Assembly: GCA_017439985.1 (NCBI GenBank) | Contig: JAFSIC010000049.1 | Location: 1 to 64,000 of the forward strand | Direction of reading: 5' to 3' | DNA length: 64,000 nucleotides | Source of the DNA: Oscillospiraceae bacterium | GTDB taxonomy: Bacteria; Bacillota; Clostridia; Oscillospirales; Ruminococcaceae | Part shown: piece by piece, positions 1 through 64,000 of the stretch | Layout of the letters: the number at the start of each line of letters is the position of its first letter | How positions within the stretch are numbered: the first letter of the stretch is position 1 | The notes under the pieces: model-generated | Seen by the model: only the letters and a program-made list of their open reading frames with translations | What the model was told of the DNA's origin: nothing | Databases searched by the model: none | Translations under genes and position numbers: made by a program

Positions 1-31
1 AGCTAACTGACTTAATCAAAATCAGTTAGCT
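1..31. repeat. 10-bp perfect inverted repeat at window edge
   Basis: The ten bases at 1-10 (AGCTAACTGA) are exactly complementary to 22-31, with an 11-base loop. There is only a short T-rich stretch after it on the plus side, so it may be a weak terminator or part of a recombination region continuing to the left of the window. Its role is not determined. Confidence 0.4.
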
Positions 32-92
32 CTTTATTGTTGAATAATGAAGTTTTGTTGCCATTTCGTTGCCACGAATGGCTCAAATCCTT

Positions 93-120
93 AAAAAGTC
101 CGGTGATGACTGGGCTTTTT
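93..120 (-). terminator. Terminator of guaA
   Basis: AAAAAGTCC at 93-101 pairs with GGGCTTTTT at 112-120 (one G-T pair). It lies 12 bases beyond the guaA stop codon. The A/T ends let it act in either direction. Confidence 0.7.
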
Positions 121-132
121 AGACCTGTGGGA

Positions 133-1677
133 TCATTCCCATTCGATGGTTGCCGGCGGTTTAGAAGTGACGTCGTAGCAGATACGGTTGATGCTGCCAA
201 CTTCGTTGATGATGCGGCTGGATGCTTTTTCGAGCACGTCGTATGGAATACGAGCCCAGTCAGCGGTCATGAAGTCAGCGGTGGTAACTGCACGCAGAGC
301 CAGAGTATAATCGTAGGTTCTTGCGTCGCCCATTACGCCAACGGAACGCATGGAGGTCAGTACTGCGAAGTACTGGCTGATCTCGGTGTCGAGACCTGCT
401 TTTGCGATCTCATCGCGCCAGATGTAGTCTGCTTCACGGAGCAGATCCAGTTTTTCCTTGGTGATGGCACCGATCACGCGGATTGCCAGACCAGGACCTG
501 GGAATGGCTGACGGTTTACCAGATAGTCAGGCAGACCGGCTTCTTTACCCAGACGGCGAACTTCGTCTTTGAAGAGCAGACGCAGTGGTTCGATGATTTC
601 TTTGAAGTCAACGTAGTCAGGCAGACCGCCTACGTTGTGGTGAGATTTGATCACAGCAGCATCGCCGGAACCGGATTCTACGATGTCAGCATAGATGGTA
701 CCCTGAGCCAGGAAGTCAACAGCGCCGATTTTCTTTGCTTCTTCTTCGAAGACGCGGATGAATTCTTCGCCGATGATCTTACGTTTCTTTTCAGGCTCTT
801 CTACGCCTGCCAGTTTGGACAGGAAGCGTTCTTCTGCGTTTACGCGTACGAAGTTGATGTCACCGTTGCCGAATACAGCTTCGATTTCATCGCCTTCGTC
901 TTTACGCATCATACCGTGGTCAACGAAGATGCAGGTCAGCTGTTTGCCGATTGCTTTGGACAGTAGTTTTGCAACAACTGAGCTGTCAACACCGCCGGAC
1001 AGAGCCAGCAGAACTTTACCGTCGCCAACTTTTTCTCTGATGTCGCGAACAGCGGTCTCATAGTAGTTGGACATGGACCAGTCGCCTTTTGCATGGCAGA
1101 CATCGAAGAGGAATTTTTCGATCATTTTCAGACCGTACTGGGAGTGGAGAACTTCCGGATGGAACTGGAGGCCGTAGAAGTTTTTCTCAGCACATTCCAT
1201 ACCAACAACAGGGCAAGCGTCGGTGTGAGCGGTCACGCGGAAGCCTGCAGGCAGTTCTGCAACCAGGTCGGTGTGGCTCATCCAGGTGATGGACTGTTCA
1301 GGCAGATCCTTGAACAGAACGCAGGATGGGTCGAAGTAGGTCTCGGTTTTACCGTATTCTTTGGTCTCGCCGGAAGCAACTTTACCGCCCAGAGTATGAG
1401 CCATCAGCTGATGACCGTAGCAGATACCCAGAACAGGAATGCCCAGTTCGAATACAGCCGGATCAATGTGTGGGGAAGTTTCCAGATACACAGAGTTCGG
1501 GCCGCCGGTAAAGATGATACCGATCGGATTTTTTTCTTTGATGGTTTCTACTGTTGCCTTTCTCCAAGGAATGATCTCGCAGTAGATACCCATGTCGCGT
1601 ACACGACGGGCGATCAGCTGGTTGTACTGGCCGCCGAAGTCCAGAATCAGTACGATTTCGTGGGACACAAAAATCAC
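133..1677 (-). CDS. guaA: GMP synthase (glutamine-hydrolysing)
   Basis: This enzyme converts XMP, ATP and glutamine to GMP, the last step of guanine nucleotide synthesis in the cytoplasm. The 514-residue protein is full length. An N-terminal class I glutamine amidotransferase domain has the nucleophile Cys86 in GICYGHQ and the His173/Glu175 pair in QFHPEV. The ATP pyrophosphatase domain has the PP-loop SGGVDSS at 227-233, and the C-terminal dimerisation domain ends in the family-typical PPATIEWE. The start is GTG, supported by an AAAGGAAAG ribosome binding site 5-6 bases upstream; a GTG three codons later is less well placed. It is transcribed alone from a promoter at 1760-1788 and is followed by a terminator. 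The 3' end of guaA is a known integration site for mobile elements, relevant to the odd sequence at 1-90. Confidence 0.97.
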
Positions 1678-1759
1678 CGTCTTTCCTTTATTTTTCTATG
1701 TTTCGCTGTGTGGATTGCGCACAGCATTTTTTATGAAAGATAGAATAATCCATTCTTTT

Positions 1760-1788
1760 ATTATAAAGAGAAAAGGGGATTTTGTAAA
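1760..1788 (-). promoter_or_regulatory. Probable promoter of guaA
   Basis: On the minus strand TTTACA, a 17-base spacer and TATAAT lie about 80 bases upstream of the guaA start. The leader between them contains a small GCTGTG/CACAGC hairpin near 1704-1724. Confidence 0.65.
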
Positions 1789-1832
1789 CAGGTCCCGACG
1801 ATTTCCTGTGGGAAAATTTCCAATTCTGCCGC

Positions 1833-2411
1833 TCAGAGCGTTTTCGGGCAGTTCAGCCGCTGAAGAAATTCTTCCATGTAGCAGCGGCAGGGTGTGATGA
1901 TATGGATGTCCACGCCGGATGAAGCGGCGTAGGCCCTCAGCATTTCCTTCAGATTATCCGCAGACTGCAGGTAGTCCTTGATGATGTATTCATCGTCGTA
2001 GCCCAGTCGGCGCAGCAGCAGGGCAGAAACTACGCCGGTACGGTCCTTGCCGGCATTGCAGAAGTACAGCACGCCGCAGTCGGAAGTTTCTACTGTATAA
2101 ATGATGTGCTTCATCTGCTCATCCACCATGGCAACATAGGAGGCTGAGACCTCATCGGGGCAGGCAGGAACGGCACTTCCTCCGCTGACGGGCAGAGAAT
2201 GATACACAAAGTCTGTCTTCTGAGACAGAGGGCAGGGCTTTTTCTTCTGTTCTTCCTCGCTGCGCAGGTCAACGATGCAGCGAATATTCTGTTGTTGCAG
2301 CCAATCGATTTCGCTTTCTGTCAAAGAGGCGGGCACATCGCTGCGAAGATAGCGGAGAGAATCCGGCAGGATGGCGCGGGTGTTTTGGGTGCTGTTGAGA
2401 AGTGAGGACAT
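1833..2411 (-). CDS. Tyrosine-protein phosphatase (PTP/DSP-like)
   Basis: A 192-residue cytosolic phosphatase of the cysteine-dependent tyrosine/dual-specificity type (Y_phosphatase3-like). The signature CX5R loop is at residues 118-124 (CNAGKDR) followed by TG, with Cys118 as the expected nucleophile and Arg124 binding phosphate. The start is the ATG at 2411, because GGAGG sits seven bases upstream; the longer reading frame beginning at 2453 has no such site. It directly follows the spoIIA operon in the same direction and may be co-transcribed with sigF, 56 bases upstream. Substrate is unknown; such enzymes act on phosphotyrosine proteins or phosphoinositides. Confidence 0.85.
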   Translation of the reverse strand: MSSLLNSTQNTRAILPDSLRYLRSDVPASLTESEIDWLQQQNIRCIVDLRSEEEQKKKPCPLSQKTDFVYHSLPVSGGSAVPACPDEVSASYVAMVDEQMKHIIYTVETSDCGVLYFCNAGKDRTGVVSALLLRRLGYDDEYIIKDYLQSADNLKEMLRAYAASSGVDIHIITPCRCYMEEFLQRLNCPKTL

Positions 2412-2467
2412 GGCAGTTCCTCCTTTCGGTGGATTTCCACCAGAATAACACAAAGCAGTGGAAAAGT

Positions 2468-3130
2468 CTATAAAAGCTTCTCCCGCAAGGCAAGAAGGAT
2501 TTTCTTTTCCCGTCGGGAGACCTGTACCTGTGTCATGCCCAGCTGCTGCGCCACAAGGGTTTGGGTCTGTCCCTTGAAGTAGCGCAGAAAAATCAGCTCG
2601 CGGTCCTTTGCTTCCAGAAGAGATAAAACCTGCCGCAGAGCGATGGAATCAGACAGAGCCTCCACGGGGGAGTCCACAGGCAGGTCGAACTCGGCGTTGT
2701 CCTCTTCGTGGGTCAGGGACAGGGGAGGCGCGGAGGCGCAGAGAGCCTCCACAAGCTGTCCGTAATCGACACCGAGACGCTCCGCCAGCTCGTTGATGGT
2801 TGCTTCCCGACCCTGTACACGCTGAAATTGCTCCTGCTCCCGCTTGGCTTTCAGCGCCAGCTCCTTCAGAGAGCGGCTGACCTTTACGGTGCCGCCGTCG
2901 CGGAACAGGCGGCGGATCTCGCCCAGAATCACCGGCACAGCGTAGGTGGAGAAGCGCAGACCGCGGCTCACATCGAAGCCGTCGGCGGCTTTCACCAAGC
3001 CGACACAGCCCGCTTGATAAAGGTCGTCGTAGTCGATGCCCTTGCCCTTGTAACGCTGTGCACAGGCGTGGACCAAAGCAAGATTCTGTTCGATGCAGTC
3101 CTGTCGGCTCTTATCAACGAGCGGAGTCAT
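2468..3130 (-). CDS. sigF: Forespore-specific sigma factor SigF (SpoIIAC)
   Basis: RNA polymerase sigma factor of the sigma-70 family that switches on the first forespore genes during sporulation. The 220 residues contain region 2 (DLYQAGCVGLVKAADGFD, then RFSTYAVPVILGEIRR), region 3 (KELALKAKREQEQ) and region 4 with a C-terminal helix-turn-helix (TLVAQQLGMTQVQVSRREK). It is the last gene of the spoIIA operon and its start overlaps the end of spoIIAB by 17 bases, implying translational coupling. By family knowledge it is held inactive by the anti-sigma factor SpoIIAB encoded immediately upstream. Length is slightly under the usual ~250 residues. Confidence 0.93.
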   Translation of the reverse strand: MTPLVDKSRQDCIEQNLALVHACAQRYKGKGIDYDDLYQAGCVGLVKAADGFDVSRGLRFSTYAVPVILGEIRRLFRDGGTVKVSRSLKELALKAKREQEQFQRVQGREATINELAERLGVDYGQLVEALCASAPPLSLTHEEDNAEFDLPVDSPVEALSDSIALRQVLSLLEAKDRELIFLRYFKGQTQTLVAQQLGMTQVQVSRREKKILLALREKLL

Positions 3131-3569
3131 TGGCGGCCTCTTTGGAGCGGATGACCCGCTCTAAGGTGATCGTAGTGCCTTTTCCCGGCTTGGATGAAAC
3201 TTTCAGTTTATCCATGAGGCTTTCCATAACGGCAAAACCCAAACCTGCCCGCTCCTCTTCGGGGGCGGTGGTGAAGAGCGGCTCGCGGGCTTTTGTTACA
3301 TCCTCGATGCCGCAGCCCCTGTCCTGCACCTTGATGACAACTCGCTTGTTTTCATAAAGGGAAGCGCTGACGGTGACTTTGCCGATGGAATTGCGGTAAC
3401 CGTGAACGATGGCGTTGGTCACCGCCTCGGAAACAGCGGTTTTTACATCGAGGATCTCCTCCACGGTAGGATCCAACGGGCAGAGAAAAGCCGCTACTGC
3501 CGTTCTGGCAAAGGCTTCGTTGGCGGAGCGGGAATCAAAGCTCAGCCGCATTGTATTGTATGCTTTCAT
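3114..3569 (-). CDS. spoIIAB: Anti-sigma F factor / serine kinase SpoIIAB
   Basis: A GHKL-fold ATPase of 151 residues that binds and inhibits sigma F and phosphorylates SpoIIAA. The N box is visible as EAVTNAIVHGY, the G1 box as QDRGCGIEDVTKA and the G2 box as ERAGLGFAVM. An AGGAGG ribosome binding site stands seven bases before the ATG. It lies 35 bases after spoIIAA and overlaps sigF, the standard spoIIA order. The product acts in the cytoplasm of the predivisional cell and forespore. Confidence 0.95.
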   Translation of the reverse strand: MKAYNTMRLSFDSRSANEAFARTAVAAFLCPLDPTVEEILDVKTAVSEAVTNAIVHGYRNSIGKVTVSASLYENKRVVIKVQDRGCGIEDVTKAREPLFTTAPEEERAGLGFAVMESLMDKLKVSSKPGKGTTITLERVIRSKEAANDSAR

Positions 3570-3604
3570 AATCTTCCTCCTGTTATGTAGCGGGGCCGAT
3601 GCCC

Positions 3605-3919
3605 CTAAAACTTCGCCAGCTTGTCCATGCCGGCAATCTGCATGACACGTTTGCTGCCTGCTGTCAGACCACAGAGCCGCAGCTCCGCGCCCAATTCCTG
3701 CGCCAGTTTGTAGCGTCCCATGACCAGTCCGATGCCGCTGGAATCCATGAAGCCGACACCCGCAAAGTCTAAAATCAGCTCTTTTGGTCGATTTTGCAGA
3801 GCCATGGCATCGATCTCTTCCCGCAGCGGCTGGACGCTGTGATGGTCCAGTTCGCCGTAAAGCCGCGCGATAAAGACCTCGTCCTGTATTTCAATGTTGA
3901 CATAGGTTTTTGCTGTCAC
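3605..3919 (-). CDS. spoIIAA: Anti-sigma F factor antagonist SpoIIAA
   Basis: A STAS-domain protein of 104 residues that releases sigma F from SpoIIAB when unphosphorylated. The conserved phosphorylation motif DSSG is at residues 59-62, where the first serine is the site phosphorylated by SpoIIAB in Bacillus subtilis. The start is GTG with GAGGGAGA upstream. First gene of the spoIIA operon; no dacF lies in front of it. A GAAT-containing -10-like sequence occurs near 3945, but no properly spaced sigma-H -35 element could be confirmed. Confidence 0.93.
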   Translation of the reverse strand: MTAKTYVNIEIQDEVFIARLYGELDHHSVQPLREEIDAMALQNRPKELILDFAGVGFMDSSGIGLVMGRYKLAQELGAELRLCGLTAGSKRVMQIAGMDKLAKF

Positions 3920-4013
3920 CGTTCTCCCTCGTTTCCTGTAAATTCTGCTCTAATGATAGCCTGTCCACCCTGCATTTTCGGGCGAAAGCTGTCGCTGACA
4001 GCAAAAAAGGGCG

Positions 4014-4042
4014 CAAAAAAGCCCCGCCCATGCGGGCGGGGC
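4014..4042 (-). terminator. Terminator after frlB
   Basis: GCCCCGCCC (4021-4029) pairs perfectly with GGGCGGGGC (4034-4042), followed on the minus strand by a run of T at 4014-4020. It ends the frlD-frlB transcript and separates it from spoIIAA. Confidence 0.85.
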
Positions 4043-4054
4043 GGGGAAGTATCT

Positions 4055-5116
4055 TTAATACTCAAACTGTCTGTAATAGCGGCGAATGCTCAGCGGATGG
4101 CGCAGAAACAGCTCCATATAGGCGTCCACGCGGTTGTTGATGGCGTGCATCACCAGATGGGAGATGCTGCCGCGATACTCCTTGGAGATTCCCGTCAGCG
4201 GAAATTCCTTGGTATCGATGATGGTATAGTTTTCGCAGACTTTCGGCAGGAAAGCAGCCACACGTTCCGCCAGCGGACGCTGTTCGTCCTCACCCATGAA
4301 AAGGGTGACAGGGGTGTCTCTCACGATAATTTCCTGCATACCGTGGAAAAATTCCTGACAGGAGATGGATTTGGTGCGGATCCACAGCTGTTCCTCCCAG
4401 TAGCACATGGCGTAGGAGTAGGTGGCACCGTACTGATTGCCGCTGCCGATGAAGTAGTGCGGCAGGTCAGGGCGGGCAGTAACAGCGGCCGCTTTTGCTT
4501 TGGCGTAATCATGTGCCCAGCTGTCCGCCAGTTTTTCGGTCTCGCAGAGAGCGAGAGCAAGATGAGCCTCCATCTCGGCGTTGTAGCGCTCGTAGTCCGC
4601 AAATTCGCCGTTTTTGTACATGAGGTAGTTGCAGACCATGTAGAATTTCAGCTGCTCATTCTTCGGATAAAGAATGAGGTAGTCCTGCTTGTCCGGCTGA
4701 GTCAGGATGGAGCCGGGAGTATCAATGAAGCTGAATACCCGCGCACCGATCTCATGAACTCTGTCCACCAGCTGCACCATTTCCTTGGTGTTGCCGGAGA
4801 CGGAGGACAGGATCACCACACTATTTTTCGTGAAACGTTTGTTGCCGGTGGTCAGGAATTCTGCGGCATTCTCTACGAACACAGGCAAGGCGGATTTTCC
4901 GCGCATATAGACCTCGGCCTGCATGGCGGAAGCATAGGTGCCGCCGATGCCGATGAAGTAGATGCCATCGAAGCCCTGTTCCCAGATCTCATCGATGATC
5001 TTCTCAATTTGCGGGCGCAGAGCCAGCGCACCGTTGACGCTGTTGATATCGCCCTGTTCGTTAAAATTGCGAAGGCAAGGACCCTCGTTTTCTTTCCAGC
5101 TGTTGTTGATGATCAT
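4055..5116 (-). CDS. frlB: Fructoselysine-6-phosphate deglycase (SIS-domain, FrlB-like)
   Basis: Predicted to cleave fructoselysine 6-phosphate to glucose 6-phosphate and lysine, allowing use of Amadori products from heated food. The 353 residues contain two SIS sugar-phosphate binding domains. The first has FIGIGGTYASAMQAEVYMRG (about 54-73) and the serine/threonine phosphate loop SSVSGNTKEM; the second covers the C-terminal half. The assignment rests on the SIS architecture plus the adjacent FrlD-like kinase 18 bases upstream. No frl transporter or GntR regulator is next to it. Other SIS isomerases for related glycated amino acids are an alternative, so substrate specificity is inferred. 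Confidence 0.75.
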   Translation of the reverse strand: MIINNSWKENEGPCLRNFNEQGDINSVNGALALRPQIEKIIDEIWEQGFDGIYFIGIGGTYASAMQAEVYMRGKSALPVFVENAAEFLTTGNKRFTKNSVVILSSVSGNTKEMVQLVDRVHEIGARVFSFIDTPGSILTQPDKQDYLILYPKNEQLKFYMVCNYLMYKNGEFADYERYNAEMEAHLALALCETEKLADSWAHDYAKAKAAAVTARPDLPHYFIGSGNQYGATYSYAMCYWEEQLWIRTKSISCQEFFHGMQEIIVRDTPVTLFMGEDEQRPLAERVAAFLPKVCENYTIIDTKEFPLTGISKEYRGSISHLVMHAINNRVDAYMELFLRHPLSIRRYYRQFEY

Positions 5117-5134
5117 GTTTCTCCCCCTTGTTGT

Positions 5135-5932
5135 TTACCACGCGCCGAAGTATTTCAGCGTCTCGGTGGCGTTTGCAGCGCCTTTGTGCATGGCTTCTTC
5201 GATGCTCAGACCTTCGGTCATGCCGAACAGGAAGCCTGAAATAAAGCTGTCTCCGGCGCCCAGTGTGTCCACTAAATTATCGCAAGGCACGATGCCGCAT
5301 TTGTGGAAGTCCTTGCCGTCGAAGCAGAGGCTGCCTTCCTCACCCAGCATAGCGATGACCAGCTTCGGACCCATGGAATGGACGATTCTCATCAGTTCCC
5401 GCAGAGTGCGGCAATCGCCATCATCGGCGGAGAAGAACAGGTAGTCGCAGTGCGGCATGACAGACAGCGCCGCCGGACTGCTGACACGGGTGGAGCAGTC
5501 GTAAGCGGTCGGAATGCCCATTTTCTGCAGTTTCGGGAAGTATTCCGCGATTTTTCCCCACTGGTCGCTGACCACCACATCGTGCTGTTCGGCGATGAAG
5601 CGAAGTTCCTCGTCGCTGAGGGTGAAGTCTGCCAGTACGCCCTGATCGTAGGCTGTGAATTTGCGGTCACCATTGATCAATTCCACGGTGGTCACAGCGG
5701 TTTTGCCTTCCAGAACGGACACATGGCTGCAGTCCACGCCCTTGGCCTTCATGGCTTCCAGCTGGACTTTGCCGTAGTCATCCGTGCCGACCGGGCCGAT
5801 GTAGGAGCCGCTGCCCCCCAGACGAATGGTATAGACGGCCATATTCACCGGGCCGCCGCCGGGGAAGGGCTTGCCGCCCTCCAGGTTCTTGTAAAAGTCG
5901 ATGCAGTTGCTGCCGATGGCCGCAAGACGCAT
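5135..5932 (-). CDS. frlD: Fructoselysine 6-kinase (PfkB family, FrlD-like)
   Basis: A 265-residue ribokinase/PfkB-type sugar kinase predicted to phosphorylate fructoselysine at C6. The N-terminal substrate region has GGGPVNMAVY (about 25-34). The C-terminal ATP/anion-hole signature is DTLGAGDSFISGFLFG, in which the Asp of GAGD is the catalytic base. It begins with ATG and an AAGGGA site, and forms a two-gene operon with frlB. The N-terminus (MRLAAIGSNCIDFY) matches the FrlD branch better than fructokinases, but specificity is inferred from sequence style and context. Confidence 0.78.
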   Translation of the reverse strand: MRLAAIGSNCIDFYKNLEGGKPFPGGGPVNMAVYTIRLGGSGSYIGPVGTDDYGKVQLEAMKAKGVDCSHVSVLEGKTAVTTVELINGDRKFTAYDQGVLADFTLSDEELRFIAEQHDVVVSDQWGKIAEYFPKLQKMGIPTAYDCSTRVSSPAALSVMPHCDYLFFSADDGDCRTLRELMRIVHSMGPKLVIAMLGEEGSLCFDGKDFHKCGIVPCDNLVDTLGAGDSFISGFLFGMTEGLSIEEAMHKGAANATETLKYFGAW

Positions 5933-6000
5933 AGAGATCCCTTCTTTCTCAATTTTCTCCCAGATTTATTTAAGCACAGGGCGGAGTTTTTTGCAAGAAA

Positions 6001-6023
6001 AAAGCCCCGCGATGAAGCGGGGC
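6001..6023 (-). terminator. Terminator of valS
   Basis: GCCCCGC (6004-6010) and GCGGGGC (6017-6023) form a stem followed on the minus strand by a T run, just past the valS stop codon. Confidence 0.85.
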
Positions 6024-6032
6024 TTGTGAAAA

Positions 6033-8651
6033 CTATTCAAAAGATTTCAGGGATTCCAGAATCTTCGCCATACGTTCTTCGGCTTTCGCCAGTTTCTCGC
6101 GTTCTACAGCGATTACTTTTTCCGGAGCTTTTGCAACGAAGCCCGGGTTATTCAGCTTACCGGAGAGGAACTTGATATCCTTCTCGCAGTCAGTTTTTTC
6201 TTTGTTCAGACGAGCGATCTCTTTGTCGCGGTCTACCAGCTGTGCCAGAGGAATGAACACTCTTGCGCTGTCGGTGATAACCTGTACGCAGGAATCCGCG
6301 TCGAAGTCCTTGCTGAAGTCCACGGTATCAGCCCAAGCCAGTCTTTCCAGGAAGGCCTGACCCTGACGGAATACATCTTCAAAGGCAGTCTCAATGTGGA
6401 GAGTTGCTTTCTTGGAAGGTGGTACATTCATTTCGGAGCGGCGTGCACGAACAGCTTTGATGGCGTCCATTACTTTCTCGAAGTCCTGTTCTTCTGCTGC
6501 GAAGTTCAGTTCTTCTCTGTAAACAGGCCATTTGGAGATCATGATGGTCTCGCCTTCGTGTGGGATAGCCTGCCAGATCTCTTCAGTGATGAATGGCATG
6601 AATGGATGCAGCAGTTTCAGGATACCGTCCATCAGGTAAACCAGTACCTGACGGGCAGGGTCAGCCTGTTCGCCGCCTTCCCACAGACGGGTCTTGGTCA
6701 GCTCAACGTACCAGTCGCAGAATACATCCCAGATGAAGTCGTAGAGCTTGCTGATAGCAATACCCAGCTCGAATTTCTCCAGGTTGTCGGTTACTTCTTT
6801 TACCAGCTTGTTGAACTTGGAGAGAACCCATTTGTCCTCGATGGTCAGTTCAGCAGGAACCTCCACTTTCATGTTTTCATCGGTGATGTTCATGAGAATG
6901 AAGCGGGCTGCGTTCCACAGTTTGTTTGCGAAGTTACGGCTTGCCAGAACTTTGTCATCGCTGAAGCGCATGTCGTTGCCCGGGGTGTTGCCGGTAGCCA
7001 GAGTGAAGCGCAGAGCATCAGCGCCGTACTGGTCGATTACTTCCAGTGGGTCGATACCGTTGCCCAGAGATTTGGACATCTTGCGGCCCTGAGCGTCACG
7101 AACCAGACCGTGGAAGAGAACGGTCTTGAATGGGATCTCGCCCATGTGTTCCAGACCGGAGAAGATCATTCTGGATACCCAGAAGAAGATGATGTCGTAA
7201 CCGGTAACCAGAGTGCTGGTTGGGTAGAAGTATTTCAGCTCCTCGGTGTTGTCAGGCCAGCCCAGAGTGGAGAATGGCCACAGAGCAGAGGAGAACCAGG
7301 TGTCCAGAGTGTCAGGATCCTGATGAACATGGGTGCTGCCGCACTTGGAGCAAACATGAACATCTTCTTTGGATACCATTACTTCGCCGCAGTCCTCACA
7401 GTAGTAAGCAGGGATGCGGTGACCCCACCACAGCTGACGGGAGATACACCAGTCTTTGATGTTTTCCATCCAGTTGTAGTAGGTTTTGTCCATACGTTCC
7501 GGAATCAGACGGATGTCGCCGTTGCGAACAGCGTCGATAGCAGGTTTAGCCAGAGGCTCCATGCGAACGAACCACTGTTTGGAAACCATAGGTTCAACGG
7601 TGGTGGAGCAGCGGTAGCAGGTACCAACGTTGTGAGCATGGTCTTCCACTTTAACCAGGAAGCCCTGTTCTTCCAGATCGGCAACGATTGCTTTTCTTGC
7701 TTCGTAGCGGTCCATACCTGCGTATTTGCCGCAATCTGCGGTCATGGTAGCGTCGTCGTTCATCACTTTCAGGATTGGCAGGTTGTGACGGGAGCCAACG
7801 CCGAAGTCGTTCGGGTCATGAGCAGGGGTGATTTTAACCACACCGGTACCGAATTCCATGTCAACGTAGTCATCAGCTACAACAGGAATTTCACGGCCTA
7901 CCAGTGGGAGGATTACGTTTTTGCCAACGATGTCTTTGTAGCGTTCATCGTTAGGGTTTACTGCAACAGCAGTATCGCCCAGCATGGTTTCCGGACGGGT
8001 GGTAGCCAGCTGAACATAGCCGCTGCCGTCTGCCAGAGGGTAGCGCAGGTGCCAGAAGTGACCGGCCTGTTCTTCGTATTCAACCTCAGCGTCGGAGATG
8101 GAAGTCTGGCAGTGTGGGCACCAGTTGATGATGCGCTCGCCCTGATAGATCAGACCTTTGTTGTAGAGGTTAACGAAAACTTCTTTCACAGCCTTGGAGC
8201 AGCCTTCGTCCATGGTGAAGCGTTCGCGCTCCCAGTCGCAGGAAGTACCCAGCTTTTTCAGCTGTTCTACGATGCGGCCGCCGTACTGTTTTTTCCATTC
8301 CCAAGCGCGTTCCAGGAAGCCTTCGCGGCCCAGATCGTCTTTGGTGATGCCTTCTTTTGCCATAGCCTGTACGATTTTTGCTTCGGTTGCGATGGAAGCA
8401 TGGTCGGTACCAGGCATCCACAGGGTCTCATAGCCCTGCATTCTGCGGAAACGGATGAGAATATCCTGCAGAGTGTTGTCCAGTGCGTGACCCATGTGCA
8501 GCTGACCGGTGATGTTCGGTGGCGGGATCACGATGGTGTATGGTTCTTTTTCCGGATTTGGTTCAGCGTGGAAATAACCGCCGTTCATCCAGAACTCGTA
8601 AATTCGGTCTTCGAACTTACTTGGCTCGTAAACTTTGTTCAGTTCTTTCAA
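6033..8651 (-). CDS. valS: Valyl-tRNA synthetase
   Basis: Class I aminoacyl-tRNA synthetase charging tRNA-Val, 872 residues and full length. The HIGH-type motif reads HMGH at 52-55 after PPPNITGQL, and the KMSKS loop is in [11 protein letters not shown]. The editing (CP1) domain lies between them and contains zinc-binding-like CxxC pairs. The C-terminal end ([20 protein letters not shown]) is the coiled-coil tRNA-binding arm typical of ValRS. The likely start is TTG, eight bases after AGGAGG; there is no nearby ATG in frame. Expression is controlled by the T-box leader at 8690-8950. Confidence 0.97.
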
Positions 8652-8689
8652 AATGAGCTCCTCCTTTGATTTGTTGGGGCTGATAGAAA

Positions 8690-8950
8690 ATAAAAATCCG
8701 CCCCAAGCAGTTTTTTGCTTAGGGCGGATGTGAAAATCCGTGGTACCACCTAAATTCAGAGGAAAATCCTCTGCACTCGACTCTCTGTAACGGGAGAACC
8801 CGGTGAAATCTACTTGGGGACAGGCCCCGTTCCGTTCACGGCTCCGAGGCTACCTTCCATACCACCAAAGGGCTTCTTCCACCAGCCGAAGCCTCTCTCT
8901 GCTTTGGAGCGGTATGTACTCCTCCTCATCACAGCCAAAAATATTGTGAA
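8690..8950 (-). promoter_or_regulatory. T-box riboswitch of valS
   Basis: The minus-strand leader has the stem I motifs (AGTA, CAGAGAG with a GGCTGGTG partner), the T-box AGGTGGTACCACG at 8739-8751 and a terminator with stem arms 8696-8709 and 8715-8728. The likely specifier codon is GTA (8851-8853), a valine codon. Uncharged tRNA-Val would pair with it and stabilise the antiterminator. Confidence 0.93.
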
Positions 8951-8953
8951 GAT

Positions 8954-8982
8954 ATTGTAGCAGAAAACCCGCAGGATTGCAA
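8954..8982 (-). promoter_or_regulatory. Promoter of the valS T-box transcript
   Basis: TTGCAA, 17 bases and TACAAT on the minus strand, directly upstream of the T-box leader. Confidence 0.7.
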
Positions 8983-8992
8983 GGTTTTTTTG

Positions 8993-11056
8993 CTATTTTA
9001 CATTTCGGTAGTAAAGACCTCTGGTGATGTCCTCCCGTTTCTCATGGGTGGAGGTGTAAGCGCGGATGACAGCATCGATCTCCTTCGGTGTTTCGCCGGT
9101 GAAGTAGAGCAGCGCGAAGTCGAAGCCTGCCCACTCGTTCCAGCGGTCTGCCAGATACAGCGGTTTGCCGTTGAAAATCTCAGAGTACTGGCGCTGGGTG
9201 CAGCGAACCTCGAAAGTCTCATCCTTGCGGTCGGTGAGGGTACCGAACTGCTGACAGTTTTTGCAGCCCTTCAGCTTGATCGGGCAGTTGCGGGTGGCCA
9301 TCAGCGGCAGCTTGCCGTAAGCGAAGAAGCCGTGAGGCAGATAGTCGCCCAGTGTTCTTGCCTTCTGCTGAGACAGCTCGAAGGAAACGGTCGCATCGTA
9401 CAAACCAAGGTCGGCATACTGATTCATGGACAGGGAGTTTGCGATGTTCAGGCTGGTCTCGCCGTGTACGCAGAAGCCCAGCTTCACGCCCAGATGCACC
9501 ATGCCCACGTTGCCTGCGGACAGATGGCGGATGCCTTTTGCTTTCAGCGCCAGCAGACGCTGTTCCAACTGTGCGGCGTCGTCGCCAAAGACAAGGCGCG
9601 GCGGGGTGACTGCGATTTTTTCCACCAGCTCCGCAGGGATCTGTGCAAAATCCGCCTCCAGCTGATCCAGTGGAACGATGATGAGCTCGCAGGTTTTTGC
9701 CATCAGCGGGGTGATCTGCTCCACTTTGCGAACCTGCGCGCGGAACTCACTGCGGCGCAGGGACAGCTTCTTCGGATGGGCCGGAACCGCGGTATCCACA
9801 AAGGTCCAAGGCTTGATTTGAGAACGAATTTCGGTCAGCTGTTCCAGAGCCTCGCGGCGCAGCTGATTCATCTGAGAAGCAGGACAGATGAGGCCATCAT
9901 CCAGCTCACAGCTCAGCTCATTGAGGTAGTAGAAGGTGCCGCCCAGTTTTTCCATGCTGCGGCGTACCAGTTCCTCGCTGGTCGGGCGGTTCATGGCGGT
10001 CTCTGCCGCATCGCCGCTGACAGTCACGGAGTTGCCGTCGCAGTCGGTGGCACACAAGGTCACAGGTTGGCCTGCTTTCATGACAAAGCGGAAGTCCACG
10101 CCAATGTGCGGATATTCTTTTTCCAGCTGATTGGACAGCTGTTTGAGGACTTTCTGACCTGCCAGCACGTCCTCGTGCTGACGGGTGCCGAACATATCAA
10201 TGCCCAGCTTGCCGTCAAAGTAGCCGCGGGTGAAACCGCTGCGGCTGAAGGCAGCTTCCAGCTGTTCGATGTTTGGTTCTTTGCCGTCCAGAGCCTGACG
10301 GAAACCGGTTACAGCTGCCCAGACATATTCCGGACGTTTCATGCGGCCCTCAATTTTCAGAGAGTCCACGCCCAGAGCTTTCAGCTCTTCGATGCGGTCC
10401 ACGAGGGTCAGGTCTTTCAGAGAGAGGGCGTAACCGTTGTCGCCGCGGCCGCTGCTGAATGGCAGGCGGCATGGCTGTGCGCAGAGTCCGCGGTTGCCGC
10501 TGCGCTCACCGATGAGGGAGCTCATGTAGCACTGGCCGGAGAGGCACATACAGAGCGCGCCGTGAACGAAGACTTCCACTTCCACCGGCACCTGCTCCAC
10601 CACGGCCTTGATTTCTTCGGCGCTCATTTCGCGGGCAAGAACCACGCGGGTGAAGCCCAGCTCATGCATCTGTTTGGCGCCGGAAACATTGTGCACCGCC
10701 ATCTGGGTGGAAGCGTGGAGAGGGATATCCGGTGCCCACTGGCGCAGCAATTCCATAACGCCCAAGTCCTGCACCAGAATGGCATCGACGCCGTTTTCGC
10801 AGGCAGTGCGCACGGATTCCTTCAAGTCCTCCATCTCACGGTCGAAGACCAGTGTATTGAGGGTCATATACATTTTTACGCCGCGGGCCTTGCAGGCTTT
10901 CGCCATCTCGCGGAACTGTTCTTCATCAAAGTTTTTGGCGTTGCGGCGGGCATTGAACTGACCGTAGCCAAAGTACACCGCATCGGCGCCGCCGTTCAGC
11001 GCAGCCTGCAGGCTTTCCATGCTGCCGGCAGGAGCCAGAATTTCCAGTTTGCTCAT
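8993..11056 (-). CDS. U32 peptidase family protein (RlhA/TrhP-like RNA hydroxylation)
   Basis: A 687-residue member of the U32 family with the N-terminal LEILAPAGSMESLQAALNGG barrel and the family signature around EVFVHGALCMCLSGQCYMSS, followed by the cysteines of GNRGLCAQPCR. The length and the DUF3656-like C-terminal part resemble E. coli RlhA (23S rRNA cytidine hydroxylation) and the tRNA hydroxylation proteins TrhP, rather than true proteases. Prephenate-dependent RNA hydroxylation is therefore the best family-level guess. It follows zapA with a hairpin in between. Which RNA it modifies cannot be read from the sequence. Confidence 0.85.
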   Translation of the reverse strand: MSKLEILAPAGSMESLQAALNGGADAVYFGYGQFNARRNAKNFDEEQFREMAKACKARGVKMYMTLNTLVFDREMEDLKESVRTACENGVDAILVQDLGVMELLRQWAPDIPLHASTQMAVHNVSGAKQMHELGFTRVVLAREMSAEEIKAVVEQVPVEVEVFVHGALCMCLSGQCYMSSLIGERSGNRGLCAQPCRLPFSSGRGDNGYALSLKDLTLVDRIEELKALGVDSLKIEGRMKRPEYVWAAVTGFRQALDGKEPNIEQLEAAFSRSGFTRGYFDGKLGIDMFGTRQHEDVLAGQKVLKQLSNQLEKEYPHIGVDFRFVMKAGQPVTLCATDCDGNSVTVSGDAAETAMNRPTSEELVRRSMEKLGGTFYYLNELSCELDDGLICPASQMNQLRREALEQLTEIRSQIKPWTFVDTAVPAHPKKLSLRRSEFRAQVRKVEQITPLMAKTCELIIVPLDQLEADFAQIPAELVEKIAVTPPRLVFGDDAAQLEQRLLALKAKGIRHLSAGNVGMVHLGVKLGFCVHGETSLNIANSLSMNQYADLGLYDATVSFELSQQKARTLGDYLPHGFFAYGKLPLMATRNCPIKLKGCKNCQQFGTLTDRKDETFEVRCTQRQYSEIFNGKPLYLADRWNEWAGFDFALLYFTGETPKEIDAVIRAYTSTHEKREDITRGLYYRNVK

Positions 11057-11090
11057 AAAAGTCCTCCTTACAGGGCTTATTCAAACAAAA

Positions 11091-11110
11091 GCCCAGAGAA
11101 CACTCTGGGC
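11091..11110 (-). terminator. Hairpin between zapA and the U32 gene
   Basis: GCCCAGAG (11091-11098) pairs with CTCTGGGC (11103-11110), followed on the minus strand by TTTTG. It probably ends or attenuates the zapA transcript before the U32 gene. Confidence 0.6.
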
Positions 11111-11116
11111 CTGTTG

Positions 11117-11488
11117 CTATTCGGATTTGCTTTCGCTTGGCTGTACGCCGCTCTGGCGCAGCAGGTTGATCTCTCGTTTCAGCTTGTCGATCTCCCGCTT
11201 GTACTCGTCCACTTCCAGATGGGCGCGGGCGGATTCCTCCAGATACTCGCTGAGCTGTGCGCGGAGATGATCCGCATTCTGCTCGCATTTTTTCAGGCGA
11301 TCCGCATAGTCCAGCAGGTTGATGAGGTAAGCATCGCTGAGAGAGGAGCGGGGATGTCCCGTCATATAGCTGCGGATGGCTTCGTCCAGTTCTCTTGCGA
11401 TGGATTTGACATAGTCCGGCGATTCGGTGGAATTGATGACGAATTTCACACCGTAGATTTCAATACGGATCTTGTTTGGCTGGATCAT
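11117..11488 (-). CDS. zapA: Cell division protein ZapA
   Basis: A 123-residue Z-ring associated protein that bundles FtsZ. The N-terminal part (RIEIYGVKFVINSTESPDYV) matches the ZapA beta region, followed by a long coiled coil (about residues 60-110) that mediates dimer and tetramer formation. It begins at an ATG preceded by AAGGAG. In the Clostridia, zapA next to a U32 peptidase gene is a common pairing, which supports the assignment. Confidence 0.85.
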   Translation of the reverse strand: MIQPNKIRIEIYGVKFVINSTESPDYVKSIARELDEAIRSYMTGHPRSSLSDAYLINLLDYADRLKKCEQNADHLRAQLSEYLEESARAHLEVDEYKREIDKLKREINLLRQSGVQPSESKSE

Positions 11489-11587
11489 GGCTGTCCTCAG
11501 CTCCTTTCCTTTGTTGTTCTGTCTCTATTATAACATAAAGTTTGCCCGGTGGAAGAATAAACTGTAAATTTTCCTTTGGAAAATCCC

Positions 11588-11616
11588 TTGAAAGTCGTCT
11601 CTGCCTGTGCTATGGT
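11588..11616 (+). promoter_or_regulatory. Probable promoter of cinA
   Basis: TTGAAA, 17 bases and TATGGT, ending about 38 bases before the cinA start. Confidence 0.55.
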
Positions 11617-11654
11617 GGAAGTATAGAAATTGAGAACAGAAAGGGAGGCTCCTT

Positions 11655-12914
11655 ATGAAACAGAAAAGCGCAGAGATCCTCTGCATCGGTACGGAACTGC
11701 TCATGGGCAACACCGTCAATACCAACGCCACTTACATCGCCAAAGGTTTGGCACAGAACGGCATCAACGTCTATCATCAGGCGGTGGTGGGCGATAATCC
11801 ACAGAGACTGAAGGAGAGTCTGGATCTGGCTTTCTCCCGCAGTGATATCGTCATTACAACAGGCGGTCTTGGTCCCACCTACGACGACCTCTCCAAGGAA
11901 ACCATCGCCGCATGGTTCGGCAAGGAGTTGGTTCTTCATGAGGAATCTCTCCGCCATATTGAGGATTTCTTCCAGCGTCTTGGCCGCGAAATGACCGACA
12001 ACAACCGCAAACAGGCCATGATGCCGCAGGATTGCACGGTCTTTCCAAATCCAAACGGCACCGCACCGGGCTGCGCCATCGAAAAGGATGGCAAGGTGGC
12101 TTTCATGCTGCCGGGCCCTCCGAGAGAAATGCGCCCTATGTTCGATAACTACGTTATTCCATATCTGCAGAAGGACAGCGATACGATTCTGGTGTCCAAA
12201 ATGATCCATCTCTTCGGCATTGGTGAATCCATGCTAGAACACAAACTCCACGACATCATGGTGGAAAGTAGCAACCCAACTCTGGCTCCTTATGCCAAAG
12301 AGGGCGAGGTTCAGCTGCGCGTTACCGCCCGCGTTCATCGCGATGAGGATGCAGAGGCGATCCTGCAGCCGATGATGAATAAGGTTTCCGAGATTGCCGG
12401 CGAGTTCATTTACGGCATTGACATCGGTGACCTGCAGACTGCCGCCGTGACCCGTCTGAAAGAGAAAGGGCTCCACGTTGCCACTGCAGAAAGCTGCACC
12501 GGCGGCTATGTGTCCAAGCGTCTTGTGGATGTAGATGGCGTGTCTGAGGTCTTTGACTGCGGCGTCTGCTCCTACTCCAATGACATCAAGGAGAAGGTTC
12601 TGGGCGTCAGCCATGATACTCTCGTTGCGTACGGTGCGGTTTCTGAGCAGACTGCCAGGGAAATGGCAGCGGGTGTTCGCCGTCTCAGCGGAGCGGAGAT
12701 CGGCGTTTCCACCACAGGCATTGCCGGCCCCGGCGGCGGAAGTCCGGAGAAACCGGTGGGTCTGGTTTATGTTGCGGTGGACAGCGACAAGTACAGCGAG
12801 GTGCTGAAGCTGAACATCCCATCCCGCAGCGATGACGCTCGTGAATATATCCGTTACATCGCCTCCTCCAATGCACTCCATCTCATCTGGAAAGCAGCAG
12901 GCTTCCTCGACTAA
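11655..12914 (+). CDS. cinA: CinA family protein (nicotinamide-nucleotide amidase / competence-damage inducible)
   Basis: A 419-residue two-domain CinA. The N-terminal MoCF/molybdopterin-binding-like domain has EILCIGTELLMGNTVNTNA and TTGGLGPTYDD, linked to ADP-ribose or NMN pyrophosphatase activity in the family. The C-terminal PncC domain (from about 255; TAESCTGGYVSKRLV and STTGIAGPGGG) deamidates NMN to nicotinic acid mononucleotide in NAD recycling. GGGAGG stands eight bases before the ATG. It is a single-gene unit here, although in many Firmicutes cinA lies beside recA; recA is at 59.6 kb in this window. Confidence 0.93.
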   Translation: MKQKSAEILCIGTELLMGNTVNTNATYIAKGLAQNGINVYHQAVVGDNPQRLKESLDLAFSRSDIVITTGGLGPTYDDLSKETIAAWFGKELVLHEESLRHIEDFFQRLGREMTDNNRKQAMMPQDCTVFPNPNGTAPGCAIEKDGKVAFMLPGPPREMRPMFDNYVIPYLQKDSDTILVSKMIHLFGIGESMLEHKLHDIMVESSNPTLAPYAKEGEVQLRVTARVHRDEDAEAILQPMMNKVSEIAGEFIYGIDIGDLQTAAVTRLKEKGLHVATAESCTGGYVSKRLVDVDGVSEVFDCGVCSYSNDIKEKVLGVSHDTLVAYGAVSEQTAREMAAGVRRLSGAEIGVSTTGIAGPGGGSPEKPVGLVYVAVDSDKYSEVLKLNIPSRSDDAREYIRYIASSNALHLIWKAAGFLD

Positions 12915-12947
12915 TAAAAAAGCACCATCAAACGATGGTGCTTTTTC
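12915..12947. terminator. Bidirectional terminator between cinA and the hydrolase gene
   Basis: AGCACCATC (12921-12929) pairs with GATGGTGCT (12934-12942), flanked by A and T runs on both sides, between two convergent genes. The same stem sequence recurs at 33646 and 35096. Confidence 0.85.
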
Positions 12948-12953
12948 TTTGCA

Positions 12954-14000
12954 TTATTTGCGTCTGCATTTGCGAATGTAGGTTGCCTGCAGGCGCTTCA
13001 CGGTAGCCTTGCGGCGGCGTTTTTCCCAACGGGCTTTCAGATTCCGATGCAGTGGATTTTCCACGATTTCCGCAGAGTTTTCCGCAGTCTGAACGGCAGG
13101 CTGTGGAGTATTCGGCAGCATGTTTTTGTAGCTGAAGAGGCAGTCACGCTTCACAAAAGCCCACAGCGCCTGATAGAACAGCTCCGGCTGTTCCTTGCAG
13201 CACCAGTGTTTACAGCTTGGCATGATGTGCAGACGGCTGTTGGTGATGATGCGGCTTGCGCGCTCTGCATGAGAGCGGGGAACCAGCGGATCCCGCTTGC
13301 CCTGCACCAGCAGAACAGGCATTTTCAGCTTGGACAACTCCTCGCCGAAGTAAGGGATGGCACCCTTCGGGGTGATGGAGCTGCGCTGGAAGAACTCAAT
13401 GGAATCCAGCACGGAATCCTTGTTCAAAAGCTCTTGCAGCTGAGCAACCAGCTCCGGAGAGCAGGTATTTTTGCGGCCGAAGAGCACGTTCTGTACATAG
13501 AATTTGGTCATGGCAGGGGACTGTGCCAACTTGCGGCAGGTATTGCGGACAAAATCGCGGCGATGGATGAGCCAAGAGGACAGACCGTGGAGGCCGACTT
13601 TTTCGGAGAGGCCCCAGCTGCTGACAGGCACCAGACCGCAGACCTGTTCCGGATGAGCCAGCGCATAACGAATGGAGATGGCGCCGCCCATGGACAGCCC
13701 CACCAGCACAAAGCGGTCCAGCTTCAGCTGATCCACGATGGCCTCCAGACAGTGATGGTAGTAAGGGTAGAAGCCTTCCTCCGGGATCTCTTCCAGAGGG
13801 TCGCTTTCGCCGTAGCCCGGCAGGTCGATGGCGTAGACGCGGGTGCGCTTGCCCAGACGTTCCAGTACGCCGTCCCAGCTCAGCAGAGCATGGTCACAGC
13901 CGGAGCCGTGAAGCAGAACGACAACATCGTTGCCCGTGCCGCAGCGGTATGTCATGATGGTTTTTCCGCGATAAGACAGCGGAATGCGTTCAATATTCAT
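12954..14000 (-). CDS. Alpha/beta hydrolase
   Basis: A 348-residue alpha/beta-fold hydrolase. The oxyanion region is VVLLHGSGCDH, the nucleophile serine sits in GLSMGGA, the acid is probably the Asp of QGKRDPLVP, and the catalytic His is in PSCKHWCC. The C-terminal ~50 residues form a very basic tail rich in Arg and Lys, outside the usual fold, which may bind nucleic acid or anionic surfaces. The ATG at 14000 is chosen because AGGAGG lies seven bases upstream. Substrate unknown; it is a monocistronic gene convergent with cinA. Confidence 0.85.
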   Translation of the reverse strand: MNIERIPLSYRGKTIMTYRCGTGNDVVVLLHGSGCDHALLSWDGVLERLGKRTRVYAIDLPGYGESDPLEEIPEEGFYPYYHHCLEAIVDQLKLDRFVLVGLSMGGAISIRYALAHPEQVCGLVPVSSWGLSEKVGLHGLSSWLIHRRDFVRNTCRKLAQSPAMTKFYVQNVLFGRKNTCSPELVAQLQELLNKDSVLDSIEFFQRSSITPKGAIPYFGEELSKLKMPVLLVQGKRDPLVPRSHAERASRIITNSRLHIMPSCKHWCCKEQPELFYQALWAFVKRDCLFSYKNMLPNTPQPAVQTAENSAEIVENPLHRNLKARWEKRRRKATVKRLQATYIRKCRRK

Positions 14001-14162
14001 GGAGAAACCTCCTGAGATGTCATAATTATTCAATTTATTATAGCACAGATAAAAGGAAAAGTACAGAGGCCATAAAACTGTACAGAAAGCCTGTATTTCT
14101 GCGGAATTTTTTATGTTTTCCTACAACATTTCTTCATTCAGAAAAAATTCAAAAAATATCGG

Positions 14163-14191
14163 TTGAGATTCCTTCTCTTTGCGGATATAAT
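14163..14191 (+). promoter_or_regulatory. Promoter of the mre operon
   Basis: TTGAGA, a 17-base spacer and a perfect TATAAT, giving a leader of about 105 bases before mreB. Confidence 0.75.
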
Positions 14192-14303
14192 ATAAGAATG
14201 AACATCATGGAATACTGTGTCCATGAGGGTCAAAACGAATATTTACGCCGCGGGGACGGCGTATCATCATAGAACAAGAAAACATCTTCAGGAGGAACAA
14301 CAT

Positions 14304-15347
14304 ATGGCAGGATTTGATTTTAAATTCGGCTTCGGCCAGGACATCGGTATCGACCTGGGTACCGCCAACACTCTGATTTTCATGAAAGGCAAAGGCATCA
14401 TCATGCGCGAGCCTTCCGTTGTGGCTGTGGACACCCGCACCAATAAAGTAAAATACGTGGGTCAGGAAGCAAAAGACGTAATCGGTCGTACTCCTGGTTC
14501 CATCAAAGCGGTTCGTCCGCTGGAAGACGGCGTTATCGCTGACTTCGATGTTGCTGCAAGCATGCTGCAGATCTTCATCAAAAGAGCCTGCAACAACACT
14601 CTCTTCTCCCGTCCAAACGTCATCATCTGCATCCCATCCGGCGTTACTCCGGTTGAGCGCCGTGCAGTAAAAGAAGCTGCTCAGGCAGCAGGTGCAAAAC
14701 ACGTTGCCATCATCGAAGAACCAATGGCTGCGGCCATCGGTGCAGAACTGCCTGTATCCGAAGCAACCGGTTCCATGGTTGTTGATATCGGCGGTGGCAC
14801 CAGCGAAGTAGCTGTTATCTCTCTGGGCGGCATCGTTGCATCCCGTTCCGTTCGTGTGGGCGGTGACCAGTTCGACAACGACATCATCCAGTTTGTAAAG
14901 AAAAAATACAACCTCCTCATCGGTGACCGTACCGCAGAGGATATCAAAATCAACATCGGTTCCGCTTATCCATACGACAACGAACAGCCGATGGAAATCA
15001 AAGGCCGCAACCTGTCCGACGGTCTGCCAAAGAACATGATGATCTATCCGGACGAAGTGCGTGAAGCGCTGGCTGACTCTGTCATGACCGTTCTGGATGC
15101 CATCCGCGCAACTCTGGAGGAGACCCCACCGGAACTGTCTGCCGACATCATCGACCACGGCATCACCCTCACCGGCGGCGGTGCGCTGCTGCGCGGTCTG
15201 GATAAACTGATCTCCAAAGAAACCGGTATGCCGGTGCAGATCGCAGAAAATCCGCTGGACTGCGTTGCACAGGGCTCCGGTAAACTGCTGGAAAATACCA
15301 TCGCCATGAAAGAGCTGCTCTCTGCTGACGACGAACCACGCTACTAA
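14304..15347 (+). CDS. mreB: Rod shape-determining protein MreB
   Basis: Bacterial actin that directs lateral wall synthesis by forming filaments on the inner membrane face. The 347 residues have phosphate loop 1 ([18 protein letters not shown]), phosphate loop 2 ([18 protein letters not shown]) and the adenosine loop ([14 protein letters not shown]). The real start is the ATG at 14304, placed eight bases after AGGAGG; the open frame continues upstream without a good site. First gene of mreB-mreC-mreD-PBP2. Confidence 0.97.
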
Positions 15348-15358
15348 TTGCAAATCAA

Positions 15359-15388
15359 ACGGCTGTCGGCTGTCCGATGGCCGTTTTT
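15359..15388 (+). terminator. Hairpin between mreB and mreC
   Basis: An 11-bp stem (15359-15369 with 15374-15384, two G-T pairs) is followed by TTTT. It probably lowers read-through so that mreB is made in excess of mreC. Confidence 0.6.
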
Positions 15389-15431
15389 GTCTTGTTTTAA
15401 CTTTGTGAGTAAACTGGAAAAGGAGGAAACA

Positions 15432-16355
15432 ATGAGCGAATTTTTCCAGAGTAAGATCTTCAAATTGTTCCTTGCTCTCGCTGCGCTGATTTTTATTCTG
15501 ATGCTGCGCAGCTCCTTTGTGCAGGGCAACGCCAATTTCTTCAGCGACATGGTGGGTATGGTGACCACTCCTCTGCAGAAAAGCACCGCTGCTGTCAGCG
15601 AATCCGCAGGCGGCTTCTGGAAGCGCCTGTTCAGTGCCGATGAGCTTTACGAGGAAAATCAGCAGCTGAAAGAGCAGATCCGCGTGCTGACGGAACAGCA
15701 GGTGGAGTTGGAGCAGTATCGCTGGGAAAACGAAAGCCTGAAGGAGTTCATGGGCCTTAAGGAAGAGCATCCCGACCATGAATATGTCATGGCTTCCGTA
15801 GTCAGCCGAGACCCCAACAGCCGCTTCCATTCCTTTGTTCTTGACAAAGGCTCTCTGGACGGCGTGGAATATCTGGATCCTGTCATCACCGAGGATGGCT
15901 TGGTGGGACGTATCTCCGAGGTGGGTCTGACCTTCTCCAAGGTCACCACGATTCTGGATCCTGCGCTGCATGTCGGCGCTTACAACGCCCGCACCCGCGA
16001 TATGGGTACCATCACCGGCCGCATCGAAGCGGCAGAGGAAGGACTCTGCAGCATGGAGCTGGTCTCCCGCAGCAGCACTGCCGCCAAGGATGATATCATC
16101 GTTACTGCCGGCAGCACCGGTCTGTTCCCGAAAGATCTGGTCATCGGCCGCATCGTCAGTCTGGAAAGCGAAAGCGACGGCAAATCCATGACCGCTATGA
16201 TCCAGCCTGCCGCCGAGGTGGACAGCGTCACCAACGTTCTGGTTGTGACCTCCTTCCGCGGACAGGGCAGCTCCATGGAACAGCTGGGCGACGAAAAAGC
16301 GGAAGAAGCAGCCGACGAGCAGGCTGACGAACAGCCGCAGGAGGATGCAGAATGA
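15432..16355 (+). CDS. mreC: Rod shape-determining protein MreC
   Basis: A 307-residue bitopic protein of the elongasome. An N-terminal transmembrane helix (about residues 10-27, IFKLFLALAALIFILML) is followed by a coiled coil (about 65-100, ENQQLKEQIRVLTEQQVELE) and the extracytoplasmic beta-barrel domains. The C-terminus is unusually acidic (EEAADEQADEQPQEDAE). AGGAGG precedes the ATG at 15432. It overlaps mreD by four bases (ATGA), implying coupling. Confidence 0.95.
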   Translation: MSEFFQSKIFKLFLALAALIFILMLRSSFVQGNANFFSDMVGMVTTPLQKSTAAVSESAGGFWKRLFSADELYEENQQLKEQIRVLTEQQVELEQYRWENESLKEFMGLKEEHPDHEYVMASVVSRDPNSRFHSFVLDKGSLDGVEYLDPVITEDGLVGRISEVGLTFSKVTTILDPALHVGAYNARTRDMGTITGRIEAAEEGLCSMELVSRSSTAAKDDIIVTAGSTGLFPKDLVIGRIVSLESESDGKSMTAMIQPAAEVDSVTNVLVVTSFRGQGSSMEQLGDEKAEEAADEQADEQPQEDAE

Positions 16356-16873
16356 TTCGTGAAACCAAGCTGCGCATCCAGAAAATGTCCATCTACGGGG
16401 CATTTCTGCTGCTCTTTTATGTTCTGCAGACCACACCGGGCTTTCTGACCTTCTGGGGTGCGAAGCCGCTGCTTGTTCTGCCCTTTGTCATCTGTATCGC
16501 CATGATGGATGGGGAGCTGGTGGGCGGACTCTTTGGTCTTGCAGCAGGCGTTCTCTGCGACACCAGCGGCATCACTCTCTTTGGTATCAATTCTCTGCTG
16601 TATATGGCGGCCTGCGTGGCGGTTGGTCTGCTGGTCATCTACTATATGCAGCCTTCCCGCCTCAACAGTCTGATTTTCACCGGCACCACCATGGTGCTGC
16701 GCCAGCTGTTTGAGTATTTCTTCTACTATGTCATGTGGGGCTACGAGGACATCAGCATCATCCTCCTGCGCCATATGCTGCCAACCGTACTGCTGACACT
16801 GGCGGTGACACCGCTGATGTATGAGCTGGTGCGCCTGATTTACGCTTACTACCGCAGGAAACTGCATGATTAA
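16352..16873 (+). CDS. mreD: Rod shape-determining protein MreD
   Basis: A 173-residue polytopic membrane protein with about five or six hydrophobic segments (for example YGAFLLLFYVLQ and LLVLPFVICIAMM), the usual size of MreD. It starts inside the last codon of mreC and precedes the PBP2 gene, the standard Clostridia order. It works with MreC and PBP2 in the elongation machinery. Confidence 0.92.
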   Translation: MIRETKLRIQKMSIYGAFLLLFYVLQTTPGFLTFWGAKPLLVLPFVICIAMMDGELVGGLFGLAAGVLCDTSGITLFGINSLLYMAACVAVGLLVIYYMQPSRLNSLIFTGTTMVLRQLFEYFFYYVMWGYEDISIILLRHMLPTVLLTLAVTPLMYELVRLIYAYYRRKLHD

Positions 16874-16902
16874 ATTTTTCTCACAAAGGTGAGGTGAGAG
16901 TA

Positions 16903-18957
16903 TTGAAAAAACAGAACAGCTTCGGTCTGCGCCTGCTGATTTTGACTCTGGTCATTTCCATGGTCTTTGTGGGCTTTGCTGTGCGCCTTATGTCCCTGCA
17001 GATCGTCCACGGCGACGAGTACAAGGAGCAGGTGCAGCAGGGTGTTACCTACCGCCAGCAGGTGGAGCCTGCCCGCGGCGAAATGCTGGACCGCTATGGC
17101 CGTCCCTTTGCGGTCAACAAGGTGACCTACGACATCATCATCAATGTAGCCTACCTGCCGTCCTCTCAGCGCAACGGCGTCATTGAGAAAATCATCGCTC
17201 TGATGGAGCAGGAGGGGCAGGAGTGGATCGACAACCTTCCCATTTCCTACACAGAGCCTTTTACCTTCAGCACAGACGAAAACGCGGAATCGAGCATCCG
17301 CAATCTGAAGCGTATCGCCGGCAATCTGACCGCCGACACCAACGCTCAGACCACCATGGAACAGCTGTTGGAGAAGTACGACCTTCACGAGATGGCGGAT
17401 CGCCGCCTTGCCCGCAAGATCGCAGGTGTCCGCTATGAAATGGAGCGCACCGGCGCCAACTCCACTACGCCTTACACCTTCGCCAAGGATATCCCGATGG
17501 AGCTGGTGGTCAAGATTCAGGAGTACAGCTTTGATATGCCGGGCATTGAGATCGCCCAGTCCACCGCCCGCGAATATGTGGACGGTCAGTTGGGCAGCAG
17601 CTTCATCGGTATCACCGGCCTCATCAACGCCGAAGAATACGAGAGGGTGGACAAGAGTCTCTACCTGTACAGCGACCGCATCGGCAAAAACGGTCTGGAG
17701 AAGGCCGCCGAATCCCTGCTGAAAGGCACCCGCGGCACTCGTGAGATTTTGGTCGATGCCAAGGGCAACGTGCTGTCGTCCACGGTGACAGAGCCTGCCA
17801 TTCCCGGCAACACCGTCATCACCACCATTGACAAAGACCTGCAGGCCGCGGCACTTCGCGGTTTGGAGAAGCAGATCGCCCACATGCAGAATACCATGGC
17901 GGAAGACGACGGCGGTCTCGCCGACGCCGGTGCTGTGGTTGCGGTGGATGTGAAGACCGGCGAGATCCTTGCCATGGCCAACTACCCGACCTTCGACCTC
18001 TCCGACTATTACAGCAACTACTCCGAGCTGGCTGTTGACCCGATGCAGCCGCTCTTCAATCGTTCCACACAGGGCACCTACGTTCCCGGTTCCATCTTTA
18101 AGCCTTCTGTGGGCGTAGCGGGCATGGCGGAGGGCATCATCGACCGCGATTCTCTGGTGGAATGCAACCATATCTACACCCGCTTCACCGACTATCAGCC
18201 GCGCTGTCTGGGCAACCACGGCCGCATCGACCTGAATTTCGCCCTGACCGTATCCTGCAACATCTTCTTCTATGACACCGGCTACCTGCTAGGCATTGAC
18301 AAAATCGCCGACTATGCCAATCAGCTGGGCTTGGGCGTCCCGACAGGCATCGAGATCGAGGAATCTCTGGGCCGAACCTCCACACCGGAGCTGTTTGAGC
18401 AGCTGCGCGCTCACTACGACCCACCGGAGACCTGGTCCGCCGGCAACGTCCTGCAGGCCTCCATCGGTCAGCTGGACAATAAATTCACTCCATTGCAGCT
18501 GGCGTCCTACACGGCGACCCTCGCCAACAACGGCCAGCGCATGAAGCTTCATCTCATCAAGGAAGTCAAAAGCTACGACCTGGAGGAGACCATCGAGACC
18601 GTAGAACCTGTGGTTCTCAACACAGTGGAAGCCGACGAAGAAGTCTGGGATGCTGTTCGTGAGGGCATGGTCAGCGTATCCCGCGACACCACCTACGGTT
18701 CGTCCCGCTACTATCTGGGAGCGTACCCCATCACCGTAGCCTCCAAGACCGGTTCCCCTCAGTCTCACGGCACCACCGACGCAACCTTTATCTGCTACGC
18801 TCCTGCGGAGGACCCGCAGATCGCCATCGCCGTGGTCATCGAGAACGGTGCCAGCGGTCAGAAAGCCGCTCCGGTAGCGGTGGAGATTCTGGATGAGTAC
18901 TTCGGACTCAACCAGGAGGAAGAAGAAAGCCTGCCGACATCCGCTTTGCTTCCATAG
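16903..18957 (+). CDS. mrdA: Penicillin-binding protein 2 (elongasome transpeptidase)
   Basis: A class B penicillin-binding protein that cross-links peptidoglycan during cell elongation. It has an N-terminal membrane anchor (about residues 5-25), a dimerisation/pedestal domain beginning QVEPARGEMLDRYGRPFAVN, and a transpeptidase domain. The active-site SxxK is the SIFK within PGSIFK, the SxN motif is SCN in TVSCNIFF and the KTG motif is in ASKTGSPQS. The TTG at 16903 has GAGGTGA at ideal distance; a GTG at 16894 would add three residues. It closes the mre operon. Confidence 0.92.
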   Translation: MKKQNSFGLRLLILTLVISMVFVGFAVRLMSLQIVHGDEYKEQVQQGVTYRQQVEPARGEMLDRYGRPFAVNKVTYDIIINVAYLPSSQRNGVIEKIIALMEQEGQEWIDNLPISYTEPFTFSTDENAESSIRNLKRIAGNLTADTNAQTTMEQLLEKYDLHEMADRRLARKIAGVRYEMERTGANSTTPYTFAKDIPMELVVKIQEYSFDMPGIEIAQSTAREYVDGQLGSSFIGITGLINAEEYERVDKSLYLYSDRIGKNGLEKAAESLLKGTRGTREILVDAKGNVLSSTVTEPAIPGNTVITTIDKDLQAAALRGLEKQIAHMQNTMAEDDGGLADAGAVVAVDVKTGEILAMANYPTFDLSDYYSNYSELAVDPMQPLFNRSTQGTYVPGSIFKPSVGVAGMAEGIIDRDSLVECNHIYTRFTDYQPRCLGNHGRIDLNFALTVSCNIFFYDTGYLLGIDKIADYANQLGLGVPTGIEIEESLGRTSTPELFEQLRAHYDPPETWSAGNVLQASIGQLDNKFTPLQLASYTATLANNGQRMKLHLIKEVKSYDLEETIETVEPVVLNTVEADEEVWDAVREGMVSVSRDTTYGSSRYYLGAYPITVASKTGSPQSHGTTDATFICYAPAEDPQIAIAVVIENGASGQKAAPVAVEILDEYFGLNQEEEESLPTSALLP

Positions 18958-19019
18958 AGAAAAAAATAATAACTTTTTGTAACTTTTGTGCAGAACGGAA
19001 GAAAAAACTTCCATTCCTC

Positions 19020-19048
19020 TTTACAAATTCGGTCAAAGATGATAACAT
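19020..19048 (+). promoter_or_regulatory. Possible promoter of the minD-like gene
   Basis: TTTACA, 17 bases and TAACAT, about 45 bases before the start codon. Confidence 0.45.
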
Positions 19049-19094
19049 TAGACTGTGTAACGACGTATTTTTACCACCCCGGGAGGACATACTC

Positions 19095-19829
19095 ATGGCA
19101 AAAACAATACTCATCACCTCCGGCAAGGGTGGCGTGGGAAAATCCACAGTCTGCACCATGCTGGGTTCCGCACTGGCACGGCAACACTGCCGTGTGCTGA
19201 TGCTGGAGACCGACTGCGGTCTGCGTAATCTGGACCTGATGAACGGTCTGGAAAATCAGGTGGTCTACGATCTGGGCGACGTCCTTCTGGGACGCTGCGA
19301 ACCGGCGAAGGCTATCCTCAAGTGTCCGTCCTGCGAAGGGCTGGACTTGCTTCCCGCCGCAGGCAGCACCCGCTTCCAGATCCCTGCAGGAACGCTGAGC
19401 CGCCTCATCAGCGGGCTGCGTGATTTCTACGACATCATTCTCATCGACTGTCCGGCCGGCTTCGACGATATCTTCGATGCGGTCATGGATGTGTCTGATA
19501 TGGGTCTGGTGGTGGTGACCCCGAACCTCATTTCCGTCAAGGACGGAGCCAAAGCCGCCGACTTGCTGGTGCAGGGCGGCATCAAAGAAGGCCGTCTGCT
19601 CATCAATATGGTGCCTCGCCGCTGGAAACCGACCGAAGCCCTGCCGGACTTCGACGCCATCATCGACATGGTGGGTCTGCAGCTCATCGGCGTTGTCCCT
19701 GTGGATATGGAAATGGGCGAAAACCTCAACCGCGGACGACAGGTTGGCCTGTATTCCGAGGGTGTAGAGGTCTTCGACAACATTGCAAGACGTCTCAGGG
19801 GAAAATGGGTTCCTCTGAGGATCGATTAA
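19095..19829 (+). CDS. minD: MinD-like ParA-family ATPase
   Basis: A 244-residue deviant Walker A ATPase (GKGGVGKSTV at about 10-19) with Walker B IILIDCPAGF. It resembles MinD, which positions the division septum by recruiting MinC to the membrane. MinD is usually ~260-270 residues with a C-terminal amphipathic membrane helix; this one ends RRLRGKWVPLRID, so the anchor is short or degenerate. In many Clostridia the locus reads minC-minD-minE(-rodA)-mgsA after PBP2; here no minC, minE or rodA is present. It could therefore be a MinD relative with another role. Confidence 0.8.
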   Translation: MAKTILITSGKGGVGKSTVCTMLGSALARQHCRVLMLETDCGLRNLDLMNGLENQVVYDLGDVLLGRCEPAKAILKCPSCEGLDLLPAAGSTRFQIPAGTLSRLISGLRDFYDIILIDCPAGFDDIFDAVMDVSDMGLVVVTPNLISVKDGAKAADLLVQGGIKEGRLLINMVPRRWKPTEALPDFDAIIDMVGLQLIGVVPVDMEMGENLNRGRQVGLYSEGVEVFDNIARRLRGKWVPLRID

Positions 19830-19856
19830 ATCGCATTAGGAAAGGAATGGAGAACA

Positions 19857-20261
19857 ATGAACATAGCCCTTATCGCACATGACACGAAGAAAGAACTGAT
19901 GGTGCAGTTCTGTATTGCATACTGCGGTATCCTCAGCCATCATAAAATCTGCGCTACCGGCGTAACCGGTAAGCTGATCGGTGACGCAACCGGTTTGGAC
20001 GTTGTCCGTTTCCTTGGCGGCGCACAGGGCGGCGACCAGCAGATCTCCGCACGCATCGCCTGCAATGAGATCGACCTGCTGCTCTTCTTCCGTGACCCGA
20101 TCTCCGCAAAACCAAACGAACCAAACGAAGCAAACCTGCTCCGTCTGTGTGACGTGCATAACATTCCTGTTGCGACCAACATCGCGACCGCAGAAGCGCT
20201 GATCCATGCGCTGGACCGCGGCGACCTTGACTGGCGCGACATCGTTAACCCAAAACGATAG
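19857..20261 (+). CDS. mgsA: Methylglyoxal synthase
   Basis: A 134-residue enzyme converting dihydroxyacetone phosphate to methylglyoxal and phosphate, a bypass of lower glycolysis under phosphate limitation. It has the MGS-like fold, with [13 protein letters not shown] at the N-terminus, the phosphate-binding TGVTGKLI, the [10 protein letters not shown] segment and the DLLLFFRDP motif holding the catalytic Asp. Its place after the mre/min cluster is the usual one in Clostridia. AAAGGAATGGAG precedes the ATG. Confidence 0.96.
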
Positions 20262-20269
20262 AATTTCAG

Positions 20270-20296
20270 CCGCTGTGGACTTCCACGGCGGTTTTT
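20270..20296 (+). terminator. Terminator of mgsA
   Basis: CCGCTGTGG (20270-20278) pairs with CCACGGCGG (20283-20291), one G-T pair, followed by TTTTT. Confidence 0.8.
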
Positions 20297-20305
20297 CTTT
20301 TCAAT

Positions 20306-20341
20306 CGGTGCGATCGACGCGCTTCGCTTACTTGATCGCAC
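20306..20341. repeat. Imperfect palindrome (GGTGCGATC ... GATCGCACC)
   Basis: Nine-base arms flank an 18-base centre that includes GCGCTTCGC. It has no T tail, so it looks like a short dispersed repeat rather than a terminator. It lies between mgsA and aspS, close to a second palindrome at 20408. Confidence 0.5.
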
Positions 20342-20407
20342 CCTACAAGCATATTATATAGTTTTTCCGGTTATTTTTCTTCCGCTCATTTTCCAAAAGG
20401 GGATATC

Positions 20408-20436
20408 GTAGGGCGCGATGCCCACATCGCGCCGCT
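20408..20436. repeat. Dispersed palindromic repeat, GTAGGG family
   Basis: GTAGGG leads into GGCGCGATG (20412-20420), a four-base loop and CATCGCGCC (20425-20433). A similar unit stands at 55334. Such short GC-rich palindromes are common between genes in this group of bacteria. Confidence 0.55.
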
Positions 20437-20470
20437 GACAGAAAACTTTGTGAAAAACAATAAAAATCCC

Positions 20471-20498
20471 TTGAAAAAAGCAAAAAATTGTGTATAAT
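20471..20498 (+). promoter_or_regulatory. Promoter of the aspS T-box transcript
   Basis: TTGAAA, 16 bases and TATAAT immediately upstream of the leader. Confidence 0.7.
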
Positions 20499-20504
20499 AA
20501 AAGA

Positions 20505-20740
20505 ATACAGCAAAAGCGTAGTTCGGAGGAGTACCTCTGCCGCACCTGTCCAGAGAGAAGCCGTTTGCTGCAAGGCTTTCAGGAAGCAGTGGGAAGACAC
20601 CGGATCAGCCGGGCGGTGACAAAGCCGATCCGTGATCCCGCGTTAAGGGACAATGAGTCCGTGGAATCTCCACGGAAATCAGGGTGGCACCGCGTGAATC
20701 ACGCCCCTGACTGTTCTTGTGAGCAGTCGGGGGCTTTTTT
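20505..20740 (+). promoter_or_regulatory. T-box riboswitch of aspS
   Basis: The leader has the AGTA and CAGAGAG stem I motifs, an aspartate specifier GAC at 20596-20598, the T-box AGGGTGGCACCGCG starting at 20681, and a terminator (arms 20704-20713 and 20724-20733) followed by seven T. Confidence 0.93.
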
Positions 20741-20795
20741 TATCCCATCTCATTATGTATGTATCAAATCACCCCACTTAAGGAGGAATTTTATT

Positions 20796-22583
<1,788 letters not shown>

Positions 22584-22596
22584 TCATCGGCATCCT

Positions 22597-22628
22597 GAGC
22601 CGGACAACTCCGGTTGTCCGGCTCTTTT
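22597..22628 (+). terminator. Terminator of aspS
   Basis: A 12-bp perfect stem (22597-22608 with 22613-22624), loop TCCG, then TTTT. Confidence 0.9.
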
Positions 22629-22674
22629 GTTTCCATTTTTATTGTTAAGCAACTAATACAAGGAGGTCAACCCT

Positions 22675-23445
22675 ATGAGATTAGAACGACTGACCTGGCC
22701 GCAGGCAGAACAGTACTTCAACGAAAATGACATGGTCATTCTGGCCATCGGTTCCATCGAATGCCACGGCACCCATATGCCTCTGGGCACCGACACCCTC
22801 ATTCCAAACCGTATTCTGGAGCTCATCGAAGAGAAATCCGACGTGCTCATCGCACCGACCATTCCATACGGTGCGACTCAGTACCTGTCTCCATTCCCAG
22901 GCACCATCAATCTGGGTCCTGACGGTCTCTACACCGTGGTTTCCAAGGTTGTGGAAGGTCTGTGGAGCCACGGCGCAAGAAAGATCATCATGCTCAACGG
23001 CCACGGCGGCAACGTCTCCGCTCTGGAAAAAGTAGCTCTGGAGCTGGACGAAAAAGGCGGTCTCGGCGTGATCCTCAACTGGTGGCTCATGGCCTGGGAT
23101 CTGAATCCTGCATGGAAGGGCGGCCATGGCGGCGGCGAAGAGACCGCCGGTGTGCTGGCTGTTGATCCATCTCTGGTGGATTGGGACGCTCTGCAGGAAA
23201 TGAACATCAAAAACGACGTCACCGAGAACATCAAACGCACCAACTTCAAAACCGTGGAATACAAAGGCGTGCCGATCGTCATCTGCCGCAAGGTGACCCG
23301 CTTCACCAACAACGGCTGGGTCGGCGCAGACCATCCAAAGGATGCTACCATCGAGTGGGGCACCGAAATGCTCCAGACTACCGCGGATTACATCGTTGAT
23401 CTGATGGAAGAGCTGAAAAAAGCTCCCATTGATGCGGCACGATAG
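22675..23445 (+). CDS. Creatininase family metal-dependent amidohydrolase
   Basis: A 256-residue protein of the creatinine amidohydrolase fold. Metal-binding residues are visible in GSIECHGTHMPLGTD (Glu, His, Asp), NGHGGN and the glutamates of GGHGGGEETAG. The family includes creatininase, FAPy deformylase-like ArfB and the peptide-trimming MftE. No creatine pathway genes or mycofactocin genes are nearby, so the substrate is unknown. AGGAGG precedes the ATG. The next gene, a HAD phosphatase, starts nine bases after its stop, so the two form an operon. Confidence 0.85.
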   Translation: MRLERLTWPQAEQYFNENDMVILAIGSIECHGTHMPLGTDTLIPNRILELIEEKSDVLIAPTIPYGATQYLSPFPGTINLGPDGLYTVVSKVVEGLWSHGARKIIMLNGHGGNVSALEKVALELDEKGGLGVILNWWLMAWDLNPAWKGGHGGGEETAGVLAVDPSLVDWDALQEMNIKNDVTENIKRTNFKTVEYKGVPIVICRKVTRFTNNGWVGADHPKDATIEWGTEMLQTTADYIVDLMEELKKAPIDAAR

Positions 23446-23453
23446 GTGAAGGC

Positions 23454-24296
23454 ATGAAGAAACGTGTATATTGCTCCGACGTGGACGGCACACTGGCTCG
23501 TCAGGGCTACTATCTGACCGAAGATACCCTTGCACTCGTTCACGAAATGGTGGACGCGGACATCAACTTCACCATCGTAACAGGACGTTTTCTGTCCCGT
23601 TCTCTGCCGGTGATGCAGCAGCTGAAGCTGAAAGTTCCTGCTTTCTGCCTCAGCGGCGCACTGGCTTACGACTGCGCCAACGAGCGCATCCTCAAGGTCT
23701 GGCCTATCGATCCTGCTGTTGCAAAAACCGTGGCAGAGCGCCTGCAGAGCCTCAAACACAACGTGCTGGCGGCAGTGTATCACCCGCAGGAGAACCGCTG
23801 CAAACTCTGTTTCAACTGGGTGAAGAACCCGCAGCCTTTCCCAATGGACAAGGTCAACGAGCTGGGTTATCTCCACGATGAGATCGTCACCGCCGAGAAC
23901 ATCATCCCTCTCATGGAGGAGGGACAGTGTATCTTCCTTGACATGGCGGGCGATGAGGGCACCATGAAAACCGCCTACGGTCTGGTAAGAGATATCGAGG
24001 GCATCAAGGTCTTTCTCCACGAAAGCCCCCACAACAAGGGTCTGTGGGTGCTGGACATCGTTGCCGAGAACTCCGGCAAGGGCAACGCCATCCAGTGGAT
24101 GAAAGAGTACATGGGCGCGGAGGAATCCGTGGGCTTCGGCGATCACTACAACGACCTGCCGATGCTGTTGGCTGCCGATATCGGCGTCACCATGGCGGAA
24201 GCACCCGAGGACATGAGAAAGATCGTGGATCTGGTACTGCCTGCCACCCCAAACTGCGTTCCCGATTACATCATGGCCGAGGAAGGCCTGCGATAG
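23454..24296 (+). CDS. HAD superfamily hydrolase (Cof-type)
   Basis: A 280-residue phosphatase of the Cof/class IIB HAD type. Motif I is DVDGT (residues 9-13, first Asp the nucleophile), motif II is the Thr of TIVTGR and motif IV is FGDHYNDLPML. The region between motifs II and III is the C2B cap. Family members dephosphorylate sugar phosphates or flavin and pyridoxal phosphates. It is co-transcribed with the creatininase-family gene, with a terminator straight after the stop. Confidence 0.88.
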   Translation: MKKRVYCSDVDGTLARQGYYLTEDTLALVHEMVDADINFTIVTGRFLSRSLPVMQQLKLKVPAFCLSGALAYDCANERILKVWPIDPAVAKTVAERLQSLKHNVLAAVYHPQENRCKLCFNWVKNPQPFPMDKVNELGYLHDEIVTAENIIPLMEEGQCIFLDMAGDEGTMKTAYGLVRDIEGIKVFLHESPHNKGLWVLDIVAENSGKGNAIQWMKEYMGAEESVGFGDHYNDLPMLLAADIGVTMAEAPEDMRKIVDLVLPATPNCVPDYIMAEEGLR

Positions 24297-24305
24297 CAAA
24301 AAAAG

Positions 24306-24335
24306 AACCCCCGTTCCGAAGAACGGGGGTTTTAC
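24306..24335. terminator. Bidirectional terminator
   Basis: An 11-bp perfect stem (24306-24316 with 24321-24331), loop CGAA, with A-rich and T-rich flanks between convergent genes. Confidence 0.88.
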
Positions 24336-24360
24336 TATGTACTGATTGGACTGCGCCGTG

Positions 24361-25293
24361 TTAGCGAATAAACAGGAAGATCATGTAAGCGAAGTATACA
24401 GCAACAGCGATGGCACCTTCGCTGCGTTTGATCTTGTCGCCGCTTGCACAGAAGGCCAGCATGATGAAGTGTACCAGAATGGAGAAGGCAATATCGATGA
24501 GGTTTTCCATACCAACAGCGATTGGGCTGAGAGCACAGGACATACCCAGAACCAGCAGAATATTGAACAGGTTGGAACCAACCACGTTACCAACTGCCAG
24601 ACCGCATTCGCCTTTGCGGGAAGCCACAAGGGAGGTCACCAGTTCCGGCAGGGAAGTACCCATTGCCACGATGGTCAGTGCGATGAAGTTCTCGCTGAGA
24701 CCCAGAGACTGAGCGATTGCGGTAGCGGAATCAACGACCATGTCGCCGCCGAATACAACAGCCACCAGACCGCCCACGATGTAAATCAGGGACATGAGAG
24801 GGGAGAGAACTTTGATTTCTTCTTCCTCAGAAGCTTCCGCACGACCCTGCAGCGCAGAGCGCACCATCAGCAGGATAAAGCCTGCAAAGAGCACCAGCAT
24901 GATGAGACCTTCCACACGGCCAACAACGTAACCGGTCCAGCCGAAGAGCAGCAGGAGAATGGATGCGCCGATGGTCATTGGGAAGTCGCGTTTGATGAAG
25001 CTTTTTTCAACAGGAACAGGGTTAACCACAGCGCAGAGACCCAGCACCATCAGCAGATTGAAGATGTTGGAACCAACCACGTTGCCCAGAGCGATGGCAT
25101 TGCTGCCGTTGAGACCTGCGGTGATGGAAACAGCCGCTTCCGGAGCGCTGGTACCCATAGCCACGATGGTCAGACCGATGATGACGGATGGAACTTTCAG
25201 AAGTTTAGCCACAGAGGAGCTGCCTTCTACGAAGTAATCCGCGCCTTTGATCAGCAATACGAAGCCGACCAGCAGTAAAACATAGGACATCAT
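24361..25293 (-). CDS. Calcium/sodium antiporter family protein (CaxA/YrbG-like)
   Basis: A 310-residue membrane protein with about ten helices and an internal duplication typical of the Ca2+/cation antiporter superfamily. The two alpha repeats are GLTIVAMGTSAPEAAVSI ... GNVVGSNIFNLLMVLGL and ALTIVAMGTSLPELVTSL ... GNVVGSNLFNILLVLGM. It would exchange Ca2+ or another divalent ion for Na+ or H+ across the cytoplasmic membrane. The ATG at 25293 has GGAGG eight bases upstream. Its leader is a yybP-ykoY-type element, which suggests that Mn2+ could be a real substrate or signal. Confidence 0.88.
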   Translation of the reverse strand: MMSYVLLLVGFVLLIKGADYFVEGSSSVAKLLKVPSVIIGLTIVAMGTSAPEAAVSITAGLNGSNAIALGNVVGSNIFNLLMVLGLCAVVNPVPVEKSFIKRDFPMTIGASILLLLFGWTGYVVGRVEGLIMLVLFAGFILLMVRSALQGRAEASEEEEIKVLSPLMSLIYIVGGLVAVVFGGDMVVDSATAIAQSLGLSENFIALTIVAMGTSLPELVTSLVASRKGECGLAVGNVVGSNLFNILLVLGMSCALSPIAVGMENLIDIAFSILVHFIMLAFCASGDKIKRSEGAIAVAVYFAYMIFLFIR

Positions 25294-25330
25294 AAAATTT
25301 TCCTCCTTTATTTTGGGAGCGGAGAAAAAG

Positions 25331-25478
25331 AAAAAGACTCCTGCCGCGGACTCGCATCTGCGGCAAAAGTCTTGTTTTTTCTCATCGAAAGCGTACAGCC
25401 GGTTTTTCACGTGATGACGACCGCACACACAGCCGTCCCCGTTTCCCCGAATACAGCTGCAAACTACTCCCTTTTACA
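25331..25478 (-). promoter_or_regulatory. yybP-ykoY-type (manganese) riboswitch
   Basis: On the minus strand the leader starts AGGGAGTAGTTTGC, contains GGTCGTCATCACG and CCGGCTGTACGC, then reaches GACTTTTGCCGC and a terminator whose arms lie in 25335-25346 and 25360-25371, followed by TTTTTCTTTTT. These are the hallmarks of the yybP-ykoY family, which binds Mn2+ and usually controls metal exporters. A transcription-termination mechanism is likely. Confidence 0.85.
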
Positions 25479-25483
25479 AGTCA

Positions 25484-25513
25484 ATTATAAGGGAGAGCAG
25501 GCGGGGAAGTCAA
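25484..25513 (-). promoter_or_regulatory. Promoter of the riboswitch transcript
   Basis: TTGACT, 18 bases and TATAAT on the minus strand just before the riboswitch. Confidence 0.7.
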
Positions 25514-25542
25514 GAAAAATTTACGGTATTTTTACACTCTTT

Positions 25543-26727
25543 TTACGGCTGAACGGTCTCGGTCTGTTCCGTCACCGGCATTTCCGGAGAAGCAGGAACC
25601 ATCGGAACTTCCACGAGCTCGGTGCTCTCAGTTGGCGGCACCTCAGACGGATACACAACGTCTGCTCGTTCCTGTGTTGCACCGTCCATGCTGATAAATT
25701 CCTCTCGGAGATAATTCTCCAGCTTTTCTCTCAGCTTGCCGATGCTTAAATCCAAATCGACCTGCTGGCTGTAGCAGGAATCAGCCACACGGCTGAACTC
25801 ATGCTCACCTTTTTCGCCGTTGTTCAGCTGGAATCTCGCCTCTTCCACCTTCGCGCTGAGCAGGTCATACTGCTTCTCGTAATCGCAAAGCTCCACGATG
25901 ACATCATTCATTTCCAGATAAGCCGCATCCAGCGCCTCAGCGCTCTCAGCGCCGTACTGTTTACGCAGATTGTAGGAGCGTTTCAGCAGGTCGCTGCGGC
26001 GTTCTTTGATATCCATGTAAAGCTCCGCCTGATCCAGCTGGAAGCGTTCCGCATTGTCATAAGAGTCAGCAGCGTTGGCAATTTCATAGCGCAGATTCTG
26101 AATATGACTCAGCTGATTTTCTACGATACTGAGGTAGTCCGCATAAGCGTTGCGGGCTTCCAGCACAGCAGTCCAATCATCCAGCTGGGTCTGCAGCTCC
26201 TCATAGTTGGCAAAGCCTTTGTAGTCCAGTCGCACATGATGGTACAGGTCGCCCATATTCTCCTCAGAGAGGTGGAGGGACACAGAGGCAGGCAGCTGAA
26301 TGATGCTCTGCCGGGAGTAGTTGTCATACAGCTCAGCAGACAGCCACTGCATGATGTTCTCCTCGGTCAGTTTCGGGTCATTGATCCAGCGGAAGTTCAG
26401 TTCCGCCTTGTCGCCGCGGATGTTCACATCAGGAACGATGTAGCTGAAGCCAAAGTCCTGATTTTTGATGTGGATCTGATTGTCAGGGGATTCCTGCACG
26501 GTAATGATGCCGTAGTAGCCGCTGTCAGCGATGGTCAGTTCCTTCACCGCAGAATCCACGGTGGTGTCGAACCAGTAGCTGTCCCAGTTTTCCTCCGCTT
26601 TATCCAGAATACCGTTGTAGAAATCAATGCCGCCGGATACAGCGAACGGGGTAGCGATGATAGCAGCCAGCAGTGCCAGCGCAAAGATAATGCCGGAAAT
26701 GGCAGCGATTTTTTTCAGGCTATTCAT
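25543..26727 (-). CDS. Membrane-anchored protein of the PadR/HAAS operon, unknown function
   Basis: A 394-residue protein not assigned to a named family. Residues about 5-28 form a transmembrane helix (IAAISGIIFALALLAAIIA). A beta-rich part follows (KELTIADSGYYGIITVQE onward) that resembles the DUF4097-type adhesin-like repeat domains often found in these operons. The middle is a long helical coiled coil (about 195-345). The end is rich in Pro, Glu, Thr and Val (VEVPMVPASPEMPVTEQTET), probably disordered. The start overlaps the DUF1700 gene by eight bases (ATGAATAG), so it is translationally coupled. Likely a cell-envelope stress or signalling component controlled by PadR. Confidence 0.65.
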   Translation of the reverse strand: MNSLKKIAAISGIIFALALLAAIIATPFAVSGGIDFYNGILDKAEENWDSYWFDTTVDSAVKELTIADSGYYGIITVQESPDNQIHIKNQDFGFSYIVPDVNIRGDKAELNFRWINDPKLTEENIMQWLSAELYDNYSRQSIIQLPASVSLHLSEENMGDLYHHVRLDYKGFANYEELQTQLDDWTAVLEARNAYADYLSIVENQLSHIQNLRYEIANAADSYDNAERFQLDQAELYMDIKERRSDLLKRSYNLRKQYGAESAEALDAAYLEMNDVIVELCDYEKQYDLLSAKVEEARFQLNNGEKGEHEFSRVADSCYSQQVDLDLSIGKLREKLENYLREEFISMDGATQERADVVYPSEVPPTESTELVEVPMVPASPEMPVTEQTETVQP

Positions 26728-27526
26728 AGAGTTCACCTTCCTCTTCCTGAGATACAGCTTCTTCACACATAATAGGCATCTCCGCCTGCGGAACGGTCAC
26801 AATGACCGGTTTGTGAGGCCAGTCCAGAATATAGCGCAGGATCTGCAGAAAGACCTTGCCGCACCAGCCCATGAGCATCAGCATCAGTGCGCCCAGACAA
26901 ACGATGAGGGCCAGCAGGGCGATGCACAGGGCAATGGCAAAGACCGTCACCGGCAGGGTCATGAAGTGGGCCGCCATGGAAGCGGCAAAGAAACCGAGGA
27001 TCACAGCGCCGAAACCGCAGAGCAGGCCAATGAAAGCACAGCCAACGCCCACAGCCGCCAGACCAAAGACAGCTGCCAGCGTTCCGCCCACCACCAGCAG
27101 AACGAAGAACTTCATCAGCAGCAGCAAACCGCTGCCCAGACAGCCCAGTGCGCCCTTTTTGCTTTCAGGTTTATTATAAATCTTCTTCTCACGTTTTTCT
27201 TCCGCAGAATTTCCATCCTCAGAAGCTTCTTCTTTGTTGCCGAAACCGAACTTCGGCATTTTGAATTTTGGCAGCTTAAACTCAAACTCCGCCTTAGGCA
27301 CGGCAGGAGTGATGGCCACTTTATAGCCGTTTTCCTCCATGATCTGCTGTGCGATCAGCTCCGGGGAACCCAGCTTGGCGGCGATCTCCTGATCGCTCTC
27401 GCCCTGACGCCGACCCTCCTCAAAGAACTCGGCGTAGTCTCGGATAATGTCGTCGATATCGGCTTTATCCAGATGTTGTTTCTTTAAAATCGTCTCCAGT
27501 TGATTCAGATACTCCAGTTTATTCAT
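26720..27526 (-). CDS. HAAS/DUF1700 signalling domain membrane protein
   Basis: A 268-residue protein. The N-terminal ~70 residues (MNKLEYLNQLETILKKQHL ... KLGSPELIAQQIMEE) are the HAAS/DUF1700 domain that accompanies PadR regulators. After a charged linker there are four or five hydrophobic segments (about 130-240) forming the membrane part. The ATG at 27526, six bases after GAGGTG, is preferred to a GTG three codons earlier. It overlaps the padR stop by eight bases. Confidence 0.82.
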   Translation of the reverse strand: MNKLEYLNQLETILKKQHLDKADIDDIIRDYAEFFEEGRRQGESDQEIAAKLGSPELIAQQIMEENGYKVAITPAVPKAEFEFKLPKFKMPKFGFGNKEEASEDGNSAEEKREKKIYNKPESKKGALGCLGSGLLLLMKFFVLLVVGGTLAAVFGLAAVGVGCAFIGLLCGFGAVILGFFAASMAAHFMTLPVTVFAIALCIALLALIVCLGALMLMLMGWCGKVFLQILRYILDWPHKPVIVTVPQAEMPIMCEEAVSQEEEGELYE

Positions 27527-27839
27527 GTGTTTCACCTCGCAAAATCTCTTCCACCATGTTGGAGAATTCCTTCCAGTCCAGCTTCAGCGCCCCCAGATAG
27601 GCGGCGCCCTTCTCGGTGATGTGGTAATATTTTCTCGCCGGACCCACGGTGCTCTCCTTCAGGTAGGTCACAAAATATTCCTCCTGCGTCAGCCGCCGCA
27701 GGATGGGGTAGACCGTACCTTCATTGATCTCGGTGTAATAGGCGATGTTTTGGACGATCTCATAGCCGTACATATCCTTACGGGCGATGAGCGCCAGAAT
27801 ACACATCTCGATGATACCCTTTCGGAACTGTGTGTTCAT
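27519..27839 (-). CDS. PadR family transcriptional regulator
   Basis: A 106-residue PadR-s1 type repressor: a winged helix-turn-helix (GYEIVQNIAYYTEINEGTVY then PILRRLTQEEYF) and a short C-terminal dimerisation helix. It starts the three-gene operon padR-DUF1700-membrane protein. An inverted repeat overlaps the operon promoter, suggesting autorepression. GGAGGG precedes the ATG. Ligand or signal unknown. Confidence 0.9.
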   Translation of the reverse strand: MNTQFRKGIIEMCILALIARKDMYGYEIVQNIAYYTEINEGTVYPILRRLTQEEYFVTYLKESTVGPARKYYHITEKGAAYLGALKLDWKEFSNMVEEILRGETHE

Positions 27840-27895
27840 CTCAGCCCTCCTTCTGTCTTACTCTCAGGCGACAGCCTTCGTCACCTTACGTACTG

Positions 27896-27924
27896 ATTAT
27901 AGCACACTACTGTGTAAGACACAA
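27896..27924 (-). promoter_or_regulatory. Promoter and probable PadR operator
   Basis: On the minus strand TTGTGT, 17 bases and TATAAT. The spacer carries the inverted repeat ACAC-AGTA-GTGT (plus-strand 27904-27915), where a PadR dimer would block polymerase. Confidence 0.65.
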
Positions 27925-27983
27925 TACCTAAAAATGAACAATACTTGAATTTTAACAATAGCCTTATCAGCTCAAAAGAAAAA

Positions 27984-28016
27984 ATCCTCTCGCTCAAAAA
28001 GGAGAGGATCGTTTTT
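27984..28016. terminator. Hairpin ATCCTCTC/GAGAGGAT
   Basis: Eight-base arms at 27984-27991 and 28002-28009, with A-rich and T-rich sides. No gene clearly ends here; it opens the repeat zone that follows. Confidence 0.55.
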
Positions 28017-28064
28017 CTTTTTCAGTATTGTTATGATTAGTATAGTTTGAATTAGTATAGTTAG

Positions 28065-28212
28065 GGTCGATACGGTCGACTTCTATAAGTCGATGCTGAC
28101 GACTTGATAAGTCGTTCCTGTCGACTGGTATGGTCGATTTTCTCGAGTCGATGCCGTCGACTGTCGATCAGGTCGACTCGATCAAGTCGATTCGAGCAGA
28201 TCGACTCGATTT
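28065..28212. repeat. Array of GTCGAT/GTCGAC hexamers
   Basis: About eleven copies of GTCGAT or GTCGAC are packed into 145 bases with irregular spacers, many forming short palindromes with each other. No ribosome binding site or convincing protein fits it. GTCGACT/AGTCGAC also occurs as an isolated palindrome at 53647. Function unknown. Confidence 0.75.
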
Positions 28213-28241
28213 GCAAATAAAGAAGATTGATATATTCTGTT

Positions 28242-28367
28242 CCGCGACACAAAAGTATCGCAAGGTACAGGCTGAAACGCGAAACAGACAGTGGACTCGG
28301 TCCACCGCGACACAAAAACATCGCAAAGCACAGGCTAAGCCGCGAAACAGACAGCGGACTCGGTCCG
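28242..28367. repeat. 63-base tandem repeat, two copies
   Basis: Unit one (28242-28304) and unit two (28305-28367) both read CCGCGACACAAAA ... ATCGCAA ... CGCGAAACAGACAG ... GGACTCGGTCC with roughly ten differences. A ten-base fragment of a third unit begins at 28416. Because 63 is divisible by three, both strands show repetitive open frames, but none has coding character. Confidence 0.75.
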
Positions 28368-28370
28368 CAA

Positions 28371-28398
28371 AAAGACCACCCCGATCGGAGTGGTCTTT
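28371..28398 (-). terminator. Probable terminator of the M42 peptidase gene
   Basis: AAAGACCA (28371-28378) pairs with TGGTCTTT (28391-28398), with an additional inner stem, and is followed on the minus strand by TTTTTG. Confidence 0.6.
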
Positions 28399-28478
28399 CA
28401 TACTCATATTCTGGTCCGCGACACAGGGCTTCTGTTATACACAAGCTGCAGCGCGGTCAAGCCCATCGGGGCACCCGA

Positions 28479-29546
28479 TTAGAAACCTTTGATGATGGAT
28501 TCATTCAGCTCTTTTACGATTTCGGTAGCCAGCTGTACGCCTTTTTCGTAGTCGCTGTAAGAGCAGAAGCAGTGGTGAGAATGAGCGTAACGAACAGGGA
28601 TACCAATTACGATAACAGGGCAGGAGCCGTTAGCGATGTGGATTGGGCCGCCGTTGGTGGAGCCGCCTGCACGAACGGATTCCTGAACGTCGATGTTGTG
28701 TTTCTTCGCCAGATCCAGAGCGAATTTCTGGAAGCGAGGATTGGTGATCATTTTCATGTCGATGTGACGGAGCATTGGACCTTTCTGCATTGCGGTCTGA
28801 GAATCGCAGCCGGAGTAGAAGGTGTCATCAGCAGGGCAGCCTTCGAATACGATAGCGATGTCAGGTTTTACAACGTTAGCAACAACCTGAGCGCCGCGAG
28901 CGCCAACTTCTTCCTGAACGGACCAGGAACCAACAACGTCAACAGCCAGATCCTGACCTTTTACGTTTTCCATGGTAGCCAGAACAGCAGCACAACCGAT
29001 ACGGTTGTCGAATGCTTTTGCCAGCATTACTTTGTTTTTCTCGTTGTACTCGAAAGTAACATCAGGAACGATAGGGTTAGCCATGCTGATTTTGAAGTCT
29101 TCGCGAACTTCTTTTTCAGAGGTAGCGCCTACGTCGATAACCATGTCAGCGATTGCAGGCAGAACGCCGCGTTCGTTCGCGGTCATGAAGTGAACAGGTT
29201 TTGCAGCAACGATACCGGAGATCCATTTGCCTTCGTCGTTGCGGATGAGCACTTTATGTGCGGAAACGTCGCGAGGAGTCCAGCCGCCCAGAGGGATGAA
29301 TTTGATGGTGCCGTTTGGTTTGATTGCGGAAACCATGAAAGCACATTCGTCGCTGTGGCCGTCCAGCAGAACAACCGGTTTGTTGCCGGTATTTTCTTTG
29401 CGGTAGAAGTAGAGGTCACGCAGGGAATCCTCTTTGATATCAGCAAGGTCTGCGCCGTATTTGCGGCCCAGCAGGAGCACGTCGTCCTCAAAGCCAGGAG
29501 CGCCGTAAGCGTTGCAGAGTTCTTCGATCATTTTCAGTTGGTTCAT
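28479..29546 (-). CDS. M42 family metallopeptidase (glutamyl aminopeptidase / endoglucanase M-like)
   Basis: A 355-residue dinuclear-metal aminopeptidase of the M42 family that forms large tetrahedral particles in the cytoplasm. Metal ligands are recognisable in DGHSDECAF (His and Asp), KAFDNRIG (bridging Asp), QEEVGARG (catalytic Glu pair) and PVRYAHSHHCF (His). A promoter (29589-29617) and AGGAGG precede the start. It probably trims peptides; cellulase names in databases for this family are historical. Confidence 0.92.
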   Translation of the reverse strand: MNQLKMIEELCNAYGAPGFEDDVLLLGRKYGADLADIKEDSLRDLYFYRKENTGNKPVVLLDGHSDECAFMVSAIKPNGTIKFIPLGGWTPRDVSAHKVLIRNDEGKWISGIVAAKPVHFMTANERGVLPAIADMVIDVGATSEKEVREDFKISMANPIVPDVTFEYNEKNKVMLAKAFDNRIGCAAVLATMENVKGQDLAVDVVGSWSVQEEVGARGAQVVANVVKPDIAIVFEGCPADDTFYSGCDSQTAMQKGPMLRHIDMKMITNPRFQKFALDLAKKHNIDVQESVRAGGSTNGGPIHIANGSCPVIVIGIPVRYAHSHHCFCSYSDYEKGVQLATEIVKELNESIIKGF

Positions 29547-29588
29547 AATATTTACCTCCTTAAATTAAGAGAGTTTCTTTACAACAAC

Positions 29589-29617
29589 AGTATAGTACGG
29601 AAAAAAGCGGATTGCAA
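29589..29617 (-). promoter_or_regulatory. Promoter of the M42 peptidase gene
   Basis: TTGCAA, 17 bases and TATACT on the minus strand. The rest of 29618-29780 shows no gene or clear element. Confidence 0.65.
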
Positions 29618-29784
29618 GAGTTGGGGGCAACAGGATTTTCTCGGACTTTTTAGCATTTTGCACAAAGTTTCCTTAAAATGGCTGTGCCCTGTAACAGATT
29701 CTGACAAAGTCGCACAGGAGCCATATAACAAGAAAACAACTCTCGTCAATACATGATTCGCACAATCTTTTGGAAAAACTTTCG

Positions 29785-29826
29785 TTGAGCGTACTCAATG
29801 TTCTTGCGCCAAGTTTATGGTATAAT
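29785..29826 (+). promoter_or_regulatory. -10 box with upstream inverted repeat, rpoN region
   Basis: A perfect TATAAT stands at 29821-29826, with no good -35 sequence. The inverted repeat TTGAG-CGTA-CTCAA (29785-29798) lies where the -35 would be and may be a regulator site. Confidence 0.45.
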
Positions 29827-29892
29827 ATTACTAATGAATGAAATAAATTCACCTTTTTCATAGATAATTTTCATAAGAAGGAGTGTTTTCTC

Positions 29893-29949
29893 GTGGCAGA
29901 AAAACGTCAGATCGACCCGAAAATCGAACAGACTCTGCGAGTCCTGTAG
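29893..29949 (+). other. N-terminal 18 codons of rpoN ending in an in-frame TAG
   Basis: A GTG at 29893, ten bases after AAGGAG, opens the frame MAEKRQIDPKIEQTLRVL and then meets TAG at 29947-29949. The next codon is ATG and the frame continues into sigma-54. The segment matches the sigma-54 N-terminus, in which the stop position is normally Gln, so CAG has become TAG. Either a sequencing or real nonsense change, suppression, or stop-start reinitiation applies. Confidence 0.75.
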
Positions 29950-31344
29950 ATGGACAACGCACAGCTTGGTGACTATATCAGCGGCAAAATGCTGGAAAAC
30001 CCACTGATCGAGATGGAGACCGTCTCCAGCGACGACAGCGAAAAGCGCATCTATCAGCGCAAGCTGGACTGGCTGGAGGAGCAGATGCTCAAACAGGACG
30101 AAAACGCCGTTTACTACTCTCCGGAAATCAGCAAGCCGGAGGAAAAACCGGCATGGCCGACACAGAACGTGAAGGAAGTCCTGCTGGAACAGCTCTATAA
30201 ACTGGGCCAGGACGACGACGACCTCGCCGTGAAATTCTGCGATCACATTGACGACAACGGCTACTTTACCCTCGACCTGGAGCAGCTGATCGAACAGTTC
30301 GAATGTACCGAAAAAAACGCGCTGAAAGCCGTTTCTCTTATTCGTTCTCTGGAGCCGAAGGGCGTCGGCGCTTTCACACTCTCCGAATGTCTGAAGCTGC
30401 AGCTGCCGGAAGGCTGTGACCTTGCCTGCCGTCTGGCAGAGGACTATCTGCCGGGCATCGCCGCTCATCAGTGGCAGGATATCGCCAAAGAGCTGGATGT
30501 TCCTGCTGAAGCGGTGGAAGCCGCTGCGGAGCATCTCTGGAGCTGTCACCCACGTCCGGGTATGGCCTGCGGCAGAGAAGAATTGCCGTTCTATCTGACA
30601 CCGGACCTGCTGGTCATGAAATTCCGCGACCGTTACGAGGTCATGCTCTGCGAATACAACATCCCGAAGGTTCGCATCTGTCAGGAGTACATCGACATGG
30701 CGAAGCAGGAAAAGGACCCTGCCCTCAGCGTTTACATCAAAACCAATGTGGAGAAGGTAAAATGGCTCCATCAGTGCGTAGAGACCCGCGGACAGACCCT
30801 GCTGAAAGTGGCCAAAGCGGTGCTCCGCCATCAGGAGCGCATGATCCACTTCGGCCCGCAGTATATGCGCGTCATCACCGTGGAGGAACTGGCTGCTGAG
30901 CTGGGCATGAATGAAAAAACCATTTATCACACTCTGAAAAACAAGTATATCCAGACCACTTACGGTGTGTTCCCACTGAGCAACTTCGTGCTGCGCTCCA
31001 GCGAGGACAACACCCAGACCCATATCAATGAGGAGATCATCAAGGAAGCTCTGCAGGAGGTCATCTCCAAGGAGCAGGAAGAGCATCCATTCAGCGACCT
31101 GAAACTGACCCAGATCCTCAACGCCAAAGGCTATCTGGTTTCCACCCGTATGGTCAGCAAGTACCGCAGAGAGCTGGGCATCGGCGGCGAGGAGGAACGT
31201 CTGGATCTCCATGTTGTCAGCGACGAGGACGACTGCGACTGTGGCTGCGAGCATGACCATGACCACTGTGACTGTGACCATGACCATTGCGATTGTGAGC
31301 ACGACCACTGCGACTGCGGACACGAGCACCACCACCATCACTAA
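29950..31344 (+). CDS. rpoN: RNA polymerase sigma-54 factor with His/Cys-rich tail
   Basis: Sigma-54, which directs polymerase to -24/-12 promoters and needs an AAA+ activator. The 464 residues read from the ATG include the rest of region I (LGDYISGKMLENPLIEME), the core-binding domain, the helix-turn-helix (TVEELAAELGMNEKTIYHTL) and an RpoN box that is degenerate (STRMVSKYRREL against the usual ARRTVAKYRE). Region I loses its first 19 residues because of an in-frame TAG just before this ATG. The last ~36 residues are a run of Cys, His and Asp (DCDCGCEHDHDH and so on) with 9 Cys and 13 His, not part of known sigma-54. No sigma-54 activator gene is in the window. A terminator follows. Confidence 0.85.
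   Translation: MDNAQLGDYISGKMLENPLIEMETVSSDDSEKRIYQRKLDWLEEQMLKQDENAVYYSPEISKPEEKPAWPTQNVKEVLLEQLYKLGQDDDDLAVKFCDHIDDNGYFTLDLEQLIEQFECTEKNALKAVSLIRSLEPKGVGAFTLSECLKLQLPEGCDLACRLAEDYLPGIAAHQWQDIAKELDVPAEAVEAAAEHLWSCHPRPGMACGREELPFYLTPDLLVMKFRDRYEVMLCEYNIPKVRICQEYIDMAKQEKDPALSVYIKTNVEKVKWLHQCVETRGQTLLKVAKAVLRHQERMIHFGPQYMRVITVEELAAELGMNEKTIYHTLKNKYIQTTYGVFPLSNFVLRSSEDNTQTHINEEIIKEALQEVISKEQEEHPFSDLKLTQILNAKGYLVSTRMVSKYRRELGIGGEEERLDLHVVSDEDDCDCGCEHDHDHCDCDHDHCDCEHDHCDCGHEHHHHH
31236..31341 (+). repeat. Coding repeat of the sigma-54 His/Cys tail
   Basis: Imperfect repeats of a GACCATGACCAC-TGTGACTGT type unit encode alternating DHDH and CDC motifs. Codon use varies among copies (CAT/CAC, TGT/TGC, GAC/GAT), which argues for selection on the protein. 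Confidence 0.7.
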
Positions 31345-31355
31345 ACAAAAGAGCA

Positions 31356-31380
31356 AGCCACCCGCAAGGGTGGCTTTTTT
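31356..31380 (+). terminator. Terminator of rpoN
   Basis: AGCCACCC, loop GCAA, GGGTGGCT (31356-31375), then TTTTT. Confidence 0.9.
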
Positions 31381-31381
31381 G

Positions 31382-31410
31382 TTGACATCATCGGAAAATC
31401 AGCGTAAAAT
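31382..31410 (+). promoter_or_regulatory. Promoter of the methyltransferase/permease operon
   Basis: A perfect TTGACA, 17 bases and TAAAAT, just beyond the rpoN terminator. Confidence 0.75.
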
Positions 31411-31443
31411 CAGTAGCATACTGAAACAGTGTGGTGAATATTT

Positions 31444-32241
31444 ATGAACTCGACCAACAAAACCCTTTACATACCGCTGTACGGAAAATCTCTGGTCAGC
31501 AAAAAAGGCAGCATCCTCTCCGACCCGAAAGCGGAGGAGATCTGGCAGAAAGAGCAATTCCCTTTGAAAGGCAAAGCAAAATCCAAGTGGCTGGCTTACT
31601 ACATGGGTATGCGCGCCTGGGTTTTCGACCACTGGACAAATGAAGAGCTGAAAGCGCAGCCCAATGCAGTGGTTCTTCACCTTGGCTGTGGCTTGGATTC
31701 CCGCTGTCTGCGGGTCAAAGAGCCGTGTCAGCGGTGGTACGATTTGGATATGCCGCAGGTTGCGGAGCTTCGCCGCCGGTATTATACGGAAAGCGACCGC
31801 TATCACATCATCGGCTGTGACGTTCTGGATGAAAGCTGGCTCCATGAGCTGCCTGCCGCCGACTCCGCCATCGTCGTCATGGAGGGTCTGAGCATGTATC
31901 TGCCGCTGCCTCAGCTGCAGGACTTATTCCGCCGACTGGAGCAAAAATTCCCGCAGCTTTCCCTTATCACCGATGTCTATACAACGTTTGGCGTTCGCGC
32001 CTCCGCGTGGAAGAATCCCATTCAGTCAGTGGGTGCGTCGGTCTGTACAGGAATCGATGAGCCGCAGCTGCTGAACGGCGAAACGCTCCGCTTCGACAGC
32101 CGGCTGTGCATGACACCGGAGGAAAAGATTCGGGAGCTGCAGGGCTTTGAACAGCATTTCTTCCGTTTGATGTTTGCGGGCAAAGCATCCGATTCGATTT
32201 ATCGTATTTATACATACAGAAAGGAAACACTTCATGGCTAA
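31444..32241 (+). CDS. Class I SAM-dependent methyltransferase (LCMT/Tcm-type)
   Basis: A 265-residue methyltransferase of the leucine carboxyl methyltransferase-like family, whose bacterial members often methylate hydroxyl groups of small molecules. The SAM-binding motif I is VVLHLGCGLDSRC; the acidic motif II is WYDLDMPQVAELRRR; a later motif is VVMEGLSMYLP. It shares an eight-base overlap (ATGGCTAA) with the downstream permease gene, so both are made together. Whether they share a substrate is not known. Confidence 0.85.
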   Translation: MNSTNKTLYIPLYGKSLVSKKGSILSDPKAEEIWQKEQFPLKGKAKSKWLAYYMGMRAWVFDHWTNEELKAQPNAVVLHLGCGLDSRCLRVKEPCQRWYDLDMPQVAELRRRYYTESDRYHIIGCDVLDESWLHELPAADSAIVVMEGLSMYLPLPQLQDLFRRLEQKFPQLSLITDVYTTFGVRASAWKNPIQSVGASVCTGIDEPQLLNGETLRFDSRLCMTPEEKIRELQGFEQHFFRLMFAGKASDSIYRIYTYRKETLHG

Positions 32242-33634
32242 ACAAAAACAAGGACTGAACGTCAGCGTCAAGTCCTTTCTGACGGCCATCGTCGTCATTC
32301 TTCTGCTGATGGTCCTGACCTACGGTCTGACCTTCCTGATTCCCGGCGGCGAATACGCCCGCATCGCGGATGAAGCCGGCAACCTCATCATCGATACCGC
32401 CGGCGGTTTCTCCTACATTGACGGCGGACTGCCGTTCTGGAAGTGGCTGCTGTCACCGATTCTGGTGCTTGGCGCGGAAGGCGGCGGCATGGTAGCCGCC
32501 ATCATCGTCTTTCTGCTGGTCATCGGCGGCGTATTCAGCGCACTGGAGCGCTGCGGACTGATGAACTACATGCTGGATAAAATCGTAGCTCAGTTTGGCG
32601 GCGCACGCTACCGACTGTTGGCTGTGCTCAGCTTCTTCTTCATGGCCATGGGTGCTTTCATCGGCTCCTTTGAGGAATGTGTGCCGCTGGTCCCCATCGT
32701 GGTGGCGCTGTCTGTCAGCCTCGGCTGGGACGACCTGACAGGCCTTGGCATGAGTCTGCTTGCAGTGGGCTGCGGCTTTGCATCGGGCGTCTGCAACCCC
32801 TTCACCGTCGGCGTCGCACAGAGTCTGGCAGGTCTGCCTATGTTCTCGGGCATCTGGCTGAGAGCCATCAGCTTCCTGCTGATTTACGCCCTGCTGCTCC
32901 TGTTCCTGCTGCGTCACGCGAAGAAAATCGACAAAAACCGCAGTGACGCTCCAACTCGCAGCTTCACCGCCGACAAACAGCTGGACCGCGCATTGCTCTG
33001 CTTCGGCGGCATTGTGGGAGCGGGCATTCTGCTGGTGCTCAGTTCCAGTCTGATTCCGGCGCTGCAGGACTTGACCATGATCATCGTGGCGGTCATGTTC
33101 CTGGCGGCAGGCATCACCGCCTCCCTTGTCTGCGGACTGAAGGGCAAGGCGCTGGCACAGAGCTTTAGCAAGGGCATGAGCGGCATTTTTCCTGCTGTTT
33201 TCCTGATTCTGATGGCAAGCTCCATCAAATACACTCTGACCGAAGCCAAAGTTCTCGACACACTTCTCCACTGGGCGGTGGAAAGTCTCAGTGGACTGCC
33301 TCAGTGGCAGGTCATCCTCTTTATCTACCTGATCGTGCTGGTGCTGAATTTCTTCATCAGCTCCGGCTCGGCAAAAGCCTTCCTGCTGATCCCGCTGATC
33401 GTGCCCATGGCGCAGATCTTCGGCATCCAGCCCCAGCTGTGCATCATGGCCTTCGCCTTCGGTGACGGCTTCTCCAACGTCTTTTACCCAACCAACGCCG
33501 CTCTGCTGATTTCTCTGGGCTTGGCAGATGTGAGCTACGGCAAGTGGGTGAAATTCAGCTGGAAATTCCAGGCCCTGAACCTGCTGCTGACCTCTTTGCT
33601 CCTGCTGGCAGGTCTGGCACTGGGCTATCGTTAA
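32234..33634 (+). CDS. YfcC/DcuC-type permease (ion transporter superfamily)
   Basis: A 466-residue polytopic membrane protein with about 12 helices. Features such as FLIPGGEYARI after the first helix, the GAFIGSFEECVPLVPI segment and GFASGVCNPFTVGVAQSL are characteristic of YfcC-type transporters (arginine/ornithine antiporter-like and C4-dicarboxylate families). The substrate, perhaps an amino acid or organic acid, cannot be named. AAGGAAA precedes the ATG. Coupled to the methyltransferase gene. Confidence 0.82.
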   Translation: MAKQKQGLNVSVKSFLTAIVVILLLMVLTYGLTFLIPGGEYARIADEAGNLIIDTAGGFSYIDGGLPFWKWLLSPILVLGAEGGGMVAAIIVFLLVIGGVFSALERCGLMNYMLDKIVAQFGGARYRLLAVLSFFFMAMGAFIGSFEECVPLVPIVVALSVSLGWDDLTGLGMSLLAVGCGFASGVCNPFTVGVAQSLAGLPMFSGIWLRAISFLLIYALLLLFLLRHAKKIDKNRSDAPTRSFTADKQLDRALLCFGGIVGAGILLVLSSSLIPALQDLTMIIVAVMFLAAGITASLVCGLKGKALAQSFSKGMSGIFPAVFLILMASSIKYTLTEAKVLDTLLHWAVESLSGLPQWQVILFIYLIVLVLNFFISSGSAKAFLLIPLIVPMAQIFGIQPQLCIMAFAFGDGFSNVFYPTNAALLISLGLADVSYGKWVKFSWKFQALNLLLTSLLLLAGLALGYR

Positions 33635-33640
33635 GCAAAA

Positions 33641-33675
33641 GAAAAAGCACCATCCATAAGATGGTGCTTTTCTTC
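33641..33675. terminator. Bidirectional terminator
   Basis: AGCACCATC (33646-33654) and GATGGTGCT (33660-33668) with A and T flanks, between convergent genes. The stem is the same as at 12921. Confidence 0.85.
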
Positions 33676-33681
33676 TTTTTG

Positions 33682-34092
33682 TTAACATTTATGATCGCAT
33701 TTGCAGCGGCAGCGGCAGCGAGTACCGGGCTGGATCTCGCTGTTGATGGAGTTAACATAGCGCTCGATCTTATGATCCAGACGCGCGATGGTCTCATCGA
33801 TCTGACGGCGCTGTTCCTGAAGCACCGCACGCTGATCTTCCAACAGCTGCAGTCGGTCCGGAATGGTCACGTCTCCCAGGTGACACAGACGGACGTATTC
33901 GATCATTGTTTCTACCGGTAAACCGGCCCCCCTCATACAGATAGCCAGTTCCACCCATTTCAAGTCCTCAGACTGATAATCGCGGATACCGCTGGCAGTG
34001 CGGTTTACCGGAGGGATCATGCCCACACGCTCATAGTAGCGCAGGGTGTCCACGGAAATGTTGTATCGTTCACTGACTTGCTTGATCGTCAT
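33682..34092 (-). CDS. MerR family transcriptional regulator with Cys-rich tail
   Basis: A 136-residue MerR-type regulator. The N-terminal winged helix (TIKQVSERYNISVDTLRYYE) is followed by a dimerisation coiled coil (about 80-115). The last residues, CRCRCKCDHKC, carry five Cys and a His and could bind a metal or act as a thiol sensor. The ATG at 34092 has AAGGGGG upstream. Its own promoter has the stretched 19-base spacer and inverted repeat expected for MerR activation, so it likely controls itself; no other target gene is adjacent. Confidence 0.88.
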   Translation of the reverse strand: MTIKQVSERYNISVDTLRYYERVGMIPPVNRTASGIRDYQSEDLKWVELAICMRGAGLPVETMIEYVRLCHLGDVTIPDRLQLLEDQRAVLQEQRRQIDETIARLDHKIERYVNSINSEIQPGTRCRCRCKCDHKC

Positions 34093-34119
34093 AAAGACGC
34101 CCCCTTTTCTGTCAGTATT

Positions 34120-34150
34120 ATTATACAACTTGGAGCAGACTCTAAGTCAA
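34120..34150 (-). promoter_or_regulatory. MerR-type promoter/operator
   Basis: On the minus strand TTGACT and TATAAT are 19 bases apart. The spacer region holds ACTTAGAG-TCTG-CTCCAAGT, an inverted repeat with seven of eight bases matching. This is the classic MerR layout. Confidence 0.8.
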
Positions 34151-34262
34151 TAGTTTTTACAAAATTCATAAAATCTTAACGAAACTTGTCATGGAATCAC
34201 AAAATCCACTAACAGAAAAAGGGACAAATATGTCTGCTTTCGAGGACTCTACCAACAGTCGA

Positions 34263-34291
34263 TTGCCTTTTTGTACAGAAAATGCTATGCT
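34263..34291 (+). promoter_or_regulatory. Promoter of the XRE/membrane protein gene
   Basis: TTGCCT, 17 bases and TATGCT; the start codon follows 18 bases later. Confidence 0.55.
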
Positions 34292-34309
34292 GAAACCGAG
34301 GTGAGTACG

Positions 34310-35089
34310 ATGATCGACAAAGAAAAATTCGGGGCCTTTGTAGCACAGCTTCGAAAAGAGCAAGGGCTGACTCAGAAGGAATTGGCAGAGCAGCTTTTTC
34401 TCTCCGATAAGGCCGTCAGCAAATGGGAGCGAGGTCTCAGTATGCCTGACATTGAGGTGCTGACTCCGTTGGCAGAGCTTCTCCATGTCAGCGTGGCGGA
34501 GTTGCTGCAGGGCGAGCGTATGCCGCCGAAAGAAGCTGTCGCCCCCGAACAGGTGGAAGAACTGCTGCAAAACGCCATTAGCCTCAGCGAAAGTCCAAGC
34601 CTCCCCGGCTGGAAACAGCCGAAACGCTGGCTGACGCTGCTGCTGACTTGGCTTATCGTTGCTGTGGAATGGAGCGTTCTTTCCGCACTGAAGCACGACC
34701 CGCAGGTCATGTCCTCAGAGATGGGCGTTTTTCTGCTGCTGTCATTTATTTTTGGACTGTATTTCTTCTTCATCGTGCAGGAACGACTGCCGAAATACTA
34801 CGATGAAAACGAAATTCGCTATTACCATCACAACGGCATGAAAATGAATATCCCCGGAGTGCGTCTGAACAACAGCAACTGGCCCCACATTATTAAAACA
34901 CTGCGGGCGTGGTGCATTTATCTTCCTGTGACGGTGCCGCTGATTTTCGGTATCGGCCATCAACTGCTGCTGCAAAACGGCGTAGGTATCGTCATCGCAG
35001 GCAAGAGCATTGTGCTGTGGCTGCTGCTGATTTACGCACTGACGAGTCTGTTCATGCCGCTTATCATCATTGGTAAGAAATACGAGTAA
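34310..35089 (+). CDS. XRE-type DNA-binding protein with membrane domain
   Basis: A 259-residue protein. Residues 8-62 form a Cro/CI-type helix-turn-helix (LTQKELAEQLFLSDKAVSKW). After a linker the C-terminal part has four or five hydrophobic segments (about 103-120, 132-150, 203-225, 230-255), so the regulator is probably membrane-tethered. Such proteins often sense envelope stress or antimicrobial peptides in Firmicutes. GAGGTGA lies just before the ATG. A single gene followed by a terminator. Confidence 0.82.
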   Translation: MIDKEKFGAFVAQLRKEQGLTQKELAEQLFLSDKAVSKWERGLSMPDIEVLTPLAELLHVSVAELLQGERMPPKEAVAPEQVEELLQNAISLSESPSLPGWKQPKRWLTLLLTWLIVAVEWSVLSALKHDPQVMSSEMGVFLLLSFIFGLYFFFIVQERLPKYYDENEIRYYHHNGMKMNIPGVRLNNSNWPHIIKTLRAWCIYLPVTVPLIFGIGHQLLLQNGVGIVIAGKSIVLWLLLIYALTSLFMPLIIIGKKYE

Positions 35090-35095
35090 AAGAAA

Positions 35096-35122
35096 AGCAC
35101 CATCAATCGATGGTGCTTTCTT
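35096..35122. terminator. Bidirectional terminator
   Basis: AGCACCATC (35096-35104), loop AATC, GATGGTGCT (35109-35117), then TTTC. The right half overlaps the 3' end of the small gene on the opposite strand. Confidence 0.8.
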
Positions 35123-35240
35123 CGTCCTCCTCACTCTGCAGATACAGCTCCTCCGTCAGTCGCTGGACCTCCTGCAGTTCTTCGATGATATCGGTGATTT
35201 TATTAAACAGGGTCGTGTACAATTTCTGATAATCCGGCAT
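35103..35240 (-). CDS. Small acidic protein, 45 residues
   Basis: A 45-codon gene shorter than usual ORF cut-offs: MPDYQKLYTTLFNKI at the start, a helical middle (TDIIEELQEVQRLTEELYL) and an acidic end (QSEEDEESTID). GAGGTGG stands five to six bases before the ATG. It is divergent from an XRE repressor gene and shares with it a region of two identical operators. The amphipathic helix suggests a protein-binding partner, perhaps an anti-repressor, but no family is recognised. Confidence 0.7.
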   Translation of the reverse strand: MPDYQKLYTTLFNKITDIIEELQEVQRLTEELYLQSEEDEESTID

Positions 35241-35260
35241 AGTTCCACCTCACTTTCTTA

Positions 35261-35283
35261 ATTGACATTTAGTAAATGTCAAT
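35261..35283. promoter_or_regulatory. Operator 1 of the XRE repressor
   Basis: A perfect 23-base palindrome: ATTGACA, nine bases, TGTCAAT, with the whole centre also symmetric. Confidence 0.75.
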
Positions 35284-35313
35284 CGTAAAGCGATTTTATC
35301 ACATAATAATCAT

Positions 35314-35336
35314 ATTGACAAGAACTGAATGTCAAT
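35314..35336. promoter_or_regulatory. Operator 2 of the XRE repressor
   Basis: The same half-sites ATTGACA and TGTCAAT with the same nine-base spacing as operator 1, 53 bases away, just upstream of the repressor gene. Confidence 0.75.
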
Positions 35337-35352
35337 GTGAGGAGATGAAATC

Positions 35353-35598
35353 GTGTACAAAAATAAGAATAACGATGGAACATTGAATCTCTGCGGAAAG
35401 AACATCAAGCGTTTACGACAGGCTCTGGTTCCTGCTGTTTCTCAGCGTATGCTGGCAGATCGCCTGCAGCTGCTGGGTCTGGACTTGGACAAAAACGCCA
35501 TCCAGCGCATCGAGAGCGGTCAGCGCTTCGTCACTGACATTGAACTTGCCGTACTGGCGCAGGTTTTTGACACCAGCGTGGACGAATTACTGAAATAA
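35353..35598 (+). CDS. XRE family repressor
   Basis: An 81-residue Cro/CI-type DNA-binding protein consisting of little more than the helix-turn-helix domain (KNIKRLRQALVPAVSQRMLA then RIESGQRFVTDIELAVLAQ). The start is GTG with AGGAG upstream. It faces the 45-residue gene across two matching operators, so it probably represses both. Confidence 0.85.
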   Translation: MYKNKNNDGTLNLCGKNIKRLRQALVPAVSQRMLADRLQLLGLDLDKNAIQRIESGQRFVTDIELAVLAQVFDTSVDELLK

Positions 35599-35601
35599 GA
35601 A

Positions 35602-35628
35602 AAGCCTCCCGTTTGGGAGGCTTTTTTG
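35602..35628. terminator. Bidirectional terminator
   Basis: AAGCCTCCC (35602-35610), loop GTTT, GGGAGGCTT (35615-35623), then TTTT; between convergent genes. Confidence 0.88.
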
Positions 35629-35631
35629 CGT

Positions 35632-37008
35632 CTATTTGTCGTCGGCGTTGAAGTTCGGCATGATTTTGAACTGTGCGCGGATGAAGATCAGCGCCAGCAC
35701 TGCGGCAACAAAGTCCGCGATCGGTGCGGCGTACATCGCGCCGTCGATGCCGAAGAAGATCGGCAGAACGACCAGCAGAGGCAGCAGGAAGATGATCTGT
35801 CGGGTCAGGGACAGGAACACGCCGCGTTTCGGCATACCCACTGCGGTGAAGAAGTTGGAAGAGATCGGCTGCAGGAAGTTGACACAGATAAAGAACATAT
35901 AAATACGGAAGTAACGTTCCGCGAAGGCGAAGTATTCTTCTGTGCCGCCACCGAAGAAGCCGATGATCTGGCGAGGGAAGAGCTGGAAGCAGAGGAAGGC
36001 TACAATGGAGATAGCGGCCGCCGCTTTGCAGGCGAGAAGAACGGTATCCTTCACGCGCTTGAAGTTGCCCGCGCCGAAGTTGAAGGAAACGATCGGCTGC
36101 ATACCCTGACAGATACCGATAACCACGGAGAAGAAGATCATGCTGACCTTGGCAACGATACCACTGCAGGCCAGAGGGATCTCACTGCCGTAAACGGACA
36201 GTGCGCCGTAGTGGGTCATGGTGTTGTTGAGCACCACCTGCACCACCATCATCGCGCACTGGTTGAAGAACGGAGTCAAGCCCAGCGCAAAAATCGGCAG
36301 GCAGTATGTTTTGCTGAGACGGAAGTCGCTCAGTCCCAGTTTGAGAGTCTTGAAGCGAGGCAGATAGAGGAGCACCATCATACCGGACACGAACTGTCCC
36401 AGTACAGTCGCCCAAGCTGCACCGGCCATGCCCCAGTCAAAGACGAAGATGAACAGCGGGTCCAGGATGGTATTGATGATGGCGCCCATCAGGTTGCACA
36501 TCATGGAATATTTCGGACTGCCGTCACCGCGGATGAGGTTGGTACCGCCGGTGGTCAGAATCAGGAAGGGGAAGCCGAAGGATGTGATGCCGGTGTAGGT
36601 CATGGCGTAAGGCATGACGTCGGAGGTCGCACCGAAGATGGTCAGCATCGGCTCCAGAAAAGCTCTTGCAACAACGCAGAGCACAATACCCAAAGTCAGC
36701 AGCATGGTGAAGGCCGTGCCCATGTAGCGGCGGGCTTTTTCCGGCTCTTTTCTGCCCATAGAGATGTTGAAGTTTGCCGCACCGCCGATGCCGCAGAGCA
36801 AAGCGAGAGCGGTGGAAGTGGTGGTCAGCGGGAAGGCAACGTTGGTGGCGGCGTTACCCAGCATACCGATGCTGTTGCCGATGAAGAACTGGTCCACCAT
36901 GTTGTACAGGGCGCTGACCAGCATAGCGATGACGCTTGGCACCGCAAACTGCCGCAGCAGAGTGCTGATTTTTTCCGTACCCAGAGGATTCTGTTTTACT
37001 TGGTTCAT
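35632..37008 (-). CDS. MATE family efflux transporter
   Basis: A 458-residue transporter with 12 predicted helices in two homologous halves, matching the multidrug and toxin extrusion family (MepA/NorM-like branch). Typical segments are LVSALYNMVDQFFIG in helix 2 and QGMQPIVSFNFGAG in the second half. It would export cationic compounds using Na+ or H+. The ATG at 37008 has AAGGAG seven bases upstream. Substrate unknown. Confidence 0.9.
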   Translation of the reverse strand: MNQVKQNPLGTEKISTLLRQFAVPSVIAMLVSALYNMVDQFFIGNSIGMLGNAATNVAFPLTTTSTALALLCGIGGAANFNISMGRKEPEKARRYMGTAFTMLLTLGIVLCVVARAFLEPMLTIFGATSDVMPYAMTYTGITSFGFPFLILTTGGTNLIRGDGSPKYSMMCNLMGAIINTILDPLFIFVFDWGMAGAAWATVLGQFVSGMMVLLYLPRFKTLKLGLSDFRLSKTYCLPIFALGLTPFFNQCAMMVVQVVLNNTMTHYGALSVYGSEIPLACSGIVAKVSMIFFSVVIGICQGMQPIVSFNFGAGNFKRVKDTVLLACKAAAAISIVAFLCFQLFPRQIIGFFGGGTEEYFAFAERYFRIYMFFICVNFLQPISSNFFTAVGMPKRGVFLSLTRQIIFLLPLLVVLPIFFGIDGAMYAAPIADFVAAVLALIFIRAQFKIMPNFNADDK

Positions 37009-37112
37009 ATTGGAACTCCTTTTCAATAAAAATTGAAAATTTAATGTTTTTTCACAACTCTCTTATTATAAAGGAAAGCTTGGAGTGAAGTCAATGCGCC
37101 CCTACGACAAAA

Positions 37113-37138
37113 AAGAAGCGACCCAAAGGCCGCTTCTT
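37113..37138 (-). terminator. Terminator of the EamA transporter gene
   Basis: AAGAAGCG (37113-37120) pairs with CGCTTCTT (37131-37138), with T-rich sequence after it on the minus strand. Confidence 0.75.
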
Positions 37139-37144
37139 TTGCGC

Positions 37145-38035
37145 TTAGTTGGTTTGGGAGCGTTTCATGTCCGCAAGGGCGATGAGCAGGCTTGCGCCGA
37201 TGACCAGTGCCGAGCCCAGCAGAGTTCTTGCGCTGATCGCCTCGTGGAATACAACGGCACCCATTATGACACCGGTAACAGGCTCCAGCGTGCTGAGGAT
37301 GGAGGTGCGCTCGCCGCCGATGAGGAAGGCGCTCTGCTGAAACAGCACTACCGCACAGCAGGATACCATAGCGGCAAAGAACAGGCACAGCAGCCAGCCT
37401 TTCGCCGAGGACGGCAGAACGAGGCTGTTTGTTACAAGGCAGAGAGGCAACAGAATGGCGCTGCTGACTGCGGCGATATAAAAAGTAAAGAGAAAGCCGG
37501 AAACTTCTGTGGAAGGGAAGGTGGACAACAGCACCACATAAAGAGCAAAGGCGATACCGGAGCCGAAGGCCAGTGCGCTGCCTGTCAGGTTCAACGCGGC
37601 GCCCGGCGTATAAAACAGACAGACACCCGCCACGCAGAGCAGCACGCTGATCAGACTCAGCAGCCGAACCCGCTTCCTCAGCAGGATGAGGCCGGCAAGC
37701 ACCACAACAGCAGGATATACAAAGTGCAGTACCGTTGCCGTTCCGGACGCGATGTACTCATAGGAGCTGAACAGTAAAACCGGTGTCAGCGTACAGCCCA
37801 AAACAGAGAGCAGGGAAATGAAAGGCAGCAGCTTCAGCGGTGCCCGCAGAGTTCCTTTGGTTCGCAGGGCCAGCAGGGCAAGGAAGGGCAGAGCAAGGGC
37901 ATTTCGCAGGAAAGACAAGGTCATGGGATTGACCCCGTCGGCATAAATCAGCTTCGCCATCAGCGGCATACAGCCGTAAATCACAGCGCTGAGCAGCGCA
38001 TACACATAACCCAATACAATTTTTTTCTGCATCAT
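37145..38035 (-). CDS. EamA/DMT family transporter
   Basis: A protein of about 296 residues with ten hydrophobic helices arranged as two EamA repeats, the drug/metabolite transporter superfamily. The N-terminal repeat begins GYVYALLSAVIYGCMPLMAK and the second near GSALAFGSGIAFALYVVLLS. Two ATG codons (38035 and 38032) are adjacent, and AGGGG lies just upstream, so the start may differ by one codon. It is the last chromosomal gene before the integrated element. Confidence 0.88.
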   Translation of the reverse strand: MMQKKIVLGYVYALLSAVIYGCMPLMAKLIYADGVNPMTLSFLRNALALPFLALLALRTKGTLRAPLKLLPFISLLSVLGCTLTPVLLFSSYEYIASGTATVLHFVYPAVVVLAGLILLRKRVRLLSLISVLLCVAGVCLFYTPGAALNLTGSALAFGSGIAFALYVVLLSTFPSTEVSGFLFTFYIAAVSSAILLPLCLVTNSLVLPSSAKGWLLCLFFAAMVSCCAVVLFQQSAFLIGGERTSILSTLEPVTGVIMGAVVFHEAISARTLLGSALVIGASLLIALADMKRSQTN

Positions 38036-38088
38036 AACACCCCTCATCATACGAAAATCTTTGTCCATTATTATATCACCTGCTTAAC

Positions 38089-38177
38089 AAAAAGAAAAGC
38101 ACCGAAAACCGCATGGTTTCAGTGCTGTTCGGTGGTGGAGACGAAGGGGATCGAACCCTCGACCTTTTGAATGCCAT
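38089..38177. repeat. att repeat, left copy (displaced tRNA-Ala 3' half)
   Basis: An 89-base sequence identical to 51881-51969. It holds 45 bases of the 3' half of tRNA-Ala (38133-38177, from the anticodon loop to the encoded CCA) plus the tRNA terminator hairpin. This is the fragment displaced when the element inserted. Confidence 0.92.
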
Positions 38178-38208
38178 GGGCTCCTTTTCAGTCGCCCATG
38201 GCTCTTTT
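38173..38208 (+). terminator. Hairpin at the left junction
   Basis: GCCATGGGC (38173-38181) pairs perfectly with GCCCATGGC (38194-38202), then TCTTTTTT. The left arm is partly the tRNA anticodon loop, so the hairpin exists only in the integrated form. It would stop transcription entering the element from the host. Confidence 0.7.
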
Positions 38209-38420
38209 TTCGCCATTCCATCAAGTAAAAGCCCCGATATATTACTCATTTACGCCGATTGAATCTTAATGTTCAATGGTTAGAACCCATTGTTTCTTGT
38301 AACTTCATTATACATCTTTTGATTTGTTTCTACAAGCTGATACAAGAACTCAACTCTTCTTTTCTGATGCTGCAAGAAGAGGAATCTGATGGGAAAAATC
38401 AATGTCTTTCTATTTTCTTG

Positions 38421-38455
38421 CTATCCCATTTATGGGATAGTGGTTTTGCTATACT
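38421..38455 (+). promoter_or_regulatory. Promoter with palindromic operator, left end of element
   Basis: CTATCCCAT-TT-ATGGGATAG (38421-38440) is a perfect palindrome lying where the -35 would be, ten bases before TATACT (38450-38455). It probably regulates the two small paralogous genes. Bases 38209-38420 show nothing else. Confidence 0.55.
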
Positions 38456-38515
38456 TTAGCCATAAGATAAAACAAAACACAACCCGCTCCAAGAGCAAAA
38501 GAAAGGAAAATGATT

Positions 38516-38932
38516 ATGAAAAAGAACAACTCTTACACCATCAACCACGACGCACAGACTATCGTACTCACCAAAGAATACTCCAAGCGTTCCTCTGACC
38601 CAAGCAGCAAAGAGTTTAAGGAACTGGCAAAACTCCACAAGGCTTTTCCGGAATATGATATTATTCGCAGAACAGCGGTGATTACTGCCGACAAGAAAAA
38701 ACACAGTGGTTTGAATTTCGAAATGATGGAAAAATACATCAACACACTCGCTACAAAAGAAGCCGATCTGGAAGAGTATAAAAGCATCAAAGCATACTAT
38801 GAAAACAGCAAAGGCAAATACGGTAAAGTAAAAGCATGGTTCCTTAAAAAATATCCAAACTACAAGATCGTTGAGTTCCCAACTCAAAATGCTGAAAATA
38901 ATAAAGAAAATAACAGAGAAAATGCAGCTTAA
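38516..38932 (+). CDS. Element-encoded protein, paralogue 1, unknown function
   Basis: A 138-residue basic protein of unknown function. It has a beta-rich N-terminal part (NNSYTINHDAQTIVLTKEY), a helical middle and a charged Asn/Glu-rich end (NAENNKENNRENAA). It is homologous to the next gene: both share the pattern (L/V)TKE(Y/F), a DP dipeptide, E(Y/F)K.L..L...FP, a basic patch and G(L)..E.ME.YI. AT-rich codon use matches the element, not the host. Similar small proteins are found in integrative elements of gut Firmicutes, but no role is established that I know of. Confidence 0.7.
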   Translation: MKKNNSYTINHDAQTIVLTKEYSKRSSDPSSKEFKELAKLHKAFPEYDIIRRTAVITADKKKHSGLNFEMMEKYINTLATKEADLEEYKSIKAYYENSKGKYGKVKAWFLKKYPNYKIVEFPTQNAENNKENNRENAA

Positions 38933-38950
38933 TCAAAAGGAGGATTCTGT

Positions 38951-39415
38951 ATGCCAAAAGTAAACAAGAAAGATTTGAACTATCGCCTGGACTTTGCGAC
39001 AATGACGCTGATCGTAACAAAGGAATTCACAGACAATGCTTATGACCCCGGAACGGAAGAATATAAAACCCTTTGTCGTTTGCAGAATGATTTTCCGAAA
39101 CTGAATGTAGTGAGAAAAACGCACAGAGCTCCAAAAGTACAGAGCATCAACAAGGGATTGACCTATGAACGAATGGAGCGGTATATCAGTCTTTATGACA
39201 ACAAGGAAGAGTTATTGGAACGCTTCTGGAAAATGAGAGAGGCAGGCGGATTTGTATTCGCAAGAAAATGGTTCCTGAAACAATTTCCAAATTTCAAAGA
39301 GGTTCCAGATTTTACACAGCTTAGTCCAAGGATCGTTTCTATTGATTTTAATGAGAATAAGGAAAAAGTGAAAGAGACTTCAGATGTTCTTGTGGAAGAA
39401 AAGAAAAATGCATAA
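38951..39415 (+). CDS. Element-encoded protein, paralogue 2, unknown function
   Basis: A 154-residue basic protein, paralogous to the gene 18 bases upstream and co-transcribed with it. Shared blocks include VTKEFTDNAYDPGTEEYKTL, DFPKLNVVRKT and GLTYERMERYI; the KWFLKQFPNFK segment matches AWFLKKYPNYK of the partner. AAGGAGG precedes the ATG. A heteromeric pair or a recent duplication is likely. Function unknown. Confidence 0.7.
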   Translation: MPKVNKKDLNYRLDFATMTLIVTKEFTDNAYDPGTEEYKTLCRLQNDFPKLNVVRKTHRAPKVQSINKGLTYERMERYISLYDNKEELLERFWKMREAGGFVFARKWFLKQFPNFKEVPDFTQLSPRIVSIDFNENKEKVKETSDVLVEEKKNA

Positions 39416-39521
39416 CGAAAGGACAAACCCTATGACCTACCTTATAAAAGAATGGAGCGGGTGTCGTTCCCGCTCCACAATAAAACTATTTGGGAAGTTT
39501 AAGATACCGTGAGAGAATAAA

Positions 39522-39587
39522 TTTAAGTCGTACTATTACCACATAATAATTATGAAATAGTATTTTCGGTTAAATGTAAGACTTAAA
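39522..39587. repeat. Imperfect palindrome, copy A
   Basis: Left arm 39522-39540 (TTTAAGTCGTACTATTACC) pairs roughly with 39568-39587. A second copy in the same orientation lies on the other side of the next gene. Confidence 0.7.
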
Positions 39588-39603
39588 AGAAGGGACAATA
39601 ACT

Positions 39604-40287
39604 ATGTTAGAAGCGAAAGAGTATCGTAGTGTGGAACTGTTTGAAATCTTGGGAACAAACAACAAACAATCCACCGACCGCAAACTCAACAACTACCAAA
39701 TACAATATACTTCATACGGAAGCGGTTCTAAACTTACCTATCAAATCCTCGGCATTCCAGACCCATTTAAGGTGTATTGTGTCTTTCATTTAGGGATAGA
39801 CCCAAGAGCCGATTTTATTAAAATCCGCAATTTATATTATTTTTTCTTCTGCTGTGAGGGCTTTGCGGAATTACCGTTGATAGAGCAGGAAAAGCGTTTG
39901 ATGGAAGATAATAAACCCGTTTCCCGCCAGACAATCACAAAATGGATTAACTATTTAGGCCACCTTGATTTTATTTCAATCAGTTCCAATGAATTTACTT
40001 ATTACGCTATCCAAAAAGATAATCACGGAATAAAAACCTATCGGGAGATTGAAAAAGAACAGTATTCAAAGGCTTGGAAAATTTATTGGAATACGAAAGA
40101 AGAATGTATAAAGAACGGGGAACAATATCCCAGTGCTTCTGCTTATAGGGCAATGTGGGGCTATCTGAAAGGCCATCCTTACAAGAAGCCTATCATCTAT
40201 CAGAACGCTATCTTAAAAGCAGAAATAGACTATTTAATCGGGTTAATCAACGAAGCATTCCTTAATGACCCATCCATTCAATTTTAA
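39604..40287 (+). CDS. Element protein with possible winged-helix region, unknown
   Basis: A 227-residue protein not recognised. Residues about 110-130 (KPVSRQTITKWINYLGHLDF) look like a winged-helix DNA-binding segment, as in replication initiators or repressors. The rest is rich in aromatic and basic residues. GGGACAA precedes the ATG. It is bracketed by two ~66-base imperfect palindromes of the same sequence family, and its stop codon lies inside the second one. That arrangement suggests it either binds these palindromes (replication or excision control) or is a single-gene mobile unit. Confidence 0.55.
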   Translation: MLEAKEYRSVELFEILGTNNKQSTDRKLNNYQIQYTSYGSGSKLTYQILGIPDPFKVYCVFHLGIDPRADFIKIRNLYYFFFCCEGFAELPLIEQEKRLMEDNKPVSRQTITKWINYLGHLDFISISSNEFTYYAIQKDNHGIKTYREIEKEQYSKAWKIYWNTKEECIKNGEQYPSASAYRAMWGYLKGHPYKKPIIYQNAILKAEIDYLIGLINEAFLNDPSIQF

Positions 40288-40349
40288 GTCGTACATTTAC
40301 CAGAAAAGATAAGGTAGTAATATAATATCGGTTAAATGTACGATTTAAA
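40283..40349. repeat. Imperfect palindrome, copy B
   Basis: TTTAAGTCGTACATTTACC (40283-40301) pairs with 40330-40349 with one mismatch and one extra base. Direct repeat of copy A at 39522. Confidence 0.72.
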
Positions 40350-40380
40350 AATCAAACTTTGATAATAGAAAGTCGAACAA

Positions 40381-40411
40381 AAAGGGAAGAGCAAGTATGC
40401 TCTTCCCTTTT
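40381..40411. terminator. Strong hairpin AAAGGGAAGAGCA/TGCTCTTCCCTTT
   Basis: A 13-bp perfect stem (40381-40393 with 40398-40410), loop AGTA, followed by TT. Acts as terminator after the 39604 gene. The next 270 bases (40412-40683) hold no gene; the sequence CGTAATACCCCCAAC near 40525 could be a transfer-origin remnant, without proof. Confidence 0.7.
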
Positions 40412-40683
40412 AAGTTCGTGAAAATAGAATACAAATGGAAAGGCGGCGGTTGCTGGACATGAGAGCACCTACCGCCTCTTTTCGTTTTTAGGATTCAAAC
40501 CGTCATTTCGTGGGAGCTTGAGCGTAATACCCCCAACTTTTGTGTTTCCAGAATTTTTTATCCCGAAATATACCCCGGTGTTCAAATAAACATTTGCTTT
40601 CCGCTACACTTTTGGAACGCTGAAAACAAGGCAAAAATCGCCCTAAATCAAGGGAAATCTGTTAAGGAAATTCAATAGACCTT

Positions 40684-40899
40684 TTATGATACAGTGTCCT
40701 CTTTTACATACTCCATCAAATCTCCGGGCTGGCAATCAAATATTTCACATAACTGCATAATCGTATCTACTGTAACGCTTCTATTGTTTACCAAACTATC
40801 AACAGTCTTAGGATTGATTTTATATTTATTGCGGAGGTCAACTTTTTTAATTCCTTTATCCTGCATCAGCAAGAAAAGTTTTTCGTAAGAAACAGGCAT
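40684..40899 (-). CDS. Cro/CI-like repressor of the element
   Basis: A 71-residue helix-turn-helix protein (KKVDLRNKYKINPKTVDSL then VDTIMQLCEIFDCQPGDLME), the YozG-like small Cro/CI group. The ATG at 40899 has GGAG seven bases upstream; the open frame upstream has no support. It is divergent from the 41089 gene and faces four TGTACC-type operators, so it is the likely master repressor of that part of the element. Confidence 0.82.
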   Translation of the reverse strand: MPVSYEKLFLLMQDKGIKKVDLRNKYKINPKTVDSLVNNRSVTVDTIMQLCEIFDCQPGDLMEYVKEDTVS

Positions 40900-40914
40900 A
40901 ATCATTCTCCTCTC

Positions 40915-41038
40915 TGTACCATTAAGTATACGAGTATTTTCCCATTTCGTCAACTTGATATGTACCAAAAAGTATACATTTATTCTGTACCAACTTTGGT
41001 ACATTTGCGAATAGATTTCTTGTACCTAAAATGGTACA
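40915..41038. promoter_or_regulatory. Four operators between divergent element genes
   Basis: Four 18-base sites of the form TGTACC-N6-(G/T)(G/A)TAC(A/G): 40915-40932, 40961-40978, 40986-41003 and 41021-41038. The last two are perfect palindromes (GGTACA right half), the first two have TATAC right halves. Presumed sites for the 40684 repressor. Confidence 0.75.
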
Positions 41039-41088
41039 ATACAATCACAAGGTAAGACAAACACACCAAACCAAAAGGAGAATGAATT

Positions 41089-41364
41089 ATGAGTAAACAG
41101 GAACTTATCGCAAAAATTGAAGAACTGAACCAGTGGGAAGCATTGATGGAAGAAGCCAAAAACGAAGCAGAAGCATTAAGAGATGCCATCAAAGCAGAAA
41201 TGCTTCAGCAGGATACCGAAGAAATGATTATCGGAACCTACATAGTAAGATGGACTTCGGTTCTTTCCAATCGCTTTGATACCACAGCCTTCAAAAAGGT
41301 AATGCCTGATGTATATAAAGCCTATACCAAACAGGTAGCAAGCAGAAGATTTACAATCGCATAA
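41089..41364 (+). CDS. Gp157-like small element protein
   Basis: A 91-residue protein with an N-terminal coiled coil (about 3-45) and a C-terminal segment SNRFDTTAFKKVMPDVYKAY followed by TKQVASRRFTIA. That end resembles the Gp157-type proteins of phages and conjugative elements (pattern RFD...K...P.(V/L)Y..Y). Function unknown; in phages it lies with recombination genes. AAAGGAG precedes the ATG. First gene of the rightward module leading to the SprT-like and recombinase genes. Confidence 0.65.
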   Translation: MSKQELIAKIEELNQWEALMEEAKNEAEALRDAIKAEMLQQDTEEMIIGTYIVRWTSVLSNRFDTTAFKKVMPDVYKAYTKQVASRRFTIA

Positions 41365-41480
41365 GAAAAGCCCTCTACGCAGCAACCGACCAAAGTAGAT
41401 GCGTAAAGAGCCGAACCCACTCACAAGGAGCGGATAGAAATAGTATAACCTACCCGCTCCTCAAAATCAAGGAGGATACT

Positions 41481-42125
41481 ATGAAACAGTTAACAAGTTA
41501 TAACAGAGTAGCGGGCTATCTCAATAAAATCTTTGACCTTCTCAATGAAGAATTTTTTGAAAATGAACTTTCAAGACCAACTATCACCATCCAATCTACG
41601 CCAAGAGCCTACGGCCATTTCTCTTTGAGAGAAGATACTTGGGTATCCAAACTGGGCGGCACCCACGAAATCAACATTGGAGCGGGAACCTTATCCAGAC
41701 CAATAGAAGAAGTGGTTTCTACCTTGCTTCACGAAATGGTTCATTACTACAACTATGAAAGAGGCGTTCAGGATTGTAGCAGGGGCAACACTTACCACAA
41801 CCGCAAATTCAAAGAAGAAGCCGAACGTCGTGGGCTGATTGTGGAACACTCTGATAAATATGGATGGAGTCACACTTCCCCTTCTGATTTGCTTTTGGAC
41901 TTTGTTTTAGAGAATGACCTCTCTGATATTCTTATCAATCGGAATGAGTTCAGTGGTTTCCAGATGGGCGGCACCGGAACTCACAGCGGAACCTCAATCA
42001 CTCCAACAGCAAAGAAATCAAGTTCCAGAAAATATATCTGCCCTTGTTGCGGAACAAGCATCAGAGCAACAAAGAAAGTAAATATTGGTTGCCTTGATTG
42101 CGGAGTTCCGATGATTGAATGTTAA
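41481..42125 (+). CDS. SprT-like zinc metalloprotease-domain protein
   Basis: A 214-residue SprT-family protein. The metal site is HEMVHYYN (HExxH) around residues 85-90, and the C-terminal zinc ribbon has CPCCG and CLDCG pairs. SprT/Spartan relatives cleave proteins cross-linked to DNA. In mobile elements such genes are common and may help DNA processing or counter host defence. AAGGAGG lies before the ATG. AT-rich, element-type codon use. Confidence 0.85.
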   Translation: MKQLTSYNRVAGYLNKIFDLLNEEFFENELSRPTITIQSTPRAYGHFSLREDTWVSKLGGTHEINIGAGTLSRPIEEVVSTLLHEMVHYYNYERGVQDCSRGNTYHNRKFKEEAERRGLIVEHSDKYGWSHTSPSDLLLDFVLENDLSDILINRNEFSGFQMGGTGTHSGTSITPTAKKSSSRKYICPCCGTSIRATKKVNIGCLDCGVPMIEC

Positions 42126-42170
42126 GTTTCAAAAGGGGCGGGAGAAATCCCGCTCCAAAAGGAGAAGATT

Positions 42171-42758
42171 ATGATTTATGGTTATGCGAGATGCTCCACA
42201 AGCGAAAGCAAACAGGATATTAACCGACAGGTGAAAGAACTGAAAGCCGCAGGAGCAAAGGAAATTTACCTTGAATACGAACACGGGGACAAGAAAATAA
42301 AGCCCCAACAGCAACAGATGTTAGACCAGGCACAAGAAGGAGATACCATCATTACTTTGGAAGTTTCCCGATTAGCCAGAAGTACACAGCAACTTTGCGA
42401 GATTATCAATATCATTAACCAAAAGAAGTTGCGGCTTGTGATTGTGGGAAGCATTACCCTTGATTGCCGCAACGGACAGCCCGACCCAATGAGTGAGGCG
42501 TTCTTACAGATGGCGGGCGTGTTTAGCCAGTTAGAACTATCTATGATACGAGCCAGAGTGCGGAGCGGAATGGAAAATGCCCGCTCCAAAGGTTCCAGAA
42601 TAGGCCGACCGCAAATGACAATAGACAACATCCCATCCAACTTTATTCGCCATTATCCGGCTTACAGAAGCGGCCAGCTCAATGTCAGTGAGTTAGCAAG
42701 AGTTTGTGGGGTTAGCAGGACAACGGCTTATAGGTATTTGGGTCTGTTGGAGAGGTAA
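42171..42758 (+). CDS. Serine recombinase (resolvase/invertase family)
   Basis: A 195-residue site-specific recombinase. The catalytic serine is Ser9 in YARCSTSESKQD; the conserved region LEVSRLARS carries the active-site arginines; the long E helix includes FSQLELSMIRARVRSGM. The C-terminal helix-turn-helix is LNVSELARVCGVSRTTAYRY. Size matches resolvases rather than large integrases, so it may resolve dimers or invert a segment. AAGGAGA precedes the ATG. Confidence 0.9.
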   Translation: MIYGYARCSTSESKQDINRQVKELKAAGAKEIYLEYEHGDKKIKPQQQQMLDQAQEGDTIITLEVSRLARSTQQLCEIINIINQKKLRLVIVGSITLDCRNGQPDPMSEAFLQMAGVFSQLELSMIRARVRSGMENARSKGSRIGRPQMTIDNIPSNFIRHYPAYRSGQLNVSELARVCGVSRTTAYRYLGLLER

Positions 42759-42778
42759 AAGGAACGAGACGGGTTTTA

Positions 42779-43342
42779 TTATGGTGTTTTATTCCACATT
42801 TTATGGATCAACCATGTTCCTATTGATAAAACCACAGTGATGCCCAGTGATATCCAGAATTGAGGGGAACCCGGCTCGGAAATGCTGTCCCCTAAGACAG
42901 TATAAGCAACCAGGTGCAGTCCGGAACCCAACAGACCGCCAAGTAAAAAAGTAGGGTATGGAATGCGGCAAGCTCCCAAGTACATACTGACCAGATCCCC
43001 CGGCAGACAGCCGATGACCCGTAAAAAGAAGCTGAGAAACAGGGGGGATTTCTTCTGCTTTTCAGCAATCATTTGCACACGAGGATACTTTTGTATTTTT
43101 CTTTCGATAAAAGAAGCTCCCCTCTTTTTGCCGATGCAGTACGGCAGGGTCAGGGTGATGCCCAGCCCCAGCAGATTCAGCAGAAAGGCCGAAAATGGTT
43201 CAAAAAGATGTCCGACAGCAAGCTGCAACGCACTGATTGGAAATATAACAGTGACGCTTTTCAGAGCATACAGGAGCAGAAGGACAGCCACTGCAAGGAG
43301 AGGCTGTTCGGGAGTATAATTCAGTATCATTTCAGCAGTCAT
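42779..43342 (-). CDS. TVP38/TMEM64 (VTT/DedA-like) membrane protein
   Basis: A 187-residue membrane protein of the VTT/SNARE-associated Golgi family. The domain spans about residues 40-150 with the signature FFLRVIGCLPGDLVSMYLGA and the following GGLLGSGLHLVAY. Relatives of DedA/TVP38 act as lipid scramblases or flippases. The true start is the ATG at 43342, with AAGGAAG five bases upstream; the longer frame runs into the divergent tetR gene. A GGACAA-N10-TTGTCC operator lies only 20 bases upstream of its start, so it is controlled with the rest of the cargo. GC content rises at this gene compared with the left part of the element. Confidence 0.85.
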   Translation of the reverse strand: MTAEMILNYTPEQPLLAVAVLLLLYALKSVTVIFPISALQLAVGHLFEPFSAFLLNLLGLGITLTLPYCIGKKRGASFIERKIQKYPRVQMIAEKQKKSPLFLSFFLRVIGCLPGDLVSMYLGACRIPYPTFLLGGLLGSGLHLVAYTVLGDSISEPGSPQFWISLGITVVLSIGTWLIHKMWNKTP

Positions 43343-43361
43343 GATTCTTCCTTTCGTTCTT

Positions 43362-43383
43362 GGACAAAGCACATATTTTGTCC
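43362..43383. promoter_or_regulatory. Cargo operator 1 (GGACAA-N10-TTGTCC)
   Basis: Perfect inverted repeat; the symmetry extends to 43360-43385 with nine-base arms. It sits between the VTT gene and tetR, 12 bases upstream of the tetR -35 box. Confidence 0.82.
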
Positions 43384-43395
43384 AACGAGCTTTAC

Positions 43396-43424
43396 TTGAG
43401 TTGATTTTCCTATTTTGATACAAT
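43396..43424 (+). promoter_or_regulatory. Promoter of the cargo tetR gene
   Basis: TTGAGT, 17 bases and TACAAT. Confidence 0.65.
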
Positions 43425-43447
43425 AGAAGCAGAAATGGAGGTATGGT

Positions 43448-44023
43448 ATGGCAGAATCGATTATTACGAAAAAGGCTCTTGCAACATCCCTGAAAGACCT
43501 TTTGGAAACGATGCCTTTTGAAAAAGTAACCATTGCGGATATTTGTGAAGGCTGCGGTATGAACCGCAAAAGCTTCTACTATCACTTCAGAGATAAGTAT
43601 GACTTGGCCAACTGGATTTTTGATACAGAGTTTCTGGAGATTGCCCGCGATGCACTGGACTCAAACTGCCGCTTTGGCGAAAAAGTACCGATGCATTGGC
43701 GCAGTGTACGGGATATTTGCGATTATCTGTATGAAAACCGAATCTTTTACCAGAAAGTGTTGACCTACCGCGGACAGAACTGCCTTGCCGATCATTTCCG
43801 TGAGGTCTGCTATCCGATTTTTGCTCACCGCATGGCTCTGACTTTGGAAAATGTACAGGTACCCTCGGTGATGATAGAATTCCTTGCCGACGCGGTCATC
43901 TGTGCCATTGAGCGCTGGATCACTGCCAAGGACCCGATCCCTCCGCAGGAACTGCTGAGCAGCATCCGTACCTGCTTAGAAGGTTTGCATAACATTCCTA
44001 TTGATTTTGATTTGTTTGACTAA
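43448..44023 (+). CDS. TetR family regulator, DhaS-like
   Basis: A 191-residue TetR-type regulator. The N-terminal helix-turn-helix is KVTIADICEGCGMNRKSFYY followed by HFRDKYDL; the C-terminal domain (from about 75, RDICDYLYENRIFYQKVLTY) is of the kind found in DhaS, the activator of dihydroxyacetone kinase genes. The matching operators GGACAA-N10-TTGTCC resemble the DhaS site as I remember it (GGACACAT-N6-ATTTGTCC). GGAGG precedes the ATG. It very likely controls the VTT, patatin/pseudo-radical-SAM and radical-SAM/DegV units. Confidence 0.88.
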   Translation: MAESIITKKALATSLKDLLETMPFEKVTIADICEGCGMNRKSFYYHFRDKYDLANWIFDTEFLEIARDALDSNCRFGEKVPMHWRSVRDICDYLYENRIFYQKVLTYRGQNCLADHFREVCYPIFAHRMALTLENVQVPSVMIEFLADAVICAIERWITAKDPIPPQELLSSIRTCLEGLHNIPIDFDLFD

Positions 44024-44036
44024 AATATTAGAGAGA

Positions 44037-44071
44037 AACAGGGCAGCCAGAAGGAAAGGCTGCCCTGTTTT
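44037..44071. terminator. Terminator after tetR
   Basis: AACAGGGCAGCC (44037-44048) pairs with GGCTGCCCTGTT (44058-44069), then TT. Serves convergent tetR and patatin genes. Confidence 0.85.
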
Positions 44072-44149
44072 GCTGTGCGGGAAAGAAGAGAGGGGATCCC
44101 ACAGAGCATGTAAGAGTAAGAGAATAGAGAAATATAAGAGGAACGCAAA

Positions 44150-44992
44150 TTAAAGAAAATCAAGGATTTTTCTGCCATCTTGTCGACCTTTGTCGTACAG
44201 ACGAAGCAAAGCCTCCGGCTCCCTGCACAATGTGCTGACACCGCAAGTATCATCGGGGGCAACAATCAGCAGTTTGCCTATCAGCTCACATCTTCTCGCG
44301 TAATTGATGCCATCCGTGTAGCGTAAAGCACGCTGTTCCAGTCTGTCTGCGGCAATAGGATGTTTTCTTCGAATACGTTTTGCCAACTTGATATCCTGTT
44401 CCTGTGAGCGTTTGGTATCGAGCGGTAAGGTCAGTAGAAGAACAACCCGATCACAGCCCATGTCAAACGCTTTTTGGATGGGCACCGGATCGGCCAATGC
44501 ACCGTCATAATAAGCGATTCCCCCGATTTCATAGGGTTTACAGACGAAAGGAATCGCAGAGGATGCCTTAAAAATATCATAATTGTCCTGTCGAAGGTAG
44601 GATTTATCAAAGTATTTTGCCCGACCAGTTTCAGCTTCTGTGGCAACGGTCAGAAATTCGGCAGAGTTGGAAAGAATCGCCCGATAATCCAACGGATACT
44701 CCCCATCACTGTTGCTTAAAGTGCCATAAATATAGTCAAGATCAAGGTAGGAGCCTTTCTTGAGGAAATTCCCCATACCGGCATATTCTTTTCTCATGCC
44801 GTATTCGGTGTAGAATATTTTGTTTCTGCCCTTTTGCCCAGCCATGTAAGAAGCGAGATTGGCGCTGCCGGCAGAAACGCCGATGCAAACGTCAAAATGA
44901 ATCCCAAGTTCCAGACAGGTATCCAGCACTGCAGCGGCATAAATTCCACGAAACCCTCCACCGACATCGACAATTCCAAGTTTCGAACCCAT
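44150..44992 (-). CDS. Patatin-like phospholipase
   Basis: A 280-residue patatin-family acyl hydrolase. The oxyanion loop is DVGGGFRGIYAA at the N-terminus, the nucleophile serine is in GVSAGS (about residues 38-43), and the Asp of the Ser-Asp dyad is in YYDGALADP. Such enzymes release fatty acids from phospholipids or related esters at the inner membrane face. The start codon is two bases after the stop of the upstream pseudo-radical-SAM gene, so both are translated together. Confidence 0.92.
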   Translation of the reverse strand: MGSKLGIVDVGGGFRGIYAAAVLDTCLELGIHFDVCIGVSAGSANLASYMAGQKGRNKIFYTEYGMRKEYAGMGNFLKKGSYLDLDYIYGTLSNSDGEYPLDYRAILSNSAEFLTVATEAETGRAKYFDKSYLRQDNYDIFKASSAIPFVCKPYEIGGIAYYDGALADPVPIQKAFDMGCDRVVLLLTLPLDTKRSQEQDIKLAKRIRRKHPIAADRLEQRALRYTDGINYARRCELIGKLLIVAPDDTCGVSTLCREPEALLRLYDKGRQDGRKILDFL

Positions 44993-44994
44993 CG

Positions 44995-45990
44995 TCAGCG
45001 TCGGCCTCCCTTTGGAAAGGCACGTCGGAGAATAGATCTCAGCCCTTGTTCAAACAAATTCAGCTTTCGAGAACCCTCCAACTGTCCTTTTTCATCAAAG
45101 GCAGCAACGCAGCCTTCGTGGGAAATAATACCGTCCACCCAGCGATTATCGTATTCCAACTCCCAGGGAATTGTCAGAAAATGCTGCTTGGAGCGAGTCT
45201 GCAAAATATAATTGTAAACCTTGTCTCTCGCTGGGATTGGGCAGGAAGAATCGGCCATGAATACCGTCATCAGAGGATGCAGCTCCTGTGTTTCGATCAG
45301 AAGGTCATCGTTGAGGATGTTGTGTACATCAGACTCAGAATACGACATATACAGAGAATAGAGCAATCCCATCTCCCGTAACAGCGAGCAGGTAATGGCA
45401 GCTTTTCCTTCAAATTTTACCACAAACATCAGGTTGTTCAGCTGTGCAGCCTCCTTGATCCAATCCTCGGAAATATCATTCGGAGAACAGAACAGGAAAA
45501 AGGCACTGTCGGGGTGCCTCTGCGGAAGAGTCAGCAGTTTGGACAAATCACCAGTTCCAAAGAGCAGCCAACTGTAAATTCCAAGTTCTTCTCCCTGATT
45601 GATCACAGCATCATAACGTTCATCAGGAACAGAGTCACTGAGTTTCAAGGAAATACACCAAGGAATGTTGAAATTCTCTTCCCATTCGATGGCACGGATC
45701 TGGTCAGCACCAACGGTGAAGCTGTTGAAACCGACATTCATGCCAAATTGAACAATTCGTTCAGATTCCACATGAGCCACGATATCCGGGATCAGCTTGT
45801 AGTAGGCACTGTTTTCTTGTTCCAGCATGGTCTGTGCTGCCTGGAACAGGTCCTTTCGGAAGGAGCCGCCGGACAGATGCAAGGCCATATCCACCACATT
45901 GCGCATGGAGCGTTCCGGATCGATTTTGATTTGTTTTAGCGTGTTCCGTACTACTGTTTCAATGAGAACACGAGTCATGCTGTCCTCCAT
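44995..45990 (-). CDS. Cysteine-less radical SAM-like protein (pseudo-enzyme candidate)
   Basis: A protein of about 331 residues with no recognised domain name, but it aligns along its length with the radical SAM protein encoded divergently. Matching pairs are NIPWCISL/NVPWAILL, INQGEELGIYSWL/IRQGKELGTYMYI, HPDSAFFLFCS/HPDCSFLSFTN and VKFEG/ISLEG. Where the partner has CxxxCxxC, this one has SDSVPDERYDA, and GGEP is replaced by GTGD. It should not bind the iron-sulphur cluster and may be a partner or regulatory subunit. The start ATG at 45990 (AAAGGA eight bases upstream) is chosen because the promoter's -10 box overlaps earlier ATGs. It is coupled to patatin. Confidence 0.7.
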   Translation of the reverse strand: MEDSMTRVLIETVVRNTLKQIKIDPERSMRNVVDMALHLSGGSFRKDLFQAAQTMLEQENSAYYKLIPDIVAHVESERIVQFGMNVGFNSFTVGADQIRAIEWEENFNIPWCISLKLSDSVPDERYDAVINQGEELGIYSWLLFGTGDLSKLLTLPQRHPDSAFFLFCSPNDISEDWIKEAAQLNNLMFVVKFEGKAAITCSLLREMGLLYSLYMSYSESDVHNILNDDLLIETQELHPLMTVFMADSSCPIPARDKVYNYILQTRSKQHFLTIPWELEYDNRWVDGIISHEGCVAAFDEKGQLEGSRKLNLFEQGLRSILRRAFPKGGRR

Positions 45991-46021
45991 GGACATCGTC
46001 CTTTCTTGTAGGGTTATTTCC

Positions 46022-46050
46022 ATCATAGAATATTTGTTGATCTCTCTCAA
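46022..46050 (-). promoter_or_regulatory. Promoter of the pseudo-radical-SAM/patatin operon
   Basis: On the minus strand TTGAGA, 17 bases and TATGAT. Operator 2 ends one base upstream of the -35. Confidence 0.7.
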
Positions 46051-46051
46051 T

Positions 46052-46073
46052 GGACAAAAGACCAGTATTGTCC
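46052..46073. promoter_or_regulatory. Cargo operator 2
   Basis: GGACAA-N10-TTGTCC, the same half-sites and spacing as operator 1, next to the leftward promoter. Confidence 0.82.
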
Positions 46074-46108
46074 CAAAGGGTAACAGATTGCTCTTTCGTC
46101 TTAAATTC

Positions 46109-46130
46109 CGACAAAGAGCCGAGCTTGTCC
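46109..46130. promoter_or_regulatory. Cargo operator 3
   Basis: CGACAA-N10-TTGTCC (one base off the perfect half-site), ending one base before the -35 of the rightward promoter. Confidence 0.78.
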
Positions 46131-46131
46131 C

Positions 46132-46160
46132 ATGACAGAGCTGCGCCTTTTTTCTACAAT
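46132..46160 (+). promoter_or_regulatory. Promoter of the radical SAM/DegV operon
   Basis: ATGACA, 17 bases and TACAAT. Confidence 0.68.
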
Positions 46161-46198
46161 AAAGTCAATGAATTTTATTTTGAGAAAGGCGGTCAATA

Positions 46199-47551
46199 AT
46201 GAGCACAATCAAAGAAACCATGCAGAATATTGCTATTCAGCAGGCGCTGAATTATATCGAAGGAAACCCGGAAGAGAATATTCCCAAACTCCTTGAGCTG
46301 GCTGACAAACTCCTTCCCTCCGATTGGTACGGAACACAGAGAAAAGCCATCGGTAAGGCGGTATCGGAGAAGAATAACTGGTATCAGCTGATTCTGAAGC
46401 TCTACGAGCTGGATCCGGGAGTCAGAAAAGCATTCGTACAGAACTTCCTGTTCAATGCCAGCCTGAAAGGCAGCGCCATCCAGTACGATAACGCAGAAAA
46501 ACACGGCTGCAATGTACCATGGGCAATTCTTCTTGACCCAACCTCTGCCTGCAATCTGAAATGCACCGGTTGTTGGGCAGCAGAGTACGGCAACCAGCTG
46601 AATCTCTCTCTGGAAACCATGGATTCCATCATTCGTCAGGGTAAAGAGCTGGGCACTTACATGTACATCTACACCGGCGGCGAGCCTCTGGTACGCAAGA
46701 AAGATCTGATCAAACTCTGCGAGATGCACCCGGATTGCTCTTTCTTGTCCTTCACCAATGGTACTCTTATCGATGAGGACTTCTGTCAGGAAATGCTGCG
46801 TGTGAAGAACTTTGTGCCGGCTATCTCTCTGGAAGGTTTTGCAGAGGCAAACGACAGTCGACGCGGACAAGGTGTGTACGAAAAAGTCACCAAAGCCATG
46901 GCTCTTCTGAAAGAGCATAAACTGCCGTTCGGTATCTCCACCTGCTATACTTCCGTGAATCTGGACGACGTGTGCAGCGAAGAATACTTTGACCTGATGA
47001 TCGACAGCGGCGCACTTTTTGTCTGGTTCTTCCACTATATGCCTGTCGGCAACTCTGCAGCTATGGAACTGCTTCCAAGTCCGGAACAGCGTGAAAAGAT
47101 GTACCATAAGATTCGCGAATACCGCAATACCAAGCCAATTTTCACATTGGATTTCCAGAACGATGCGGAATACGTTGGTGGCTGTATCGCCGGCGGACGC
47201 CGTTACCTGCACATCAATGCCAAAGGTGCGGTAGAACCTTGCGTTTTCATTCATTATTCCAATGCAAACATTCACGACTGCAGTTTGCTGGATGCGCTGA
47301 AAAGCCCGATCTTCATGGCATATCATGACAATCAGCCATTCAATGAGAATATGCTCCGTCCATGTCCGATGCTGGAGAATCCGGACTGCATCCGTCGTAT
47401 GGTTAAGGAGACCGGTGCAGTCAATACAGACTATCAGGATCCGGAATCTGCAGAACATCTCAGCACAAAATGCATTCCATACGCAGAGAACTGGAAAGCA
47501 ACCGCCGATAAGCTTTGGAGCTGCTCCCACTGTGGAAAGTGTGGTAAGTAA
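46199..47551 (+). CDS. Radical SAM enzyme with SPASM-like C-terminus
   Basis: A 450-residue radical SAM protein. After a ~105-residue helical N-terminal domain, the 4Fe-4S motif CNLKCTGC uses Cys118, Cys122 and Cys125, and the SAM-binding GGEP is at 160-163. The C-terminal third carries more cysteines (GGCIAGG, EPCVF, CPMLENPDC, CSHCGKCGK) and probably binds one or two extra clusters. No RiPP precursor gene is next to it. Its neighbours are lipid-linked (DegV, patatin, VTT), so an acyl-chain or lipid substrate is proposed; membrane-spanning lipid synthases are a radical SAM precedent. It overlaps degV by one base (TAATG). Confidence 0.88.
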   Translation: MSTIKETMQNIAIQQALNYIEGNPEENIPKLLELADKLLPSDWYGTQRKAIGKAVSEKNNWYQLILKLYELDPGVRKAFVQNFLFNASLKGSAIQYDNAEKHGCNVPWAILLDPTSACNLKCTGCWAAEYGNQLNLSLETMDSIIRQGKELGTYMYIYTGGEPLVRKKDLIKLCEMHPDCSFLSFTNGTLIDEDFCQEMLRVKNFVPAISLEGFAEANDSRRGQGVYEKVTKAMALLKEHKLPFGISTCYTSVNLDDVCSEEYFDLMIDSGALFVWFFHYMPVGNSAAMELLPSPEQREKMYHKIREYRNTKPIFTLDFQNDAEYVGGCIAGGRRYLHINAKGAVEPCVFIHYSNANIHDCSLLDALKSPIFMAYHDNQPFNENMLRPCPMLENPDCIRRMVKETGAVNTDYQDPESAEHLSTKCIPYAENWKATADKLWSCSHCGKCGK

Positions 47552-48414
47552 TGGCTTATCGTATTGTTACTGACGCCACTGCGGACTTAGCCGAAAATAT
47601 GCTGGAAAATCTCCCCACTCTCACCATTGTTCCCATGACAGTGGAGTGCGAAGGGGTCAGCTATACCTACGGGCCAAGCGGAGACATCGATGCTAAAAAA
47701 TTCTATGAACTTCAGCGACAAGGGAATTTCTTCAAAACAACCTCCGTCAATCCTCGATGCTATGTGGAGATTTTTGAACCTCTGCTGGAGCTGGGACTGG
47801 ATATTCTCTACATCTGCGTCACATCGGGAATGTCGGGCTGTTACAGCAATGCCCTGCTTGCCATTTCGCAACTGAAAGAAAAATATCCGCAGCGACAGAT
47901 CATTGTTGTGGACAGTCTGTGTGCTTCGGTTGGCGAAGGCTTTCTTGTTGCAGAGGCTTTGCGAATGCAGGCGAACAATGTAATGCTGGAGGATTTAGCT
48001 CTCTGGGTGGATACTCAGAAAAAGAATGTCTGTCACTGGTTTACAGTGGATACCTTTGAACATTTGAAGCTCGGCGGCAGAGTTTCTGCTACATCGGCAG
48101 CCATGGGGACTTTATTGCAGATCAAACCGCTGCTTCGTGTAGATGAACAAGGCAGTTTGGAAGTCATGGCAAAGCCTCGCGGCAGAAAAAATGCCATGAA
48201 AGCACAGCTGCAGCACATGATGAATACGCTGCAGGACCCGCATCGTATTGTGATCGGTCACGGGGACAATCCCGAAGCGGCTCAGGATCTGGCATTTGCA
48301 GTGTTGGAGCAGGTTCCGGATGCACAGATCTATATCGCGGAGATTGGTCCCGTTATCGGTTCCCATACAGGTCCTGGTATGCTGGCACTGATCTTCTGGG
48401 GAAGCGAACGATAA
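47551..48414 (+). CDS. DegV family protein (fatty acid-binding, FakB-like)
   Basis: A 287-residue DegV protein with the two-domain EDD fold. The N-terminal YRIVTDATADL and the TTSVNP segment line the ligand pocket in FakB; VTSGMSGCYSNAL and the C-terminal IGPVIGSHTGPGMLALIFWG are family signatures. DegV/FakB proteins bind a single fatty acid and present it to the kinase FakA; no FakA is here, so a chromosomal FakA or another partner is needed. The gene is coupled to the radical SAM gene, suggesting the fatty acid is linked to that enzyme's chemistry or signal. Confidence 0.93.
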   Translation: MAYRIVTDATADLAENMLENLPTLTIVPMTVECEGVSYTYGPSGDIDAKKFYELQRQGNFFKTTSVNPRCYVEIFEPLLELGLDILYICVTSGMSGCYSNALLAISQLKEKYPQRQIIVVDSLCASVGEGFLVAEALRMQANNVMLEDLALWVDTQKKNVCHWFTVDTFEHLKLGGRVSATSAAMGTLLQIKPLLRVDEQGSLEVMAKPRGRKNAMKAQLQHMMNTLQDPHRIVIGHGDNPEAAQDLAFAVLEQVPDAQIYIAEIGPVIGSHTGPGMLALIFWGSER

Positions 48415-48419
48415 AATAA

Positions 48420-48445
48420 AAGACCGGTTTGCACCGGTCTTTTTG
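48420..48445 (+). terminator. Terminator after degV
   Basis: AGACCGGT (48421-48428), loop TTGC, ACCGGTCT (48433-48440), then TTTTT. Confidence 0.88.
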
Positions 48446-48555
48446 TGCTGTAACTGTCTTTGTTCATAATTTTGAAAAATACAGTTTCTTTCCCGTTCAG
48501 AAAAAAGAGGTAGGATAATAATAGAGAATAATACGAAACCGGAAAGGAAGAGACA

Positions 48556-49353
48556 ATGAATCTCCTGTTTGCCATCAATAAAAACTTTTCGAAACTACTG
48601 TGTCATTGCCTTCACTCCATTGTCAAAAACGGCGGAGCAGCACACTATGATGCCTATATTCTGCACTCGGACTTGGATGAAGCGATCATGGCAGAAATAC
48701 AACGTGAGGCAGGTGCTGCTGTTACCTGCCTCTTTATCACTGTGGATGAAACCATTTTCCACGGTTTTCCGGAAAGCAAACGTTATCCGAAACAAATCTA
48801 TTACCGTCTGGCAGCACCGCTTCTACTGCCGAAACATCTGGATAAAATCCTGTACCTTGATGTAGATCTGGTGGTCATCAATACTTTGCAGGAGCTGTAC
48901 GATATGGACTTCGAGGGCAACTATTACATCGCCTGCAGCCATACAGATGAGTATCTGACCAAATTCAATCAGCTCCGTTTGGGCGTGGAGGAGGGAGTTC
49001 CTTACATCAATACCGGAGTTATGATGATGAATCTTCCGCTGCTTCGAAATGACATGAATATTGAAAAAATCCGGGAAACCGCTCAAAAGAAAATGCATAC
49101 CTTTCTGCTGCCGGATCAGGATTTACTGACAATGATGCACGGCGAACACATCAAACTGATCGATACCATGCGCTATAATCTCAGTGATCGCCTGCTGACT
49201 TTTTACAATCTGAATCCAAAAAATGAAAAGCTGGATCTGGATTGGGTGCGGGAAAATGCTGTTATCATCCATTATTTCGGGAAGAATAAACCTTGGAAAG
49301 AGCACTACAAGGGGATTCTGGATGTGCTGTATCATGAGAATACTGCTAATTAG
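48556..49353 (+). CDS. Glycosyltransferase family 8 protein
   Basis: A 265-residue GT8 (LgtC/GspA-like) retaining glycosyltransferase. The DxD motif for metal and nucleotide-sugar binding is in KILYLDVDLVV; other family blocks are VPYINTGVMMMNL, LPDQDLLTMM and IIHYFGKNKPWKE. It has no signal peptide and acts in the cytoplasm, probably adding galactose or glucose to a lipid or surface glycan. It follows degV after a terminator, so it has its own promoter, which I could not place; no GGACAA operator is seen before it. Confidence 0.88.
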   Translation: MNLLFAINKNFSKLLCHCLHSIVKNGGAAHYDAYILHSDLDEAIMAEIQREAGAAVTCLFITVDETIFHGFPESKRYPKQIYYRLAAPLLLPKHLDKILYLDVDLVVINTLQELYDMDFEGNYYIACSHTDEYLTKFNQLRLGVEEGVPYINTGVMMMNLPLLRNDMNIEKIRETAQKKMHTFLLPDQDLLTMMHGEHIKLIDTMRYNLSDRLLTFYNLNPKNEKLDLDWVRENAVIIHYFGKNKPWKEHYKGILDVLYHENTAN

Positions 49354-49516
49354 CGGAAAATGGTAGAAAGGTTCTGTTGGATTTCAATCAGTATTGAAAC
49401 TGTTCAAAATAATAAGTATCATTCTGAGCACGATATCTATCTGATTATTATGTTATACTTAAATATAAATTGCTAATGCTCAAATGATAAAATTTTATAC
49501 GAACGGAGGACAGGCT

Positions 49517-50494
49517 ATGCCTGATGCACGAACAAGAACGCTCTATGTTTTGGACTATCTTCTGGACAGAACGGACGAGGGCAGGGGACATATTGTTCAC
49601 CTTGAGGACATTGTAAACCACTTACATCAGCTCAACATTCCTGCGGAAAGAAAATCCGTTTCCAGAAGTATCAAAGCTTTGGAGGATTACGGAGTTGATG
49701 TAATTTATGACCCTGTTGAAAGGGGCTATCGTATTCTTTCCAGAGAATTTGATTTGCAGGAATTGCAGATTTTGATTGACTGTGTTTTGTCGTCAAAGTT
49801 CCTGACTCAAAAGGTCGCCCGCCGTTTGGTGGACAAACTGAAAAAGAAGGCAAGCGTTTATGACAGACCAAAATTTGAACGCCGTCATTATTTGACCCAT
49901 CGTGTTCGCAGCATGAATGATAGTGTTTTTTACCATCTTGATGATCTCCATGAGGCAATTGCAAATGATTGTCAAATCAGTTTCCGCTACTATACCTTTG
50001 ATGAAAAGAAGCAAAAGCTTTACCGACATAATGGAGAACTGTACTATGCCAGCCCTTATGCCTTGATTTGGAATGACGATAACTACTATCTTGTGGCATA
50101 CAACAAAGGAAAAATCAAGCATTTCCGCATTGACAAAATGGAACAGATTCAGATTGTTGAAGCAAGCAGGGAAGGAGCAGAACTCTACAAAGCCCTTGAT
50201 ATTGGTGAGCTGAATCTGCGCGCATTCTCTATGTATGGAGGGACAGAAGTGCGGACGACCATTGTTTTTCATAATCATTTATCCGGTGTTGTCGTTGATC
50301 GCTTTGGAACAGATATTATGATGCTGCCTGTTCCGGGAGATGCCGATCATTTTTCTATTACCATTCCCGTAGAAGTCAGCCCACAATTCTTTGGTTGGAT
50401 TTGCGGTTTGGGAAGTGAAGCCCGAATCACATACCCTCCAGAGGTAGTTCAAAGAATGAAAGATTTCGTAAAAGGTATTTCTGACTTGTACTAA
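49517..50494 (+). CDS. WYL-domain transcriptional regulator
   Basis: A 325-residue regulator. An N-terminal winged helix (about 5-65, LDYLLDRTDEGRGHIVHLED ... RSIKALEDYGVDVIYDP) is followed by the WYL domain (about 140-220, with PYALIWNDDNYYLVAYN and RIDKM) and the C-terminal WCX extension. WYL regulators sense nucleic acids or nucleotides and often control defence and mobile elements. The ATG at 49517 has GGAGG seven bases upstream. It lies beside the integrase, so control of excision is possible. Lower GC than the cargo. Confidence 0.88.
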   Translation: MPDARTRTLYVLDYLLDRTDEGRGHIVHLEDIVNHLHQLNIPAERKSVSRSIKALEDYGVDVIYDPVERGYRILSREFDLQELQILIDCVLSSKFLTQKVARRLVDKLKKKASVYDRPKFERRHYLTHRVRSMNDSVFYHLDDLHEAIANDCQISFRYYTFDEKKQKLYRHNGELYYASPYALIWNDDNYYLVAYNKGKIKHFRIDKMEQIQIVEASREGAELYKALDIGELNLRAFSMYGGTEVRTTIVFHNHLSGVVVDRFGTDIMMLPVPGDADHFSITIPVEVSPQFFGWICGLGSEARITYPPEVVQRMKDFVKGISDLY

Positions 50495-50503
50495 GAAATA
50501 AAA

Positions 50504-50541
50504 AAGACGACGTAAGATGCAGTATCTTGCGTCGTCTTTTC
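50504..50541. terminator. Bidirectional terminator between WYL gene and integrase
   Basis: AAGACGACGTAAGAT (50504-50518) pairs with 50524-50538 (one G-T pair), with A and T runs on both sides. Confidence 0.9.
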
Positions 50542-50567
50542 TTATGTTGCAGTATCTTGTCGAAGAA

Positions 50568-51827
50568 TTACAGATTAAATGCTTGGGCGTATTTTTCAGT
50601 TGCTGTTCGCATTTGGCGCAAATCAGCTTTGACATAGAAGTTCAGTGTTGTACTTGCATCAGCGTGTCCTAAAATCTCCTGAACGCTTTTAATATCCGCT
50701 CCGCTGCTGAGAAGTAAACTGGCACAAGTGTGCCGTAAATCGTGTGGAGAAACGTCAGGAAGTCCATTTGCTTTGACGAAGCGTTTCAGATGGCGAGTAA
50801 CAGCATCAGGGTTTCTTGGTTCAAAAGGTTTTCCTTCCCGACAGAATACAAAAGAACCTGACAACACCGCAAAAGGATAACGCTGTTCTCTTTGCCGCAA
50901 GAGCTCTTTCAAAAGAATAAGAGTCGTTTTCATCACAGGAATAGTACGCACACTGGTTGCGGTTTTAGGTTCTGCAACAATCAAACCACTCATTTTCGTA
51001 TAGGTTGCAGAGCGTTTTACACTGATCGTTTCCTTTTGAAAATCAATATCCTGCCATTGTAAGCCTAAACATTCGCCACGCCGCAGCCCTGTTGTGATCA
51101 GAATATACATGATACAGCGAAAATCAAGCGGACAGTTTTTCAGTTTCTCAAAGAAGCGGGAAGCATCTTCTTCGGTGAGAGCATCAACAGATTTTTTGCT
51201 GACTCTTGGAGCATCAACCTTTTTCATGGGATTCTTTTCAATGACTTCCTGCTTTTCAGCAAAGTTGAAGATCATCCTCAGAATATTGTAATGATGCCGT
51301 ATGGATTTATCAGCCAAAGGTTTGCCGCGATTGGTGCGGTAGTCATTACGCAGCCATGATAAATACTTCATCACTCGAATACCTGTGACCTTTTGGAGAG
51401 GAATCCCTTTGAATTTTGGCAACATGACTTTCAGAATACTTTGGTACATAGTGATGGTAGCAGGGCGATGGAAGCCATCGCTGACACAAAGAGGGAGCCA
51501 TACTTCATTGACAAATTCATCAAAGGTATAGTCCCGCTCCGGTTCCTCTTCTTCCCAAGCAGAAGCCTGACGTTCCTGCTCCAAGCGATATTCCTCTTTC
51601 ACTTGTGCTTCCCACTGGATAGCTTCCCGCTCCGCTTCTTTTCTGCTTTTGGCATTTGTTAAACCGGAGGGAGGATACCATGTTGTGGTTTTGAAGATTT
51701 GTTTTCCGCTTTCATCCCGACCAAGAAACGCCTTAAATTTGAAAGAAATGATCGTTTTTTTGCAGATTTTTTCCTCGATGGTAGCCAAATTTTCCGCCTT
51801 TCTACGGCGTTTTTTGAGGGTGGTCAA
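50568..51827 (-). CDS. int: Tyrosine site-specific integrase
   Basis: A 419-residue phage/ICE-type integrase. An N-terminal arm-binding region (about 20-60), the core-binding SAM-like domain (about 100-195) and the catalytic domain are in order. Catalytic residues are the Arg of TTGLRRGE, the HDLRHT box, the LGHADASTTLNFY block (with the His) and the Tyr nucleophile of that block. The start seems to be TTG at 51827, since a stop precedes it and no ATG fits. It sits next to tRNA-Ala(GGC), its attachment site. Two TTGTTGAC repeats just upstream may be arm-type sites. Confidence 0.93.
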   Translation of the reverse strand: MTTLKKRRRKAENLATIEEKICKKTIISFKFKAFLGRDESGKQIFKTTTWYPPSGLTNAKSRKEAEREAIQWEAQVKEEYRLEQERQASAWEEEEPERDYTFDEFVNEVWLPLCVSDGFHRPATITMYQSILKVMLPKFKGIPLQKVTGIRVMKYLSWLRNDYRTNRGKPLADKSIRHHYNILRMIFNFAEKQEVIEKNPMKKVDAPRVSKKSVDALTEEDASRFFEKLKNCPLDFRCIMYILITTGLRRGECLGLQWQDIDFQKETISVKRSATYTKMSGLIVAEPKTATSVRTIPVMKTTLILLKELLRQREQRYPFAVLSGSFVFCREGKPFEPRNPDAVTRHLKRFVKANGLPDVSPHDLRHTCASLLLSSGADIKSVQEILGHADASTTLNFYVKADLRQMRTATEKYAQAFNL

Positions 51828-51832
51828 TCAAT

Positions 51833-51852
51833 TTGTTGACTTTTTTGTTGAC
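51833..51852. repeat. Direct repeats TTGTTGAC, possible integrase arm sites
   Basis: TTGTTGAC at 51833-51840 and 51845-51852, twelve bases apart, between the integrase start and the att repeat. Confidence 0.55.
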
Positions 51853-51880
51853 CTTTTTCCACAATCAGAGCAAGTCAGGA

Positions 51881-51969
51881 AAAAAGAAAAGCACCGAAAA
51901 CCGCATGGTTTCAGTGCTGTTCGGTGGTGGAGACGAAGGGGATCGAACCCTCGACCTTTTGAATGCCAT
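51881..51969. repeat. att repeat, right copy (in functional tRNA-Ala)
   Basis: Identical to 38089-38177 over 89 bases. It includes the 3' half of tRNA-Ala and the downstream terminator hairpin AGCAC/GTGCT, so integration rebuilt a complete tRNA gene with its terminator. Confidence 0.92.
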
Positions 51970-52000
51970 TCAAACGCGCTCCCAACTGCGCTACGCCCCC
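51925..52000 (-). tRNA. tRNA-Ala (anticodon GGC)
   Basis: A 76-base cloverleaf with CCA encoded. The acceptor stem is GGGGGCG paired with CGTCTCC, including the G3-U70 pair that marks tRNA-Ala. The D arm is GCGC-AGTTGGGA-GCGC, the anticodon stem-loop TTTGA-ATGGCAT-TCAAA gives anticodon GGC, and the T arm has GGTTCGATC. The 3' half came from the element. Confidence 0.95.
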
Positions 52001-52014
52001 ATATTTATAGGAAT

Positions 52015-52043
52015 ATTATACTACCGCCCGCAGATGATTGCAA
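52015..52043 (-). promoter_or_regulatory. Promoter of tRNA-Ala
   Basis: TTGCAA, 17 bases and TATAAT on the minus strand, 15 bases before the tRNA. Confidence 0.75.
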
Positions 52044-52115
52044 GAGGAATTCTGTCGAAAGTGATAAAACTTTTACTTATATGTGAAAAGGCTTAACCAA
52101 TCTGACAGTAAAACC

Positions 52116-52144
52116 TTGAAGCTCTCTCCAAATTGTGCTAAACT
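52116..52144 (+). promoter_or_regulatory. Promoter of the MFS gene
   Basis: TTGAAG, 17 bases and TAAACT. Confidence 0.55.
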
Positions 52145-52189
52145 GTTACACATAAGATTTTTGTTACAAACATGAAAGGAGTCCTCCAA

Positions 52190-53479
52190 ATGGAAACCTC
52201 AACAAAAAAAAGCTCTGACTTGAATATCTGGGCCTTTTGGAAAGCACAGAAGCCGGCATGGAGAGTAACAGTTATCCGTACTTCTCTGGAACGCTTCGGC
52301 TATAAGCTGGTGCTTCCTTACCTGTCTCTCTACGTTATTCTCATGGGCGCAACCACGACTCAGCTGGGTCTGGTAACCAGTTTGGGCCTCATTACCGCAG
52401 GTCTCATCGGCCCATGGCTGGGTCAGCAGATCGACCGCCACGGCCCGAAAAAAATGTACATCTTCGGTATCGCTGTTCTGATTCTGGGCTACATCGCCTT
52501 CGGCTTTGCCAAGGTATGGCAGGTCGCTGCGCTGGGTATGTTCCTGCATCAGATGGGTCAGACTCTGGGCGGACAGAGCTGTGCCAACATCTGCGGCAAC
52601 TGCCTGACCAACTGTGACCGCGGCAAGGGCGTTATGGTATGTGAAACTCTGGCAGCAGGCGCGCTGGGTATGCTGGCACCGATGCTGGCAGGCTGGATCA
52701 TGGTAAATATCATGAACGTCCACGGCGACGTTACCGACCCGAATCAGGTTCGTCCGCTGTTCTTCATCACTCTGATCTGCACCGTTATTTCTCTCTTTGT
52801 AGTTATCTTCAAGCTGGATGTTCGTGACTGGGGTACCGGTCTCAAGACCAAACACAGCGTTATCAAAGACGGTGTTGCCATTCTGAAAGCAGATATTAAC
52901 TGCGTGAAATGGGTCTTCATCAACTCTGTCAGCCGTCTGCCAAACGCACTGGTTATTCCTTACCTGCAGCTCTTCGCTTCTGAAGTGAAAGGCGCTACCG
53001 CTGAAGAACTGGCTATCATGACCACCGCCATCGCACTGACTTCCGTTCTCTGCGGCTACATGGCAGGCGTTATCGGCGACAAGATCGGCCGTAAGAAAGT
53101 TCTCATCGCGCTGATCCTGCTCTACTGTGCAGGTCTGCTGCTGCTCATCAACCTGAACGACAACCGCTGGCTCATTCTGGTTGGTATTCTGGCTGGTTTC
53201 CAGGAAATCGGTGCAGCGCTGGGCGGCTCCATCCAGCACGAGCTGGTACCTGCCCGCATCCGCGGCCGTTGGTCCGGTGTAAACAGTCTCTTCGGTTCTA
53301 TGGTCAGCGCAAGCATGGCAGCTTTGGCCGGTATGTTCTGGGACAATCTGGGTCCACAGTGGGTATTCCTCATTTACATCGGCTTCGAAATGCTGCTCCG
53401 CATTCCGCTGCTCGTTAGTCTGCCGGAAACCCTCAAATATAAAGTGGACGAAAGCAAATTCTCCGCATTGGATGCATAG
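52190..53479 (+). CDS. MFS transporter
   Basis: A 429-residue major facilitator superfamily transporter with 12 predicted helices. The loop motif A appears as GPWLGQQIDRHGPKKMYI between helices 2 and 3 and again as GVIGDKIGRKKVLI in the second half. An unusual cysteine group, SCANICGNCLTNCDRG, lies near residues 135-150. The start ATG at 52190 has AAAGGAG eight bases upstream; an ATG six codons earlier lacks a site. Probably a drug or metabolite exporter. Confidence 0.88.
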   Translation: METSTKKSSDLNIWAFWKAQKPAWRVTVIRTSLERFGYKLVLPYLSLYVILMGATTTQLGLVTSLGLITAGLIGPWLGQQIDRHGPKKMYIFGIAVLILGYIAFGFAKVWQVAALGMFLHQMGQTLGGQSCANICGNCLTNCDRGKGVMVCETLAAGALGMLAPMLAGWIMVNIMNVHGDVTDPNQVRPLFFITLICTVISLFVVIFKLDVRDWGTGLKTKHSVIKDGVAILKADINCVKWVFINSVSRLPNALVIPYLQLFASEVKGATAEELAIMTTAIALTSVLCGYMAGVIGDKIGRKKVLIALILLYCAGLLLLINLNDNRWLILVGILAGFQEIGAALGGSIQHELVPARIRGRWSGVNSLFGSMVSASMAALAGMFWDNLGPQWVFLIYIGFEMLLRIPLLVSLPETLKYKVDESKFSALDA

Positions 53480-53528
53480 CGCGGAGTGCCTCCGCAGGCT
53501 GTTTCGCGATAAAACTTCATAAAAAATA

Positions 53529-53560
53529 AAGCTCTCGTTCCGCGGACCGGGAGCTTTTCA
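53529..53560 (+). terminator. Terminator of the MFS gene
   Basis: AAGCTCTCG (53529-53537) pairs with CGGGAGCTT (53548-53556), followed by TT. Confidence 0.7.
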
Positions 53561-53587
53561 TTTGCGGAGATGCACTTTTCTGTAAAA

Positions 53588-53621
53588 TAAAAGCCCCCAT
53601 CACGCGGAATGGGGGCTTGTT
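53588..53621. terminator. Terminator downstream of serS
   Basis: AGCCCCCAT (53592-53600) pairs with ATGGGGGCT (53609-53617), with a T-rich side on the minus strand. Confidence 0.82.
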
Positions 53622-53646
53622 TCTTTTCGTTTTTGTAGTCAAGATC

Positions 53647-53661
53647 GTCGACTCAGTCGAC
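53647..53661. repeat. Palindrome GTCGACT-C-AGTCGAC
   Basis: A perfect 15-base palindrome ending four bases before the serS stop codon, sharing its hexamer with the 28065-28212 array. Confidence 0.55.
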
Positions 53662-53664
53662 CGA

Positions 53665-54945
53665 CTATGGACGGATAACGTCTTTGCCGCCCATGTACAT
53701 TCTCAGAGGTTCTGGAATGCGAACGGAGCCGTCGTCGTTCAGGTTGTTTTCCAGGAATGCGATGAGCATACGTGGAGGAGCAACAACGGTGTTGTTCAGG
53801 GTGTGAGCGAAGTAGTTTCTGCCTTCGCCTTTGATGCGGATACCCAGTCTGCGAGCCTGAGCGTCGCCCAGGTTGGAGCAGGAACCAACTTCGAAGTATT
53901 TCTTCTGACGTGGAGACCAAGCTTCTACGTCGATGGATTTTACTTTCAGGTCAGCCAGGTCACCGGAGCAGCATTCCAGGGAACGAACAGGGATGTCCAG
54001 GGAGCGGAAGAACTCAACGGTGTAGTGGTACATTTTTTCGAACCATTCTGGGGATTCTTCCGGTTTGCACACAACAACCATTTCCTGTTTCTCGAACTGG
54101 TGGATGCGGTAAACGCCGCGTTCCTCGATACCGTGAGCGCCAACTTCTTTACGGAAGCATGGGGAGTAGGAGGTCATAGCCTGTGGCAGGGAATCTTCAG
54201 GGATGATGGTGTCGATGAATTTACCGATCATGGAGTGTTCGGAGGTACCGATCAGGTACAGGTCTTCGCCTTCGATTTTGTACATCATGTTTTCCATTTC
54301 AGCGAAGGACATAACGCCGGTAACAACATCGCCGTGGATCATGAATGGAGGGATGTAGTAGGTGAAGCCTTTTTCGATCATGAAGTCGCGAGCGTAAGCC
54401 AGGATACCGCTGTGCAGACGAGCGATATCGCCTTTCAGGTAGTAGAAACCGGAACCGCTGGTTTTTCTTGCAGCATCCAGATCCACGCCGTTGAGGCGTT
54501 CCATGATGTCGATGTGGTAAGGGATTTCGTAGTCAGGAACAACAGGTTCGCCGAATTTTTCCACTTCCACGTTTTCGCTGTCGTCTTTACCGATCGGAAC
54601 AGTAGGGTCGATGATGTTAGGGATCACCATCATGCGTTCTTTGATCTGAGCTTCGAGAACAACTTCTTTTTCTTCCAGTTCAGCCATTTCTTTTGCCATG
54701 GAAGTAACCTGAGCTTTTGCTTCTTCAGCCTCAGCCTTCATACCTTTTGCCATGAAGCCGCCGATCTGTTTGGAGATAGCGTTTCTCTGGCTGCGCAGGT
54801 AGTCTGCGCGGGTTTTGGATTCTCTGTACTCTTTGTCCAGTGCGATAACTTCGTCAACGAGAGGGAGTTTGGAATCCTGGAATTTCTTTTTGATGTTTTC
54901 TTTTACGATCTCCGGATTGTTACGGAGAAACTTGATGTCCAGCAT
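53665..54945 (-). CDS. serS: Seryl-tRNA synthetase
   Basis: A class II synthetase of 426 residues. The N-terminal two-helix coiled-coil arm (about 25-105) contacts the long variable arm of tRNA-Ser. Motif 2 (PCFRKEVGAHGIEERGVYRI) and motif 3 (near NNTVVAPPRMLIAFLEN) are clear. The ATG at 54945 (MLDIKFLRNNPEIV, the usual N-terminus) is eight bases after GGAGG; an ATG two codons earlier is too close to it. Controlled by a T-box leader. Confidence 0.97.
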   Translation of the reverse strand: MLDIKFLRNNPEIVKENIKKKFQDSKLPLVDEVIALDKEYRESKTRADYLRSQRNAISKQIGGFMAKGMKAEAEEAKAQVTSMAKEMAELEEKEVVLEAQIKERMMVIPNIIDPTVPIGKDDSENVEVEKFGEPVVPDYEIPYHIDIMERLNGVDLDAARKTSGSGFYYLKGDIARLHSGILAYARDFMIEKGFTYYIPPFMIHGDVVTGVMSFAEMENMMYKIEGEDLYLIGTSEHSMIGKFIDTIIPEDSLPQAMTSYSPCFRKEVGAHGIEERGVYRIHQFEKQEMVVVCKPEESPEWFEKMYHYTVEFFRSLDIPVRSLECCSGDLADLKVKSIDVEAWSPRQKKYFEVGSCSNLGDAQARRLGIRIKGEGRNYFAHTLNNTVVAPPRMLIAFLENNLNDDGSVRIPEPLRMYMGGKDVIRP

Positions 54946-55010
54946 GAACATATCCTCCTTATAAATGGAACGTCTGGTCTTGGGTCCCGGACGTTTTTCT
55001 TACAAATAAA

Positions 55011-55237
55011 AAAGGTCCCCGAACCCAGTAGCATTTGCTAATTGGGACGAAGGGACTCCGCGTTGCCACCCAAATTGCCGACCATTGGCCGACCACTTCA
55101 TTGGTGCGATAAAGGGCACGAACCTCCGGCTCTCACCGGCAGCTCCGAAAGTGGATACAAAGGGCTTCCCATCGGCTCGCAGCAACCGCCGACTCTCTGG
55201 AAGGAAGGGAACTCTGATAGCTTTCCTCATCACTGAT
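55011..55237 (-). promoter_or_regulatory. T-box riboswitch of serS
   Basis: The minus-strand leader has CAGAGAG in stem I, a likely serine specifier TCC at 55153-55155, the T-box TTGGGTGGCAACGCGG near 55060-55075 and a terminator ending in TTTTTT at 55009-55014. A further AACGTC/GACGTT hairpin lies at 54969-54995 before the ribosome binding site. Confidence 0.92.
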
Positions 55238-55243
55238 ACTGGT

Positions 55244-55272
55244 ATTATAACCGCTTTTTCCCGCGATTTCAA
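55244..55272 (-). promoter_or_regulatory. Promoter of the serS transcript
   Basis: TTGAAA, 17 bases and TATAAT on the minus strand. Confidence 0.75.
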
Positions 55273-55333
55273 GAGGAATTTGGGATTTTGTATGGTAAGC
55301 TATGGAGATTTATGCTAAAATGAAAAAGAAAAT

Positions 55334-55365
55334 GTAGGGCTCGATGTCCGCATCGACCCGGCGAC
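55334..55365. repeat. Dispersed palindromic repeat, GTAGGG family
   Basis: GTAGGGC then TCGATG-TCCG-CATCGA and CCCGGCGACC; same layout as the unit at 20408. Confidence 0.55.
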
Positions 55366-55405
55366 CATGATAAGCAATCGATTTTTATAGAAAAGAGGCA
55401 CTCTT

Positions 55406-55762
55406 ATGTACGAAACTTTTGAAAAATGGCTCAACGATACTCTCTCCCAGTCCATTCCTGCGGAAGTAAAAGCCTTCTGCTTCAATATTTATGACGACGG
55501 CGACAACACCTGGTCTGTGGAGCTGGTAGGCTGCAGCAGCTTCGATGAAAACGATGCAGACTGGGCCTGCGACGAAGTCTTTGACAACCGCGACGAACCA
55601 TTTGCCTGGGAAGAGGAGGCAGACTACGACCACATCTTCGCCGGCGTAAAGGTGATGATCCTGCAGTATCTGCAGGACGGCGCAGAAGCTGACGTGCTGA
55701 AAGATTCTCAGGGCGTGGCAATGGGCTTCGTGGACGGCGATCTGGAACTGCTGCTGAAATAG
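55406..55762 (+). CDS. Small acidic protein, unknown function
   Basis: A 118-residue very acidic protein (many Asp and Glu, for example DDGDNTWSVELVG, DENDADWACDEVF and WEEEADYDH). No known domain is recognised; the pattern of alternating strands and helices is similar in style to immunity-type or SUKH-like proteins, but this is only an impression. It starts at ATG with AAAGAGG upstream and is followed after 12 bases by the PHP gene, so it is in an operon with it. Confidence 0.6.
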   Translation: MYETFEKWLNDTLSQSIPAEVKAFCFNIYDDGDNTWSVELVGCSSFDENDADWACDEVFDNRDEPFAWEEEADYDHIFAGVKVMILQYLQDGAEADVLKDSQGVAMGFVDGDLELLLK

Positions 55763-55774
55763 GAGGCGTCCGCC

Positions 55775-56491
55775 ATGAAATATCACATCGACTGCGAGAT
55801 CCACATGCACACGCTGGCCAGCGGCCATGCTTACGGTTCTCCCCGCGAGATGGCGCAGGCAGCCTCCGAAATGGGTCTCAAACTCATCGGTCTCTCTGAC
55901 CATGGACCGGGCGTAGTTGGCACCTGTTCCCATTTGTTCTTCGGCTGCTACGACAGAATGTGCCGCAACGTCCACGGCGTGGAAATTCTGGGCGGTGCGG
56001 AGCTGAATATCATGAACGATGGCAGCATCAACTTCCCGGAGCATTTCTTCAACTACCTTGACTACGCCATCGTGGGACTGCATCCGCCGATTTATGTGGA
56101 TGAGGGTGCCGAGCGCAACACCGACAACACCATTGCCGCCATGAAGAACCCGAAGGTGTTCTTCGTGTCCCACCCGGACAGCGACCGACTTCCATATAAT
56201 TACGAACGTCTGGTTCCTGCAGCAAAAGAAAACGGCGTGGCGCTGGAGGTTAACACATCCTCTCTGCGTGCTCCACACAAGCGTCCCGGCTGCGTGGAAA
56301 ACTACAAGAAAATGCTGACTCTCTGCATGGAGCACCGCTGTCCCATCGTAGTCAGCACCGACTCCCACGACCCCTGCGAAGTGGGTCACTTCGAGGAGAG
56401 CCTTGCTCTGCTGGAGGAGCTGAACTTTGACGAAGAGCTCATCGTCAACACTTCCGTGGAGAAATTAAAAGCCTTCATCGGCAAAAAATAG
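55775..56491 (+). CDS. PHP-domain phosphatase (YcdX-like)
   Basis: A 238-residue PHP-domain metal-dependent phosphoesterase. Metal ligands are visible in CEIHMHTLASGHAYG (HxH), LSDHGPGV, GGAELNI, FVSHPDSD and STDSHD. The YcdX branch binds three zinc ions; substrates are unknown, although related proteins are histidinol phosphatases or 3',5'-nucleotide phosphatases. AGGAGG is placed just before the ATG. Same transcript as the small acidic gene. Confidence 0.87.
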   Translation: MKYHIDCEIHMHTLASGHAYGSPREMAQAASEMGLKLIGLSDHGPGVVGTCSHLFFGCYDRMCRNVHGVEILGGAELNIMNDGSINFPEHFFNYLDYAIVGLHPPIYVDEGAERNTDNTIAAMKNPKVFFVSHPDSDRLPYNYERLVPAAKENGVALEVNTSSLRAPHKRPGCVENYKKMLTLCMEHRCPIVVSTDSHDPCEVGHFEESLALLEELNFDEELIVNTSVEKLKAFIGKK

Positions 56492-56563
56492 CGAAAAAAC
56501 TCTTTCCTTATGGCTTAAATGTGCTAAAATAAGGGGAGAGTTTTTGATTTAGGGGGAATTATT

Positions 56564-57319
56564 ATGAATTTAGCATTGGGCCTTTTTGCGGCCTTTGCGG
56601 CGATGTTTGTCAAAGGTCTGTCCGGTTTCGGAAATACACTGGTTTTCACTCCGCTGATGAACTTCAGCTATGACAGCAAGCTGATCTCTCCGGTGGATCT
56701 GCTCATCGGTTTTCCTGCCAACGCCTTCATGGCATGGCGCGAGCGCAAAAGCATCTCGCTGAAAATCGCGCTTCCTCTGATTTTCCTGATTTATCTGGGT
56801 CTGATCCCCGGCACCTTCTTCCTGACCATCGGTGATGTGCGCCTGCTGAAGGTCATCCTCGGTGTGGCCATCATGATTCTCGGTGCGGAGATGATCCTCC
56901 GCGAAAAAGCCATGATGCACGGCACCCAGAAGAAAAGCAATCCCGTTGTCCTTGCCATCATCGGTTTCGGTTCCGGTATTCTCTGCGGTATGTTCGGTGT
57001 GGGCGCCTTCCTGACCGCCTACCTCAACCGCACCACCGACAACTCCAGCCAGTTCCGCGCCAACTTCTGCTTTGTCTTCTTCATGGAGAACATCGCCCGC
57101 TTCTGCCTGTACATGTACAGCGGCGTCCTGACGCTGGAAAGCCTGAAATTCGCCGTGACCATCTTCCCGGGGGTCATCGCCGGTCTGGCGGTGGGCATCG
57201 CGGCATCCAAGAAAATCCCGGAAAAACACGCCAAAAAAGTGGTCTCCGTCATGCTGATCTTCACCGGTCTGTCTCTGACCCTGCAGAACATCAGCGTATT
57301 GACTGCTCTCTTCGCATAA
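56564..57319 (+). CDS. TSUP family transporter (TauE/SafE-like)
   Basis: A 251-residue membrane protein with seven or eight helices and the duplicated pattern of TauE/SafE sulphite or sulphoacetate exporters: KGLSGFGNTLVFTPLMN in the first half and GSGILCGMFGVGAFLTAYLN in the second. It probably moves a sulphur- or carboxylate-containing anion. AGGGGG precedes the ATG. The methyltransferase gene starts 12 bases downstream. Confidence 0.87.
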   Translation: MNLALGLFAAFAAMFVKGLSGFGNTLVFTPLMNFSYDSKLISPVDLLIGFPANAFMAWRERKSISLKIALPLIFLIYLGLIPGTFFLTIGDVRLLKVILGVAIMILGAEMILREKAMMHGTQKKSNPVVLAIIGFGSGILCGMFGVGAFLTAYLNRTTDNSSQFRANFCFVFFMENIARFCLYMYSGVLTLESLKFAVTIFPGVIAGLAVGIAASKKIPEKHAKKVVSVMLIFTGLSLTLQNISVLTALFA

Positions 57320-57331
57320 AAGGAGGTTCCC

Positions 57332-58486
57332 ATGGAACAAATCTACGAAGCCCTCAAGGAAGTCCTTGCTTCCAAACCATACAAGCTGGTTCTCAGCAGC
57401 GGCAAAGGCTGTGAGTACCAGAAAATCGTGGTTCAGCTGAAAGGCGACTACTACCAAATCGAGAAATACACCCAGAAGCAGGTCTTTCATGAGAATGTGA
57501 AGCCTGCCGAGCTGGAAAACGCCCTCCGTTCTCTGCTGGAGCTGGGCTACCGCCAGCTGAACAGCTATGCTGATTCCGAGCAGATGGAAATGAAAATTTC
57601 CAAGAAGGGCAAGGTTCTGCTGAACCGCCGCAAACAGGAGGGTGCCGCCGCCAAAGCTGCCCCTGCTGCTCACAACAAAGAGAAAAACTACATTTTGAAG
57701 GAAGGCACTATCATTCCGCCGCTGGTGGATCTGGGCATCTTCACCCCGGACGGCCGCGTGGTCAAATCCATGTACGACAAATACCGTCAAATCAACCGTT
57801 TCATCGAGATCGTGGACGATGCGGTTTCCTCTTGGGATGAGGGCAAAGAGCTGACCATCGTGGACTTCGGCTGCGGCAAAAGCTATCTGACCTTCATTCT
57901 TTATTATTATTTTGTGGAGCTGCACCATCTGCCGGTGACCATGATCGGTCTGGACCTGAAAGCCGACGTCATCGAGCATTGCAATCAGGTGGCACAGAAG
58001 TACGGCTACGATCGTCTGCGCTTTGAGATGGGCGACATCAACGGCTTCCGCTACGAGGGCGCCATCGACATGGTCATCACCCTCCACGCCTGCGACACCG
58101 CCACCGACTTTGCGCTCTACAACGCCATCCAGTGGAACACCAAAATGATCTTCTCCGTGCCTTGCTGCCAGCATGAACTGAACGCACAGATCAAGACCGA
58201 TGAGCTCTCCGTGCTGACCAAGTACGGCATCATCAAGGAGCGTGTGGCAGCGCTGCTGACCGATGGCATCCGCGGTTCTCTGCTGGAAGCCTGCGGCTAC
58301 AAGACCCAGCTGTTGGAGTTCGTGGACCTGACCCACTCTCCGAAAAACATCCTCATCCGCGCAGTGAAATCCAATGTTTCCGCCAAGAAGAAACAGGCTT
58401 CTCTGGACGAAGTGAAACGCTCTATGGAGACCTTCTCCGTGGAACCGACCCTCTACCGCCTGCTCAGCGAAGCGGGCAAGATTTAG
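57332..58486 (+). CDS. SAM-dependent methyltransferase (Methyltransf_32-like)
   Basis: A 384-residue protein. The N-terminal ~120 residues are a domain of unknown role (KPYKLVLSSGKG ... KKGKVLLNRRKQ), joined by an Ala-rich linker to a Rossmann methyltransferase. Motif I is IVDFGCGKSYLTFILYYY (about 173-190), with LDLKADVIEHC after it. The VITLHACDTATD and FSVPCCQHELN segments match the glutathione-S-transferase C-terminal-domain-containing (GSTCD) family, thought to act on RNA. AGGAGG precedes the ATG. Operon with its neighbours on both sides. Confidence 0.83.
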   Translation: MEQIYEALKEVLASKPYKLVLSSGKGCEYQKIVVQLKGDYYQIEKYTQKQVFHENVKPAELENALRSLLELGYRQLNSYADSEQMEMKISKKGKVLLNRRKQEGAAAKAAPAAHNKEKNYILKEGTIIPPLVDLGIFTPDGRVVKSMYDKYRQINRFIEIVDDAVSSWDEGKELTIVDFGCGKSYLTFILYYYFVELHHLPVTMIGLDLKADVIEHCNQVAQKYGYDRLRFEMGDINGFRYEGAIDMVITLHACDTATDFALYNAIQWNTKMIFSVPCCQHELNAQIKTDELSVLTKYGIIKERVAALLTDGIRGSLLEACGYKTQLLEFVDLTHSPKNILIRAVKSNVSAKKKQASLDEVKRSMETFSVEPTLYRLLSEAGKI

Positions 58487-58495
58487 GAGGCCATC

Positions 58496-58993
58496 ATGCT
58501 TTGCTTCGTGGAATTTGATACGAAAATCGCAGAAAAAGTCCTCGCCCTCGGCGTGGATAAGTCTCTGTTTGTTCTGGAAAACCCTGCTTTCGCCTGTGCG
58601 GCAGGCAGGGAAGGCGAGCACATCGTGCTGAGCTTTGACGAAGGCGCACGCCTGCTCTTCGCCGACGAAGACGCAGCAGCGGACTTCCTCTACATGGTAA
58701 TCTGCCACTGCAAATACCTGCAGATGCTGACCACCGACTTCGGCGGCATGATGGACATTCTCTCCGGCGGCGTCATCCACAGCACCGACTGGGAAAACAG
58801 GGAGGAGCTGCCCTTCTTCGCTCCGGTGCTCTGCACCAATGTCCTGCCGGACATCGACGACCCGGAAGTGACCTTCCAAATCATGAACGACTGCGACGAC
58901 ATCCTCATGGAGCGTTTCGATCCGTCCTCTCAGCTTATTATGATTTTCGGCGACGTGGAGCGGGAACACAGAAAGCTTTTCTGGACAAAATAG
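58496..58993 (+). CDS. Conserved hypothetical protein, 165 residues
   Basis: No family recognised. The protein is acidic and looks globular (LCFVEFDTKIAEKVLALGVD at the start, then HIVLSFDEGARLLFADEDAA). It has eight cysteines but no clear metal motif. GGAGG is seven bases before the ATG, and only nine bases separate it from the methyltransferase gene, so it is the last gene of that operon. Confidence 0.6.
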   Translation: MLCFVEFDTKIAEKVLALGVDKSLFVLENPAFACAAGREGEHIVLSFDEGARLLFADEDAAADFLYMVICHCKYLQMLTTDFGGMMDILSGGVIHSTDWENREELPFFAPVLCTNVLPDIDDPEVTFQIMNDCDDILMERFDPSSQLIMIFGDVEREHRKLFWTK

Positions 58994-59009
58994 TTTACAG
59001 AATGTTTCG

Positions 59010-59038
59010 TTGTGCAGCAGATTTTTCCTTGTTATAAT
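59010..59038 (+). promoter_or_regulatory. Promoter of the small membrane protein gene
   Basis: TTGTGC, 17 bases and TATAAT. Confidence 0.65.
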
Positions 59039-59059
59039 GAATGCAAGGAGAGTGATCGC

Positions 59060-59446
59060 ATGAAAAAAATCCACTGGCTCTACGCCATCCCACACATCTA
59101 TCTCATCAACTGGCTGCAGTACTTCAGCTACGGCAAAACGGCGGCGGTGCTGAGCTTTGCGCTCTTTCTCTATCCATTCCTCCTCTGCGTGTTCCGTGGA
59201 TGGGAAGGGGACTGGCGCGGCTGGCTCAAAGGAACTGCCCTGCAGTTTTTCAGCAACATGGCCTTTACCCTCGTAACCAACCAGTTTAATATCGTCGGCG
59301 GCAGCGGCGGAAGCTGGCGGGGAGCGACGGGCATCTTCTACGCAGAACAGTTTGTCCTTGTGCTGACCTTCATCACATTTCTTTTGCAGATGTTCATCAT
59401 GGCCCCCGTGATAGCGGCTGGAGACAAGAGTCAAAACAAAGAATAA
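59060..59446 (+). CDS. Small membrane protein, unknown function
   Basis: A 128-residue protein with three or four hydrophobic segments (about 6-22, 25-45, 60-80, 95-118; for example AAVLSFALFLYPFLLCVF). No family recognised. The ATG at 59060 has AAGGAG upstream and sits behind its own promoter; the frame upstream of this is not supported. A terminator follows. Confidence 0.62.
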   Translation: MKKIHWLYAIPHIYLINWLQYFSYGKTAAVLSFALFLYPFLLCVFRGWEGDWRGWLKGTALQFFSNMAFTLVTNQFNIVGGSGGSWRGATGIFYAEQFVLVLTFITFLLQMFIMAPVIAAGDKSQNKE

Positions 59447-59456
59447 ATTCCCACAA

Positions 59457-59483
59457 AAGCCCCGATTTTAACGGGGCTTTTCT
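59457..59483 (+). terminator. Terminator
   Basis: AAGCCCCG (59457-59464) pairs with CGGGGCTT (59472-59479), then TTCTTT. Confidence 0.85.
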
Positions 59484-59508
59484 TTACGCTTTCTTCACGA
59501 ACTGCCAG

Positions 59509-59537
59509 TTGATTTTTCCCATGAGATATACTATAAT
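59509..59537 (+). promoter_or_regulatory. Promoter of recA
   Basis: TTGATT, 17 bases and TATAAT. Confidence 0.75.
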
Positions 59538-59545
59538 GGAACTAC

Positions 59546-59563
59546 CGCAAACATCTGTTTGCG
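59546..59563. promoter_or_regulatory. Probable LexA-type operator of recA
   Basis: CGCAAACATCTGTTTGCG is a perfect palindrome (seven-base arms, four-base centre) starting eight bases after the -10 box. It resembles the Gram-positive SOS box (GAAC-N4-GTTC) with A and T in place of the outer G and C. Confidence 0.65.
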
Positions 59564-59632
59564 CTCATGAAGTATCAAATTTTCATGTGATATAGATTGC
59601 AGCGGAGCCTCTGCTGCAGAACGGAGGAACTT

Positions 59633-60781
59633 ATGTCTGAAAAAACAAAAGCTCTTGAAACCGCCATCGCCCAGATCGAAAAACAGTTCGGTAAGGGCGC
59701 TGTTATGAAACTGGGCCAGACCACAGCCCTCAATGTGGAAGCGATTCCAACCGGCTCTCTGTCTCTGGACATTGCGCTGGGTATCGGCGGTGTGCCGAGA
59801 GGCCGTATCGTTGAGATCTATGGCCCTGAAAGCTCCGGTAAAACCACCGTTGCTCTCCATGTTGTAGCCGAAGCTCAGAAAGCCGGCGGTGAAGCTGTCT
59901 TCATCGACGTAGAGCACGCTCTCGACCCTGTTTATGCACAGGCTCTGGGCGTGGACATCGACTCTCTGCTGGTTTCCCAGCCGGATACCGGCGAGCAGGC
60001 TCTGGAGATCTGCGACGCGTTGGTTCGTTCCAATGCCGTTGACGTTGTGGTTGTGGACTCTGTTGCAGCCATGACCACCAAAGCCGAAATCGAAGGCGAA
60101 ATGGGCGATACCTTCGTAGGTCTGCAGGCTCGTCTGATGTCTCAGGCTCTGCGTAAGCTGACCGGTGCCATCTCCAAATCCAACTGCTGCGTCATCTTCA
60201 TCAACCAGCTGCGTGAAAAGATCGGCGTGATGTACGGCAACCCGGAAACCACTCCTGGCGGCCGCGCACTGAAATTCTACTCTTCCGTCCGTCTGGATGT
60301 GCGCAAAAAAGACGTCATTAAAGTCGGCTCCGAGAACGTGGGCAACCTTGTCCGCGTGAAAGTTGTGAAAAACAAAGTAGCTCCTCCATTCCGTGAAGCA
60401 GAATTTGAAATCATCTATGGCGAGGGCATCTCCCGCGACGGCGAGATCGTGGACCTGGCAACCAGACTGGACATTCTGCAGAAGAGCGGTTCCTGGTACA
60501 GCTACAACGGCCAGCGCATCGGTCAGGGTCGTGACAAAGTAAAACAGGTGCTACGAGACAACCCTGCGATGGCAGAGGAGATCGCGAAGAAGGTTATGGA
60601 GCAGAAGGATACCCTCCTCGGCTCTCATAAACCAACTCCAAAAGCGCTGGGCAAAGCCAATGCCGAGGTTCCTGAAATGCCGGAGGCTCCTGCACAGGAG
60701 CAGCTGACTCTGGAAACTCCTGCCGAAGCTCCTGCGAAACGCAGCAGCAAAATGATCGACATCGAGGCTGACGATAAATAA
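59633..60781 (+). CDS. recA: Recombinase RecA
   Basis: DNA strand-exchange ATPase and SOS co-protease, 382 residues. Walker A is GPESSGKTT (about 64-72 region), Walker B is VVVDSVAAM, and the L1/L2 DNA-binding loops follow ([10 protein letters not shown] and [20 protein letters not shown]). The C-terminal tail is rather long and Pro/Glu/Ala-rich ([19 protein letters not shown]), ending acidic. GGAGG precedes the ATG at 59633; upstream codons in frame are leader. The stop overlaps the recX start by one base. Confidence 0.98.
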
Positions 60782-61404
60782 TGCCTGTCTTAACGAAAAT
60801 CACGCCGACGAAGCAGGGCAGGCTCGCCCTCTTCTTCGACGAGGAATTTGCCTTTTCCGTTGACTTGGAAACGCTCGCCCAATTCGGGCTGCAGAAGGAT
60901 ATGGAGCTGACGGAGGAGGAACTGGATGAACTGATGGAACAGACCCAGTACAAAAAGGCGAAGGATCGAGCCTTCCGTCTGCTGGGTTATAAATCCTACA
61001 CACGCCATCTGCTGAAGCAGCGTCTCTTGCAGGAGGATTTCCCGCAGGAGATCGTGCTGGATGTGCTGGACAGGCTGGAGGAGCTGGGGCTCATCGACGA
61101 TCTGGACTACGCTCGCCGCTGCGCCGCCGATCTGCTTCATCTGAAGCAGTATTCTCTCAGCCGTGTGCGGCAGGAGCTGCGCCATCGGGGCGTGGAAGAC
61201 GCGGACATTGAGGAGGCTCTCATGGACGTGGACAACGACCCGCAGGAGCAGATCCATCAGATTATCAACAAAAAATACCGCACAGCCCTCTCTGATGAAA
61301 AGGGTCGCCGCCGTGCCGTCAACGGTCTGCAGCGGCTGGGCTACTCATACAGCCAGATCAGGCAGGTGCTGAGGGACTATGAAATCGAAATCAACGAAGA
61401 CTAA
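60781..61404 (+). CDS. recX: Regulatory protein RecX
   Basis: A 207-residue RecX that binds inside RecA filaments and limits them. It is made of three-helix repeats (ARRLLGYKSYTR-type units: AFRLLGYKSYTRHLLKQRLL, then DDLDYARRCAADLLHLKQYS). The first base of its ATG is the last base of the recA stop (TAATG), so the two are coupled. The rimO start lies 20 bases after its stop. Confidence 0.92.
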   Translation: MPVLTKITPTKQGRLALFFDEEFAFSVDLETLAQFGLQKDMELTEEELDELMEQTQYKKAKDRAFRLLGYKSYTRHLLKQRLLQEDFPQEIVLDVLDRLEELGLIDDLDYARRCAADLLHLKQYSLSRVRQELRHRGVEDADIEEALMDVDNDPQEQIHQIINKKYRTALSDEKGRRRAVNGLQRLGYSYSQIRQVLRDYEIEINED

Positions 61405-61423
61405 CAATACAAAGGGGAAAACT

Positions 61424-62776
61424 ATGGCAATCAAAGTAGGTATGGTGTCACTGGGCTGTTCCAAGAACCAGGTGGATGCCGAGCGTCTGCTGGCGCTGAT
61501 CGTCCATGATGGCTTTGAGATCTGCGCCGATCCGGCGGAGTGCGACGTGGTCATCATCAACACCTGCGGCTTCATTGAAGACGCCAAACGAGAATCCATC
61601 GAAAGCATTCTGGAATTCTGTGAAATGAAACGCAGCGGTCAGGTGAAAGTGATCGTTGTCACCGGCTGTCTGGCGGAGCGCTACCGCGACGAGCTGGTAC
61701 GAGAGATCCCGGAAGCTGACGTTGTGCTGGGCATCGGCCGCAACTTCGACATCGCAAACGCTGTCCGCCGTGCGCTCAATGGCGAAAAAGTGGCAGAATA
61801 CGGCGAAAAAGAGGATCTTGCTCTGGGCGGCGACCGCGTGCTGACCACACCAAACTATTCCGTTTATCTGAAAATTGCAGAAGGCTGCGACAACCGCTGC
61901 ACCTTCTGTGCCATTCCGCTGATCCGCGGCGGCTTCCGCAGCCGTCCGATGGAGGAAGTCATCGAGGAAGCAAAAGAACTGGCTGCCAACGGCGCCAAAG
62001 AGCTGAACCTCATCGCACAGGACACCACCCGCTACGGTCTGGATCTCTACGGCGAGCTGAAACTGGCAGAGCTGCTTCGTGAGCTCTGCAAAATCGACGG
62101 TCTCCACTGGATCCGTGTGCTCTACGGCTATCCGGAGCGCGTCACCGACGAGCTGCTGGAAGTGATGGCAAGCGAGCCGAAGATCGTGAAATACATCGAC
62201 CTGCCTCTGCAGCATGCCAACGGTCGTGTGCTGAAAGCCATGAACCGTCCGGGCGACCATGCTTCTCTGACTGAAAAAATGAACCACATCCGCGAGATGG
62301 TTCCGGGCATCGCCCTGAGAACCACCCTCATCGCCGGCTTCCCTGGTGAGACCGAGGAAGAATTCAACGAGATGTGCGAATTCGTGCAGGAAATGCGCTT
62401 TGAGCGTCTGGGCTGCTTCGCGTACTCCGCAGAAGAGGACACCATCGCCGGCGAAATGGACTGCCAGCTGGACGAAGAAACCAAGCATCACCGTGCTGAG
62501 ATCGTCATGGAACAGCAGATGGACATCGCCTTCCAGATCGGTGAATCCCTCATCGGTGAAGTCATCGAAGTGCTGGTGGAGGACTACGACTATGACCGTC
62601 TGATGTACGTTGGACGCAGCGCCATGGACGCTCCTGATATCGACACCAAAACCATGTTTACTGCGGCAAGAGAGCTTCACGCCGGCGACTTCGTACAGGT
62701 GGAAATTCTCGACTCCGAGGGCTACGACCTGATCGGCCGCGAATATGAGGAACTGGAGGCGGAAGATGATGAGTAA
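61424..62776 (+). CDS. rimO: Ribosomal protein uS12 methylthiotransferase RimO
   Basis: A 450-residue radical SAM methylthiotransferase that modifies an Asp of ribosomal protein uS12. The N-terminal UPF0004 domain starts VGMVSLGCSKNQVDAERL with three cluster cysteines (Cys in LGCSKN, NTCGFI and TGCLAE). The radical SAM motif is CDNRCTFCAIP. A C-terminal TRAM domain follows. ATG at 61424 with AAAGGGG upstream. RimO rather than MiaB is chosen because of the LGCSKNQVDAE signature. Confidence 0.94.
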   Translation: MAIKVGMVSLGCSKNQVDAERLLALIVHDGFEICADPAECDVVIINTCGFIEDAKRESIESILEFCEMKRSGQVKVIVVTGCLAERYRDELVREIPEADVVLGIGRNFDIANAVRRALNGEKVAEYGEKEDLALGGDRVLTTPNYSVYLKIAEGCDNRCTFCAIPLIRGGFRSRPMEEVIEEAKELAANGAKELNLIAQDTTRYGLDLYGELKLAELLRELCKIDGLHWIRVLYGYPERVTDELLEVMASEPKIVKYIDLPLQHANGRVLKAMNRPGDHASLTEKMNHIREMVPGIALRTTLIAGFPGETEEEFNEMCEFVQEMRFERLGCFAYSAEEDTIAGEMDCQLDEETKHHRAEIVMEQQMDIAFQIGESLIGEVIEVLVEDYDYDRLMYVGRSAMDAPDIDTKTMFTAARELHAGDFVQVEILDSEGYDLIGREYEELEAEDDE

Positions 62777-63344
62777 TCAGAAAAAAATCGACCCGAACCT
62801 GCCAAACAAGCTGACCATTCTGCGCATTCTGATGATTCCGCTGTTCGTGCTCTTCTTCGAGCTGAGCAGCATGAATATGAACTACTTCTGGGCCTTCGTG
62901 ATGTTCGCTGTGGCTTCCTTCACTGACCTGCTGGACGGCAAAATCGCCAGAAAATACAATCTGGTGTCCGACTTCGGCAAACTGATGGATCCGCTGGCAG
63001 ACAAAGTGCTGGTCACCGCCGCACTGGTTTGCTTTGTTGCTGACCCTGCCGCTCTGACTCCAAGCTGGGTAGTCATCACCATTCTGGCGAGAGAATTCCT
63101 GGTGACCAGCCTGCGCCTGCTGGCAGCAGCAAAGGGCGTTGTCCTTGCTGCAGACAAGTGGGGCAAGTACAAAACCGCCACCACTATGGTTTGGATCTGC
63201 TGGAACCTGCTGATCATGGAGTTCGCTCTGCTGGGCAACATCGGTATCACTCTGCACTATGTGCTGATGTACCTGTCCCTGTTCTTCACCGTGTACAGCG
63301 GCGCCAACTATGTCATTAAGAACAAGCATATGTTCAAGAATTAA
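62766..63344 (+). CDS. pgsA: CDP-diacylglycerol-glycerol-3-phosphate 3-phosphatidyltransferase
   Basis: A 192-residue membrane enzyme making phosphatidylglycerol phosphate. The CDP-alcohol phosphatidyltransferase motif is clear: DLLDGKIARKY followed by SDFGKLMDPLADK, with the four conserved Asp and the G. Four or more transmembrane helices. Two adjacent ATGs (62766, 62769) follow GGAGG; it overlaps the end of rimO. The recA-recX-rimO-pgsA run is a tight operon. Confidence 0.93.
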   Translation: MMSNQKKIDPNLPNKLTILRILMIPLFVLFFELSSMNMNYFWAFVMFAVASFTDLLDGKIARKYNLVSDFGKLMDPLADKVLVTAALVCFVADPAALTPSWVVITILAREFLVTSLRLLAAAKGVVLAADKWGKYKTATTMVWICWNLLIMEFALLGNIGITLHYVLMYLSLFFTVYSGANYVIKNKHMFKN

Positions 63345-63345
63345 C

Positions 63346-63374
63346 TTGCAATTTTGCCGCTTTTATGCTATGCT
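63346..63374 (+). promoter_or_regulatory. Promoter of the cysS transcript
   Basis: TTGCAA, 17 bases and TATGCT, right after pgsA. Confidence 0.7.
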
Positions 63375-63384
63375 GATTCCGTAA

Positions 63385-63632
63385 TAAAGGAAATGCAACA
63401 ACGCAGGGAGAGTAACGGTAACACTGCTGCTCAGAGAGAGGACGCGATACGCTGTGAGCGTCTTTGCAGAAAGCCACCGCCAAGTGCACCTGCCAGCAGA
63501 AACGGGGAACCGGCGAAAGCCACAGTATCCGTTTCCGTACACCGGCGTTAACGGTCTCAAGCGATAAATAAGAGTGGAACCGCGAGCAAAACCCCGCCTC
63601 TTGTGCCCCAAGGCACAGGAGGCGTTTTATTT
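63385..63632 (+). promoter_or_regulatory. T-box riboswitch of cysS
   Basis: The leader has GAGAGTAACG and CAGAGAG stem I motifs, a likely cysteine specifier TGC at 63485-63487, the T-box AGAGTGGAACCGCG starting at 63571 and a terminator CGCCTC...GAGGCG followed by TTTTATTTTT. Confidence 0.92.
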
Positions 63633-63651
63633 TTGATTGGAGGACAACATT

Positions 63652-64000
63652 ATGTATTTGTACAACTCTGCCACCCGTAAAAAGGAACTCTTTGTTCCGA
63701 ACAATCCTGACATTGTCAAAATGTACACCTGCGGCCCGACCGTATATCACTATGCCCACATCGGCAACCTGCGCTCCTACATCATGGAGGACGTACTGGA
63801 AAAATCCCTGCGCTACGTTGGCTATAACGTAAAACGCGTTATGAACATCACCGACGTTGGCCATCTGGCATCCGACGCTGATACCGGCGAAGACAAAATG
63901 CTCAAAGGCGCAAAACGCGAGAACAAAACCGTTATGGACATCGCGAAATTCTACACCGATGCCTTCTTCGCAGACTGCGACAAGCTGAACATCAAACGCC
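63652..64000 (+). CDS. cysS: Cysteinyl-tRNA synthetase (3' end outside the window)
   Basis: The first 116 codons of a class I synthetase that charges tRNA-Cys. The first zinc cysteine is in [20 protein letters not shown], which also holds the HIGH-type motif [20 protein letters not shown] segment and a [13 protein letters not shown] region follow, all standard for CysRS. GGAGG lies eight bases before the ATG. The gene continues past position 64000. Confidence 0.95.

Follow-up and report, generated by a model that had tools for sequence, protein, structure and literature searches.

In a ruminococcaceal genome we describe a compact gene module that we read, at a probability of about 0.4, as a regulon for membrane-lipid stress whose radical SAM enzyme (rSAM) would edit fatty acyl chains anaerobically. 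The module occupies positions 42779–48414 of the window, the 64,000-nucleotide stretch of DNA that was analysed (contig JAFSIC010000049.1), and comprises genes for a VTT protein, a TetR regulator, a patatin, a cysteine-less homologue of rSAM (pseudo-SAM), rSAM itself and a DegV protein. The reading draws on the genes, operators and element ends, on the homology of the rSAM/pseudo-SAM pair, and on the recurrence and neighbours of these genes in relatives; from these we infer the ligand, the direction of regulation, the partnership of the pair, and the substrate and product of rSAM.

Gene content, operators and transcription units

All seven genes named by the first-pass annotation, the six above and a GT8 glycosyltransferase, lie where it had placed them:

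38089–38177, left-hand copy of the 89-bp direct repeat, identical to 51881–51969 and a likely attachment site of the element
42171–42758, plus strand, serine resolvase/invertase of the element
42779–43342, minus strand, VTT/DedA-type membrane protein (PF09335, 70.6 bits, cut-off 33.9), its start most likely at 43342
43362–43383, operator O1, exact GGACAA-N10-TTGTCC, between VTT and TetR
43396–43424, plus strand, TetR promoter-like site TTGAGT-17-TACAAT
43448–44023, plus strand, TetR-family regulator (TetR_C_8; PF00440, 34.7; PF14278, 50), nearest solved relatives DhaS-type
44150–44992, minus strand, patatin-like lipase (PF01734, 73.2 against a cut-off of 27.7; Ser and Asp motifs aligned)
44995–45990, minus strand, pseudo-SAM, full-length rSAM homologue without the cysteines (family alignment, motif count)
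46022–46050, minus strand, pseudo-SAM promoter-like site TTGAGA-17-TATGAT
46052–46073, operator O2, exact, lying one base 5′ of the pseudo-SAM -35 box
46109–46130, operator O3, one mismatch, lying one base 5′ of the rSAM -35 box
46132–46160, plus strand, rSAM promoter-like site ATGACA-17-TACAAT
46199–47551, plus strand, rSAM, radical SAM enzyme (PF04055, 63 against a cut-off of 29.5 bits)
47551–48414, plus strand, DegV/FakB-type protein (PF02645, 229.8), its start abutting the rSAM stop
48418–48443, terminator-like hairpin after DegV, before GT8
48556–49353, plus strand, GT8 glycosyltransferase (PF01501, 122.6), without operator, among the module's neighbours in some relatives
49484–50494, plus strand, WYL/WCX regulator in the element
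50568–51827, minus strand, tyrosine integrase
51881–51969, right 89-bp direct repeat, overlapping tRNA-Ala
51925–52000, minus strand, tRNA-Ala (GGC), likely integration target

The three GGACAA-N10-TTGTCC palindromes are spread over two divergent promoter regions, one between VTT and TetR and the other between an abutting pseudo-SAM–patatin pair and an abutting rSAM–DegV pair. The operator-like sequence shared by six genes stands as first proposed, with four transcription units rather than three. Allowing at most one mismatch, the window holds four such sites against 0.17 expected by chance, the fourth (63642) lying outside the element. Across the whole genome the exact operator occurs just as O1 and O2 (control, 0), while sites at one mismatch are about as frequent as in the control (7 versus 6), so that only exact sites are informative at this scale. 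GT8 does lack an operator, as had been claimed; the terminator said to precede it corresponds to a terminator-like hairpin, but hairpins of this kind are no more frequent than in shuffled sequence (7 versus 6.7).

The nearest solved relatives of the TetR protein are the DhaS-type activators 4mk6 and 2iu5, from which it differs in falling below the DhaS cut-off (TIGR02366, 108.8 against 129 bits) and in having no dihydroxyacetone kinase operon alongside. DegV passes the generic DegV domain model (249.2 against a cut-off of 99.7). It shares its family with the carriers of the FakA/FakB system, solved relatives being named FakB and fatty-acid-binding, and the window genome has a FakA-like protein (one Dak2 match, in an open frame of 567 aa); it differs from FakB in missing the FakB1 equivalog cut-off by a wide span (115.4 against 350 bits) and in abutting a radical SAM gene.

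The radical SAM pair and its recurrence in relatives

By its motifs and Pfam match rSAM is a member of the radical SAM superfamily, and pseudo-SAM, which has no match in Pfam or NCBIfam, shares the homologous fold only: an alignment of the two families spans 328 columns (hhalign 99.8 %, E 9.7e-30), and among the matches listed CxxxCxxC or GGEP is present in 120 of 120 rSAM homologues and in none of 120 pseudo-SAM homologues, which lack the cluster motif. Pseudo-SAM is a fast-diverging pseudoenzyme, with a median identity to the window copy of 42.5 % against 75.8 % for rSAM in the 67 loci that have both. In rSAM, a predicted all-helical N-terminal domain is combined with three cysteines, C329, C348 and C389, that are invariant in 28 sequences and to judge by sequence likely form an auxiliary-cluster set; the SPASM domain model stops just under its cut-off (20 against 21.5 bits). 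None of the 25 NCBIfam models listed for it, out of 66, reached its cut-off, leaving rSAM without an assigned function there.

The pair co-occurs, as a search suggested by the first-pass annotation could now confirm. rSAM (E up to 1e-100) is found in 72 of 343 sampled genomes of the class, and in 9 of the 13 with pseudo-SAM (Fisher p 1.8e-4; 9 of 14, p 4e-4, when the weak genome G193 is counted), so that some genomes carry pseudo-SAM without rSAM, a point against the proposal. When the best 80 of 141 pseudo-SAM loci were compared, 51 included rSAM, and 24 of the other 29 came from genomes with rSAM at another place, to be set against the class-wide 72 of 343. Arrangements were counted in the 49 loci with at least 3 kb on each side: rSAM is divergent from pseudo-SAM in 24, TetR convergent in 35, DegV directly 3′ of rSAM in 11 and patatin adjoining pseudo-SAM in 9. 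Five of the 80 loci have GT8 in the vicinity of pseudo-SAM, and one locus (L043) has all seven gene kinds. Lachnoclostridium phytofermentans (locus L014) is an isolate with the module. Neighbours varying at random would have spoken against a functional module; instead TetR, rSAM, DegV, patatin, VTT, a P-ATPase and MntP recur beside pseudo-SAM. Tree-based tests offered too few informative pairs, both for pseudo-SAM with either DegV or patatin and for TetR with HdeD.

The operator recurs as well. At up to two mismatches it stands 5′ of pseudo-SAM in 45 of 80 loci (shuffles, 0.82), and before P-ATPase in 7 of 15, VTT in 6 of 14, MntP in 8 of 8 and TetR in 24 of 59, counts in which one site can appear twice where neighbouring genes have a region in common. 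As a family-wide marker the exact operator failed, with 19 sites in 11 of 61 genomes against 25 in a reversed control.

Lipid context and competing readings

The earlier description of the module as lipid-facing holds in that it recurs with lipid genes, although the gene set proves broader. In relatives the set also takes in cardiolipin synthase, a Ca2+-type P-ATPase, MntP, DUF308/HdeD (a DUF308-like cluster in 4 loci by the stricter count, a looser count of 18 having been dropped), FtsH and SAM synthetase, and further partners include GroEL and RelA/SpoT. Cardiolipin synthase lies 3′ of VTT, above cut-off in L026 and by similarity in L008 and L076. Some rSAM genes of the window's family sit in an operon of oleate hydratase, rSAM, SAM synthetase, RelA/SpoT and HdeD: in 5 of 80 loci oleate hydratase and rSAM are no more than 3 kb apart, oleate hydratase being immediately 5′ in L195, L196, L197 and L203 and two genes off in L180. 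This linkage appears at two places on the rSAM tree, and among 119 family genomes the two genes are adjacent in all four that combine this rSAM with an oleate hydratase of nearly full length. A cyclopropane synthase stands 3′ of rSAM once (L237); most other rSAM loci examined have no lipid neighbour, which counts against the lipid reading. Together the recurring partners and the oleate hydratase operon strengthen the lipid reading and widen it to a membrane-stress regulon. The operon and the shared operator open an otherwise anonymous enzyme to direct tests of a role in lipid stress.

In such a regulon TetR, perhaps an activator, would bind an acyl or membrane-active ligand and switch the units on. 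Patatin would free or trim acyl chains; the fatty acid set free would travel on DegV, and the one FakA-like kinase that the genome has could activate it. rSAM, spending one SAM per turnover, would abstract hydrogen from an acyl chain, pseudo-SAM might help it as a docking or substrate-presenting partner, and the recovery of bilayer and ion balance would fall to VTT, joined in relatives by cardiolipin synthase, ion pumps, FtsH and HdeD. A comparable known case is cyclopropane fatty acid synthase, which under stress uses SAM to modify the acyl chains of lipids already in place; it is a methyltransferase, uses no radical and, to our knowledge, has no pseudo-enzyme.

The strongest competitor, though itself unlikely, is a general envelope-stress response in which the substrate of rSAM is not a lipid but a protein or peptide of the membrane or cytosol. 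The best fold matches of rSAM are the SPASM peptide and protein enzymes SuiB, SkfB and anSME, and FtsH, GroEL, RelA/SpoT and ion pumps are among the partners in relatives. rSAM differs from these SPASM/twitch enzymes in its membrane gene context and in its N-terminal domain, which is all helical in the model whereas SuiB has a winged RRE. No precursor peptide gene is apparent within the units, where rSAM/DegV and pseudo-SAM/patatin abut, and a RiPP system with its precursor in these units was rejected on this ground. The promoter-region open reading frames of 35–102 aa overlap operators or flanking genes: against the 80 loci, the 49-aa frame matches one locus (E 0.005) and those of 51 and 35 aa none, and the 16 and 70 match lines of the 54-aa and 102-aa frames belong to frames overlapping rSAM and pseudo-SAM coding sequence. 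SAM synthetases adjoining rSAM, complete in L195 and L185 and by similarity in L196, L197, L215, L216 and L084, suggest bulk turnover, which also argues against a peptide substrate.

Rather less probable is that rSAM takes as its substrates free unsaturated fatty acids from outside the cell, bound by DegV, in a detoxification or hydrogenation route that parallels oleate hydratase, and not the cell's own lipids. The oleate hydratase linkage, the loci with DegV directly 3′ of rSAM and the FakA-like kinase all fit, but the window genome has no oleate hydratase match, and membrane lipids are the target suggested by patatin, VTT and cardiolipin synthase. A membrane-spanning lipid synthase joining acyl tails, in the manner of Mss or Tes, is improbable. 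Those are likewise radical SAM enzymes on lipid tails, and we know of no pseudo-SAM partner for either; yet rSAM resembles Tes, the one of the two compared, over some 75 core residues only (E 0.0014), and the fold scores of SPASM enzymes and viperin exceed that of Tes. Overlapping host taxa are reported for Tes/Mss (PMC13274423).

We tentatively extend the preferred reading, membrane-lipid stress, to a possible though doubtful acyl-chain-editing system new to description, in which rSAM and its dead twin would rewrite membrane fatty chains under an acyl-sensing TetR activator, with their own SAM synthetase, a FakB-type carrier and a patatin, and would have moved among Clostridia on mobile elements. 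The first-pass annotation knew of no described system of this composition, and our literature search likewise found none in print. If correct, it bears on the question of how, without oxygenases, strict anaerobes can alter acyl chains that are unreactive. Pseudo-SAM is well suited to studying how radical SAM folds that have lost their catalysis acquire functions.

The apparently integrated element

In the window the module lies with a tyrosine integrase in a 13.8-kb element bounded by the 89-bp perfect direct repeats and the tRNA-Ala gene; integrase, flanking direct repeats and tRNA are thus all in place for a tRNA-gene integrative element. An empty-site search outside the window genome revealed no such site; its junction matches were mostly about the length of the tRNA gene, the longest covering 148 of 497 bases. 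The description of the module as mobile cargo is sound for this copy but not in general: the module recurs widely and so is not the cargo of one element. The window integrase was matched in 3 of 236 fetched loci, whose flanks reach at most about 8 kb and would miss more distant integrases.

A role as anti-phage cargo carried by a phage satellite, pairing a viperin-like rSAM with a patatin effector, is very improbable and was rejected: the element has its integrase and repeats and pVip models match the rSAM core (E 2e-11; 41.9 bits, core only), but PADLOC matched two of eight scanned proteins, rSAM (weakly) and the WYL regulator, the CBASS lipase model scored 12 bits against a cut-off of 200, and the neighbours in relatives are envelope genes. 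The seven genes include no nucleotide kinase. Pseudo-SAM was not found in plasmids or IMG/VR; in one of these scans 12 stretches fitted a pattern, but none could be confirmed. rSAM matched four plasmid records, all under 40 % identity, and, among phage records, five unannotated faecal contigs at 47–56 % identity.

The module and its probable mobile setting

Window gene calls and domain searches agreed with the first-pass annotation on the strands and families of its seven genes: VTT, TetR, patatin, the pseudo-SAM gene, the radical SAM enzyme (rSAM) and DegV (42779–48414), followed by GT8. The pseudo-SAM protein, an rSAM homologue without the radical SAM cysteines, matches nothing in Pfam or NCBIfam. 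Profiles of the two families nevertheless align over 328 columns (99.8%, E = 9.7e-30) with a gap at the cluster loop, and its predicted model (mean pLDDT 90.2) returned SuiB and viperin as first structure matches. CxxxCxxC or GGEP occurs in none of the 120 listed pseudo-SAM homologues versus all 120 listed rSAM homologues. Compared with rSAM, pseudo-SAM, VTT and TetR have diverged much more quickly: their median identities to the window are 42.5, 42.2 and 45.5%, and that of rSAM is 75.8% (relatives' loci L006–L085, L172–L251 and L282–L301).

The module lies between two repeats:
38089–38177 and 51881–51969: 89-bp perfect direct repeat, right copy over tRNA-Ala, tyrosine integrase adjoining

The 13.8-kb span between them further encodes an HTH protein, an SprT-like protein, a resolvase and a WYL regulator. 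The proposal that the module is cargo of an integrated element is supported for the window copy, inside repeats with an integrase; among relatives, the window's integrase was matched in 3 of 236 loci. A same-genus genome, G038 (locus L192), carries the same six genes in identical order, and blastn of window 35001–54000 against this locus gave no match at E 1e-5, with protein identities of 82% for rSAM, 62% for patatin, 56% for DegV and 43–48% for pseudo-SAM, TetR and VTT; the two copies therefore have no recent common inheritance. Two pairs of 28-bp direct repeats (39519–39588 and 40280–40350) surround a 227-amino acid ORF (39604–40287) with no Pfam or PHROG match.

A shared operator and its promoter geometry

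Three operator-like palindromes (GGACAA-N10-TTGTCC) occur in the module:
43362: O1, no mismatch
46052: O2, no mismatch
46109: O3, one mismatch

O1 and O2 are the only exact sites in the 1.68-Mb genome (control 0), bearing out the claim of one operator common to the module genes. Its attribution to six genes also held; the three transcription units first described became four, on two divergent promoter regions. O2 and O3 are spaced 57 bases apart; in relatives, tandem operators (≤2 mismatches) with a 29-base period precede pseudo-SAM or rSAM (L041:7858–7937, L054:7881–7931, L030:1559–1609).

Counting the window motif with ≤2 mismatches in relatives, where neighbouring regions overlap and one site may count twice, we found operators upstream of pseudo-SAM in 45 of 80 loci (mean of 40 shuffles, 0.82), rSAM (28/51), TetR (24/59), P-ATPase (7/15), VTT (6/14), MntP (8/8), HdeD (3/4) and SAM-synthetase-like genes (5/5). 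The remaining families tested had none or one (for example, DegV 1/22, patatin 1/15, GT8 1/5, PLD 0/5, FtsH 0/3), as expected for unit-internal genes or genes outside the regulon.

With lenient box matching, a −35 box one base past the operator and a −10 box 16–18 bases further were found at 25 of 51 distinct pseudo-SAM sites. The same geometry recurred at 7 of 35 rSAM sites and 1 of 7 VTT sites, and at none of the P-ATPase (8), MntP (8) or TetR (25) sites; both the pseudo-SAM and rSAM promoters of the window show it. Together with the module TetR's kinship to DhaS (108.8 bits, short of the 129-bit cut-off), this geometry suggests an activator at the pseudo-SAM promoter; a repressor acting from the same operator position is a tenable alternative. 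Past the operator, toward rSAM, P-ATPase and VTT, relatives also conserve another element, about CAAAATGTAACA; the window has CAAAGGGTAACA at this place (46074–46085).

Recurrence of pseudo-SAM and a proposed function

Scanning genome contigs with a profile returned 141 pseudo-SAM relatives, and the best 80 were used; going by record titles, their hosts are mainly Lachnospiraceae, Oscillospiraceae and unplaced Clostridia, and one record carries the label Chloroflexi. Of the 49 loci whose flanks both reach 3 kb or more, 24 have a divergent rSAM no more than 1.3 kb away and 35 a convergent TetR no more than 2.5 kb away; DegV immediately follows rSAM in 11, patatin adjoins pseudo-SAM in 9, and rSAM is absent from the stretch in 16; locus L043 has all seven gene kinds, GT8 included. 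Counting fragments, rSAM is present in 51 of the 80 loci; for the other 29, 24 genomes hold it elsewhere (best E ~1e-141 or lower each) and five have none.

Co-occurrence of the two proteins across genomes, a check suggested by the first-pass annotation, was examined across 343 class genomes: 72 hold rSAM (E up to 1e-100), among them 9 of the 13 with pseudo-SAM (≥150 bits; Fisher p = 1.8e-4). Weaker pseudo-SAM matches are rSAM genes by position, except in genome G193 (64 bits, frame of 297 amino acids, no rSAM), whose addition gives 9 of 14 (p = 4e-4). The link between the two proteins is not absolute, since rSAM is missing from 4 of the 13 class genomes with pseudo-SAM and from 5 of the 29 genomes searched for the remaining loci.

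Among membrane and other neighbours in relatives, one representative of each family exceeded curated cut-offs for cardiolipin synthase (TIGR04265, 324.7 versus 290), PMCA-type Ca2+ ATPase (515.4 versus 507; PMR1 and SERCA models fell below their own), FtsH (750.7 versus 600), the SAM-synthetase N-domain (35.1 versus 33.1), and MntP and DUF308 (Pfam). We propose that the module would serve as an acyl-chain editing and repair response, with putative ligand, partnership, substrate and product: patatin would release an acyl chain, DegV carry it, rSAM and pseudo-SAM (with SAM synthetase in relatives) modify it at SAM cost, VTT and cardiolipin synthase redistribute lipids, and P-ATPase and MntP restore ion balance. 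A literature search covering few subscription papers found no description of this gene composition. Membership of rSAM in the Tes/Mss lipid synthases is a possible alternative; Mss+Ger homologues are reported from many species of the Lachnospiraceae and Oscillospiraceae (PMC13274423).

In a 278-amino acid protein encoded within the module of some relatives (L076:3484–4320; also L043, L049, L050 and L053), the SAM-synthetase N-domain alone is recognized; in all of these loci but L043, rSAM and pseudo-SAM lie on either side of it. A 149-amino acid protein with no Pfam match lies near rSAM or pseudo-SAM in L054 (5932–6381) and six more loci, its acidic DxDxD-type repeats presumably Ca2+-binding.

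Neighbourhoods of rSAM

Taking rSAM as the centre, we read 80 of its listed places and found, within 3 kb and over 60 bits, TetR at 17, pseudo-SAM at 7, HdeD at 6, oleate hydratase and DegV at 5 each, MntP and patatin at 3 each and VTT at 2; with such low counts, most of these places have none of the lipid genes. The informative gene orders were:
L195: TetR-hydrolase-oleate hydratase-rSAM-SAM synthetase-RelA/SpoT-HdeD
L196, L197: as L195 from oleate hydratase to HdeD
L203: TetR-oleate hydratase-rSAM fragment
L180: oleate hydratase-TetR-pseudo-SAM-rSAM
L225: TetR-patatin-HdeD-rSAM-RelA/SpoT-VTT
L185 (by similarity also L215, L216): GroEL-TetR-rSAM-SAM synthetase
L237: MntP-like-rSAM-cyclopropane synthase

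The TetR of the L195-type order is only weakly similar to that of the module (51–57 bits). The 119 sampled family genomes hold 15 near-full-length oleate hydratases, 11 of them in genomes without the module rSAM; where both occur (G008, G012, G038 and G042), they are adjacent in all four, the G038 rSAM being cut by a contig end, and a fifth rSAM genome, G047, has non-adjacent oleate hydratase fragments only. In a quick tree built from 120 near-full-length rSAM rows, with long branches flagged, oleate hydratase neighbours account for 2 changes and pseudo-SAM neighbours for 12, of which at least 8 fall on branches with good support; neither neighbour is present in 67 rows. rSAM relatives sharing 37–40% identity occur near IS66 parts on Escherichia albertii and Klebsiella pneumoniae plasmids (L302:2254–3633, L303:7875–9176), and on a Methanosphaera plasmid a TetR immediately precedes a distant rSAM relative (L304:4221–5933).
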